In this document: positions 1 through 38,857 of the stretch, piece by piece
Position numbering within the stretch: position 1 is the first letter of the stretch
Layout: each line of letters opens with the position of its first letter
The notes under the pieces: model-generated
Databases searched by the model: none
Told to the model about the DNA's origin: nothing
The model's input: the letters and a program-made list of their open reading frames with translations, nothing else
DNA from: a virus
Reading direction: 5' to 3' (one strand)
Length of the DNA: 38,857 bases
Virus record (IMG/VR): IMGVR_UViG_3300042691_005800
Location: 1-38,857 of that record
Position numbers and translations under genes: made by a program

Positions 1-2
1 CC

Positions 3-176
3 ATGACGCTAATCTTCCTGTTGGTTGCCTATTCTGGCTTTGCCATTGCCTCAATATTTGAGTACGAAACCCGTGGCGCTTACGTTGAATTGCTGGGACA
101 ATGGGGCATGCTCGTGATGTCGTTCTACTTTGGTGGACGCACAATGGAAAAGATTGCAGATAGGATTAAAAAATGA
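3..176 (+). CDS. Small membrane protein, holin candidate (5' end may be cut)
   Basis: This is a 57-residue reading frame that ends just inside the next gene with an ATGA overlap (173-176). It holds a hydrophobic segment at about residues 3-19, a short polar stretch, a second hydrophobic segment at about 33-45, and a basic tail ending in Lys-Lys. The position directly before an endolysin, the two hydrophobic segments and the charged C-terminus fit a phage holin or a related lysis membrane protein. Only two bases precede the first ATG, so the true start may lie outside the window and an upstream membrane segment may be missing. Lysis timing is inferred from context only; no family-specific motif is visible. 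Confidence 0.5.
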   Translation: MTLIFLLVAYSGFAIASIFEYETRGAYVELLGQWGMLVMSFYFGGRTMEKIADRIKK

Positions 177-601
177 ATCTGACACCGCATTTCACCCTTG
201 AAGAACTCACGCACACTGACCACAGACAGTATGACAACACCCCCAACGAAGCCGAGCTGGAGAACCTTAAGCGACTCGCCGCCTTCCTTGAGGAAGTCAA
301 AACTGCCTTGGGCGGAAGACCAGTCATGGTTAACTCAGCTTTTAGAAGCAAGCAAGTCAATGATGCTGTTGGTTCTAAAGATACTAGCCAGCATCGTATT
401 GGTTGTGCTGTGGACATCCGAGTACCTCAACTAACCCCTGACGAAGTGGTCAAAACCATCATTGCGTCTGGCCTGCCATACGACCAAGTTATCCGAGAGT
501 TTGACCGCTGGACTCATGTAAGCATCCCAAACACGCCAGATGCCAAGCCAAGAAAGCAGGCACTGATTATCGACAAAACAGGCACACGGCTGTATGCTTG
601 A
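173..601 (+). CDS. Endolysin, M15-type D-Ala-D-Ala peptidase
   Basis: A 142-residue protein of the M15 peptidase family, which cuts peptide cross-links in peptidoglycan. The three expected zinc ligands are visible: His74 in a Ser-Gln-His motif, Asp81 in AVDIR, and His115 in a Trp-Thr-His motif. A conserved SAFRS segment sits at about residues 55-59. The length is typical of a single-domain phage endolysin without a cell-wall-binding module. There is no signal peptide, so release would depend on the membrane protein encoded just upstream, with which it shares an ATGA overlap. The family assignment is strong; the exact bond cut is not determinable here. Confidence 0.9.
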   Translation: MNLTPHFTLEELTHTDHRQYDNTPNEAELENLKRLAAFLEEVKTALGGRPVMVNSAFRSKQVNDAVGSKDTSQHRIGCAVDIRVPQLTPDEVVKTIIASGLPYDQVIREFDRWTHVSIPNTPDAKPRKQALIIDKTGTRLYA

Positions 602-631
602 TGCATCCCTTAATTGATGGGAAAATAAGCC

Positions 632-1252
632 ATGCCATTAAAGATGTGTAACAAATGCCAGTGTGAAAAGCCAACTTCTGAGTTTGGCAAAGATCGCGCA
701 CGGCATGACGGTTTGACATATCGATGCTTAGCTTGCAGAAAAGTTGCAAATACAAAAAATGCCAACTTAATTCAAGCTCAAAAACGCAACCACTACGAAC
801 GAAATAAAGCTGTATTGCTTGAGCGCAAACGGGAAAGTTACGCTAAAAATTCAGACACCAAAAAAGCGTACCAACGTGCGTATGCGGCGGCTAGACCAGA
901 AGAAACCAAACTTAAATCAAAACTGTTCTATGCAAAGAACCCCGACTACTACAAAGAATTTCGCCAGAAATACCCTGACAAGGTAAACGCAAAAGAAATA
1001 AAGCGCAAAACAGCCAAGATGAATAGAACGCCAGCTTGGTTAACTGAAGACGATTTTTGGTTAATTGAGCAGGCTTATGATTTGGCTGCCAAGCGCACTC
1101 AAATGTTTAAATTTTCTTGGCACGTTGACCACATAATACCGTTACAAGGCAAGATTGTTTCTGGTTTGCACGTTCCACTAAACTTGCAAGTAATACCGGC
1201 ATCAATAAATACGTCTAAACAAAACAAATTTGAGGTGTTGGATGCCGCTTAA
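632..1252 (+). CDS. Free-standing HNH endonuclease with N-terminal zinc finger
   Basis: A 206-residue protein. The N-terminus has two CxxC pairs (Cys6/Cys9 and Cys32/Cys35), forming a likely zinc-binding DNA recognition unit. A lysine/arginine-rich helical linker follows (about residues 45-130). The C-terminus carries the HNH signature: His164, Asp166, His167 in a WHVDHIIPL-type motif, His180, and Asn184 in the downstream NLQ motif. This layout is typical of homing-type HNH nucleases in phage genomes. The gene lies between the lysis and tail genes and its end overlaps the next gene by 11 bases. It looks more A-rich than its neighbours, which fits recent insertion. Target and activity cannot be told. 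Confidence 0.85.
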   Translation: MPLKMCNKCQCEKPTSEFGKDRARHDGLTYRCLACRKVANTKNANLIQAQKRNHYERNKAVLLERKRESYAKNSDTKKAYQRAYAAARPEETKLKSKLFYAKNPDYYKEFRQKYPDKVNAKEIKRKTAKMNRTPAWLTEDDFWLIEQAYDLAAKRTQMFKFSWHVDHIIPLQGKIVSGLHVPLNLQVIPASINTSKQNKFEVLDAA

Positions 1253-3383
1253 AAAACTTCAACAGAAGAGTGGCGTGAATCGTGAGAACACGCGCTATAC
1301 GTCTGAGAACGGCTACTATGTATCCGATAAAATACGTTTTAGGCAGGGCAGCCCAGAAAAAATCGGTGGTTGGCAGCGTATTTCCTCGGCTATTTTCCAA
1401 GGGGTTTGCCGCTCTTTGTGGAACTGGGTGACTCTGGGCGGGCAGAATCTGCTGGGTATTGGCACTAACTTAAAGTTCTACATTGAGAATGGTGGACTGT
1501 ATTACGACGTTACACCCCTACGCTCGGCTGTACAAACTCCTGTAACACTAAACAACCCTTTTGACACTACATCTGGGTCAGACGTTATTAACGTCAATGA
1601 CACTGCCCACGGTTTACTTACCGGTGATATTGCTACCTTTTCTGGGGCCGTTGCGGTCGGTGGAATTCCAGCAGAAGTACTTAACACTAACCACACCATA
1701 ACGTATGTTGGAGCTGACGACTACACAATTACCGTATCTACTACGGCATCATCCACTGTGACTGGCGGGGGCGGTGCATCTGTTTCAGCAACATATACGA
1801 AGCTTAGCGTTGCACTGACAAACCCATTTTCTACGGTTAACGGGTCAACAACTGTCACTGTAACTGACGCAGCTGGTGGCTATACCAATGGTGACTTTGT
1901 TACCTTCAGCGGTGCTACAGCTGTTGGTGGCCTTACTTTAAATGGTGAGTATGAGCTAACCGTAACCGGCACATCTACCACTCAATACACAATTACTGCG
2001 GCAAGCCCGGCTACTTCCACTGCTACGGGCGGTGGGTCTGCTGTGGTTGCTGCTTACCAAATTAACATTGGCGCTCCTTATGCGCTTCCTTTGGTTGGCT
2101 GGGGTGCTGGCCCGTGGGGTGCTGGGCCTTGGGGCGTTGGTGTGGAATCATCTGACCAGATGCGTATTTGGTCACAGGCTAACTTTGGTGAAGACTTACT
2201 CTTTGCACCTAACGGTGGTGAGATTTACGTCTGGAAAGCAAGCTCTTTGCTGACTTCACGGGGTGTGGCTATTAACAACTTGCCGGGAGCTTCTTCCTGC
2301 CCAACGGTTCAGAGTTCTATTCTGGTGTCTGATGCTTCACGTTTTACGTTTGCGTTTGGCTGTAATGACTATGGAAGCACCATTCAAAACCCCATGTTGA
2401 TTCGCTGGTCTGACCAAGAGGATTACTTGGAATGGTTCCCCTCTGCAACCAATCAGGCTGGTAGCTTACAGCTATCCAAAGGCTCAAAGATTGTTACTGC
2501 AATTCAGACCCGGCAGGAGATTGTTGTGTTTACAGACTCAGCTCTGTATTCGTTGCAGTACCAAGGGCCGCCAGCGGTGTGGGGTTCCCAGTTGTTGGGA
2601 GACAACATCTCTATTGCCGGGCCAAACGCAGCTGCAACCGCCACTGGTGTGGTGTACTGGATGGGTATTGATAAGTTCTACAAATACGACGGTCGGGTGC
2701 AGACTCTTAGATGTGATCTGCGTCAGTATGTTTTCCAAGACATTAACTTGGAGCAACAGGATCAATTCTTTGCCTCTACCAATGAAGGCTTTAACGAGAT
2801 CTGGTGGTTCTACTGTTCCGCTGGGTCGTTCACTATTGATAAGTACGTAACATACAACTACTTAGAAGATGTCTGGGCTTACGGCACAATGGCCCGAACA
2901 GCATGGATTGACTCTGCATTGCGTAAGTACCCAATGGCGGCAACGTATACGTACAACATTGTCTACCACGAACAAGGTAATGATGACAACGAAACCGGTA
3001 CAACTTTGCCAATTACTGCCGTTATTGAGACTACCGAGTTTGACATTGATGACGGCGATCACTTTGGGTTTGTCTGGCGTATCCTGCCCGACATTACTTT
3101 CCGTGGGTCTGATACATCATCTCCGCAAGTCACCATGACTTTAATCCCCATGCAGAATGCTGGATCAGGCTATAACGATCCAATATCCTTGGGTGGTAAC
3201 TCGGATGCTACGGTAGTACGTACAGCCACCGTGCCGATTGAAGAGTTTACGGGTCAGGTTTACGTCAGGGTTCGTGGCCGTCAGATGATTATGAAGGTGG
3301 AATCTACCCAGCTTGGGTGCGCATGGCAGCTTGGCTCACCCCGTATTGACATCCGTCAAGATGGCCGCAGAGGTAATTCATGA
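1242..3383 (+). CDS. P22 gp10-like tail/head-closure protein with tandem Ig-like insert
   Basis: A 713-residue protein. I chose ATG 1242 because GAGG (1232-1235) sits 6 bases upstream; a TTG at 1230 in the same frame lacks support. The N-terminus and the repeated short beta segments with aromatic residues in the second half resemble the beta-propeller-like P22 gp10 (DNA stabilisation) family, which closes the portal channel in short-tailed phages. Residues about 103-186 and 192-272 are two related repeats, each with an NPF start, a GDxxTFSG core and a Gly-rich end. These look like an inserted pair of Ig-like or adhesive domains absent from P22 gp10. The family assignment is by resemblance only; an unrelated tail protein remains possible. 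Confidence 0.6.
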   Translation: MPLKKLQQKSGVNRENTRYTSENGYYVSDKIRFRQGSPEKIGGWQRISSAIFQGVCRSLWNWVTLGGQNLLGIGTNLKFYIENGGLYYDVTPLRSAVQTPVTLNNPFDTTSGSDVINVNDTAHGLLTGDIATFSGAVAVGGIPAEVLNTNHTITYVGADDYTITVSTTASSTVTGGGGASVSATYTKLSVALTNPFSTVNGSTTVTVTDAAGGYTNGDFVTFSGATAVGGLTLNGEYELTVTGTSTTQYTITAASPATSTATGGGSAVVAAYQINIGAPYALPLVGWGAGPWGAGPWGVGVESSDQMRIWSQANFGEDLLFAPNGGEIYVWKASSLLTSRGVAINNLPGASSCPTVQSSILVSDASRFTFAFGCNDYGSTIQNPMLIRWSDQEDYLEWFPSATNQAGSLQLSKGSKIVTAIQTRQEIVVFTDSALYSLQYQGPPAVWGSQLLGDNISIAGPNAAATATGVVYWMGIDKFYKYDGRVQTLRCDLRQYVFQDINLEQQDQFFASTNEGFNEIWWFYCSAGSFTIDKYVTYNYLEDVWAYGTMARTAWIDSALRKYPMAATYTYNIVYHEQGNDDNETGTTLPITAVIETTEFDIDDGDHFGFVWRILPDITFRGSDTSSPQVTMTLIPMQNAGSGYNDPISLGGNSDATVVRTATVPIEEFTGQVYVRVRGRQMIMKVESTQLGCAWQLGSPRIDIRQDGRRGNS

Positions 3384-4048
3384 GTCTGATTGTTACAACG
3401 GAATACGACTTTCAGCGGGTTGAGCCGCCTGCTCTGCCGTTGGCAGCAGAACAATACAACAAAGCTTACCAAGATCAGCTAAACAATGTGCTTCGGTTGT
3501 ATTTCAACCGACTGCAAAACATTCTTAACCAGATGAATACTGGCTCAGGCTCAATTGATGGGTCTGGCTTGCGTGTTCCTTATGGGGCTTTTTCTAGCGA
3601 TCAAGATCAGACAACTACGGCCAATACAGCCACGTTGATGACGCTTAACACCACAGACTTTTCTAATGGCGTAACCATAGATACCTCTAAAATCACGGTA
3701 GCAACTGCTGGTATTTATAACTTGCAGTTCAGTGCTCAGTTCCAAAACACGGACAACCAGATTCAAGACATGAGTATTTGGTTAAAACAGAATGGCGCTG
3801 ACATTGCAGGATCGACTGGGTTTATCTCAATCCCTGCACATAAGAGCGCGTCTGCTGGTGATGAAGCTCACGAGATTATTGGCTGGAACTACTACGTTTC
3901 TATGGCGGCGAACGACTACATTCAGATCTACTGGTCAACCACAAATGCTTCTGTAACAATACAGCATTACCCAGCAAGCACAGGCCCAGTGCGTCCTTCT
4001 ACCCAGTCTGTTGTAGCCACAATGACCTTTGTGTCGGCTCTGCCTTAA
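3380..4048 (+). CDS. Tail fibre or decoration protein with C1q/TNF-like jelly roll
   Basis: A 222-residue protein whose start overlaps the previous stop (ATGA, 3380-3383). The first 60 or so residues form a helical segment rich in Asn and Gln (an oligomerising stalk or virion anchor). From about residue 68 to the end the pattern is that of a C1q/TNF-like jelly roll: a run of Thr-rich strands, a central AGIYNLQFSAQ-type strand, a WLKQNG turn, and a final strand at the C-terminus. Such heads occur as trimers on phage fibres and bind surface sugars or proteins. The position next to the gp10-like gene supports a tail role. The fold is inferred from pattern, not from a database match. Confidence 0.6.
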   Translation: MSLIVTTEYDFQRVEPPALPLAAEQYNKAYQDQLNNVLRLYFNRLQNILNQMNTGSGSIDGSGLRVPYGAFSSDQDQTTTANTATLMTLNTTDFSNGVTIDTSKITVATAGIYNLQFSAQFQNTDNQIQDMSIWLKQNGADIAGSTGFISIPAHKSASAGDEAHEIIGWNYYVSMAANDYIQIYWSTTNASVTIQHYPASTGPVRPSTQSVVATMTFVSALP

Positions 4049-4056
4049 GGAAAAAT

Positions 4057-5874
4057 ATGGCTGAAGATTACAAGCAACTTATAAAGAAACAAATTCTTGG
4101 TCAAGGTTTAACTGGCAAATGGTCTGGTGCGGGTCACGGTTCTGCTGAGGCAAATGCCGAGGACATGGCTAGGATTCTGTCTAGCATTGGCATTACCGAC
4201 ATCAAGCAGTTTGGTAAAGTTCCAAAGTATGAGCCTGTTCAAGAGATTGGTAAAACATACAACGGCAATCAAGTTGTTCAACTTTACGATGAAGATGCTG
4301 GCACTTCCAGAAACGTCATTAGGCAACCCGATGGCGGCGCTGATGAAGAGGGAAACCCAACATATAAGATGGTTGATGTCCCACAAGACGCAAAAATAGA
4401 TACTCAATATGGTCTTGCTCAGGACAACGGAGAGGGTGGTTTCAACTACACACCAGTTGATCCATCAAAAGTTAAAACGGTAAACGGGCAAGCGGTAGCC
4501 GATACTGGGCAAACAACATTTGGAAATAAAGTTACTGGTCAAGAAGTCCCGAACACATACACCGAGCGCCAAACGGGGAACTTCTTTGGTGGCACTTATG
4601 AGGGAAAAGGAAACACCGGTTACGGTGTGCAATTTGATGACCAAGGTAATCCGTATTTCTACACACAGGGCGCGTCTAGCAGTGACTTGGGAAGTATTGC
4701 CCCACTGCTGTCAATTGCTTCATTTATTCCCGGCGTAGCTCCATTTGCTCAAGGTTTAAACGCACTGATTGCAGCCAAGCAAGGCAATATATTGGGTGCA
4801 GTTGCAGGTGCTGCTGGTCTTGGTAGTATGGCGGGTATCAGTGGCATGGCTGATGTTGCCAACGCAGCTAAATTCGCGGGCGCTCTAAAAAGTGGCGATC
4901 CGTTAGCAATTGCTATGGCTGGCGCTAATGCTGGTGGAATAAGTGATGTTGGCGGCTTTGACCTTAAAGATATTTCCAAAACAATTGGCGCGGTTAAAGC
5001 AATTGAAAGTGGTGATCCACTAGCCATACTGCGTTATGGCATGGATGCAATTCCAAAAGGCGACAACCTTACTGCTTCTCTTGGCCCCGGCGACATGGAT
5101 GAATTTAGAGAGAACCTAATCCCCGGTATGTTTAAACCCGGCAGTGGTGGGTACTCATCCTTAACTGGCGGCTCGGATAGTGACGGTTATGAAAGTGTGT
5201 TTGACCCAACCTTTGGCGGCACAATGCCAACCGGCTCCGGCTACATTGATGAAACAACGGGTGAGTTTGTTTCAGACCCTTTGGGTGGAGTACAAGGCCC
5301 ACTTGGGCCAGAGACAGGCAATATCGACCCCAACAAAGAATGGGAATACAGCCTGACTAGACCCGGAGTTTGGACAAGCAAGGATGGCGAAGAGATTGAT
5401 GTGAGCTACATGCCAGATCGAGACACAGCCATAAGCGGTGCGGAGTTAATGAAAAGAGCTGGGGCTATGCCCGGCGGGGCTAAGAAGGCGGCTCCAGCAA
5501 AACCCGCAGCTAGACCAACTACGCCCGGCGCAAGGCCCACTACACCCGGCACAAACCCTGCGGTAGATGCAATAACCAACTTAGCTAATCAACAGCAACA
5601 GCAACAAAACGCCTTGTTGAACATGATGATGAGTGACAAGACTGAGGGCGCTAAGATAAAATCGTTCAAAGAGCTTTACGGGGAAGACTTGTTTGGGGGG
5701 CGTTATGTCCCGCCTTCCGCGCTCGGTGCTGACGACGGGTTTTCAGGAATGCCTATGCCGATGCCGATGCAAGGGATGGCACAAGAGCAGGATGACGGGG
5801 ATGGTGGGTTTTCTAATGGTGGTCGCGTAAACAGTACTGACGTTGACACCTTGTTACAAATTTTGAGGGGTTAA
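4057..5874 (+). CDS. Virion-associated low-complexity protein (possible internal/ejection protein)
   Basis: A 605-residue protein with SD AAGGAAAAAT before ATG 4057. It is rich in Gly, Ala, Asp and Asn. A small-residue-rich hydrophobic stretch runs from about residue 210 to 300, with two copies of a GDPLAI motif that suggest an internal repeat. A Pro/Ala/Thr-rich linker (about 470-500), a poly-Gln run (about 515) and a Met/Pro repeat follow. The C-terminus ends in a short tag of the form F-x-x-GG-x-V followed by LLxxLR, which recurs in neighbouring proteins. I do not recognise a family. Size, composition and place in the late operon suggest a minor virion protein that helps DNA ejection. Confidence 0.55.
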   Translation: MAEDYKQLIKKQILGQGLTGKWSGAGHGSAEANAEDMARILSSIGITDIKQFGKVPKYEPVQEIGKTYNGNQVVQLYDEDAGTSRNVIRQPDGGADEEGNPTYKMVDVPQDAKIDTQYGLAQDNGEGGFNYTPVDPSKVKTVNGQAVADTGQTTFGNKVTGQEVPNTYTERQTGNFFGGTYEGKGNTGYGVQFDDQGNPYFYTQGASSSDLGSIAPLLSIASFIPGVAPFAQGLNALIAAKQGNILGAVAGAAGLGSMAGISGMADVANAAKFAGALKSGDPLAIAMAGANAGGISDVGGFDLKDISKTIGAVKAIESGDPLAILRYGMDAIPKGDNLTASLGPGDMDEFRENLIPGMFKPGSGGYSSLTGGSDSDGYESVFDPTFGGTMPTGSGYIDETTGEFVSDPLGGVQGPLGPETGNIDPNKEWEYSLTRPGVWTSKDGEEIDVSYMPDRDTAISGAELMKRAGAMPGGAKKAAPAKPAARPTTPGARPTTPGTNPAVDAITNLANQQQQQQNALLNMMMSDKTEGAKIKSFKELYGEDLFGGRYVPPSALGADDGFSGMPMPMPMQGMAQEQDDGDGGFSNGGRVNSTDVDTLLQILRG

Positions 5875-5876
5875 TT

Positions 5877-8366
5877 ATGGGTGAACCAGTATACGGCTAC
5901 GAAAACGGTGTTCCAGTAAACGGGGACGCGTACGACTTCAATAAACTCATTGGCATTTCCCCCGGAAGTACTTCGCAATATCGCAATGCAGATTCGCCCA
6001 GCAATCGGGAAATTCAACAAAGCATTGACCCCAATTACGGCGGTATTGGCAGTTTTATTAAGGATCTTTTTACCGATAAGAAAACCGGTAATTTAGACAT
6101 GCGAACCGTTGGCGCTTTAGGTGGCGCTTTGGCTGGCGGGCTTGGAGCCTTGCGCCCTAACACCCAAAAAGGTGGATACCAAGGTGGCATTCCACGATAC
6201 ACAGCAAACCGTAGTATGGTAACTGCTCCTCCCGCTGGTAGCCGCCCCGGTGCTGGCGGTGTTAGCTATGGCGGTGATGTTAACTACACAGTATCTGGCA
6301 AACCAACCGGTGTAGGTTCTTCTGATGGTGGTGGCGGCGGTGGTGGTAGCTCTACATTAGGAAACATTGCTAAAGTAGCTGGTGGTGCTGGATTGGCTGC
6401 ATTGCTTGGTAACTATCTTAGTAAGCCGGGTAATGCAAGTAACGCCATTGGCTCCATTTCTAATATATTTAAAGGGATTGGCGGCAGTGCTCCACCCGGA
6501 TCTACTGCTGGCGGAACGCTAAAGAGAATACCAAAACTGGATGAATTTACTGGAATTGATAAACAGATTAGAGACAATCTAGCGTCTCAGCTTCCAAATC
6601 AGTTAACCGATGCAGAAGTTGAAGCTGAGTTTGATCGTCTTCGTGGCGAAATACCAGAGTATGAAATGCCAGAGTATGAAGCGCCAGCGTTTACGCAATT
6701 TCCGTCATACGATGACTATCCTTACTTTGGTGAAGGTGAAAGTTTTATGTACGCTAAAGGCGGCAATGTAAACAGCCCTCGCTACCTACAAGGGGAGACT
6801 GATGGCATGGCTGATAAGATTCCAGCCCGTATTGGTCAGAGCCAACCTGCTGCGCTTAGCCATGGTGAGTTTGTTGTCCCTGCGGATGTTGTGTCTCATT
6901 TGGGCAACGGTAACTCTGATGCCGGAGCTAAGAAGTTATACAGCATGATGGACAAGATTCGTCAAGCTCGTACCGGCACAAAGAAGCAAGGTAAGCAAAT
7001 CAATCCCGACAAGTTCATGCCCGGTGGTTTGGCCCAAGCTTATGCTGATGGCGGCGCTGTTAAGAAGTTTAATACCGGTGGGGCATCAGGCGTTGGCTCT
7101 GCGGCAGCGGCGGGCGTGACCGGTCAAGAGCAAGCCCCTGCAACTTGGGCGGGCGAGTACATCACCGACATGCTCGGTAAAGGCCGCGCATTGTCTGAAG
7201 CTCCATATCAGCAGTACGGTGGCCCATTGACTGCGGGTGCTTCTGGTTTGCAACAGCAAGCGTTCCAAGCTGCGGGTAATCTGTCTGTGCCTAGCAGTGT
7301 TGGTCAAGCTACTCAGACTGCGGGTGATATTGCTGCCAAAGCTCAAGGCATAAACTACGGCCCAACTAAGTTTGATAATCAGTTTAAAGCGCCAGAACTT
7401 TCTGCTGCCACGCAGTTTACAAACCAGTTTAAAGCACCCGACCCGTACCAAAGTACAACGTTCAAATCAGGCACTTTTGGTCAGGAGCAAGCTCAGCAGT
7501 ACATGAATCCGTACTTGCAGGCTTCTTTGAACCCACAACTAGAAGAGGCTCGCCGTCAGTCAAACATTAGCGAGCAAGCAAACAAAGCTGCAATGACCAA
7601 GGCTGGTGCTTTTGGTGGTGGCCGTAGCGCCATCTTGACCGCAGAGAACCAACGTAACCTTGGCACTAACCTAGCTGGTATTACAGGTAAGGGCTATGAC
7701 ACTGCGTTCCAGAACGCTATGTCTCAGTTCAATGCTGACCAAGCCCGTAACATGCAGGCACAGCAGGCATCTGAGCAGTCTAAGCAGTTTGGTGCTACTC
7801 AGGGCATGACTGCCGCTGACATGATGGCTAAGTACGGCATGTCTGCACAGCAAGCTCAAGAAGCTGCACGTCAGTTCAACCAAGGCCAGTCTATGACTGC
7901 GGCTCAGCAAGCCGCTCAGTACGGTCAAGCTGCCAACCAAGCGTCTGAACAATCCCGTCAGTTTGGTGCTGACTTGGGACTCAAAGGTCTTCAGACTGGT
8001 CTTCAGGCCGCACAGACTCAAGGTAACTTGGGAATTTCTGGTGGTCAGTTGGGCTTGGCTCAGTTGCAAGAACAGGCGCGTCTTGGTGCTCAACAGCGTG
8101 GTATTGAGGCTGAAGGTATTGCCGCAGACAAGGCAGCATTTGAAGAAGCTCGTGAGAATCCATTCAAGATGGTTCAGTTCCAGCAGTCTTTGCTCCAAGG
8201 TTTGCCAATTTCCGCAACCAACTACAACATGGCTCAACCTAGCACATTGCAGGAAATTCTTGCGGGTGCGGGCGGTGGAGCTAAGTTGGCCGGTAACACA
8301 GACAGCGGCATCACGCTTGACCGATTGCTTGGTAACTTAGGATTTGGGTCTTCATCCCCAAAGTAG
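5877..8366 (+). CDS. Large virion protein, zero-frame product (829 aa)
   Basis: This begins 2 bases after the previous stop, with GAGGGG as SD. The N-terminal third is Gly-rich with a poly-Gly linker (about residues 153-159). Residues about 290-410 carry GG-tag motifs (YAKGGNV, YADGGAV) and a block containing SHGEFVVPADVVSHLG, which I have the impression recurs in uncultured phage proteins. Residues about 460-780 are Gln/Ala-rich helical sequence with repeats such as NQFKAPE/NQFKAPD, QAxEQSxQFGA and AQYG, as in internal or tail-tip proteins that unfold on ejection. The frame ends ...SSSPK-stop at 8364-8366 directly on a slippery heptamer, so a fraction may be extended by 119 residues. The molecular function is unknown. 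Confidence 0.65.
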   Translation: MGEPVYGYENGVPVNGDAYDFNKLIGISPGSTSQYRNADSPSNREIQQSIDPNYGGIGSFIKDLFTDKKTGNLDMRTVGALGGALAGGLGALRPNTQKGGYQGGIPRYTANRSMVTAPPAGSRPGAGGVSYGGDVNYTVSGKPTGVGSSDGGGGGGGSSTLGNIAKVAGGAGLAALLGNYLSKPGNASNAIGSISNIFKGIGGSAPPGSTAGGTLKRIPKLDEFTGIDKQIRDNLASQLPNQLTDAEVEAEFDRLRGEIPEYEMPEYEAPAFTQFPSYDDYPYFGEGESFMYAKGGNVNSPRYLQGETDGMADKIPARIGQSQPAALSHGEFVVPADVVSHLGNGNSDAGAKKLYSMMDKIRQARTGTKKQGKQINPDKFMPGGLAQAYADGGAVKKFNTGGASGVGSAAAAGVTGQEQAPATWAGEYITDMLGKGRALSEAPYQQYGGPLTAGASGLQQQAFQAAGNLSVPSSVGQATQTAGDIAAKAQGINYGPTKFDNQFKAPELSAATQFTNQFKAPDPYQSTTFKSGTFGQEQAQQYMNPYLQASLNPQLEEARRQSNISEQANKAAMTKAGAFGGGRSAILTAENQRNLGTNLAGITGKGYDTAFQNAMSQFNADQARNMQAQQASEQSKQFGATQGMTAADMMAKYGMSAQQAQEAARQFNQGQSMTAAQQAAQYGQAANQASEQSRQFGADLGLKGLQTGLQAAQTQGNLGISGGQLGLAQLQEQARLGAQQRGIEAEGIAADKAAFEEARENPFKMVQFQQSLLQGLPISATNYNMAQPSTLQEILAGAGGGAKLAGNTDSGITLDRLLGNLGFGSSSPK

Positions 8367-8394
8367 ATTCCGCCGCGTCTTCGGATAGCGGCGG
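8357..8394 (+). promoter_or_regulatory. Predicted -1 programmed ribosomal frameshift site
   Basis: The zero-frame codons TCC CCA AAG TAG contain the heptamer C CCA AAG (8357-8363) in the correct X XXY YYZ phase. After a 6-base spacer (8364-8369) there is a 7-bp all-GC stem: CCGCCGC (8370-8376) pairs with GCGGCGG (8388-8394), with an 11-base loop. An AGGA (8339-8342) lies 14 bases upstream of the heptamer and could act as a stimulatory SD, somewhat farther than in the dnaX case. Slipping back one base enters the open frame that runs to 8722. All three elements of a bacterial -1 frameshift signal are thus present. A base error in the C4/A3 run could also explain the split frames. Confidence 0.7.
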
Positions 8395-8722
8395 GGGCTT
8401 GGGCCTAGGGTTAGGATTAGCTGGTGGTTTGGCTGCTGCGGCTGCGTCACGCCCTGCTGAGCCTGAGCCTATGTTTACGCCAAGGCAAGAACCGTCTTAT
8501 GCATATAACCCACCGCCTCCTGAGCCACCACCCCCGCCACCTCCGCCTCCTGCTCCGCCGCCTACTCAAGACTTTTCTGAAGAGCAAAATCAAGGAACAT
8601 TCCAGTTTGACGGCACAGGTGGGTTTGGGCGTTCTGGAGGCTATGGCCGAGATTTAGATGACCGGTATTACGAGCAAATGTTTGCCAAGGGCGGTTTAAT
8701 AAATCTTCTCCGTAGACGCTAA
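8363..8722 (+). CDS. -1 frame extension: Pro-rich linker plus C-terminal GG tag
   Basis: This 119-codon open frame continues from the frameshift site. It has no convincing start of its own: the first TTG (8399) sits inside the hairpin's downstream flank and no ATG occurs before about residue 33. The encoded segment starts with Ser/Gly/Ala-rich sequence, then a proline run of the PPPPEPPPPP type (about residues 52-70), then a Gly/Phe/Tyr-rich part, and ends with FAKGGLINLLRRR. That end matches the tag style of the preceding 605-residue protein and the following 676-residue protein. I read it as an optional C-terminal extension giving a fusion of about 948 residues, not as a separate gene. Separate initiation at TTG is the alternative. 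Confidence 0.6.
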   Translation, partial: VDSAASSDSGGGLGLGLGLAGGLAAAAASRPAEPEPMFTPRQEPSYAYNPPPPEPPPPPPPPPAPPPTQDFSEEQNQGTFQFDGTGGFGRSGGYGRDLDDRYYEQMFAKGGLINLLRRR

Positions 8723-8758
8723 ACCAAATGCGAAATAGAATAAGCAAAAGGAAATATC

Positions 8759-10789
8759 ATGAGTGTTGGCATTGATAAACTTGTAGATGCATTTATGGGC
8801 AACCCAGCGCCTTTGGAAGCCAAAGTGGAAAAAAATCAGCAACGTCAAAAGCCCGGTGAGCTTCCCGAAGATTTTGAAGAAGCTTTGGCGCTTCAGCAAA
8901 TTAATGAGTTGCGGCAAGGTGCACAGAACCAGCAAGCTATGCAGGCGGGCGGTGCTCAACCTTCTATCGTTGAAAAACTAAAGCAGATGCTTGCGGCTCA
9001 GCAACGTGGACAATCCCAGCCCATGCCGGGCCAACCCCCTCAGTTCCAGCCACCACAAGGTCAACCCCAGATGGCGCAAGGTCCTCAAGGCGGTCCCCCA
9101 CCCATGCCACAAGGCCCGCAGGGTGGCCCTCCCCCCGCACCACAAGGGCAACCCGTAATGGCAGCTCGTGGTGGCAGTATTGATCAGCTCATGTCTAACC
9201 TTGGTCGCCACTACGCTGGCGGCGGGATTATTGCGTTTAACGGCGAAGATGAAAGTAAAGTTCCTACAGAAGAAGAACTTGAAGCTCAACGCAGAGCTGA
9301 TAAAGAAAAAATTGATGCGCTTGCTAGGGCGCTGGGAAAAACCGGTGGTGAGTACGCTGGTAAGAGTATGGCCGCCCTAGCGGATATTGCAAGTTTGATT
9401 CCTCGTGGTTTAGCTGGCGCAGTTGATACTGCAATGATTCGCCCTGCACGCGCATTGGGCGCAAATGTTGATTATTTAAAACCTGCATTAACCCCCGGCA
9501 ACCAAAGTTCGGACACCATGACTCCGTTCTATGATCGGTATATCCGCGCTAAAGAAGGATCGGCAGAACTTGCAGCAAGTGCTGAGCCTTCCAAAAAAGG
9601 ATCCCAACGGTACTCTGGTATGCCGAGCGGGAGTGGATATAACTTACCTGAAGGTTCACCCAACCCAACGATACAAAATACATATATAGATAAAAACGGT
9701 GTCCGTCAAGCCCGCCCACCGAATGTAAGCGACGAAGCATGGGCAAAGCATGTACACGAAAATGCCCGTCGCGGTGAACAAACACCTACTTCACGAGGAG
9801 CGGGTGACAGAACTGTTCCTCGCTACCCTAATCCAGTCCCAAGAAAAGAAATAACAGGAACTTCTCCTGATGATGTTAGACCTACGCAACCTCGTCCTAG
9901 CGCCGGTGGACCTAGCGTTGGTGGACCCGCCGCACCTGCGGCAGCAGCACTTGACCCCAACAGTTTGCGTGCCCTTATTGAAGCCAATATTCGCAAGGAA
10001 TTAGGTAAAGATGAAAGTGCTGAGTGGGCTAAAGGAGCTAAGCGCTACGAAGATTTCATGGGGATTGACAAGCTTTTGCAGCCCCGCGAAGCCCGTATTG
10101 CTGAGCGCCAAGAGATGATTAGAAGACTCCAAGGCGAACGCACCCCCGCATGGGTTGAAGCTTTGTCTGCTGCCGGTACTCCAATTCGCGGCGGAGTTGG
10201 TTCATTGATAAACATGATGGGCAATAAAGCTGAAGCTACTCGTAAAGGCTATTCCGCCGAGGATCTTAAGTTCTTTGATGAAATTGGCGCTATGCAAGAC
10301 GAAGTTGCCAAACTTAAACTTGAAGGCAAATACAAAGCTGCTAATGCGGGCGAAGCCGCGATTAAGGATGCTATTGCTAATAAACGTCAGTCAGAGTCCT
10401 CTGGTGCAAGCCTAGTTGCTACTGACGAGCGGGCTGAAGCCAGCAAACAGATTGCTCTTGATAATCGTTTAGCCCGCGCTCAGACTGCTGCTATGCAAGC
10501 GGAAGGTAAAAAATCAGAGCGTCAACAAAGACAACAAAACTGGTTAGCCGAGCAAGAGCGCAAATCGCAGGAAACATTAAACCGTAATCCAGAATATAAA
10601 GCGTTGATAGAACAACGCGCCATGCAAGAGCGTTTGTTAAATATATCAACTAATCCTAAGACACAGGAAAAAGCTCAGGCGGCAATTGACGCAATAAACG
10701 AAAAAATTGCTAAGATGCTGCCCGCAGCGGGGGGCGGAGCTGCTAATATACCTCCTCCACCAAAAGGTGCTGTTACAAGGGTTGGATAA
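8759..10789 (+). CDS. Gln/Pro-rich virion protein (676 aa), function unknown
   Basis: SD AAAGGAAATATC precedes ATG 8759. The first 80 residues are helical and Gln-rich. Residues about 83-132 are collagen-like, with repeated PQGGPPPMPQG units. GG tags follow (ARGGSIDQLMSNLG and YAGGGIIAF, residues about 135-160). A helical, Ala/Lys/Glu-rich second half includes a long predicted coiled coil (about 390-640). The gene ends TAATG-coupled to the 2094-residue protein. Its place between two large virion proteins and the shared tags suggest a part of the same internal or tail assembly. No enzymatic motif is visible and no family is recognised with certainty. Confidence 0.55.
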   Translation: MSVGIDKLVDAFMGNPAPLEAKVEKNQQRQKPGELPEDFEEALALQQINELRQGAQNQQAMQAGGAQPSIVEKLKQMLAAQQRGQSQPMPGQPPQFQPPQGQPQMAQGPQGGPPPMPQGPQGGPPPAPQGQPVMAARGGSIDQLMSNLGRHYAGGGIIAFNGEDESKVPTEEELEAQRRADKEKIDALARALGKTGGEYAGKSMAALADIASLIPRGLAGAVDTAMIRPARALGANVDYLKPALTPGNQSSDTMTPFYDRYIRAKEGSAELAASAEPSKKGSQRYSGMPSGSGYNLPEGSPNPTIQNTYIDKNGVRQARPPNVSDEAWAKHVHENARRGEQTPTSRGAGDRTVPRYPNPVPRKEITGTSPDDVRPTQPRPSAGGPSVGGPAAPAAAALDPNSLRALIEANIRKELGKDESAEWAKGAKRYEDFMGIDKLLQPREARIAERQEMIRRLQGERTPAWVEALSAAGTPIRGGVGSLINMMGNKAEATRKGYSAEDLKFFDEIGAMQDEVAKLKLEGKYKAANAGEAAIKDAIANKRQSESSGASLVATDERAEASKQIALDNRLARAQTAAMQAEGKKSERQQRQQNWLAEQERKSQETLNRNPEYKALIEQRAMQERLLNISTNPKTQEKAQAAIDAINEKIAKMLPAAGGGAANIPPPPKGAVTRVG

Positions 10790-13700
10790 TGGCTAAATTT
10801 GCTGTAAACGTTGAAGGCGCTAAATACGAAGTTGAAGCGCCGGATGAAAATACAGCGTGGCAGTGGGCATATACAACCCACATGCAGGGGCAAAGGCCTG
10901 CTCCTAAACCTGCCGCGCCTAAGATTCCAGAACGTACTTTTGGTGAAGCGTTTACCGATATTGGTGCGGCTGGTCTTGGCGGTATTGGCAGTCTTGTTCA
11001 GCTACCCGGCCAACTTTATGGTTTAGCCACAGGTGACTTTTCTAAGACAGGCGCATTGGGCGCTGGTCAAGACATTGAAGAATATGCAAAAGGCTTAAAG
11101 TCGCAGTCATTGTTGGCTCGTGAAAAAGCTCGCGCTGAAAAGGTAGCGCAGGCAGAAAAGCAAGGCCAGTTTGCTGCATTTAAAACCGCTTTGGGTGAGA
11201 CTGTTTCTGACCCAGCACTGCTGACATCATTCTTAGCTGAACAACTTCCACAGATTATCCCTGCCGCTATCACAGGCGGTGGCACAGCCGCGCTCACTTC
11301 TGGTAGTACTCTAGCCAAAGAGCTCGCCAAAGGCACGGCAAAAGAAGCCGCTGAAGCTGCCGCTAAGAAAGCCGCAGTCAAAGCTGGTACGACAGCCGCT
11401 GTTCAGACTGGCGCTGTCCAGCAGGGCGCAGATATTGGTGCTGGCTCGTATGATGAGATCTACGCAGAGTTGTCTAAGAGAATGCCCGCCGAACAAGCTG
11501 CGGCTGAAACTATCAATTTAGCACGAGCTGCTGGTGTATCAGGCTACGCACTGTCTGTTTTAGCTAATCGTTTCTTGCCCGGTGGCAGTGCGCTTGAGCG
11601 CGTGCTTGCTGGTGAAAAAACAGGCGCAGGTATCATACGTGGCGGCGTTGCAGGCGCACTTAAAGAATTGCCAAGCGAGAATGTGGAAGAAGTTGGTGGT
11701 CGCCTTGCGCAAAACATTGCAGCTCGCGCCGCTGGCCTTGATCGTGACTTAACTTCGGGCTTGGGTGAAACTGCGGCCATGGCATCAATTGGTGCTGCTG
11801 GCATGGGCGGAGTAACTGGCATCGTTGGGGGCCGTCAAACAGATCAACAAATACGTGATGAAGTTCTAAGACAAGAAGCACTCAAGCAGCGCGAAGAGGA
11901 ACAGCGGAAACAAGAAGAAGCTCAGGCACTTGCTGAGACTGCTGCTGAAACTGCTACAACTGAAGTTAAAAAAGAAGGCAAGCCTTCAATCGTTGGCACT
12001 GAGTTTGAAGAAGTTGCGCCCGGCACTATTGTAGAAACACCATCAGTAGACATAGCTGAAGTACAGCGCGATCCAAAGATCGTAGCGATGCAAGCCGAGT
12101 ACGATAAACGCGACGCTGAGATCAAAGAGATGGAGTCCCGTGGCACAACTCTTACAGATTCTGAGCGTGGGCTTCTTACAGGCAAACGCAATAAAAACGC
12201 AAAACTTAAAGCGAGTATTGACGATGCGTTATCCAAGGTCAGTCCGAAGGGAGCGGAAGATGTTACAGGAACTCTCGGTCAAGCAGCTGGAACGAGCACT
12301 ACGCTACCTCCACAACCAGCCGTCATCGTTCCCCCCGCCGCAGGAGCTGGAGAAGCTAAACGAGATGGAATGGTTTCTACTGGACCGGATGTTACAGGCA
12401 CTGCTGAAGGAAAAGGAACAGAGTCCACTACAGTAACTAAATCAACTGGCCCATCTGCCGAAGTCAAAAAGGAAATGGACGAAAAAGTCCAGCAAGTTTC
12501 TGAGTTGTATGATGAAGAACGTGAGTACGCCAAACTAGACGACGATGGCGCAAACCTTTACGATGCGCTTCAAAGCGGAAAACTTCCAGCTGGCATGGAG
12601 TTGGGCACGGCTCGTCTTGATGCTGTGCTTGAGCGCAACGAGCTAGAACTGCCTGACCTGCCTGATAACTTTGAAACACTGCCACCACAAGCTAAGGTTG
12701 AAGCAGTAAACGAAGCGCTTAACGATCTAAAACAGCAGATTGACGATAAGCGTGCCGTGCTTGTGCCATGGGAGAAACTTACAGATGACCAGCGTCAGGT
12801 CTATCTGGATAACGTCCGTAACAACACCGCTCAAGAGCATGCTAGTGCGCGTCGCGCTTTGGTTAAATACCGCAGACAACTGCGTGAGACGCAAGGTAAG
12901 CCCAAAGATCTTAAAGCTGATCCATCTGCCGGCATCTATGAGCGCAACCGTCAAGCATACAAATCTCGTGACAGATTAGAGTACCCCACATGGGAGCAGC
13001 TCAATGATGAGCAACGTGCGCTGTACAACAAAACTTTGTCTGACAAACAAAAAGACATAAAGAACGCCACCGCTGAAGATCACGATACGGCTTTTAAAGC
13101 AGTTGCAGATAAGCTTGTACAAGAAGGTTACATTCCCGCTCCCGGTAAGACCTATCTTGATGTACGTGAAGCGCAACTTAAAAAGTCTGAAGCTGAGTCT
13201 CAAGAGCGTGCGCAACGTGAAATTAAAGAAAAGCGCGAAGGCAAGAAAGCTAAACCTACGGGCGAAAAGAAAGTCCCCAATGCTTTGATTGATAAGATCA
13301 AAGAAGGTGATCTTGGAGCAGTGCTAAATTGGTTGTCTACTTCAATTCCTAATCCTAATAAAACAATCGCTATAAAGCTTCAGCGACTCGTTGCTTCACG
13401 TATTAAAAGTTTAGGACTAAAGACAAAGATCAAGTACGTTGACTCACTGCCTGATGGCGACATTGCGCAGTACAACCCAGAGTCTGACACTATCTTAGTG
13501 ACACCAGAAGGCGCAACAGCCACTACACTACTGCATGAGCTTGTTCATGCCGCAACAATAAAAATTCTTGATAGAGTATCTAATAACGACACCGCTAATC
13601 TGACGCCTGAGCAGATTGATGCGGCTAACCAGCTTGATGACATCATGGCACTTACGGCAAGTGATCTTGCTGAGTTGTTCCCCAATGCGTACAAAAACAT

Positions 13701-16700
13701 TTTTGAGTTTGTTAGTGAAGCGATTTCTAACCCAGAGTTTCAGGATGCGCTGAAAAAATATCCAGCCACAGGACTTGAGTACACACTTACCCCAGACCGC
13801 AGTGCGCTTTCTAGGTTTATAGAGAATGTTATTGAGATTCTTAATTTAAAGAATCTGTTTACAAAATCTGGCGCGTTTGGCAAAGCAAACCTTTTGTCTG
13901 AAGCCTTTACTGCGTTTGAAAGTATCATTGAAGTGCCAGAGGGTGGCATTGAACGCGCGCCGTTACCAGCTCCTAAAGCTGCCCCAACTACACAAAAAGC
14001 CAAGAACAAAGTTGATGTAACAACTGAAGAAGCAATCAAGCGTAATGAACTACCTGAAACAAGCGGTATCAATGCAGTGCGCAAGTTGTTCACAACACGC
14101 CAAGGCGGTATGAACTTGGTGACTAAATTCCAGAACGCTCGTTATGCAATCAAGAGCTGGGAAGATGGTTTGACCCGCGCCGGTAAGATTATTTATAGCG
14201 GCAGTAAACTGAACAACATCTATACACAGATTGCCTTAGCCGCTTCACGCGCTAAAGATTTGTATTTGACCAAAGTCAACACTCCGGCAAGTGATATGCA
14301 GAGCGCCATCGGTGCATATGCCAAGGCTTCGGGTCTGACTACCAAAGAAGCGACCGAGCGTTTACATGTATACCTGATGGGTCTGCACGAGGGTGAGCGT
14401 CGTGATGTGAAGTACATGATGAATGTACCGCTTAAGAACGACAAGATTCTGAAGATTGGCAATGAGGTCATGAGTCCAGCTGAGTTCCGTGAGCGCATCA
14501 TGGATGAAGTGTTGTCTGGCACATTGAACAAGACACAGATTGAGACTGCTCGCAATGCTCTTAATAATGTTGTGGCTAAGTATAAAGACCCAACTGGCTC
14601 AAGTCCAAACGGATACAAATCTGTTGACCGCAACAACGAAGAGTACAACGTCATCGGTGGCTACACACCTAAGTCCATTCAGAATTTTATTGATTCTTAT
14701 GAGAACGATCCTAATAAGAAGGAAGTGGACAAAGTCATTGCCGCCATGCGCAAACTGCAGGATGCCACAAAAGAGCTGAACAAAGAAGCTAACTACTGGT
14801 CAGCGCCCGTGCAAAGTATTGTGGACTTTTACGGTTGGAAAAACTACGTACCTTTTGCTGGTAAAGAAAAGTACACCAATGAAGCCGATGCGATGCTTGA
14901 CTTTAATAGCAACCGCCTAGGTCGTGAAATGCAAGAGGGTCAAAACTCTTTTGAAGGTCGTGAGACTGACTCCGATAACTCTATCGTCCAATCATTGACT
15001 GATGCAACGCGTGCCGCTATGCGTGCTGGCCGTAGAGACGTAACACTTGCTATCAAGAACGCCGTAGCCAAAGACAAAGACGGTAATCAACTACTTAAAG
15101 GTAGGATCGCTAAAACAATTCCATTTGCAGATCGCTACAAAGACCTGAACATTGGTGAAGAGAAAAAAGAAAACATCATCTTCCATTACAACAAAGATGG
15201 CAGTATTGATGTAATCGAGATCTATGACAAGGCGCAACGCAACGCTATCCGTCGTACCTATGAGCAGTCTCAGCCAATCATTGATATGCTGAACCACATC
15301 ACTAGCGGTGTGGGTCAAATGCACACTCGTTACAACATAGCGTTCGCGCCGGTTAACTTCTTCCGCGACGCTTTGACAAACGCCTACACAATCGGTGTTG
15401 AGATGGGGCCAAAAGCTGCCGCTCAATTCATCGGCGCTATTGCTACAGATGTAGCAAGTGGTGGTTTGTTCCGCGCCGCTAAAGTTGCCGCGCTGTATGA
15501 AGCTGGTAAGTTTGATCAAATTAAAGCGATGGCGAAGAAGAGTGACTATGTACGCGACATGCTTGAGTACATCGAGCAGGGCGGCAAAGTGTCGTACCTT
15601 GCTGGTCTCTCTTCCAAGGGTCAGTTTAAAGAGTTACAGAAGTCGCTGGACCGTACCGGCATTCTGAAGACCAAAGATCAGATCGACAAGTTTGTTGACA
15701 TCTACACCGACATGTTTGAATTGGCAAGCCGCACTGCGGCGTATCGTATTGCCAAATCTCAAGCACTGGCAGAAAATCTTTCCCCTGCCGATGCGCAAGT
15801 CAAAGCTGCTGGTTATGCTAAAGGTCTTGCCAACTTTGAACAGGTTGGTGAGTGGGGCCGTGCCGCTGGTGCGGCGTTCATGTTCTTCCGTCCAGCCGCT
15901 ACTGGCGCTGTCAGGGCTATTGAAACATTAGGCCCAATGCTACGCGATCCAGAAGATGCGTTGAAAGAACTGCCTGAGTACATTCAAAAAGACAAAGTGG
16001 CTCGCGCTGAGTTCTTGAAAAAGTACAACGAGCAAAAGAAGGCCGCTACTGCAATGACTTTGGGCTTGCTTGGCATGGGCAGTGCAATCTATTTGATGTC
16101 TATGGCATTGTCTGACGATGATGATTTAGGCCGCAACCGCACTGCTACTGACGACGCAAACCGCTGGTCACGTTACGCTCGCTTCCATATTCCCGGCATG
16201 GATACACCCATCCAGATCCCTTGGGGCTTTGGACTTGGCGCGTTTGCATCTGCTGGTGGACAAATCGCGGCGTTGGCTACAGGCAACTCATCCGTTAAGA
16301 CTGCGCTTAGCAACATTGTTGTCACAGGCTTGGATTCGTTCTTGCCGCTGCCGGTCTCGCGCATTAGTCCTATAGACAACTTCCCAGCATGGGCGATGGA
16401 CTCCGCTACACCTTCCGTTGCGCGTCCGTTCCTTGAGTGGGTTATGAACGTTGATGGTCTGGGTCGTGAGATTTATAACAACCGTCAGTCACGCTACGGC
16501 GATGCCTACACAGGTGGCGACAACATCCCTGAGTTGTACAAGTCAGCGGCCCGCACTCTTGCTGAAATCACAGACGGTAAAGTGGACTGGAGTCCTAACA
16601 CGATGTACTTCTTCGCCAATAACTATGGCGACGGATTGATGCGTTTGGCGCAGACTGGATACAACTACGGCTTACTTGCGGCTGGTGAGAAGGCATTTAA

Positions 16701-17073
16701 TCCTAAGACTGATACCGTGTTCTTTGATAGCTTCTTTGGCGCACCGTCAAACTTTGATGCGCGGCAGTTCTCAGAGGTTGAGAAGCAGATTTTGTCTAAG
16801 CAACAAAAGCTCAATATGTTCAAGGATTCAAACCCAGAAGCGTATGCCCGATACGTTGAGAAGAATCCCATGGACGAGTACATAGTCGAGCACTACAACA
16901 AAGTAATCAACCAAGACTTGAAGAAGTTGCGGGAAGAGGCAAACATTTACCGCCGCATGCCGGGCCTGACTCCCAAGGAACGTACTGAGGCGGTTAAGAA
17001 TACTGTTAAATTCCAAAACTTAGTTAAGCGTGGAATCATTGAAGACTTTGAAATGATGGGTGTTGAACCCTAA
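10789..17073 (+). CDS. Giant polyvalent/ejection protein with HELVH metallopeptidase domain
   Basis: A 2094-residue protein coupled to the previous gene by TAATG. The N-terminal 30 residues form a small domain with GAKYEVEAPDENTAW. Ala/Gly-rich helical sequence and coiled coil follow up to about residue 870. A zinc-peptidase motif His916-Glu917-Leu-Val-His920 lies in LLHELVHAAT, with Glu973 and Glu977 in EFVSEA as a likely third ligand (gluzincin type). Residues about 1500-1720 (from RYNIAFAPVNFFRD to FFRPAATGAVRA) resemble the LPD38-type domain of large polyvalent proteins. A hydrophobic helix sits at about 1756-1775. Such proteins are packaged in the virion and injected with DNA. The peptidase could trim other internal proteins or act on the cell wall or a host target. 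Confidence 0.75.
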   Translation: MAKFAVNVEGAKYEVEAPDENTAWQWAYTTHMQGQRPAPKPAAPKIPERTFGEAFTDIGAAGLGGIGSLVQLPGQLYGLATGDFSKTGALGAGQDIEEYAKGLKSQSLLAREKARAEKVAQAEKQGQFAAFKTALGETVSDPALLTSFLAEQLPQIIPAAITGGGTAALTSGSTLAKELAKGTAKEAAEAAAKKAAVKAGTTAAVQTGAVQQGADIGAGSYDEIYAELSKRMPAEQAAAETINLARAAGVSGYALSVLANRFLPGGSALERVLAGEKTGAGIIRGGVAGALKELPSENVEEVGGRLAQNIAARAAGLDRDLTSGLGETAAMASIGAAGMGGVTGIVGGRQTDQQIRDEVLRQEALKQREEEQRKQEEAQALAETAAETATTEVKKEGKPSIVGTEFEEVAPGTIVETPSVDIAEVQRDPKIVAMQAEYDKRDAEIKEMESRGTTLTDSERGLLTGKRNKNAKLKASIDDALSKVSPKGAEDVTGTLGQAAGTSTTLPPQPAVIVPPAAGAGEAKRDGMVSTGPDVTGTAEGKGTESTTVTKSTGPSAEVKKEMDEKVQQVSELYDEEREYAKLDDDGANLYDALQSGKLPAGMELGTARLDAVLERNELELPDLPDNFETLPPQAKVEAVNEALNDLKQQIDDKRAVLVPWEKLTDDQRQVYLDNVRNNTAQEHASARRALVKYRRQLRETQGKPKDLKADPSAGIYERNRQAYKSRDRLEYPTWEQLNDEQRALYNKTLSDKQKDIKNATAEDHDTAFKAVADKLVQEGYIPAPGKTYLDVREAQLKKSEAESQERAQREIKEKREGKKAKPTGEKKVPNALIDKIKEGDLGAVLNWLSTSIPNPNKTIAIKLQRLVASRIKSLGLKTKIKYVDSLPDGDIAQYNPESDTILVTPEGATATTLLHELVHAATIKILDRVSNNDTANLTPEQIDAANQLDDIMALTASDLAELFPNAYKNIFEFVSEAISNPEFQDALKKYPATGLEYTLTPDRSALSRFIENVIEILNLKNLFTKSGAFGKANLLSEAFTAFESIIEVPEGGIERAPLPAPKAAPTTQKAKNKVDVTTEEAIKRNELPETSGINAVRKLFTTRQGGMNLVTKFQNARYAIKSWEDGLTRAGKIIYSGSKLNNIYTQIALAASRAKDLYLTKVNTPASDMQSAIGAYAKASGLTTKEATERLHVYLMGLHEGERRDVKYMMNVPLKNDKILKIGNEVMSPAEFRERIMDEVLSGTLNKTQIETARNALNNVVAKYKDPTGSSPNGYKSVDRNNEEYNVIGGYTPKSIQNFIDSYENDPNKKEVDKVIAAMRKLQDATKELNKEANYWSAPVQSIVDFYGWKNYVPFAGKEKYTNEADAMLDFNSNRLGREMQEGQNSFEGRETDSDNSIVQSLTDATRAAMRAGRRDVTLAIKNAVAKDKDGNQLLKGRIAKTIPFADRYKDLNIGEEKKENIIFHYNKDGSIDVIEIYDKAQRNAIRRTYEQSQPIIDMLNHITSGVGQMHTRYNIAFAPVNFFRDALTNAYTIGVEMGPKAAAQFIGAIATDVASGGLFRAAKVAALYEAGKFDQIKAMAKKSDYVRDMLEYIEQGGKVSYLAGLSSKGQFKELQKSLDRTGILKTKDQIDKFVDIYTDMFELASRTAAYRIAKSQALAENLSPADAQVKAAGYAKGLANFEQVGEWGRAAGAAFMFFRPAATGAVRAIETLGPMLRDPEDALKELPEYIQKDKVARAEFLKKYNEQKKAATAMTLGLLGMGSAIYLMSMALSDDDDLGRNRTATDDANRWSRYARFHIPGMDTPIQIPWGFGLGAFASAGGQIAALATGNSSVKTALSNIVVTGLDSFLPLPVSRISPIDNFPAWAMDSATPSVARPFLEWVMNVDGLGREIYNNRQSRYGDAYTGGDNIPELYKSAARTLAEITDGKVDWSPNTMYFFANNYGDGLMRLAQTGYNYGLLAAGEKAFNPKTDTVFFDSFFGAPSNFDARQFSEVEKQILSKQQKLNMFKDSNPEAYARYVEKNPMDEYIVEHYNKVINQDLKKLREEANIYRRMPGLTPKERTEAVKNTVKFQNLVKRGIIEDFEMMGVEP

Positions 17074-17294
17074 CCCATGCGCCAAGAACGAACACCGAGG
17101 ACGCCGTTCTCGGTGCAAGTGAAAGTCTTCATCTTTATTCCAACTTTTTTAGACGTTGTGTCTATGATGTAGCCCATGTATGCGGGGCGCATAGTTGGGA
17201 TAAAGAAACTCTCCCCCACAAGCATGTACTCGTAGGGGAAAAGCCACTCGGGTTCGTCAAGCGGAGCCGCTTCACTCGGTAGTTTCTTGCTCAT
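17070..17294 (-). CDS. Small conserved phage protein with SFFIP motif (74 aa)
   Basis: The start codon lies inside the end of the primase gene (23-base overlap), preceded by a weak purine stretch AAGAGA. The stop overlaps the stop of the opposite-strand giant gene by 4 bases. The sequence has a GESFFIPT motif at about residues 27-34, then a basic segment, and an ending of the form ENGVxGVRxWR. From memory, this pattern recurs in many short phage proteins annotated as hypothetical; the beta-rich ending could bind nucleic acid. As the last gene of the leftward replication operon it is probably co-expressed with the primase. The function is not known. Confidence 0.65.
   Translation of the reverse strand: MSKKLPSEAAPLDEPEWLFPYEYMLVGESFFIPTMRPAYMGYIIDTTSKKVGIKMKTFTCTENGVLGVRSWRMG
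17093..17115. terminator. Hairpin at the convergent junction, possible bidirectional terminator
   Basis: CACCGAGGAC (17093-17102) pairs with GTTCTCGGTG (17106-17115) across a GCC loop, giving 10 pairs including one G-U. It lies 20 bases past the stop of the rightward late operon and within the last codons of the leftward operon, exactly where the two transcription units meet. On the leftward strand the hairpin is followed by TTCGTTCTT, a weak U-rich tail; on the rightward strand there is none. A terminating role is inferred from position and stem strength. Confidence 0.45.
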
Positions 17295-20148
17295 TCTCTT
17301 GTTCAGGCTTAATCAAGTGAGTCAGATCAGTTTCAAAAGCATAGGCTTGGACGTTTGTACTGCCAACTGCATCAGACCATCCAGCCGCCATCTGTTTGCG
17401 CAACTTGCCTTTTAGTACGCCGGCGTCTGTTAGCTTAGTCTCAAACTCCTTGATACCCAGCTTGATCTCATGCAGATACGCCTTGAGCGCAGAAGTAGAT
17501 ACAAAGATTGTGCTTTCTTCAACTTCAGCCCTGATATACAGAGGGCCACGAGGCGCTGTGGAAACTTTGCCGTTGTTCACGACCAGCATGTTCTGAATGT
17601 TCTTGTTGATGAAGTCACCCAAAACATCTTCGCGGGTATTAGAGTCAGCTTTGCGCTTACCATTGATGATGTCGTTGAACGCTCCGCCAACCACGTTCAT
17701 GATACGAACCATGTCAAACTCAAACCAACCCAGTTCACGCAGGATGCGCTCAGCGGTGTAGACGTTGGCAATCAAACTGGCGATGTAACGATACTCACCA
17801 CTCTTTGAATACTTGTCCGCTACATTCATGTACTCAATGTGGATCCTACGAGTTAACTCTTTCTTGCCAACTTTCAGCAGTTCTTGCACATAGGGTATAC
17901 CGGCATGGCCGTAGTGGTAGTGATAGGCATCAAACATATCTTTGCCGCGCTCAAGTGTTAGCTCATACCCCTGAACATTTGGCCTAGTCATGTATGGCTC
18001 AAGTACACGCATTTCTTCGGCGCTGGTGTTTGCCTTGTAGGTTGAAATAATGTCGATCAATGAATTGTTTGTTGTGATGATCGCAATCAATCGGGTGATG
18101 AACTCTGACTCACGTTCTTGGTTGGATGACGCCTGAAGTCTAATCTTTGGGCGACCAGCGGAAGTTTTATAGACCACATCAGATGCTACTTTGCCGTCCA
18201 AGTTAGTCTGCTCATCAAGACCAAACGTAATATTCTTAGAGGTAATCATGCGCTGTGTTAGCGCATTGGGTGTTGCATCGTTAACAGTCAAGCTTTCGGG
18301 TGATCCCCAGATACTCATTGCAGAATACAAAGCGCCTGTCTTACCAACGCCAGACTCACCATGCAAGGAAAGCACAATACCGTTGACGTTGGAGAACTCC
18401 ATCAAGGGTGTAGCAAATCCGCACAGTAGCGTGAACGCATGAAACTCATAGCCCGGGTCGTTGAGCATACGAGCCGCCGTAAGCCAGCCTTCAAACGTAC
18501 CGCTTTTCTTGACATAGCGCACAATGTTCTTAGACATGGGAGACGGAGGGCAGTGCCTGATCTCGTCTTTAAATACTTCGCTTGTACCGATAACAAATGA
18601 TTCGTGATCTTCGGTCCAGCCTTGTTGGATTCGCATGATGTCTGCCTTTTGTGTATTGATTAAATAACTTGTCCACTTCATTAGATAGCTCGCAAACTTG
18701 GGAGCGAGCGCGGGTTCAAATGCAACGCCGTTAGATAGCAGGGTTGCCTTGAGTTTGTCTAATGCGCCGATGTCTTTCAGCGGTAACATAAATTCACGAG
18801 ACGCATCTCGTGGTAAGTGCAAGCGAATGACTAAGCACTCGCCATCGTGGGGGCTGAACAGTCGCTGAATGGGATACACATCATTTGGTGTCAGCATCTC
18901 GGGTGGGTCTTGGACTTTCTTGCCATCCTTGTTTATTCGTGGCGCTGGTTGAAAGTACACACCGCCGTTGATTGGGCGAAAGAATGGCTTAAGAAACTCA
19001 GGAAAGACTAAGAGGTTCTTGGGATCCTTTTTGGCCCCAGTTGGCTCCGCTTCATCTTCGGCTTCGCCTCCTTCATCGTCAGGAGTTCCGTCAGAGGACT
19101 CGGTATATTCAACTGCGAGTTTGATAGATCGGGCAAGTGCAATAGGCCCTGACTTTCCGAGTTTTCCTTTGTGTGGGCATCCAACGCATCCAGCCCTGTT
19201 CTCACGTTCAAAGGCGTCGCAACTGTGTGCCCAAGCCGCTTCACTTCTTGACTGCTCTGCTTTTCGTTCAGTTTCGTCCCGCGAATAGTCGGGGTGGTCT
19301 TCTGACATGAGATGTATGGCAGTGTCGCCATCAACACACCTTGAGGCGACAGATAGTCCAGCGTACCACAACGGCTCTGGACAACTAGCCGCGTTTTCGA
19401 GAATGTATTTAATTTGTCCACAGCCTACTCCTTCTAAGCTATCCTCCGCGAGCTTTTGGAAGACGTATTCATAATTGCCGTTCATCTTGTCGAACAGCGC
19501 TTGAGTCTCATCATCAAGACCCTTTTCAACTTGGCTCAAGTCAAATGCTTTTTCAACTTTACCAAGCAGGTTTTCCCAGTCTTGAAAGTCTGTAGGCTCA
19601 CCGTCCTGTATGACTTCAACCGGTAACGGAGCGCGTTTTAGATTGCGACTGCCGGGGACTCTAAGAATCCTTGCGGCATCTGCCGTAACTACCTCATCAA
19701 TCATGAGGCCGTTGTCTAAACAATACTGTTTAAACTTTTCAGCGTACGGTTTCCAAATGTCCGTAGGTACATCAGCAGTAAAAGGCCAGTAAGCATGGAT
19801 GCCGTTACCGGAGTTTACGATGATTGGTTGCGGCAGTTCAGTATCGGACAGAAACTTGTGCAATGCTATCAGTCCGTCTTCCCACGCCGCATACGGCTTA
19901 TCAGGGCCGCAGTCTAGGTCAACAAAGAACGAGCGCATAAAAATACACGCGCTAGCCTTACGTTGATACCCCTCAAATGTCCCAAGCGCAAAAAATGTGT
20001 TGAAGTCACCAGCATCAAAGTCCTTCATGAAGTCAATCGCTTCACTAAGGTACTCAGAGAATTTAGGGCGCACTGAGTCACCCTTGATTCCGACTACACA
20101 AATGTTGCCCTGCGTTGGCAATACCTTATCAAAAAATTGTTCGTTCAT
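17272..20148 (-). CDS. Primase-helicase fusion (AEP-like primase plus DUF927-type ATPase)
   Basis: A 958-residue protein. The N-terminal region resembles archaeo-eukaryotic-type primases: FFVDLDCG with acidic residues at 77 and 79, SGNGIHAYW (113-121) with His118, and ARILRVPGSRNLK (159-171). A cysteine cluster near residues 310-325 (CVGCPHKG) may bind zinc. The C-terminal half is a DUF927-like helicase ATPase with Walker A GESGVGKT (597-604), an FGLDEQ Walker B-like segment (642-647) and an ITTNN sensor (691-695). It would prime and unwind DNA at the phage fork alongside the family A polymerase. No SD is visible upstream (GTCTCTGCGATT precedes ATG), and a stable hairpin ends 18 bases before the start. 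Confidence 0.85.
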   Translation of the reverse strand: MNEQFFDKVLPTQGNICVVGIKGDSVRPKFSEYLSEAIDFMKDFDAGDFNTFFALGTFEGYQRKASACIFMRSFFVDLDCGPDKPYAAWEDGLIALHKFLSDTELPQPIIVNSGNGIHAYWPFTADVPTDIWKPYAEKFKQYCLDNGLMIDEVVTADAARILRVPGSRNLKRAPLPVEVIQDGEPTDFQDWENLLGKVEKAFDLSQVEKGLDDETQALFDKMNGNYEYVFQKLAEDSLEGVGCGQIKYILENAASCPEPLWYAGLSVASRCVDGDTAIHLMSEDHPDYSRDETERKAEQSRSEAAWAHSCDAFERENRAGCVGCPHKGKLGKSGPIALARSIKLAVEYTESSDGTPDDEGGEAEDEAEPTGAKKDPKNLLVFPEFLKPFFRPINGGVYFQPAPRINKDGKKVQDPPEMLTPNDVYPIQRLFSPHDGECLVIRLHLPRDASREFMLPLKDIGALDKLKATLLSNGVAFEPALAPKFASYLMKWTSYLINTQKADIMRIQQGWTEDHESFVIGTSEVFKDEIRHCPPSPMSKNIVRYVKKSGTFEGWLTAARMLNDPGYEFHAFTLLCGFATPLMEFSNVNGIVLSLHGESGVGKTGALYSAMSIWGSPESLTVNDATPNALTQRMITSKNITFGLDEQTNLDGKVASDVVYKTSAGRPKIRLQASSNQERESEFITRLIAIITTNNSLIDIISTYKANTSAEEMRVLEPYMTRPNVQGYELTLERGKDMFDAYHYHYGHAGIPYVQELLKVGKKELTRRIHIEYMNVADKYSKSGEYRYIASLIANVYTAERILRELGWFEFDMVRIMNVVGGAFNDIINGKRKADSNTREDVLGDFINKNIQNMLVVNNGKVSTAPRGPLYIRAEVEESTIFVSTSALKAYLHEIKLGIKEFETKLTDAGVLKGKLRKQMAAGWSDAVGSTNVQAYAFETDLTHLIKPEQENEQETTE

Positions 20149-20165
20149 AATCGCAGAGACAATAA

Positions 20166-20186
20166 AGGCGAGGACCGGCCTCGCCT
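20166..20186 (-). terminator. Hairpin before the primase gene (attenuator or partial terminator)
   Basis: AGGCGAGG (20166-20173) pairs with CCTCGCCT (20179-20186) around a 5-base loop, an 8-bp GC-rich stem. On the leftward transcript it is followed by TTTATTGT, a short U-rich stretch, and lies between the HTH gene and the SD-less primase start. It could lower read-through into the primase gene, protect an mRNA end, or control translation. Confidence 0.4.
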
Positions 20187-20203
20187 GTAAACAATATGGG
20201 CTG

Positions 20204-20539
20204 TTAACCCGACTTTTTAGAAACTTCCGTAACTGCGCGACCGAGGATGTTCTCAGTGTATGTACGGGCTTCTTTGAGATTCTTGGCTGGCAAGAGTCCC
20301 GCTTCGGTATCCTCCTTTAGAAGTTGCAGAAACAACCTGATTTTTTCACGACGACCACTACGTACATACCCGCCCCGAAACCACGCATGGATACCCATAC
20401 GTGATACACCGAGAATTGCTGATGCGTATGCGGCAGGCAAGTTGGCTTCAATACACGCCTTCGCCAGCGTGATGCCTACATTGTCCCCTTCAGTTGTATC
20501 AACAATGCTTAGTAGTTCGGGGCTGTATGTGCGGGCCAT
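20204..20539 (-). CDS. Helix-turn-helix DNA-binding protein (111 aa)
   Basis: The start is TAATG-coupled to the preceding gene. Residues about 36-56 (YASAILGVSRMGIHAWFRGG) form a clear helix-turn-helix: an Ala-rich first helix, a GVS turn and a recognition helix with Trp53. A basic stretch (RSGRREK) and an amphipathic helix follow. The length and single HTH suit a phage regulator or a replication accessory factor. Sitting between the ssDNA-binding candidate and the primase, it could bind the origin or act as an early/late switch. The binding site is unknown; the TTTCAC-N6-GTGAAA dyads at 37.3 and 38.5 kb are candidates to test. Confidence 0.65.
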   Translation of the reverse strand: MARTYSPELLSIVDTTEGDNVGITLAKACIEANLPAAYASAILGVSRMGIHAWFRGGYVRSGRREKIRLFLQLLKEDTEAGLLPAKNLKEARTYTENILGRAVTEVSKKSG

Positions 20540-21402
20540 TATTTCTTAGACCACTTTTTAACGATGTCGCTAACATCTTCTGGAGCTTCAGTAGATGCTT
20601 TAGGAGCAGACGCGCGTTTCACTGGCTCAGGAACAGGCTCAGCAAAAGCGGCTGGTTGAGCAGGGGCTTCAACTTCATCAACACCATCAGTTTTAAACAC
20701 AGACAACTTGACTGCGTTTTCTGCGGCTGGAGTCTTGCCTTGCTGAACGATTACATCGCGTATTTCATTAGGCACAGCAGACGCTGGAGAGAACAACAAG
20801 CGTGGCACTGGGAAGTTAATGTCAAACTGCATCTTAGTTACGACACGACCGGCAGACACGTTGTTGTTAGCAAGCATCTGAATGTACGGACGGAAGGGCC
20901 ACTTACCGCCTTCTTCTTTGCCGAACGCTGAAGTAGCTGGCAACACCAACTGATACACATCTCCCTCGGGATCGTTAGGCAATACAACAGCGGCTCTCCA
21001 TGAGAGTCGGCAAGCAGTGCCTTGACCGCCTTGACCTGAACCCTTGACTGAGTTGGGGCACTCAGCGCAAGTCGGCGCACAAGGAGATTTAACCTCGGGG
21101 TCAGGGGTCTTCGAGTCATTCGACCAGCAAGCAGGGGCCAACTTCACACCCTTCTTGTAGGTAGAGTTATAGAAGGTACGCGATGCGTCATGGGCCATCT
21201 TGACGATGATGACGTTCATAGAGTTGTCTGTATTGACGCTCTGCTCTTTACCACCAACGATCTTGCGGAATACGCGACCCTCGATAGAAATGCGCTTGTT
21301 GCCTTTTGTGGCATTACCGGCTACGGCAAGTGTGTCCTCATCGAGGCCCAATTCCATTAAACCACCGGCGTTTTGAAAAATGTTTGCGAGTTCGTTACTC
21401 AT
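20539..21402 (-). CDS. Probable ssDNA-binding protein with zinc-knuckle cysteines
   Basis: A 287-residue protein with SD AGGAAAC. The first 220 residues look like a beta-rich OB-type core. An inserted cysteine cluster (CAPTCAECP plus further Cys on either side, about residues 92-132) could bind zinc, recalling T4 gp32 in principle. The C-terminal 60 residues are Pro/Ala/Glu-rich and disordered, ending in a basic peptide, unlike the acidic tip of most SSB proteins. It is encoded between the helicase and primase genes and is probably a core replication protein. The assignment is from layout and context; no signature proves ssDNA binding. Confidence 0.5.
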   Translation of the reverse strand: MSNELANIFQNAGGLMELGLDEDTLAVAGNATKGNKRISIEGRVFRKIVGGKEQSVNTDNSMNVIIVKMAHDASRTFYNSTYKKGVKLAPACWSNDSKTPDPEVKSPCAPTCAECPNSVKGSGQGGQGTACRLSWRAAVVLPNDPEGDVYQLVLPATSAFGKEEGGKWPFRPYIQMLANNNVSAGRVVTKMQFDINFPVPRLLFSPASAVPNEIRDVIVQQGKTPAAENAVKLSVFKTDGVDEVEAPAQPAAFAEPVPEPVKRASAPKASTEAPEDVSDIVKKWSKK

Positions 21403-21419
21403 GATGTTTCCTGATTAAA

Positions 21420-21839
21420 TTAAACTAAAGTTTCACTGGTTGAAGAAGCCTTGCGTACAACAATGTCATACTCACGCAAGGCATTTACTCCGGGCGGCAA
21501 TCCATCTCCTACCCGCTCGGACATAAATTCTTTGAAGTTGCGCTGATGGATACGGCGTTCAAGCAAATCAATCGAGCCTTCGTTCTCGACAAACTTCCTG
21601 AAGTTGTCCCAGTCAGTGCAAAAATATCTTTCCTTAACTTGTCTCGTGACAGTACCGCTGTCTGTCTTGAAACCGTTCTGATTGTTCTCGTTGCAAATAG
21701 CCAAAAGCGCTTCTTTAATCGTATCCATAGCGTCTTTCAGTTCTTCGTCTTGAGACTCATAGTTGGCCTTTAATGACTCACGCATTCTGCGAATCTCAAG
21801 GTAGTCAGACACCAACTCTTCTGTATTATTTATTGTCAT
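21420..21839 (-). CDS. Conserved phage protein with N-terminal coiled coil (139 aa)
   Basis: The start overlaps the stop of the helicase gene (ATGA). Residues 1-60 are a charged, heptad-like helix. The second half has the pattern SGTVTRQVKERYFCTDW, LLERRIHQRNFKEFM, and LPPGVNALREYDIVVRKA. From memory, that layout recurs in replication blocks of many aquatic phages, always near helicase or SSB genes. The coiled-coil start resembles Gam-like nuclease inhibitors in outline only. It may be a nuclease inhibitor or a recombination/replication accessory protein. The function is not established. Confidence 0.55.
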   Translation of the reverse strand: MTINNTEELVSDYLEIRRMRESLKANYESQDEELKDAMDTIKEALLAICNENNQNGFKTDSGTVTRQVKERYFCTDWDNFRKFVENEGSIDLLERRIHQRNFKEFMSERVGDGLPPGVNALREYDIVVRKASSTSETLV

Positions 21840-23401
21840 ACACTCTCTCCTATTTCCTCTTTGTACAGGTCTACCAACTGAGTGTGCATGTCCACTTTGC
21901 CTTGTAGCATTGTGTACATACGCTTCTCCACCTCAGACCCTTGAAGGTGAATCACAGTCATCTTGTTTTTCTGTCCAACACGGTCGATACGCGCAACGCA
22001 TTGCAGATAAGTTTCTACGGACATTACAGGCGACCAAAACACAATCGTGTCTGCCGCAGTCAGCGTTACGCCATGCGATGCCGCTTGTGGTTGAATCAAC
22101 AACACTCGTGGTGTGTCGGTTGTTTGGAACTTGTTGAATATGGCGGCACGGTTAGATGCAGTCACATCACCTGAAATAATCTCAGTCGTTATATTGTTCT
22201 TTGTCAGGTAGTCCTGAACCACTTTGATTGTGTGCTTGTATGGAATGAACACAATGACTTTGTGCGATGCTTCATCAATCACTTCGCCAAGCACGTTCAA
22301 ACGTGGTGAAACATCAAACTCAATCACGTTGTGGTCATCGGTGTAGACAGCGCCGCCTGATAACTGCAAGAGCTTTGTAAGAGCCGCCGCCGCATTGACT
22401 GTGCTGATTGTTTCGCCAGCCGCTTCGATCTGCATTTCTTTGCGCAACTCTTTGTAGTAGCTAGTGGCTTGAGCACTGAGTGGCACTTCGCGTGTCTGAT
22501 ACATCAGGTCAGGCAGATCAAGGCACTGGGCTTTCTCGTACCGGATCGCGGGTTGTAAGGCGTTGAATACAAGACCCTTGGCGTGGGGCTTGGGTATCCA
22601 CTTAAAGCGAGTAATCTGTTGCATGACCGCATCTTTCCATGCAGTCTTGTACTTAGGAATGTTATTGGGGTTGACCAACTTGGCTAGACCAAACGCATCC
22701 TCGGGTGACTGAGAAGCGGGAGTGCCGGTCATCATCCACAAATACGTGTCGGGACGAATTATCTTGGCAAGATTTTTCCAACGGACGGTGCTTGGGTTCT
22801 TGTAGGCATTAGCTTCGTCAACAATGATGAGATCAAAACCACCATCCATGATTGTTTCGCGCTCTGCGTTAACACCATCGTAATTGATGATTACAAACTC
22901 GTAACCACCGTTGATAACTTTCTTGCGCTTTGATCCGTGCGCTACGCCACATGTGCGGTGCATCACAGTTTTAAACAAATCAGCTTGCCATGCGCTCTGC
23001 ATGATGGACAAGGGGCAGACAACCAACACACGTTTCACCAGCCCGTGATTCATTAGATAATCAGCCGCCCAAATTGCGGCAGAAGTCTTGCCTGTACCAG
23101 CTTCGTTAAAACAGAAAGCGCGGCGATGTAGTGTCAAGAACCGTGCGGTGTCGCGTTGGTGATCGAATGGCGTAAACATTCCGGGCCATTGATAGTCACG
23201 CTCAATAGGAGATGGAATCTTATTAGAGTCAGGCAGTAAGCGAACGAGCTTTTGCACCTCGTTGATGCCCCAGTACATCAGCACCTCTGAGTGTCCACCT
23301 TCGGCTCCAATCAATTCACTCTTGTCGATGTACGTGGTAATTTGCTTAGCCACATCATGAGAGCAATGGAACCGCAGTGCGGTGTCGTCAACTATATTCA
23401 T
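21836..23401 (-). CDS. SNF2-type superfamily 2 DNA helicase/translocase
   Basis: ATG 23401 is preferred over an in-frame TTG at 23413 because AAAGG lies just upstream of the ATG; the protein is then 521 residues. Motifs in order (residue numbers approximate): FNEAGTGKTSAA (Walker A, about 97-108), LIIVDEANAYKNPST (motif II, DEAN), MTGTPASQSPEDAF (motif III), and near the end LIQPQAASHGVTLTAADTIVFWSPVMS and RIDRVGQKNKMTVI (motifs V and VI). This is the SNF2/RAD54-like branch of SF2, ATP-driven double-strand DNA translocases often found in phages beside nucleases. It would assist replication restart or recombination. It is the first gene after the promoter at 23.6 kb. Confidence 0.9.
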   Translation of the reverse strand: MNIVDDTALRFHCSHDVAKQITTYIDKSELIGAEGGHSEVLMYWGINEVQKLVRLLPDSNKIPSPIERDYQWPGMFTPFDHQRDTARFLTLHRRAFCFNEAGTGKTSAAIWAADYLMNHGLVKRVLVVCPLSIMQSAWQADLFKTVMHRTCGVAHGSKRKKVINGGYEFVIINYDGVNAERETIMDGGFDLIIVDEANAYKNPSTVRWKNLAKIIRPDTYLWMMTGTPASQSPEDAFGLAKLVNPNNIPKYKTAWKDAVMQQITRFKWIPKPHAKGLVFNALQPAIRYEKAQCLDLPDLMYQTREVPLSAQATSYYKELRKEMQIEAAGETISTVNAAAALTKLLQLSGGAVYTDDHNVIEFDVSPRLNVLGEVIDEASHKVIVFIPYKHTIKVVQDYLTKNNITTEIISGDVTASNRAAIFNKFQTTDTPRVLLIQPQAASHGVTLTAADTIVFWSPVMSVETYLQCVARIDRVGQKNKMTVIHLQGSEVEKRMYTMLQGKVDMHTQLVDLYKEEIGESV

Positions 23402-23433
23402 ACTGCCTTTCAAACTAAATTGGTGTTACGAAC

Positions 23434-23510
23434 GGGGGGCACGGCCCCCCATCCGGTTAGTCCTGTCGCGGGCGAAAGTATGTCCCATAGGAGAGTTCCC
23501 ACCGACTAAC
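23434..23510 (-). promoter_or_regulatory. Structured 5' leader of the helicase operon
   Basis: This part of the roughly 195-base leader has two nested structures. A 7-bp GC hairpin pairs 23434-23440 with 23444-23450 around a 3-base loop. A longer stem-loop pairs GTTAGTC (23456-23462) with GACTAAC (23504-23510). No tail of U follows the GC hairpin, so a plain terminator is unlikely. The leader could act in attenuation, translation control or binding of a phage protein. No known riboswitch motif is recognised. Between the promoter and the helicase start I see no supported gene. Confidence 0.45.
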
Positions 23511-23604
23511 TGACGCGGTTTACGGGGGGAAAACAACCATGGAGCAACTGCAACAAACCCCCATCAGCCCACTCACGCCTAACGACTGAACCTTGATTGA
23601 CTTA

Positions 23605-23632
23605 ATTATGAGGCCAAAACTCTATAAGTCAA
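23605..23632 (-). promoter_or_regulatory. Sigma70-like promoter for the helicase operon
   Basis: On the leftward strand TTGACT (23632-23627) and CATAAT (23610-23605) are separated by 16 bases; each hexamer is one mismatch from the -35 and -10 consensus. The start of transcription would be near 23597, about 195 bases before the helicase ATG. It lies in the largest internal gap of the early block, just downstream of the small HNH gene. It is the best consensus promoter I found in the window. Confidence 0.7.
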
Positions 23633-23662
23633 GTAATTTTTTTGTTGGAATCGTAGGTATTT

Positions 23663-23974
23663 TCACCTAGAGCGTTCTTTTTTGCTGGTCTCTGAGACCA
23701 AATTACCCTTTGAATCGCGCCGGAACGAGCGATTTTTAGCAACGCTTTGGATGCGTAGGCCATCCTTATTTGAGCCGCCTTTATCTAGGGCGCGAACGTG
23801 CGCTACATCCTTACCCTCTCGGCGGTCTGCCTTGCCATTTCCATTGGCATCAGTGCCGGTTTTGTCGATTGAACGGCGTCCACGCTGACGTTCCATACGG
23901 CGTTCGTGCTCACCTCGAGCCTTCTGTTGTTCGTACTCTTTTTTGTACGGTCTAGGTTTATTTACATAAGGCAT
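23663..23974 (-). CDS. Small HNH-type endonuclease-like protein (103 aa)
   Basis: ATG 23974 is chosen because AAGGGG lies 5 bases upstream; a longer frame from 24022 lies inside the preceding gene. The N-terminal half is very basic (repeated Arg/Lys/Gln). The C-terminal half has DVAHVRALDKGGSNKDGLRI followed by SVAKNRSFRR, the His...Gly-Gly...Asn pattern of a compact HNH fold with one DNA-contacting Asn-Arg segment. Similar short proteins occur in many phages and are often listed as HNH or hypothetical. It sits next to the Cas4-like nuclease in the recombination block. Catalysis is uncertain because the first His of a classical HNH motif is hard to place. Confidence 0.6.
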   Translation of the reverse strand: MPYVNKPRPYKKEYEQQKARGEHERRMERQRGRRSIDKTGTDANGNGKADRREGKDVAHVRALDKGGSNKDGLRIQSVAKNRSFRRDSKGNLVSETSKKERSR

Positions 23975-23976
23975 GA

Positions 23977-24639
23977 TTACCCCTTGTGGAATTGACAAGT
24001 CTTTACTGGACACCATCCGCACAAGGGCGTAGGGTTAGCCTGCCAAGAATTATTCTCATGGGACAAGCGCAAGCGCTCAAGATTCCAGTAAAAATCTTCC
24101 CACAGCGAGTCCATATTGTCTCTCGAATACTCGGAAGTTACAAAGTGATTGTGTGCAACAAATAACAGGCCAGCGTTAATCTGTTGCAGCTGCGGGAAGT
24201 GCGCAAATGCCATAAGAGCCATTAACTGCAACTGCTTGGGGTCAGGGTAGCGGTTACTGCCGGTCTTGTAATCAACAATAAAACCAACATCATCCCGCAC
24301 GACCAGCAAGTCAGCGATGCCCCGCACCCAGTAGTCAGGTGCATCGAACGCGCAAGGCTTCTTATCGTAAGTCAGAGCCATTTCATGTTCAGGATACTTA
24401 ACCCCTTCCATCTCCCGTAGGGGATCGAGTTGGGATTTGAACCGCTCATAGTTTTTGGCTAGGGGTGTACCGTCTTTGACGTAGTTTTCCAGCGCAGAGT
24501 GAACCTCTGTGCCGTATAACATTTGCTTTGTAGCTTCTTTCTTAAAATTTTTTAAGACCTTAACTTCATGGTACTGCTTCGGACAATTTGCAAAGTCCTT
24601 GAGGCCGGAGTACGACCACTTAATTTCACTGGCTTTCAT
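23977..24639 (-). CDS. Cas4/RecB-like PD-(D/E)XK exonuclease with four cysteines
   Basis: A 220-residue protein with every key element of the PDDEXK_1 (Cas4/AddB-like) family. Cys19 lies near the N-terminus; His48 is followed by GIADLLVV with Asp110, then VDYKTG with Asp123 and Lys125, and Gln137 further on. The C-terminus has CGWCPVKTC (Cys207, Cys210, Cys215). One N-terminal plus three C-terminal cysteines is the layout that holds a 4Fe-4S cluster in Cas4 and AddB. The likely role is end-processing of phage DNA during recombination or degradation of host DNA. There is no CRISPR array or other cas gene in the window. It is ATGA-coupled to the next upstream gene. Confidence 0.85.
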   Translation of the reverse strand: MKASEIKWSYSGLKDFANCPKQYHEVKVLKNFKKEATKQMLYGTEVHSALENYVKDGTPLAKNYERFKSQLDPLREMEGVKYPEHEMALTYDKKPCAFDAPDYWVRGIADLLVVRDDVGFIVDYKTGSNRYPDPKQLQLMALMAFAHFPQLQQINAGLLFVAHNHFVTSEYSRDNMDSLWEDFYWNLERLRLSHENNSWQANPTPLCGWCPVKTCQFHKG

Positions 24640-25277
24640 ATATCTGTGCGCTCCTTTTTAGAACCAGTAGAAGTTACCATATTTAAGCGCTTAGGGTTGA
24701 ACCCGTTCTCGTAAAAGGATGCGCCACGCAAGATCATGAAGAACTTGTCGCCATGCCAAGTGTTGCCAACAACAAACGTGCCTACATTCATACGACCACC
24801 AAAGATATTTAAAGCGCACACAGAGTCGACCTTCTTGCCGCCCGTGTACATACTGCTTGGTGATTTGTTTGTTTGGACTGGCCCTATGAATACAGGCATA
24901 TTCAGGTCACGTGCATAAGCCGCCGCTTGCTCCAAATGATCTGCAAGAGTTGTTGCGGCGAGACCGTTGGGAAAGTGCGGTGACATGTGTCGTTTAACTT
25001 CTATGCCAAACTTGATCTCACGGTCCTCGTGCATAGCCGTCACAACGAAGTCGATTGCCTTGCCGCTTGTTGTTTTAACTTCTTTCTCATAGCTCCAACC
25101 CTTCTCGTCAAGCAGTTCGCTCACTAGGTTAGACGCCGCCTTCTCAGTAGCGTAGTCAGACGCAAACAGTTGTTGATTCCGCTTTTGTTCTGCTTGTTGT
25201 TGTTCAATTGTTTTAACCAAAGGGATTTGTGTTTCAAGCCCCATTCTTCGCAACCAAAGCGCGTCTTTAGCTTTCAT
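24636..25277 (-). CDS. Probable PD-(D/E)XK nuclease of unassigned family (213 aa)
   Basis: The start is TAATG-coupled to the DNA polymerase. After a helical start (residues 20-60), the sequence KAIDFVV (Asp76) and GIEVKRH (Glu93, Lys95) is spaced as in the PD-(D/E)XK fold, and a downstream amphipathic helix contains QAAAYAR (about residues 117-123). The last 80 residues are beta-rich and not recognised. Being wedged between the polymerase and a second PD-(D/E)XK enzyme supports a DNA-processing role, such as a Holliday-junction resolvase or restriction-like nuclease. The fold call is from motif spacing only. Confidence 0.6.
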   Translation of the reverse strand: MKAKDALWLRRMGLETQIPLVKTIEQQQAEQKRNQQLFASDYATEKAASNLVSELLDEKGWSYEKEVKTTSGKAIDFVVTAMHEDREIKFGIEVKRHMSPHFPNGLAATTLADHLEQAAAYARDLNMPVFIGPVQTNKSPSSMYTGGKKVDSVCALNIFGGRMNVGTFVVGNTWHGDKFFMILRGASFYENGFNPKRLNMVTSTGSKKERTDI

Positions 25278-27145
25278 TAGCAGTCTCCGTAAGTTTCACC
25301 AACGCCGGCCTCACACGCGACAGGAAGTCCGGTTGCCCACTCGGGGGCTTTAGACATGATGCCAGTTATGAAGGCCACGGCCTCGTCAGCCTCATCCGCT
25401 GGAACAACATTAACAGCGGCGTCATGCACGGTTAGCGCAACGCGATACTTCTCGTTGATCTCAGCCATCTGAGTGCCCACGACGATCCTTGCTAGAGCTT
25501 GAACCACGTTCTCAACCACCGCACCGCCCCAAATAGAAACCTTACCCTTGCGTGAATCGTACATTACTTTGGACTTGCCGTCCTCGTACTCGCGGCGCAA
25601 GTTGGGGTATCGGATACGAAAACCGTTAGGCAGTATCAGCCCTTCGTTATCATAGAACACGCAGTTGTGTTTGCCGAATGTTCGTGGCTCGGTGATCTTT
25701 GAGTTCATCATCTCATCAAGCATCTGATCGCCCTCAGCCCACAGATCAATAATTTTGTCGTTGAGTTGACGGTACTTGGTCACGAGTCCTTTGCACTCGT
25801 CCTCGGTTAGCTTTACACCGGGAGGCGTGGTAGCTAGTGTGTGTTGTAACTTTAAAGCCCCAGTGCCATAGCCAAGGCCCAGAATACAGGTCTTACCCAC
25901 AAACCGTTCCACAGGATTCTTCTTGGTGATGGGTCGCTCGTACACAGCAGACGCAAAGACGGAGTAAACATCTTCTCCATCAGCAAACAGTTTAACGATG
26001 TCATCTTGACCCGCAAGCCAAGGTAGCACCCGCGCTTCAATCTGCGATGAGTCACAGTTAATTACGACATAGCCTTCGGGCGGAACAATCGCTTTCTTCA
26101 AAGCTTTTTTCTTTGGGTCACGGCTCGGCAAATTCTGAAAGTTAATCTTGTCAGTACCCGACCATCTACCGGTGTGTGCCCCATAGTATTTCAGGGGGAT
26201 GGGAATCATTCCCTTATTGCGCTCGCCAATCTTCATAAAACGCTCGATGCGTTTCTCTTCAAGCGTTGACTTCGTTCCAAGGCGCACCGCGCACAAGTGT
26301 TGTATAAAAGTATCTTCACTCTCAGACAGGGCGATGAACCCTTCATCTTTCTTAGCGAGTGCCGGCATCTGCTTGCCGGTAGTTGGGCTGACCTTCATCG
26401 GCACTTCAATGCCTAGGTCTTGCAGTATCTTTGCAAACTTGCTGTTGCTAGATAAATTCTTGCGAACGTCTTCCTCGGTCTCGCACTCGAGCTTTACCAT
26501 CAGTGAAGAAAGTAATTCTGATTTCTCTTTCTGTAACCCGTCGAGACGTTCCTTCAATGTATCTTGATTGATACACAGCATCGGATGGATATACATACGC
26601 AAGGTCATGTCGATGAGTTTTAACTCCTCCATCGGAAAGCCTTGCGCCATGCGTACAAACAACTCGTAGGTCAGCTTGACATCATTCTCACAATAACGAC
26701 CATATTGCGCCAAGTCCTCGGGTGTGAAGTCGACACGGCGTTTGTTAACTGCGTCGTTAACTTCCGTACCTTTCTCTCCTATTTGGTAGCGCAACGCTAG
26801 TTTGGCCAGTGAACCACCGACTTCAACACCATGAATGGCTCTCGCCATGGACAGAGTATCGAGATACCCCATCGGTGTGATACCAAAGTGCCACTTCAGA
26901 ATCGCGCCGTCAAACAGCATGTTGTGGGCAATGACCATGCTATTCTTCCAGTCAAATTGCCCAAGCCACTTGCGTAGCGTTTCACGATCCCCTGAATGCC
27001 AAACTGGGTCGCCAGCATCAATCTGAACAGCAACACCTATGACCTCAAACCTCGGGTCACGGATGTACTCTTCTGTTGTTTGCTTAGAAAAACCCAATCC
27101 ATCTTTGGTGTAGTAGGTCTCAAAGTCGATGGTTATAAGGCTCAT
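25277..27145 (-). CDS. Family A DNA polymerase with 3'-5' exonuclease domain
   Basis: A 622-residue replicative polymerase. The N-terminal DnaQ-like exonuclease shows Asp7 and Glu9 (DFE), HNMLFDG (74-80) and CENDVKLTYE (152-161). The polymerase domain has motif A VINCDSSQIEAR (361-372, Asp365), an O-helix with Arg414, Lys418, Leu422, Tyr426 and Gly427, and motif C VHDAAV (573-578, Asp575). Leu422 matches E. coli Pol I Phe762, and motif C reads HDA where HDE is usual. There is no 5'-3' nuclease domain, and no separate thioredoxin-binding loop is evident. With the primase-helicase and SNF2 helicase it forms the replisome. It starts TAATG-coupled to the preceding small gene. Confidence 0.95.
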   Translation of the reverse strand: MSLITIDFETYYTKDGLGFSKQTTEEYIRDPRFEVIGVAVQIDAGDPVWHSGDRETLRKWLGQFDWKNSMVIAHNMLFDGAILKWHFGITPMGYLDTLSMARAIHGVEVGGSLAKLALRYQIGEKGTEVNDAVNKRRVDFTPEDLAQYGRYCENDVKLTYELFVRMAQGFPMEELKLIDMTLRMYIHPMLCINQDTLKERLDGLQKEKSELLSSLMVKLECETEEDVRKNLSSNSKFAKILQDLGIEVPMKVSPTTGKQMPALAKKDEGFIALSESEDTFIQHLCAVRLGTKSTLEEKRIERFMKIGERNKGMIPIPLKYYGAHTGRWSGTDKINFQNLPSRDPKKKALKKAIVPPEGYVVINCDSSQIEARVLPWLAGQDDIVKLFADGEDVYSVFASAVYERPITKKNPVERFVGKTCILGLGYGTGALKLQHTLATTPPGVKLTEDECKGLVTKYRQLNDKIIDLWAEGDQMLDEMMNSKITEPRTFGKHNCVFYDNEGLILPNGFRIRYPNLRREYEDGKSKVMYDSRKGKVSIWGGAVVENVVQALARIVVGTQMAEINEKYRVALTVHDAAVNVVPADEADEAVAFITGIMSKAPEWATGLPVACEAGVGETYGDC

Positions 27146-27624
27146 TAAATAAATCCTGTTAAATTGTTATTAGCGATACCTCTGCCACCACGTAGCATTT
27201 CATCTTGCTTCATACGTTGTTGTATTTGATCCATAGCAAGTTGTCGTTCTCTTTCCATTTGGCGTTTTTCTTTTTCTTTCTCCATACGCCACTTGTGTTC
27301 TTCTTCCTCGCGCTCTATGTCGGCTTTCATTTGTTCACGAGTTCTTGGCAGAATTAAATCTTGGTCTGCGATGATGCCCACCACCCAAGAGTTAAACACC
27401 CTGCGCCTACACTCGACTATGGAGTCTTTGATGTACTTAATTTCCTCATCAGTAAAGATTCCATCAGCGTTTTCGCAAACAAGGGCAATAAGCTGGCCTA
27501 CTTGTGCCTCAATAGGAACTTCAGGATCAGTCATTTTGACTTCCGTCACTCTGTTCTCATTCGGGTCGTATAGTTCAGGCATGTTGACTATACGTTCCCC
27601 TAGTATCTTGATACCTTCAAGCAT
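27145..27624 (-). CDS. Uncharacterised phage protein with C-terminal coiled coil (159 aa)
   Basis: Two adjacent ATGs (27627 and 27624) are possible; GAGG is better spaced from the second. The first 90 residues are a mixed fold with a helical segment (FTDEEIKYIKDSIVECRRR). Residues about 95-145 are an Arg/Glu/Lys/Gln coiled coil. The gene is TAATG-coupled to the DNA polymerase downstream, so polymerase output may depend on its translation. I do not recognise a family. A structural accessory of the polymerase is possible but not shown by sequence. Confidence 0.5.
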   Translation of the reverse strand: MLEGIKILGERIVNMPELYDPNENRVTEVKMTDPEVPIEAQVGQLIALVCENADGIFTDEEIKYIKDSIVECRRRVFNSWVVGIIADQDLILPRTREQMKADIEREEEEHKWRMEKEKEKRQMERERQLAMDQIQQRMKQDEMLRGGRGIANNNLTGFI

Positions 27625-27631
27625 CATCGCC

Positions 27632-28114
27632 TCACTTGAGTGAATTGATTTCGCGAGTCAGATACCACAGCGCCTTTTCAAGGTCTTGCTTGCGGTTGCC
27701 TTTGTGGTCAGCTCTTGTAAGATACTTCACCACATTACCAAGGTTGTAGCCCAGCTTCTTGGCTTCAATGAAGTCGATGGTTTCAATACCACCTACCTTG
27801 TAATGCGCAGGGTGATTGACTGGGTCACTAGCTGGCTCAAACATTTCGATTTGAACTGACGGCATCGGCGGTAAATCTTGCCTAATAAACTCTTGCACAC
27901 GAGCGGTTGCTTCTTTGATTTGTTTTAGTGTCATCACTTCGCGTGGGAGACTTGGCTTCTTGACCTTGGCTTTCTTCTTGGCAGTCCATAAGACTGCGTA
28001 CACATACTGAATTCCAGTACCGATTGCTTTGGCAACGTCTTTAGGTTTAGCGTTGGGGTTAGCCGCAACATAAGAACGAATCTCTTGGGCTTTGCTTTTT
28101 GCGTGAAATGTCAT
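27632..28114 (-). CDS. DUF3310 domain protein with N-terminal HTH-like region
   Basis: ATG 28114 is chosen: AAGGAA lies upstream and the start overlaps the previous stop (ATGA); a longer frame from 28198 would run through that gene. Residues about 10-45 resemble a short helix-turn-helix (KPKDVAKAIGTGIQYVYAVL). The C-terminal 60 residues match the DUF3310 pattern: DPVNHPAHYKVGGIETIDFI, then LGNVVKYLTRADHKG and DLEKALWYL. DUF3310 is a widespread phage module, sometimes annotated as nucleotide kinase-like, whose biochemical role is not settled. Fusion to an HTH-like region is a moderately common arrangement. Confidence 0.75.
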   Translation of the reverse strand: MTFHAKSKAQEIRSYVAANPNAKPKDVAKAIGTGIQYVYAVLWTAKKKAKVKKPSLPREVMTLKQIKEATARVQEFIRQDLPPMPSVQIEMFEPASDPVNHPAHYKVGGIETIDFIEAKKLGYNLGNVVKYLTRADHKGNRKQDLEKALWYLTREINSLK

Positions 28115-28293
28115 TTTATTTCCTTGGTTGGTTGTAAAAAATTGTCGTAGTATTGTTTGGGCATTGGTGCTTTTTTGTCTAAGGTTTCTCTTAGCCATTC
28201 AGCGCCACCTAGTTGTTTAAATATCAGCCACTCTCTATCGGACAAACGTACGTATCGTGCCTTTAGGGGGGCGGGGGGCTTTGGTCTTGGCAT
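28111..28293 (-). CDS. Probable ribbon-helix-helix protein (60 aa)
   Basis: The start is an ATG with AAGGA 10 bases upstream, inside the 3' end of the previous gene (59-base overlap). A basic Pro-rich N-terminus leads to KARYVRLSDREWLIFKQLGG, a beta strand followed by a helix, then AEWLRETLDKK, a second helix. This is the layout of small MetJ/Arc-type repressors, where the strand enters the major groove. The stop overlaps the DUF3310 gene start (ATGA). It could be an early regulator. The overlap with the 83-codon frame leaves some doubt as to which is expressed, but the pattern here is convincing. Confidence 0.6.
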   Translation of the reverse strand: MPRPKPPAPLKARYVRLSDREWLIFKQLGGAEWLRETLDKKAPMPKQYYDNFLQPTKEIK

Positions 28294-28486
28294 GTTCTAG
28301 TGTTCCTTCGTGCTTGTTTGGTTGTCTCTCCTTTGCTCGTGTAAATGTGCCGAATTGTTTGTATCCTAGATCCTCCTTGCTTTTGATTTGATTGCTTGGG
28401 TTACGCGCACGAAAGTACGGGTCTGTCAAGAAAATACTTGGGCGGTCAACTTGCGCTAACTCTTCCCATGGGTTCAATACAGTCAT
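28235..28486 (-). CDS. Uncharacterised small basic protein (83 aa)
   Basis: ATG 28486 has TAGGAG 8 bases upstream and overlaps the glutaredoxin stop (ATGA). The sequence starts MTVLNPWEELAQ, has a middle with FLTDPYFRARNPSN, and ends in a Lys/Arg/Pro-rich tail (KAPRPPKGT). It looks largely disordered and basic. Its last 59 bases are shared with the ribbon-helix-helix gene in another frame. No family is recognised. The good SD and the coupled start argue that it is translated. Confidence 0.5.
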   Translation of the reverse strand: MTVLNPWEELAQVDRPSIFLTDPYFRARNPSNQIKSKEDLGYKQFGTFTRAKERQPNKHEGTLEHAKTKAPRPPKGTIRTFVR

Positions 28487-28731
28487 GCCAATACTCCTAA
28501 CTGTCTAAGTGCAACCTTCAAGCCTTCTACTCCGCCAACTCGTTGGTCATTGATAAAAATCTGTGGCATTTGCCGTGCGTCGGGGTACTCAGCCAACATG
28601 TTTTGCAGTCGGCTACCAAGCATGACGTCAACATCTATGTACTCTAGATTTACGGCGTCTAAGATTTGCTTTGCCGTCAAACAGTTTGGGCAGTTGTCTT
28701 TTGTGTACACAATGATTCGTAGCTTATTCAT
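28483..28731 (-). CDS. Glutaredoxin
   Basis: An 82-residue thioredoxin-fold protein. It has a CPNC active site (Cys14-Pro-Asn-Cys17), the cis-proline segment MPQIFIN (about residues 55-61) and a GGVEGL glutathione/partner-binding loop (about 66-71). The length is standard for a small glutaredoxin. In phages such proteins usually reduce ribonucleotide reductase to supply dNTPs; no reductase gene lies in this window, so it may serve a host or out-of-window enzyme. The preceding gene's last codons (Lys-Glu-Lys-Lys) contain its SD AAGGAG, and the start overlaps that stop by ATGA. Confidence 0.9.
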   Translation of the reverse strand: MNKLRIIVYTKDNCPNCLTAKQILDAVNLEYIDVDVMLGSRLQNMLAEYPDARQMPQIFINDQRVGGVEGLKVALRQLGVLA

Positions 28732-29051
28732 TTCTTCTCCTTCGCCCTGTTTGTGACTCGTTCCATTGCATCGCCATAACTCATGCTTAATGCTTTCTCT
28801 ATCAACACTAAAGACGAGTCGATGATCTCATCGTATACGCCGGGATCAACTTCTTTGATGACGTTCAGCGTTATCTTTGCATCTTCCAAGGCTTCAACAT
28901 CCGCGCTGTTTGCTTCGTATAACAAGTCAATGTCTTCTTGAATGGTGTCAAAGTACGGCTTGATGGGCTTGAGTGGTTTTAACCTATCAAACATTCTTTG
29001 ACCAAGTTCGTAGAACTCTTTGTTTTTACCTGTGCTGTTGTCGATGGTCAT
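28728..29051 (-). CDS. Uncharacterised acidic helical protein (107 aa)
   Basis: ATG 29051 is preferred over 29066 because it forms an ATGA overlap with the previous stop. The product is mostly helical and acidic, with a Lys/Pro-rich spot (RLKPLKPIKPYFD), a middle with DIDLLYEANSADVEAL and a basic end NRAKEKK. That ending doubles as the SD of the glutaredoxin gene. No motif is recognised. It belongs to the micro-gene chain between the VRR-NUC nuclease and the DUF3310 gene. Confidence 0.5.
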   Translation of the reverse strand: MTIDNSTGKNKEFYELGQRMFDRLKPLKPIKPYFDTIQEDIDLLYEANSADVEALEDAKITLNVIKEVDPGVYDEIIDSSLVLIEKALSMSYGDAMERVTNRAKEKK

Positions 29052-29287
29052 TGGTAGTCCTTGCATGAATGTTGTTGGGCGGTTTTACGGTTAATCCAAG
29101 TGCCGGTACAACCTGTGCATTTAAACAGCCCTGCAGTAAGTGAAAACTTTCCGGTCAGCCTAGGTTCGGGTAGTTCAAATTGTTTGGCGTAAACATGTTC
29201 TTCAACAAGAGCGGCGAAGTGTTCAATGTCGCCATGCAAGGTCAGTCCGTTATCCTCAATTAGTTTATAAATTTCGTCGCTCGTCAT
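29048..29287 (-). CDS. Small putative zinc-finger protein (79 aa)
   Basis: Starts by ATGA overlap with the preceding gene. The first half is an acidic helix. The C-terminal 25 residues contain Cys-x2-Cys (FKCTGCTG) and His-x-Cys (QHSC) about 15 residues later, a plausible single zinc site of treble-clef or C2HC type. Many phages carry such tiny zinc proteins among early genes, some as host-transcription modifiers. No specific role can be given. Confidence 0.55.
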   Translation of the reverse strand: MTSDEIYKLIEDNGLTLHGDIEHFAALVEEHVYAKQFELPEPRLTGKFSLTAGLFKCTGCTGTWINRKTAQQHSCKDYQ

Positions 29288-29493
29288 TTCTTCATACCCC
29301 TTACAAATGCCGCAAAGCTTGCGGCGGTATCACCAAATGGTTTCATTGCGTCAAACTCCTTAGCCACTTCTTCCAAGACTGTATTACGCTGTGATGGCGA
29401 CACAAAAACGTCGTAGTGGTATGGCTGACCCTTTTTCATCTCAGCTTCATGCGCAATGCGCTCGAACTCATCGTCTTCGTCGGTGTGAATCAT
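29284..29493 (-). CDS. Uncharacterised small protein (69 aa)
   Basis: ATG 29493 is chosen: it overlaps the previous stop (ATGA) and GGAGAAAG lies upstream; the frame from 29523 would begin inside the preceding gene. The sequence starts with an acidic stretch (IHTDEDDEFER), has a middle YDVFVSPSQRNTVLEEVAKEFD and ends with AAFVRGMKK. It is probably a compact alpha/beta fold. No family is recognised. It is part of the coupled micro-gene series. Confidence 0.5.
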   Translation of the reverse strand: MIHTDEDDEFERIAHEAEMKKGQPYHYDVFVSPSQRNTVLEEVAKEFDAMKPFGDTAASFAAFVRGMKK

Positions 29494-29717
29494 TTTCTTT
29501 CTCCTAAAACTTTGTTGCTCCATTCAACCTTGTAGATGCCACCATCCAAGCCAAAGTCGATTCGTAAGTTGCGCTCGACAAGGTACGGGTGCAAACCCAC
29601 GCCCAACCCATCCCTGTTCTGACTAACTCTGTAGTACTTGCTGACCACTGTCTTGCCTCGATCTTCTTCAGGAATAATCTGCCTGTACAGTGGTTCAGGT
29701 GTTTTGGATTTGCTCAA
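29490..29717 (-). CDS. Uncharacterised small protein, TTG start (75 aa)
   Basis: The start codon is TTG (29717-29715), overlapping the previous stop as TTGA and preceded by AAGGAG 8 bases upstream, which is encoded within the last codons of the upstream gene. The sequence has a basic N-terminus (SKSKTPEP), then YRQIIPEEDRGKTVV, a segment SKYYRVSQNRDG and a final beta-rich part with GGIYKVEW. It may be a small beta protein. No family is recognised. The unusual start in an otherwise ATG-rich series may set a lower expression level. Confidence 0.5.
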   Translation of the reverse strand: MSKSKTPEPLYRQIIPEEDRGKTVVSKYYRVSQNRDGLGVGLHPYLVERNLRIDFGLDGGIYKVEWSNKVLGERK

Positions 29718-29929
29718 GTGTTCTTCTCCTTGAGTTTGGCTTCAATGGCTCGAGTTTGTTCCTGATAGTTAGGAACATACGAATTTTCAATTTCTTCTTG
29801 TGTCAGCCCTACCCACTCTTGCTTTGGATACAAACCCCACACCTGACCCAATGGTGTAAACAAAGGGCTGTCTTTGTCTGTACTTACCATGCCGTTGCTT
29901 GGGTCGTACCATGCTATTGGTTTATCCAT
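29714..29929 (-). CDS. Small phage protein with WxGLTxEE / AIExxLKEKN motif (71 aa)
   Basis: The start ATG 29929 overlaps the end of the 52-residue gene by 8 bases. The N-terminus (WYDPSNGMVSTDKDSPLFTPL) looks like a small separate unit. The C-terminal 35 residues carry WVGLTQEEIE and end AIEAKLKEKNT. From memory, that module is widespread in phage early genes but has no known role. It is shared with the adjacent gene upstream, so the two look like products of a local duplication. The LKEKN codons (AAGGAGAAGAA) also supply the SD of the next gene. Confidence 0.65.
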   Translation of the reverse strand: MDKPIAWYDPSNGMVSTDKDSPLFTPLGQVWGLYPKQEWVGLTQEEIENSYVPNYQEQTRAIEAKLKEKNT

Positions 29930-30080
29930 GATTCTTCTCCTTTAAGGCTTTCTCGATGGCTTCGGCAAATTCAAAACGATCTGCATACGGCATCGTATTG
30001 CTAAGCGCAAACACCTCTTCCTTGGTCAGCCCCCTCCAAGGGCGAACGTAGTCTTGAATGTCGTCGTCATCTTGTGTCAT
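29922..30080 (-). CDS. Small phage protein, WxGLTxEE paralogue (52 aa)
   Basis: This short gene fills what would otherwise be a 150-base gap. ATG 30080 overlaps the previous stop by ATGA and the stop (29922-29924) lies just past the next gene's start. After an acidic start (TQDDDDIQDYV) come RPWRGLTKEEV, a helix, and the ending AIEKALKEKNHG, matching the neighbour at 29714-29929. AAGGAG within the last codons serves as the SD for that neighbour. Perfect fit into the coupled gene series supports it as real. Confidence 0.65.
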   Translation of the reverse strand: MTQDDDDIQDYVRPWRGLTKEEVFALSNTMPYADRFEFAEAIEKALKEKNHG

Positions 30081-30319
30081 GCTTGCCCCCTTTCTCGGAT
30101 GGCGTCACGGTTATCAATACAAGCCGCCCATGCCGACTGCGTTGTTGGGTTTTGCTCAAGCCCCGCATAAACATCAGCGTGTTTCTTACAAACTTCGGCA
30201 CACGCCTCACGCTCGTGCTCTGCTACTAGCTTGGCAAAGCGTTGCAACAGATCAATTGGCGGGTCATAGACATCTAAATCTGCCTCTCGTGCCATGCGAA
30301 TAATGTCTTCTCTATTCAT
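30077..30319 (-). CDS. Small conserved phage early protein (80 aa)
   Basis: ATG 30319 overlaps the preceding stop (ATGA). The layout MNREDIIRMAREADL, then LLQRFAKLVAEHEREACAEVC, and an Ala/Arg-rich tail ending AIRERGQA is familiar from many unrelated phages. It reads as two helices with two cysteines (ACAEVC) that could pair or bind metal. The function is unknown. It is a typical passenger of early micro-gene cassettes. Confidence 0.65.
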   Translation of the reverse strand: MNREDIIRMAREADLDVYDPPIDLLQRFAKLVAEHEREACAEVCKKHADVYAGLEQNPTTQSAWAACIDNRDAIRERGQA

Positions 30320-30414
30320 CTCGGTGCATCCTCGTAGTTGTCAGGATTGAACTTCGGCTCTCGCTTGTCGTTCTTGTCCTTGGGGTTTGGAAATGGGGGG
30401 AAGGGCCATGTCAT
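30316..30414 (-). CDS. Proline-rich microprotein (32 aa)
   Basis: ATG 30414 overlaps the previous stop (ATGA) with GGAGGGT upstream, and the stop overlaps the next start (30316-30319). The peptide starts MTWPFPPFPNPKDKND and ends PDNYEDAPR. It is disordered, Pro-rich at the start and charged after. A longer frame from 30507 is possible but lies mostly inside the preceding gene and lacks a coupled start. Precise stop/start fits at both ends support translation. Confidence 0.5.
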   Translation of the reverse strand: MTWPFPPFPNPKDKNDKREPKFNPDNYEDAPR

Positions 30415-30593
30415 GTACCCTCCAACACTTCTAGTATTACTGTTCTGATCTTTGTGTAGGCTTCCGCCTTCGTGTAAGGCATCGCTAGTATGTTGTCTAT
30501 GTCGCATAACGCCTCGTAGTATTCTGTGCCGCGCATCGCGTTTTGAAGTTTGTGTTCATCTTCGGGGTAGTTGAATTCAAGTAAGGCTTTCAT
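30411..30593 (-). CDS. Small conserved phage protein (60 aa)
   Basis: ATG 30593 lies inside the end of the 54-residue gene (17-base overlap), with AAAGGAAA upstream. The sequence starts MKALLEFNYPEDEHKLQNAM and continues YYEALCDIDNILAMPY. In my memory this layout is common in phage genomes (FNxPEDE, then an ALxDxD helix) but has no known role. It ends LEVLEGT, whose codons give GGAGGGT, the SD of the next microprotein. Confidence 0.6.
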   Translation of the reverse strand: MKALLEFNYPEDEHKLQNAMRGTEYYEALCDIDNILAMPYTKAEAYTKIRTVILEVLEGT

Positions 30594-30741
30594 AGGGGTT
30601 TCCTTTCGCTAATCGCATAAGCAACCTTGCCTTGCGCCATGTTCTACGCACATCGGTTTGTGAGGCGTTTCTAAATTTAAACTTCGGGTCTGTACACATA
30701 CGTGTTGGTAATGCTCTTGAGAGATATTTAAGTTCTTTCAT
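30577..30741 (-). CDS. Small basic protein (54 aa)
   Basis: ATG 30741 overlaps the VRR-NUC stop (ATGA) and the frame runs into the next gene's start. The peptide is strongly basic: KELKYLSRALP, then DPKFKFRN, then DVRRTWRKARLLMRLAKGN. The basic amphipathic helix could bind nucleic acid. It closes an otherwise unexplained gap of about 145 bases and fits the coupled series on both sides. No family is recognised. Confidence 0.6.
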   Translation of the reverse strand: MKELKYLSRALPTRMCTDPKFKFRNASQTDVRRTWRKARLLMRLAKGNPYESLT

Positions 30742-31034
30742 TTTGCGTTGTCCAATATGAGTTGTTTGATAATCCCGACATTGTGTTCATCAACAATGAA
30801 CGACAAGCCGCCCCGCATCTCAATCTCATCTAAGTGAGACTGCTGTAATTTCGTTGGCTTACCGCCGTTCGCTTTGCACTCTATGCCGATGAACCACCCG
30901 TTGTAGCAACATAGAATGTCAGGCACTCCTGAATTACCAAATCCACTCGTTACGGGCATGGTGTAGTAAGCCCCGATAGAAGCCAGTTCCATAAGGACTT
31001 TCTTCTTTACTTTGCGTTCAGGTGTATCTGCCAT
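30738..31034 (-). CDS. VRR-NUC domain nuclease
   Basis: A 98-residue single-domain nuclease. The VRR-NUC core is complete: a Gly-rich GFGNSGVPDILC with Asp39, then GIECKANGGKPTKLQQ with Glu52 and Lys54 and the following Gln pair, then a terminal helix. VRR-NUC is a PD-(D/E)XK branch found in FAN1 and many phages, where stand-alone versions act on branched DNA such as Holliday junctions. It is likely the phage's junction resolvase for replication and packaging. It overlaps the gene upstream by 28 bases. Confidence 0.9.
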   Translation of the reverse strand: MADTPERKVKKKVLMELASIGAYYTMPVTSGFGNSGVPDILCCYNGWFIGIECKANGGKPTKLQQSHLDEIEMRGGLSFIVDEHNVGIIKQLILDNAK

Positions 31035-31423
31035 GTAGATTTCTCCTTGTTGTAGCCAATCTCACCAAGCTGCGAATAGTGCATGACTACGATGTATAAA
31101 TCTTTGCACACCATCCACCCCACATCGTCGAGCTTTGGGTTGTGGTAATTGATAAACGAATCCGTGACCGAGACTTGATATAGTTCTTTCTTAGGCGGCG
31201 GAAATGCGTGAATCATTGCAAGTGAAGCCTTCATGAAGTCAGGTAATGTTTCTTCGGTGAAGTACCGCACTCTGTCAGGTTGCACAACAACTGCATAACC
31301 ATCGTCTTCTCTGTATACAGGAACGCGCCACATATCAGGGGTCTTGTATGGCATGGAAGGCCACTTCTTAGCGTCGTGTAGTGAGCGCATATATTGCGTA
31401 ACGTATTCAAGTTCGCTGTACAT
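31007..31423 (-). CDS. Uncharacterised protein (138 aa)
   Basis: ATG 31423 is chosen because it forms a TAATG coupling with the previous stop; the frame from 31453 would start inside that gene. The protein begins with a helical segment (ELEYVTQYMRSLHDAKKWP), has a middle with DGYAVVVQPDRVRYFTEETLPDFMKA and a final part with HNPKLDDVGWMVCKDLYIVVM. It is mixed alpha/beta and soluble in appearance. No family or motif is recognised. It follows the AAA+/VWA cluster directly and may be its last member or the first of the micro-gene chain. Confidence 0.5.
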   Translation of the reverse strand: MYSELEYVTQYMRSLHDAKKWPSMPYKTPDMWRVPVYREDDGYAVVVQPDRVRYFTEETLPDFMKASLAMIHAFPPPKKELYQVSVTDSFINYHNPKLDDVGWMVCKDLYIVVMHYSQLGEIGYNKEKSTWQIHLNAK

Positions 31424-32373
31424 TACTTGGGCTCTTTGGGAATGACCACCCACACGATGTTGTTGCGATAGCCCGCGCTGATGTCGAGTTCAGGTAAGAA
31501 TCTGTCAATCTTACCTATGAACAACTCGTTTCTGTTGGAGTAGATTCTTTCGGTAGACTTACCTTGCATGTAGGTAGCGATCATCATCGCATCGACTGCG
31601 ACTTCGGGTATATCTTTGAGAGTTGAATAGCGTTTCAGGCTACCCTGAATGAGTACCTTCTCGCGGCTGTTAGTGTTATCAACCACGCCCTCACCGACAA
31701 GATACTTGACTGGGAGAGTACCATCGTTTTCATAGTAGTTCTCGTAGTCAATGCCTATGAGTTTGAAGCCCTTGCAGAATCTTTTATGGTCGTCTGCTGA
31801 CTCATTGTATGTTTTCATTTTGACTAAATATTTACTGTACGAATCTTTGAGATCGCTAGCGTACTGCTGTATTGAAATAGTGTCAACACCTAATTGGCTT
31901 TCTACCAACATTTTTACAATATCAACATTCACTTCTATTTTAGGTGCGCCATATCTAGCCGAATCTTTGACTGGATGAATTGCAGTAATGACTTCTTCTG
32001 CGTAAGCCTTAGTCATACTCTCATCGCTAGGAAACTCGTTGTTCTTCTTCAGCGTTCTAATGAGTGTTGCAATCTTATTAGAGTCGCGCTCACTTCTGCT
32101 GGAGTTTGAACTCGACTTCTCTTTCTTAACAAGATACGGATTCTCATAGATGTAGACTGTCTCACTTCTATCGCGTGAGTTAGTATTTGTAGACAACTCA
32201 CCGCCATCCAATCCATTGGGTGTTACTACGCGCAACGCACCGCTATTCTTAACTCTGTCGACCTTCACATTGAACGCCGTGCAGAACTCATACACAAACT
32301 TCTTGAGGTTCGGCTTGTTGGTAAACAGTTCAGTCAGTTTGTCTTGGTCGACTTTGTCTGTTGCTATGTTCAT
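31423..32373 (-). CDS. Uncharacterised protein of the AAA+/VWA cluster (316 aa)
   Basis: ATG 32373 has a strong SD (GGAGAGAG) and starts 11 bases after the previous stop; the longer frame from 32490 lies inside the upstream gene. The N-terminal part is helical. A Ser/Asn/Arg-rich spacer with SSSNSSRSERDS (about residues 98-110) follows, then a charged alpha/beta C-terminal region ending in NIVWVVIPKEPK. No catalytic motif is visible. The position directly after the VWA protein and its 313-residue neighbour suggests an adaptor or substrate of the AAA+/VWA machine. I do not recognise the family. Confidence 0.55.
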   Translation of the reverse strand: MNIATDKVDQDKLTELFTNKPNLKKFVYEFCTAFNVKVDRVKNSGALRVVTPNGLDGGELSTNTNSRDRSETVYIYENPYLVKKEKSSSNSSRSERDSNKIATLIRTLKKNNEFPSDESMTKAYAEEVITAIHPVKDSARYGAPKIEVNVDIVKMLVESQLGVDTISIQQYASDLKDSYSKYLVKMKTYNESADDHKRFCKGFKLIGIDYENYYENDGTLPVKYLVGEGVVDNTNSREKVLIQGSLKRYSTLKDIPEVAVDAMMIATYMQGKSTERIYSNRNELFIGKIDRFLPELDISAGYRNNIVWVVIPKEPK

Positions 32374-32383
32374 AACTCTCTCC

Positions 32384-33325
32384 TTACAGTTGTTTAAATT
32401 CTTCACCAGTAGGTGAAACGATTTTGTGATCCCATGAAGATGCACATAACTTACCCTTGGGTAACTCCACCCAATCAAACGCTTCGTCAATCTCTCCTAA
32501 GATAGTCTTACGGAAATGTCTAACGATGACACTCTCAACACTTTCTTGCCATTCGCGCGGCATCCTTGGTTCGCCTGAGCCGCCATCACCTAGTTGGTAT
32601 CTAAAGTTGCTACGAATCCAATGGTTGTGCAATAGATACTGTATGAACGCCGCATCTACATAATGTTTCTTATCAACTGTCTCTTTCAATGTCTTGGCGT
32701 TGAAATTTGCGCCATTGAACTTGTCAGTCTGATCGTGTAAATCTTTGATGACTTCGATTGCCGCCTTGTCGTTCATTGCCTTGATGTACATCGGATAAAC
32801 ATCTAAAAACTCTTTGTACTGCTTCATGATTGCGTTTGATCTTTTGCGATTCAGGGTAGGCTGAACAACTGTGAACTGCGTCAGGGGCTTCTTAGTTCCA
32901 ATATCAAACCGCAGTCCTGTGAAGATCGGATAGTCTTCAAAACCTCCAACGCTCATGATCGCGCCGCCTTTAGCCTTCACCTGATGTATGTACACACCAA
33001 GCAATTCAGACATGAGAGTGTTCTCACCTTGATGCAGTCCATTGACCGTGGTGAACTCAAACGAATTGTCAGGGCGCACAATGCCTAATGGTTTCTTGCC
33101 TACATACCATCCCTCTTTCAAATCGCCTTTCTCAAGTTTGTCGATCATTTCTCGGTGCGAATACCAAATGCTGAACGAACCATCCTCCAACGCTCTGAAG
33201 TGCCGCGCTGAGTATGTCCTGTCACCTAAGTGGTACGCATTGCCTGAGCCACGATAAGGCTTACTGTTCTTGACTGTGTTAGCCAAGGACTCGTAACTAA
33301 TTCTGTTGATGTCATAAAAACCCAT
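32384..33325 (-). CDS. Uncharacterised protein of the AAA+/VWA cluster (313 aa)
   Basis: It starts 3 bases after the VWA gene's stop. The sequence begins MGFYDINRISYESLAN, is rich in aromatic and basic residues in the first 100 positions (YSARHFRALEDG, FSIWYSHREM), and has a more helical second half with KEFLDVYPMYIKAM. Two GG-containing loops and several conserved-looking Trp are present. It seems a folded globular protein without a known motif. Tight linkage to the VWA gene suggests a partner or target-recognition subunit. The function is unknown. Confidence 0.55.
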   Translation of the reverse strand: MGFYDINRISYESLANTVKNSKPYRGSGNAYHLGDRTYSARHFRALEDGSFSIWYSHREMIDKLEKGDLKEGWYVGKKPLGIVRPDNSFEFTTVNGLHQGENTLMSELLGVYIHQVKAKGGAIMSVGGFEDYPIFTGLRFDIGTKKPLTQFTVVQPTLNRKRSNAIMKQYKEFLDVYPMYIKAMNDKAAIEVIKDLHDQTDKFNGANFNAKTLKETVDKKHYVDAAFIQYLLHNHWIRSNFRYQLGDGGSGEPRMPREWQESVESVIVRHFRKTILGEIDEAFDWVELPKGKLCASSWDHKIVSPTGEEFKQL

Positions 33326-33327
33326 GA

Positions 33328-34524
33328 TTACTCCTTCACCATAACTTTCTTACCTGCTGGCGGTTGCCAACTCTCGTTCTCTGTCACCATCCACAATGTC
33401 GGTGCTGAAATCTGCCACGCAACATCACTCTCAACATAACCGTCGGTGAACACCAATACACATTCAGCATTGACACGCTTCTTGTTGATGTATTCAGCCA
33501 CGCATGAAACCTTAGTTCCTCCGCCACCCAAGGGCTTGAGCATTGCTCCGATGTTCTGATAATCATCTTTGAACAGTTGCTCGCCATGAACCTTGGTGTC
33601 CCACCACAAAACGCGCACAGCTTCGGGCGATACGACCTCACAGATAGAGACCAGTTCTGAGGCGAACTCATTGAGCTCCTTCTCACCAATCGAACCCGAT
33701 GTATCGATAGCAACGACAATCTCTCCGATAGTCTCGTTCTCCACAGTTGGGATGTACAAATCATTGGGCAACACTCTGCGGTTGAACTTGCGCCATGTGT
33801 ACTCGTCCTTGCCCTTCGTCGCTGAAGAAACAAAATCTCGTAACACCTCACGCCAATCTACTTTCGGGTTGAGAATGTCTGTGATCGCTCGTGGCAGATC
33901 AATACCTAAGCGACCCGCCAACAACGCGCCTTCACGCAACGCTCTGTCGATACGCGCCTCGACCTCCTTGGCTTTCTCAGGAGTCATCGGATTACCATCG
34001 CCCTCGGTGTCGTGCTCGTCGAACGAATACTCACCACCTCCACCTTGCGATTCACCATCCCCTGAATCACCACCTTTGCCGCCACACCCGCCTTCTTCCT
34101 CCAATAACTTGTACACCTCACGCATGTTCATGTTGTGGTACTTGGGGTCATAGCATCCGCCCTCGGGGAGCTTCACAAGGTTCTTGTCCTTGATGTTCAT
34201 GATGATGTCGTTGACAACATAGTCTGCCGCTTTGTTGGCTCGCTGACGATCTTCTCTGAACATGTCAATGCCATGAAGCATGTGACGCAATACGATGTGC
34301 AGATTCTCATGAAGCACTAAGCCTGCTACTTCTTGATCTGTCTTGCACACGGCTTTGAGGAACGCTCTGCCGTAACGCTTGTTGATACCATCGGTGTATG
34401 CAGTTATCGCATCATCGATCACGGCTGTCGTACCCATCATCATCACACCTGAGTACAAAGCTGTCTCAGGATGTTTCATCATGGCAATGTGCGCCTTCTT
34501 GACGCGTTCTTCTTCAGTCAACAT
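33328..34524 (-). CDS. VWA domain protein with N-terminal HENLH metallopeptidase-like domain
   Basis: A 398-residue protein. The N-terminal domain contains His72-Glu73-Asn-Leu-His76 (a zincin-type motif) followed by a helical ADYVVND segment, as in DUF2201 proteins. An acidic Gly-rich linker (about residues 143-178) joins it to a VWA domain at the C-terminus. The metal-ion-dependent adhesion site is complete: Asp274-x-Ser276-x-Ser278, Thr337 and Asp361. VWA proteins of this type pair with MoxR/RavA-like AAA+ ATPases to remodel or metallate protein targets. The ATPase is the next large gene upstream, separated by a tiny membrane-protein gene that is TAATG-coupled to this one. Confidence 0.85.
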   Translation of the reverse strand: MLTEEERVKKAHIAMMKHPETALYSGVMMMGTTAVIDDAITAYTDGINKRYGRAFLKAVCKTDQEVAGLVLHENLHIVLRHMLHGIDMFREDRQRANKAADYVVNDIIMNIKDKNLVKLPEGGCYDPKYHNMNMREVYKLLEEEGGCGGKGGDSGDGESQGGGGEYSFDEHDTEGDGNPMTPEKAKEVEARIDRALREGALLAGRLGIDLPRAITDILNPKVDWREVLRDFVSSATKGKDEYTWRKFNRRVLPNDLYIPTVENETIGEIVVAIDTSGSIGEKELNEFASELVSICEVVSPEAVRVLWWDTKVHGEQLFKDDYQNIGAMLKPLGGGGTKVSCVAEYINKKRVNAECVLVFTDGYVESDVAWQISAPTLWMVTENESWQPPAGKKVMVKE

Positions 34525-34613
34525 TATGGTCTCCAGTAAAAAAGATCTAACAATAAAACAATGAGTGACATCAGCAACGCCACTCGCTCAAACTTTTCCC
34601 ATCGGGTTAGCAT
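34524..34613 (-). CDS. Single-pass membrane microprotein (29 aa)
   Basis: This frame fits exactly between the AAA+ stop (34622) and the VWA start: its TAA forms TAATG with the VWA ATG. The peptide has a charged start (MLTRWEKFER), a hydrophobic run of about 15 residues (VALLMSLIVLLLDLF), and a WRP end. A weak GAG lies upstream of its ATG. The exact fit and the clean transmembrane pattern support a real gene, although chance cannot be excluded at this length. It could anchor the AAA+/VWA machine to the membrane. Confidence 0.5.
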   Translation of the reverse strand: MLTRWEKFERVALLMSLIVLLLDLFYWRP

Positions 34614-34621
34614 TACTCAGC

Positions 34622-35692
34622 TCACATCAACTTGTGGTTGTTTGATGCCCAAGTGTTGATCGCTTGGTTGTATCTCGCAATGCGAGGCTTACCGCGCATA
34701 ATCATCGTGAAGAACACGGATTGAACTTCGGAGGACGGAATGCGCTCAACGAACTGCATGTACTTGTTCAGCTCATCCTGAGTCTCTACTACGTCGACCG
34801 CCTCGAACATCATCATGACTTGCGCTGACACATCGTCAGGAACTTTAATGGTTGACGGTGCTTTCAACACATCAGCGAATGAGATCAACTTGCCTTCGAG
34901 TGCAATGAACGCTGACATACTCTTAGCCGCCGCTTCGCCGATAGTGCCTGCCAATGCCGCCATCATTGCGTGTTCACCGATGATGTCCTTAGCTTCCACA
35001 ATAGGAGATGCTTTCGCCAATGAACGAGGCGACACGAACGAACGTGCGGGAGATGATGGTTTAAAGATATATGGGTTGTCGCTCTCATCACCGTCCAGAT
35101 AGCTACGCATGGCCTTGGGAGTCATCGCCACCCATGCACGAATCGGTCTAGCTACCTTGTGCTTAGTCGCCCAAATGTTCCACAATTCTGCATTGGGCTT
35201 GCTCATGTGCAAGATACACACACGATTACCAACGTGAGCCAACATGCTGTCGCCTACGCCATCGCTTGCATTGTTACTTGTACCAAACACGATGCTACCC
35301 TCGGGCAGGGGTTCATCGCCAACACTACGCTCGAGCATGAGTCGGGTGAAGATAATCTGCAATAGCTTGGGAGACTTCATGAACTCGTCAAGCATGATGA
35401 CTTTCTTCTTGCCGTTGCCTAGCTTGAAGAGAGACGACACATAATACTCAAGAGTCTTGCTCGCATGGTTGGGGATCGATGCCGCGACATCCATCATATC
35501 TTTAACAGGACAGTCGACATAGATGAAGTCATACTCATCAGTACCGAGATCAGCTTCAAGCATCTTCAGGATTGATGACTTGCCACAACCAGGCTCAGAG
35601 ACAATGATGGGAGTAATTGAATTACCGATTGTCTTGATGACGTTTGCGCAGTCATCGATGGTAATGTTCAGGTTGAAATTGATTTTAGACAT
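34622..35692 (-). CDS. MoxR-like AAA+ ATPase
   Basis: A 356-residue AAA+ protein with SD AAGGAAAC. Walker A is SEPGCGKSS (33-41), Walker B KKVIMLDEF (Asp102, Glu103) and sensor 1 GTSNN (Asn140). The inserts and lid helix pattern fit the MoxR/RavA/CobS branch, whose hexamers work with a VWA-domain partner. The partner gene lies downstream in the same operon. The phage ATPase may drive remodelling of a host complex or virion assembly intermediates. Canonical arginine-finger positions are not clear by eye. A dedicated cobaltochelatase role is unlikely because no cobalamin genes are present. Confidence 0.85.
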   Translation of the reverse strand: MSKINFNLNITIDDCANVIKTIGNSITPIIVSEPGCGKSSILKMLEADLGTDEYDFIYVDCPVKDMMDVAASIPNHASKTLEYYVSSLFKLGNGKKKVIMLDEFMKSPKLLQIIFTRLMLERSVGDEPLPEGSIVFGTSNNASDGVGDSMLAHVGNRVCILHMSKPNAELWNIWATKHKVARPIRAWVAMTPKAMRSYLDGDESDNPYIFKPSSPARSFVSPRSLAKASPIVEAKDIIGEHAMMAALAGTIGEAAAKSMSAFIALEGKLISFADVLKAPSTIKVPDDVSAQVMMMFEAVDVVETQDELNKYMQFVERIPSSEVQSVFFTMIMRGKPRIARYNQAINTWASNNHKLM

Positions 35693-35732
35693 GGTGTTTC
35701 CTTCGGTTAATGTTTCAGGGTTGGGTGAATGA

Positions 35733-35918
35733 TTACTTGTTAATTTTCAGTTGCTTGATGGTGTATGTTTTCTCTACTTCATCTACTTCAACATACGCCT
35801 CCTTCATGCCTATCGCAACCAATGTGCATGACAAGAACACAACACGACGTTGCGCCTTGAAGTACATGAATGTCATAACTGCAAACGCAATCAACAATAC
35901 GATCTCTAGGTCGGTCAT
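35733..35918 (-). CDS. Small single-pass membrane protein (61 aa)
   Basis: The start overlaps the preceding stop (ATGA). Residues about 4-20 (LEIVLLIAFAVMTFMYF) form a transmembrane helix, followed by a basic stretch (KAQRR), a second weakly hydrophobic segment (VVFLSCTLVAIGM), and a charged cytoplasmic-type tail. It lies inside the AAA+/VWA cluster, giving that cluster a second small membrane protein. It may anchor the complex or form part of it. No family is recognised. Confidence 0.6.
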   Translation of the reverse strand: MTDLEIVLLIAFAVMTFMYFKAQRRVVFLSCTLVAIGMKEAYVEVDEVEKTYTIKQLKINK

Positions 35919-36823
35919 ACAAAACTCCTTATGGGTTTAAATTTAGATAACATGTCATCGACATTCTCTTTGACTACGCTTCGGGTATAAGAACTCTCAC
36001 GCAAATCCTCTGTGCTGATACCGTCAAGCGCAAAGCTAAGGTCTACTACTGCTTGTGACAATGCCTTGTTGTTTGTCAGGTTGAAGTTCTCGATGGTCTT
36101 GCAAATCTCCTTGGCTTGGCTCACAGTACTGTCGTAGATCTTCTTGCGCCTTACCTTGCCATCTTCATCGGGCGTTGCCTCGGTACATGCGTTGGCTAAC
36201 CGTGAAGCAATCTCTACAAGACGCTCGGATGCATCGTCCATCACAGCGTTGATGATCTCTTGCGTTTGACGCTCGTAGTGGTTCTTCAAATCTTCTGCCA
36301 ATGCTTCGCTCACAGACGAACGAAAGTCGGCCTGCGGTACTTTCTGTACATGCAGACGCATGCGGAACTTGGTGCGAACTTCTTCAGGTTCAGGGTACTC
36401 TGAACGATTAAACATATCGCCTTGCTTGAACGCCGCATCGCTGACAATCTGCGGGTATGCAGTAATGAACTTCTCGAGCAGAGCTTTGAAGTCGGCCTCA
36501 TGTTGGGCGTACTCTTTCTTGAACTTCTCAAGGTTGATCGTTGGAAGCAAACGCATTGAGCCCGCCCAGTCGTATGTCGACCTCTGAAGCCAGTTATACA
36601 CGGTCTGCCGATAGTTCAGTAGCGCCTTGTGGTCGGGTGAATCGGAGAGTAAGTTCTTGGTGAACTTGCCTGCATCAGCAGAGGCTTTCTTAGATGTTGT
36701 CACCTCGTTAGAGATGGCGCGATCCTGTTTCGTTGCAGTCCACACGTTGACATCCACGCATACGACAAGTGCTGACGTTGCAAGTGAGATGATGTGGTTG
36801 GGTTGTTGAAGTTCAAAGTTCAT
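35915..36823 (-). CDS. DUF3150-like protein, first gene of the AAA+/VWA cluster (302 aa)
   Basis: ATG 36823 follows a strong AGGGAGG SD. The protein is mostly helical with a central hydrophilic region: VWTATKQDRAISNEV near the start, DWAGSMRLLP (about residues 84-93), an F-K-E-Y coiled segment, and YPEPEEVRTKFRMRLHVQKVP (about 142-162). This outline recalls DUF3150, a family I associate with MoxR/CobS-type ATPases and VWA proteins in phages and mobile elements. The assignment is tentative. Its role would be as a third partner of the AAA+/VWA pair. Confidence 0.5.
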   Translation of the reverse strand: MNFELQQPNHIISLATSALVVCVDVNVWTATKQDRAISNEVTTSKKASADAGKFTKNLLSDSPDHKALLNYRQTVYNWLQRSTYDWAGSMRLLPTINLEKFKKEYAQHEADFKALLEKFITAYPQIVSDAAFKQGDMFNRSEYPEPEEVRTKFRMRLHVQKVPQADFRSSVSEALAEDLKNHYERQTQEIINAVMDDASERLVEIASRLANACTEATPDEDGKVRRKKIYDSTVSQAKEICKTIENFNLTNNKALSQAVVDLSFALDGISTEDLRESSYTRSVVKENVDDMLSKFKPIRSFV

Positions 36824-36824
36824 G

Positions 36825-37028
36825 TTAACGGCCTCCCTTGTGGCTTGAGTTGAGATTAAGTAATAGAGAACGATCAGTCACAACGATGTAGTTGGACTTG
36901 GGCATCGGCACGATAGTGTGTTTGGTACTACGCGCGTGTTTCTCGCCACATGGCATACACAATGTATATCCCATGCGATGGCGTTGTGCAGAGTAAAGTT
37001 CACCACAGGCTGAACAGCTAGGTATCAT
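36825..37028 (-). CDS. Small zinc-ribbon protein (67 aa)
   Basis: ATG 37028 overlaps the preceding stop (ATGA). Two CxxC knuckles (SCSACG near residue 5 and CMPCGE near residue 23) in a short span with basic residues between them form a typical zinc ribbon. The rest is basic, then LLLNLNSSHKGGR. Zinc-ribbon microproteins of phages often bind nucleic acid or host RNA polymerase. The end of the gene contains AAGGGAGG, the SD of the DUF3150-like gene. Confidence 0.6.
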   Translation of the reverse strand: MIPSCSACGELYSAQRHRMGYTLCMPCGEKHARSTKHTIVPMPKSNYIVVTDRSLLLNLNSSHKGGR

Positions 37029-37306
37029 GGAAGGGTTGTGGTTGTGAGCTGACGGACAATGACTTTCCACTCATGGTCAAGACCCTCTGCCTCGTCTGCC
37101 TTGATGCATGTATGCAGGTCGTACATCGCCATGTCTTTGTCGGTGAATACGTCGGTCACATTGCCGTCGCACAGAAGCAAATACACTTTGTCGACAGGTG
37201 CTTGCTTTACGGATGTGTTGCGCATCGCATCGCGGATGGATGGATGTACGTTGGTGTCGTCTGCGATTTGACGCAGAACAATGTCGATGTTTTTGAACTG
37301 TCCCAT
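37025..37306 (-). CDS. Early protein under promoter-leader module A (93 aa)
   Basis: ATG 37306 has a good SD (CAGGAGATAGT); a longer frame from 37402 runs through the leader and promoter and is rejected. The protein starts MGQFKNIDIVLRQIADD, has a central beta part (KVYLLLCDGNVTDVFTDKDMA) and ends HEWKVIVRQLTTTTLP. It appears to be a small alpha/beta protein without a recognised family. As the first gene after the strong promoter at 37.4 kb it is probably made in large amounts early in infection. Confidence 0.6.
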   Translation of the reverse strand: MGQFKNIDIVLRQIADDTNVHPSIRDAMRNTSVKQAPVDKVYLLLCDGNVTDVFTDKDMAMYDLHTCIKADEAEGLDHEWKVIVRQLTTTTLP

Positions 37307-37338
37307 ACTATCTCCTGACTGAATAAAACTGAATTGAA

Positions 37339-37428
37339 TTTCACCGTACCGTGAAACGGTAAGTGATGGCTGTGTCGAGTTACTCCCCGACACAGATTCC
37401 ATTGTACCATAACTTTACATATAAACAA
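37339..37428 (-). promoter_or_regulatory. Early promoter-leader module A with TTTCAC-N6-GTGAAA dyad
   Basis: On the leftward strand TACAAT (37406-37401) preceded by TGG gives an extended -10, with TTGTTT (37428-37423) as -35 at 16 bases. The start of transcription would be near 37394. The leader begins with an 8-bp stem CTGTGTCG...CGACACAG around a GGGGAGTAA loop, then the dyad TTTCAC (37339-37344) / GTGAAA (37351-37356). A TCAATTCAGTT stretch and the SD follow. Much the same order of elements occurs at 38.5-38.65 kb. It may be a repressor operator, an RNA hairpin for translational control, or both. Confidence 0.65.
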
Positions 37429-37452
37429 AGTGTTTTGGGTAACTTTGTTGGG

Positions 37453-37662
37453 CTATATGTCTAGGGTTAAAGGCTCTTGTGGTATGACATGTATCTCATA
37501 GCCGAGCTTGCGTATGCATTTGAGGTTTGCCTCAGTCAAAGTCACGGTGTCCGCGATACTGGCAAACACCTTCGCCTTGTCGCACACGGGATACACGACA
37601 CGTTTCCCATACACATCCATTACACGAACGTGTATCGCGAGTAGGTCCTGTTGGTCAGTCAT
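37453..37662 (-). CDS. Uncharacterised small protein (69 aa)
   Basis: ATG 37662 overlaps the previous stop (ATGA) with AAGGAAA upstream; a longer frame from 37689 is within the preceding gene. The sequence starts MTDQQDLLAIHVRVMDVYG, then VVYPVCDKAKVFASIADTVTL, ending YEIHVIPQEPLTLDI. It reads as a compact beta-alpha-beta fold. It is the last gene before module A and belongs to the first early transcription unit. No family is recognised. Confidence 0.55.
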   Translation of the reverse strand: MTDQQDLLAIHVRVMDVYGKRVVYPVCDKAKVFASIADTVTLTEANLKCIRKLGYEIHVIPQEPLTLDI

Positions 37663-37802
37663 TTGTATTTCCTTATTCGCATCTTCCATCCTACGTAATT
37701 GCCAGTCTCGATAACCTCATTCAGTATGAATCCCGCGAAGTCATCCTCATCCCATATACCTTGGCGTACAAACTCGTAAGCCAAGTCGTATCTGATTTTC
37801 AT
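37659..37802 (-). CDS. Uncharacterised micro-gene (47 aa)
   Basis: This frame fits between two ATGA overlaps: its ATG (37802) overlaps the stop of the gene upstream and its stop overlaps ATG 37662. The peptide begins KIRYDLAYEFVRQG, has an acidic patch WDEDD and ends with a basic tail MRIRKYK. It is short but without a gap on either side, and AGGAGG lies upstream of its ATG. It is probably translated as part of the early set. Confidence 0.6.
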   Translation of the reverse strand: MKIRYDLAYEFVRQGIWDEDDFAGFILNEVIETGNYVGWKMRIRKYK

Positions 37803-38101
37803 TTCACATCCTCCTGAAAGATTAGGTTAAGCATCGCCTTCTTTACCTCGGGGTCAACCGTAGGACGCACCATCTCATCAACCATTAGGTTGTACTGTTT
37901 GCGCTTGACCATCTCGGTGTGTGTATGTTCTGCAAATAACATGACTTCCTCCCATGTGGGGAATCTGCCACGCTCATCGTAGAAGCGATACGCTTCGCAG
38001 ACCACGCATCCTTGCTCGTAACTTTTACAGCGGTTGCCGATATTGATCGGCCCCCCAGTTTTGCGGTATGCCCGCAGTTTTAATCTCGTACGTACTTTCA
38101 T
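37799..38101 (-). CDS. Uncharacterised early protein with CxxC pair (100 aa)
   Basis: ATG 38101 begins about 48 bases after the previous gene. The N-terminus is basic (KVRTRLKLRAYRK), followed by CKSYEQGCVVCEAYRFYDERGRFPTWEEV, in which Cys25, Cys32 and Cys35 could form a metal site, then a helical half. The CxxCxAYRF...GRFP layout recalls a module I have seen in short phage proteins of unknown role. Expected early expression comes from the module B promoter. Confidence 0.6.
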   Translation of the reverse strand: MKVRTRLKLRAYRKTGGPINIGNRCKSYEQGCVVCEAYRFYDERGRFPTWEEVMLFAEHTHTEMVKRKQYNLMVDEMVRPTVDPEVKKAMLNLIFQEDVK

Positions 38102-38149
38102 ATTATCTGTCCGATCTGTTGGTTGGAATAATGAATGGCTGTAATTTGC

Positions 38150-38485
38150 TTACAGGATGTTGTAGCCTTTGAGCCAGCGTCTTGTGTCTTTGCCCATACT
38201 GACAACTGTCAGACCCTCGTACTCGTTGTCGATGTCGCGGAACTCGTCAAAGTCAAAAGCTGGGTCAACTGTGTTTGTGCAGTAGTAGTGCGACTCGTTC
38301 ATGGGGTCGTGAATCGCTAACCAGTCAGACACAATTTGGTCTGTGTCGATGGGTGTTTTGGCAATGGGTTGTGCCTTGGGGGTTGTAATGCGCAATGTCT
38401 TGCGGATAGAACGGGGGAGATGGTCGAGCATCTCACGTTGCATTTTGGCAACGAGGGAGGGAGAGACGACAAACTTAGCTTTCAT
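38150..38485 (-). CDS. Early protein under promoter-leader module B (111 aa)
   Basis: ATG 38485 follows TTAGGAGTCATC. It starts MKAKFVVSPSLVAKMQREML with a basic region (HLPRSIRKTLRITTPKAQP), then an acidic, aromatic part (DEFRDIDNEYEGLTV), ending RRWLKGYNIL. No domain is recognised. It is the first gene transcribed in the window's early block. Phages often put host-takeover proteins in this position, but nothing in the sequence shows that here. Confidence 0.55.
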   Translation of the reverse strand: MKAKFVVSPSLVAKMQREMLDHLPRSIRKTLRITTPKAQPIAKTPIDTDQIVSDWLAIHDPMNESHYYCTNTVDPAFDFDEFRDIDNEYEGLTVVSMGKDTRRWLKGYNIL

Positions 38486-38526
38486 GATGACTCCTAACTA
38501 AATTGAACTGAATTGAACTAACTTGA

Positions 38527-38650
38527 TTTCACCCACCCGTGAAACGATTGTTGGTCGTCTTGGGGTTGGCAAAGGCTTGAGTTGGAGAGGTTTGCAGGCG
38601 CTTATTCCCCGACTCAGACTCAATTGTAACATAACTTTACTTATAAACAT
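38527..38650 (-). promoter_or_regulatory. Early promoter-leader module B with TTTCAC-N6-GTGAAA dyad
   Basis: TACAAT (38628-38623) preceded by TGT makes an extended -10; the -35 position reads ATGTTT (38650-38645), weaker than in module A. The start of transcription would be near 38616. The leader keeps the GTCGGGGA stretch, the dyad TTTCAC (38527-38532) / GTGAAA (38539-38544) with the same 6-base spacer, the TTCAATTCAGTT-type repeat and an AGTTAGGAG SD. The strong match to module A over a stretch without genes points to functional constraint or recent duplication. Confidence 0.65.
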
Positions 38651-38857
38651 AGGGGTGTGGGGTGACTTTGTTGAGGTGCGGGGCTTGGGGCGTAGTGTAC
38701 AGGGATTGGAATTGGATATGTACAGTTAGACTTTTTGGGGGGTTATTGGAACGGGTTTTTGGAACAAATTGGGGTGAATTGGAATCTGGAAAAGTACTAC
38801 TAAGGTTATGAAATGAATATAAAGAGTAGAGTAGTAGTAGTAGTAAAAAAAAAAAAA
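38651..38857. other. GT-rich non-coding right end with TTGGAA repeats
   Basis: No gene is supported here. The plus strand is rich in G and T and very poor in C, a sharp skew compared with the rest of the window. TTGGAA occurs at 38706, 38746, 38759 and 38779, with near copies TTGGAT at 38712 and CTGGAA at 38786. The last 30 or so bases are a GTA-type microsatellite followed by 13 A. It lies directly upstream of the outermost early promoter, so it could hold an origin, terminus or regulatory repeats. The final homopolymer may be an assembly or library artefact. Confidence 0.4.

Follow-up and report, generated by a model that had tools for sequence, protein, structure and literature searches.

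The 829-residue gene and its 3′ end

The window, by which we mean the whole 38,857-nucleotide stretch of viral DNA analysed here (IMG/VR record IMGVR_UViG_3300042691_005800), contains an open reading frame for an 829-residue protein whose last codons are TCA TCC CCA AAG, followed by the stop codon TAG at 8364-8366. The initial annotation had predicted a programmed −1 frameshift at this junction, and on re-reading its coordinates for the heptamer, the spacer, the stem, the open reading frame and the −1 frame were all found to be right to the base. The features of the region are as follows.

4057-5874, + strand: upstream gene whose product, as read from the sequence, ends in frame with a similar tag, FSNGGRVNSTDVDTLLQILRG
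5877-8366, + strand: short-form 829-residue gene, an open reading frame with homologues in 76 viral loci
8357-8363, + strand: slippery heptamer C CCA AAG, in phase, invariant in 12/12 clade contigs
8364-8366, + strand: 0-frame stop TAG, directly 3′ of the heptamer (TAA or TGA, one codon later, in type B relatives)
8364-8369, + strand: 6-nt spacer TAGATT from heptamer to stem, of the same length in both stem types
8370-8394, + strand: GC stem-loop with arms CCGCCGC (8370-8376) and GCGGCGG (8388-8394), from its fold energy a probable frameshift stimulator
8357-8722, + strand: −1 frame extension comprising a Gly/Ala segment, a Pro-rich linker and the C-terminal tag FAKGGLINLLRRR, open and homologous in 12 contigs
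8681-8719, + strand: C-terminal tag FAKGGLINLLRRR of the extension, with xGGL(I/V)(D/N)LLRR kept in every member

The 829-residue protein gave no match to Pfam or PHROG, and an AlphaFold model built from 28 homologues was of low confidence (mean pLDDT 51), with long helices at residues 536-775. Searching cultured phage genomes with the protein yielded only four matches, all partial, and no relative was found in the bacterial genomes searched. The genes in this region encode, in order, an M15 endolysin, endonuclease VII, a gp10-like stabilization protein, and proteins of 222, 605, 829, 676 and 2094 residues. Phage DSL-LC04 has a similar order in the interval from its stabilization protein to its DNA transfer protein, and by this likeness the 829-residue protein falls within the probable cluster of ejection or internal virion proteins of a phage with a short tail. 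Since no domain match was found and the predicted structure is of low confidence, we infer this probable role from gene order only.

Three further observations concern these genes. The gene for the gp10-like stabilization protein (1230-3383), with a listed TTG start, overlaps the end of the endonuclease VII gene (632-1252). Residues 749-1093 of the 2094-residue protein (10789-17073) match phrog_2206, a virion RNA polymerase family (E 9e-16); the position of the gene, however, suits a DNA transfer or ejection protein. Many distant relatives encode the 829-residue protein as two genes, the break coming after a conserved GKQINPDKFMPR end; given these split genes, the protein looks like a fusion of two modules.

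The −1 frame runs to a TAA stop at 8720-8722. It has 121 codons including the shared Pro-Lys pair, of which 119 are new, in agreement with the earlier prediction of two forms of 829 and 948 residues. The same stretch contains seven stop codons in the 0 frame and nine in the +1 frame. As candidate starts the −1 frame offers two TTG codons, at 8399 (just 3′ of the stem) and 8429, and two ATG codons, one at 8471 and the other late in the frame, close to its end. The Gly/Ala segment of the extension is hydrophobic. Pfam returned no match for the extension, which consists of Pro-rich low-complexity sequence and a short tag, with no Ig-like domain.

The stem in the window consists of seven base pairs, all GC. 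It folds at −18.5 kcal/mol, compared with −11.9 ± 2.3 kcal/mol for shuffled sequences (z −2.85), and its stability exceeds that of 97.8% of synonymous recodings encoding the same −1 frame peptide. Heptamers of the form XXXYYYZ occur in phase 39 times in the 10,829 codons of this genome, and CCCAAAG itself is found in phase twice elsewhere, in a primase-like gene (17272-20148) and a DNA polymerase gene (25277-27145). Among codon triplets with invariant amino acids, 27 of 316 (8.5%) are as frozen as the Ser-Pro-Lys codons at the heptamer, and we therefore rejected invariance of the heptamer as evidence in its own right. What goes beyond chance, on comparison of the sequences, is conservation of the whole arrangement in relatives.

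Conservation of the junction in related phages

A scan of IMG/VR with the 829-residue protein yielded 76 loci. A second scan brought in L096, a further and divergent member of the clade. The clade compared here comprises 12 contigs from uncultivated phages (the window, L002-L009, L011, L021 and L096) and is small, with seven distinct junction sequences including that of the window, partly common through recent descent or recombination. The junctions are of two types: in type A the stop directly follows the heptamer (window, L002, L003, L004, L009 and L021), and in type B it lies one codon further on (L005-L008, L011 and L096). All 12 contigs have the heptamer in phase, a stop zero or one codon later and a −1 frame that is open for 121-276 codons. 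The relation of the frames is always −1; none of the 12 has the frames fused or the −1 frame closed. In L096 the Ser codon before the heptamer, TCC, is changed to a Pro codon, CCC, and the heptamer is unchanged. An extension in the +1 frame was ruled out, this frame being closed within 10-35 codons in the members checked and after 15 in L096.

The stems differ in sequence between the two types, CCGCCGC/GCGGCGG in type A versus CCCCC.CCRG/CUGG.GGGGG in type B, and both begin exactly 6 nt 3′ of the heptamer. Between L006 and L007 a G-U pair becomes A-U and the stem is kept; L005 has lost 6 nt, in the loop only. For each junction, folding was compared with that of 1000 synonymous recodings of the same −1 frame peptide, and all seven distinct junctions folded better than the recoding mean (z −1.05 to −2.96). 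The L009 stem was only modestly better than the recodings (15%), and that of L096 did not differ significantly from simple shuffles (z −1.2). A Shine-Dalgarno-like GGAGGG lies 8 nt upstream of the slippery site in L003, L004, L005, L009, L011, L021 and L096; the window lacks it, with a weak match only, as do L006 and L007.

Changes in the length of the −1 frame among members are in frame. The middles of the extensions of L009 and L096 are very different from the rest, and the final tag is the same. Over the first 70 codons of the −1 frame, the least number of changes at codon positions one, two and three was 24, 18 and 93. Between TTG 8399 and ATG 8471 the pN/pS ratio was 0.14 in the −1 frame, compared with 3.5 and 8.0 in the other frames, and it was 0.11 in the Pro-rich part; across both parts the other frames gave values of 3.5-20. 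The stretch from the heptamer to the TTG, which is short and uninformative, gave 0.81 because types A and B differ there. As judged from this pattern of substitution, the −1 frame is evolving as a protein, under protein-coding selection.

Most homologues outside the clade, which are about 25-60% identical, have no extension and end at the same point, with the next gene following; L013, for example, ends ...LNTLGLGTTPPK*. The short form is thus ancestral and the 0-frame protein is complete rather than broken, and the extension is therefore an addition that is reached only by a shift. In six distant homologues of the 829-residue protein (L073, L074, L075, L077, L123 and L127), a Gly/Ala segment, a linker and a similar tag end are present in frame.

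The initial annotation had likened the Pro-rich linker and GG tag to the ends of neighbouring virion proteins, and a similar tag is indeed found in frame on the product of 4057-5874. Tags like the C-terminus of the extension end the product of this upstream gene in frame in the clade and in many relatives, and in several relatives that lack the frameshift a linker rich in Pro or Thr precedes the C-terminal end of the upstream product. It was also observed that counterparts of the 4057-5874 product in many relatives have xGG...LLxxLR-like ends, several of them after Pro/Thr-rich linkers. From sequence comparison, a shared virion tag on these counterparts is possible.

When DNA was scanned for the pattern of the type A junction, three unrelated contigs, L138, L141 and L142, matched as well; these were taken as chance 19-nt matches and not as clade members. 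The −1 frame of L141 and L142 has 33 codons. In L138, a different phage, a 0-frame open reading frame within the region L138:611-1304 ends ...GWQPPK* at CCCCCAAAGTAGATTCCGCC and is followed by a −1 open reading frame of 200 codons, for which no Pfam match was found and whose sole start candidate is a GTG three codons upstream. This arrangement may be another frameshift or an overlapping gene.

Alternative explanations for the −1 frame

The main alternative is that the −1 frame is a separate small gene, unfused to the 829-residue protein and translated from an internal start, either at TTG 8399 or by re-initiation after the TAG. The TTG is kept at this position in all members but L096, it is preceded by a weak match to the anti-Shine-Dalgarno sequence (−5.5 kcal/mol), and the 0-frame stop lies about 33 nt away, so that coupling is conceivable. 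However, L096, the most divergent member, has CCT AGT in place of the TTG, the one codon at which separate initiation of the extension would be plausible, and yet keeps the heptamer, the stop, the stem and the −1 frame. Moreover, the only candidate Shine-Dalgarno sequence for TTG 8399 sits inside the stem, and a start would leave unexplained both the invariant in-phase heptamer and the constant 6-nt spacing. ATG 8471 is not the start, because the coding signal spans the region from the TTG to well beyond this ATG. We consider a separate gene unlikely.

A second alternative, that the extension is a relic of an old frameshift mutation which cut the protein and left the −1 frame no longer expressed, is very improbable: in 12 contigs the −1 frame runs without a stop for 121-276 codons and changes length in frame, its pN/pS is low, the final tag is kept, and the short form has the ancestral length.

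The C4A3 run is a plausible place for an insertion or deletion, and in principle the frame change could have arisen through an error of sequencing or assembly. Eleven other contigs show the same relation of the frames, which excludes such an error; in the type B members both the stop and the flanking bases differ. Slippage by RNA polymerase instead of the ribosome would have the same protein outcome, and its probability is equally negligible. Known bacterial RNA polymerase slippage sites are longer single-base runs, whereas the run here is only CCCC AAA, and neither the codon phase of the heptamer nor the spacing of the stem would be explained.

Of the homologues in the clade, none merges the frames, closes the −1 frame or provides this frame with an ATG and Shine-Dalgarno sequence of its own. 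The comparison thus bears out the programmed −1 frameshift of the initial annotation, the heptamer, the 6-nt spacer, the GC stem and the −1 frame being kept in all members.

Proposed mechanism and relation to known systems

We propose, with a probability of about 0.9, that ribosomes undergo a programmed −1 frameshift at C CCA AAG, which yields a tagged long form of the 829-residue protein. The tRNAs on CCA and AAG would re-pair with CCC and AAA, allowing a fraction of the ribosomes to get past the stop. The GC stem 6 nt downstream would act as a stimulator, as would, in most relatives, the Shine-Dalgarno-like GGAGGG 8 nt upstream. In E. coli, C_CCA_AAG is highly shift-prone according to a review (PMC5009743). 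Shifted ribosomes would add 119 residues in the window and up to about 274 in relatives, consisting of the hydrophobic Gly/Ala segment, the Pro-rich linker and the C-terminal xGGL(I/V)(D/N)LLRR tag. A probable ejection-cluster virion protein of the phage would then exist in two forms, one short and one long and tagged, at a set ratio. The shift presumably takes place in the host at some rate.

We also infer a docking or assembly function for the tag peptide, with the shift setting the number of copies that carry it. A more tentative suggestion, which we think more doubtful than probable, is that frameshifting controls the dosage of a C-terminal assembly tag carried on a Pro-rich stalk. On this suggestion a similar GG/Leu-Leu-Arg tag would be fixed in frame on the neighbouring virion protein, while the tag would be present only on shifted copies of the 829-residue protein; if it is true, the shift would set the number of copies docking at a shared head or portal site before ejection. 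A gene caller would end the protein at residue 829 and overlook a further 119-274 residues under selection. The locus would be a clear additional example of isoforms made by frameshifting in a probable ejection-cluster protein, and it points to a conserved C-terminal tag common to neighbouring virion proteins.

The junction has elements of a bacterial −1 signal, in which an upstream Shine-Dalgarno-like stimulator is optional, with an in-phase X_XXY_YYZ heptamer at the overlap of the frames and coding selection on the −1 frame. Such signals have a structure about 5-9 nt after the heptamer, and here the stem stands at 6 nt in 7/7 junctions, with modest significance in L009 and L096. In dnaX the heptamer is likewise closely followed by a stem and is preceded by a Shine-Dalgarno-like sequence, as it is in most relatives here. 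The dnaX shift makes a shorter product, whereas the shift at this locus would make a longer one. The lambda-type G/GT tail assembly chaperone frameshift, said to have been described by Xu, Hendrix and Duda in 2004 (a paper cited in PMC10885494), is likewise a −1 shift; it takes place at a heptamer of the X_XXA_AAG type close to the end of a structural-region gene. It concerns a small chaperone pair, whereas here a 948-residue protein of a virion cluster would be made within a short-tailed gene order, and the 829-residue locus is not a small gene pair just upstream of a long-tail tape measure gene.

In T7 gene 10 (10A/10B) and T3 gene 10, a virion protein of a podophage is likewise made in two forms by a −1 shift at the end of the gene, which adds a C-terminal extension (PMC5009743). 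As with T7 10B, the extension here is added to an otherwise complete protein. The T7 signal differs in combining G_GU.. with a distant element, on the major capsid protein, whereas C_CCA_AAG with a close stem is found here, on a probable ejection-cluster protein, and the extension here is a Pro-rich linker with a tag. No sequence relation was found between the T7/T3 gene 10 system and the 829-residue system. Lactobacillus phage A2 and Listeria phages PSA, A118 and A500 likewise have frameshift-made C-terminal additions, Ig-like or other, on capsid or tail proteins (PMC5009743). In that class, whether a related module lies in frame or out of frame varies between phages (PMC5009743), and the same switching is seen here for the tag. 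The extension here differs in being of low complexity, with no Pfam domain and not Ig-like, and stands on a different protein. For Alteromonas virus vB_AspP-H4/4, a putative slippery sequence that leads into the gene for an internal virion protein, overlapping an endolysin gene, has been reported without tests (PMC5658483).

The initial annotation had regarded the locus as outside the usual setting of such signals. This holds in that the context is not that of a tail chaperone, but the case is less unusual than supposed, since T7/T3 gp10, phage A2 and Listeria PSA/A118 make frameshift-extended phage virion proteins an established class (PMC5009743). Our search of the literature found no description of a shift that makes isoforms by acting at the end of an ejection-cluster protein. 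Phage virion proteins extended by frameshifting are already known, and what is new here is a variant on a probable ejection-cluster protein.
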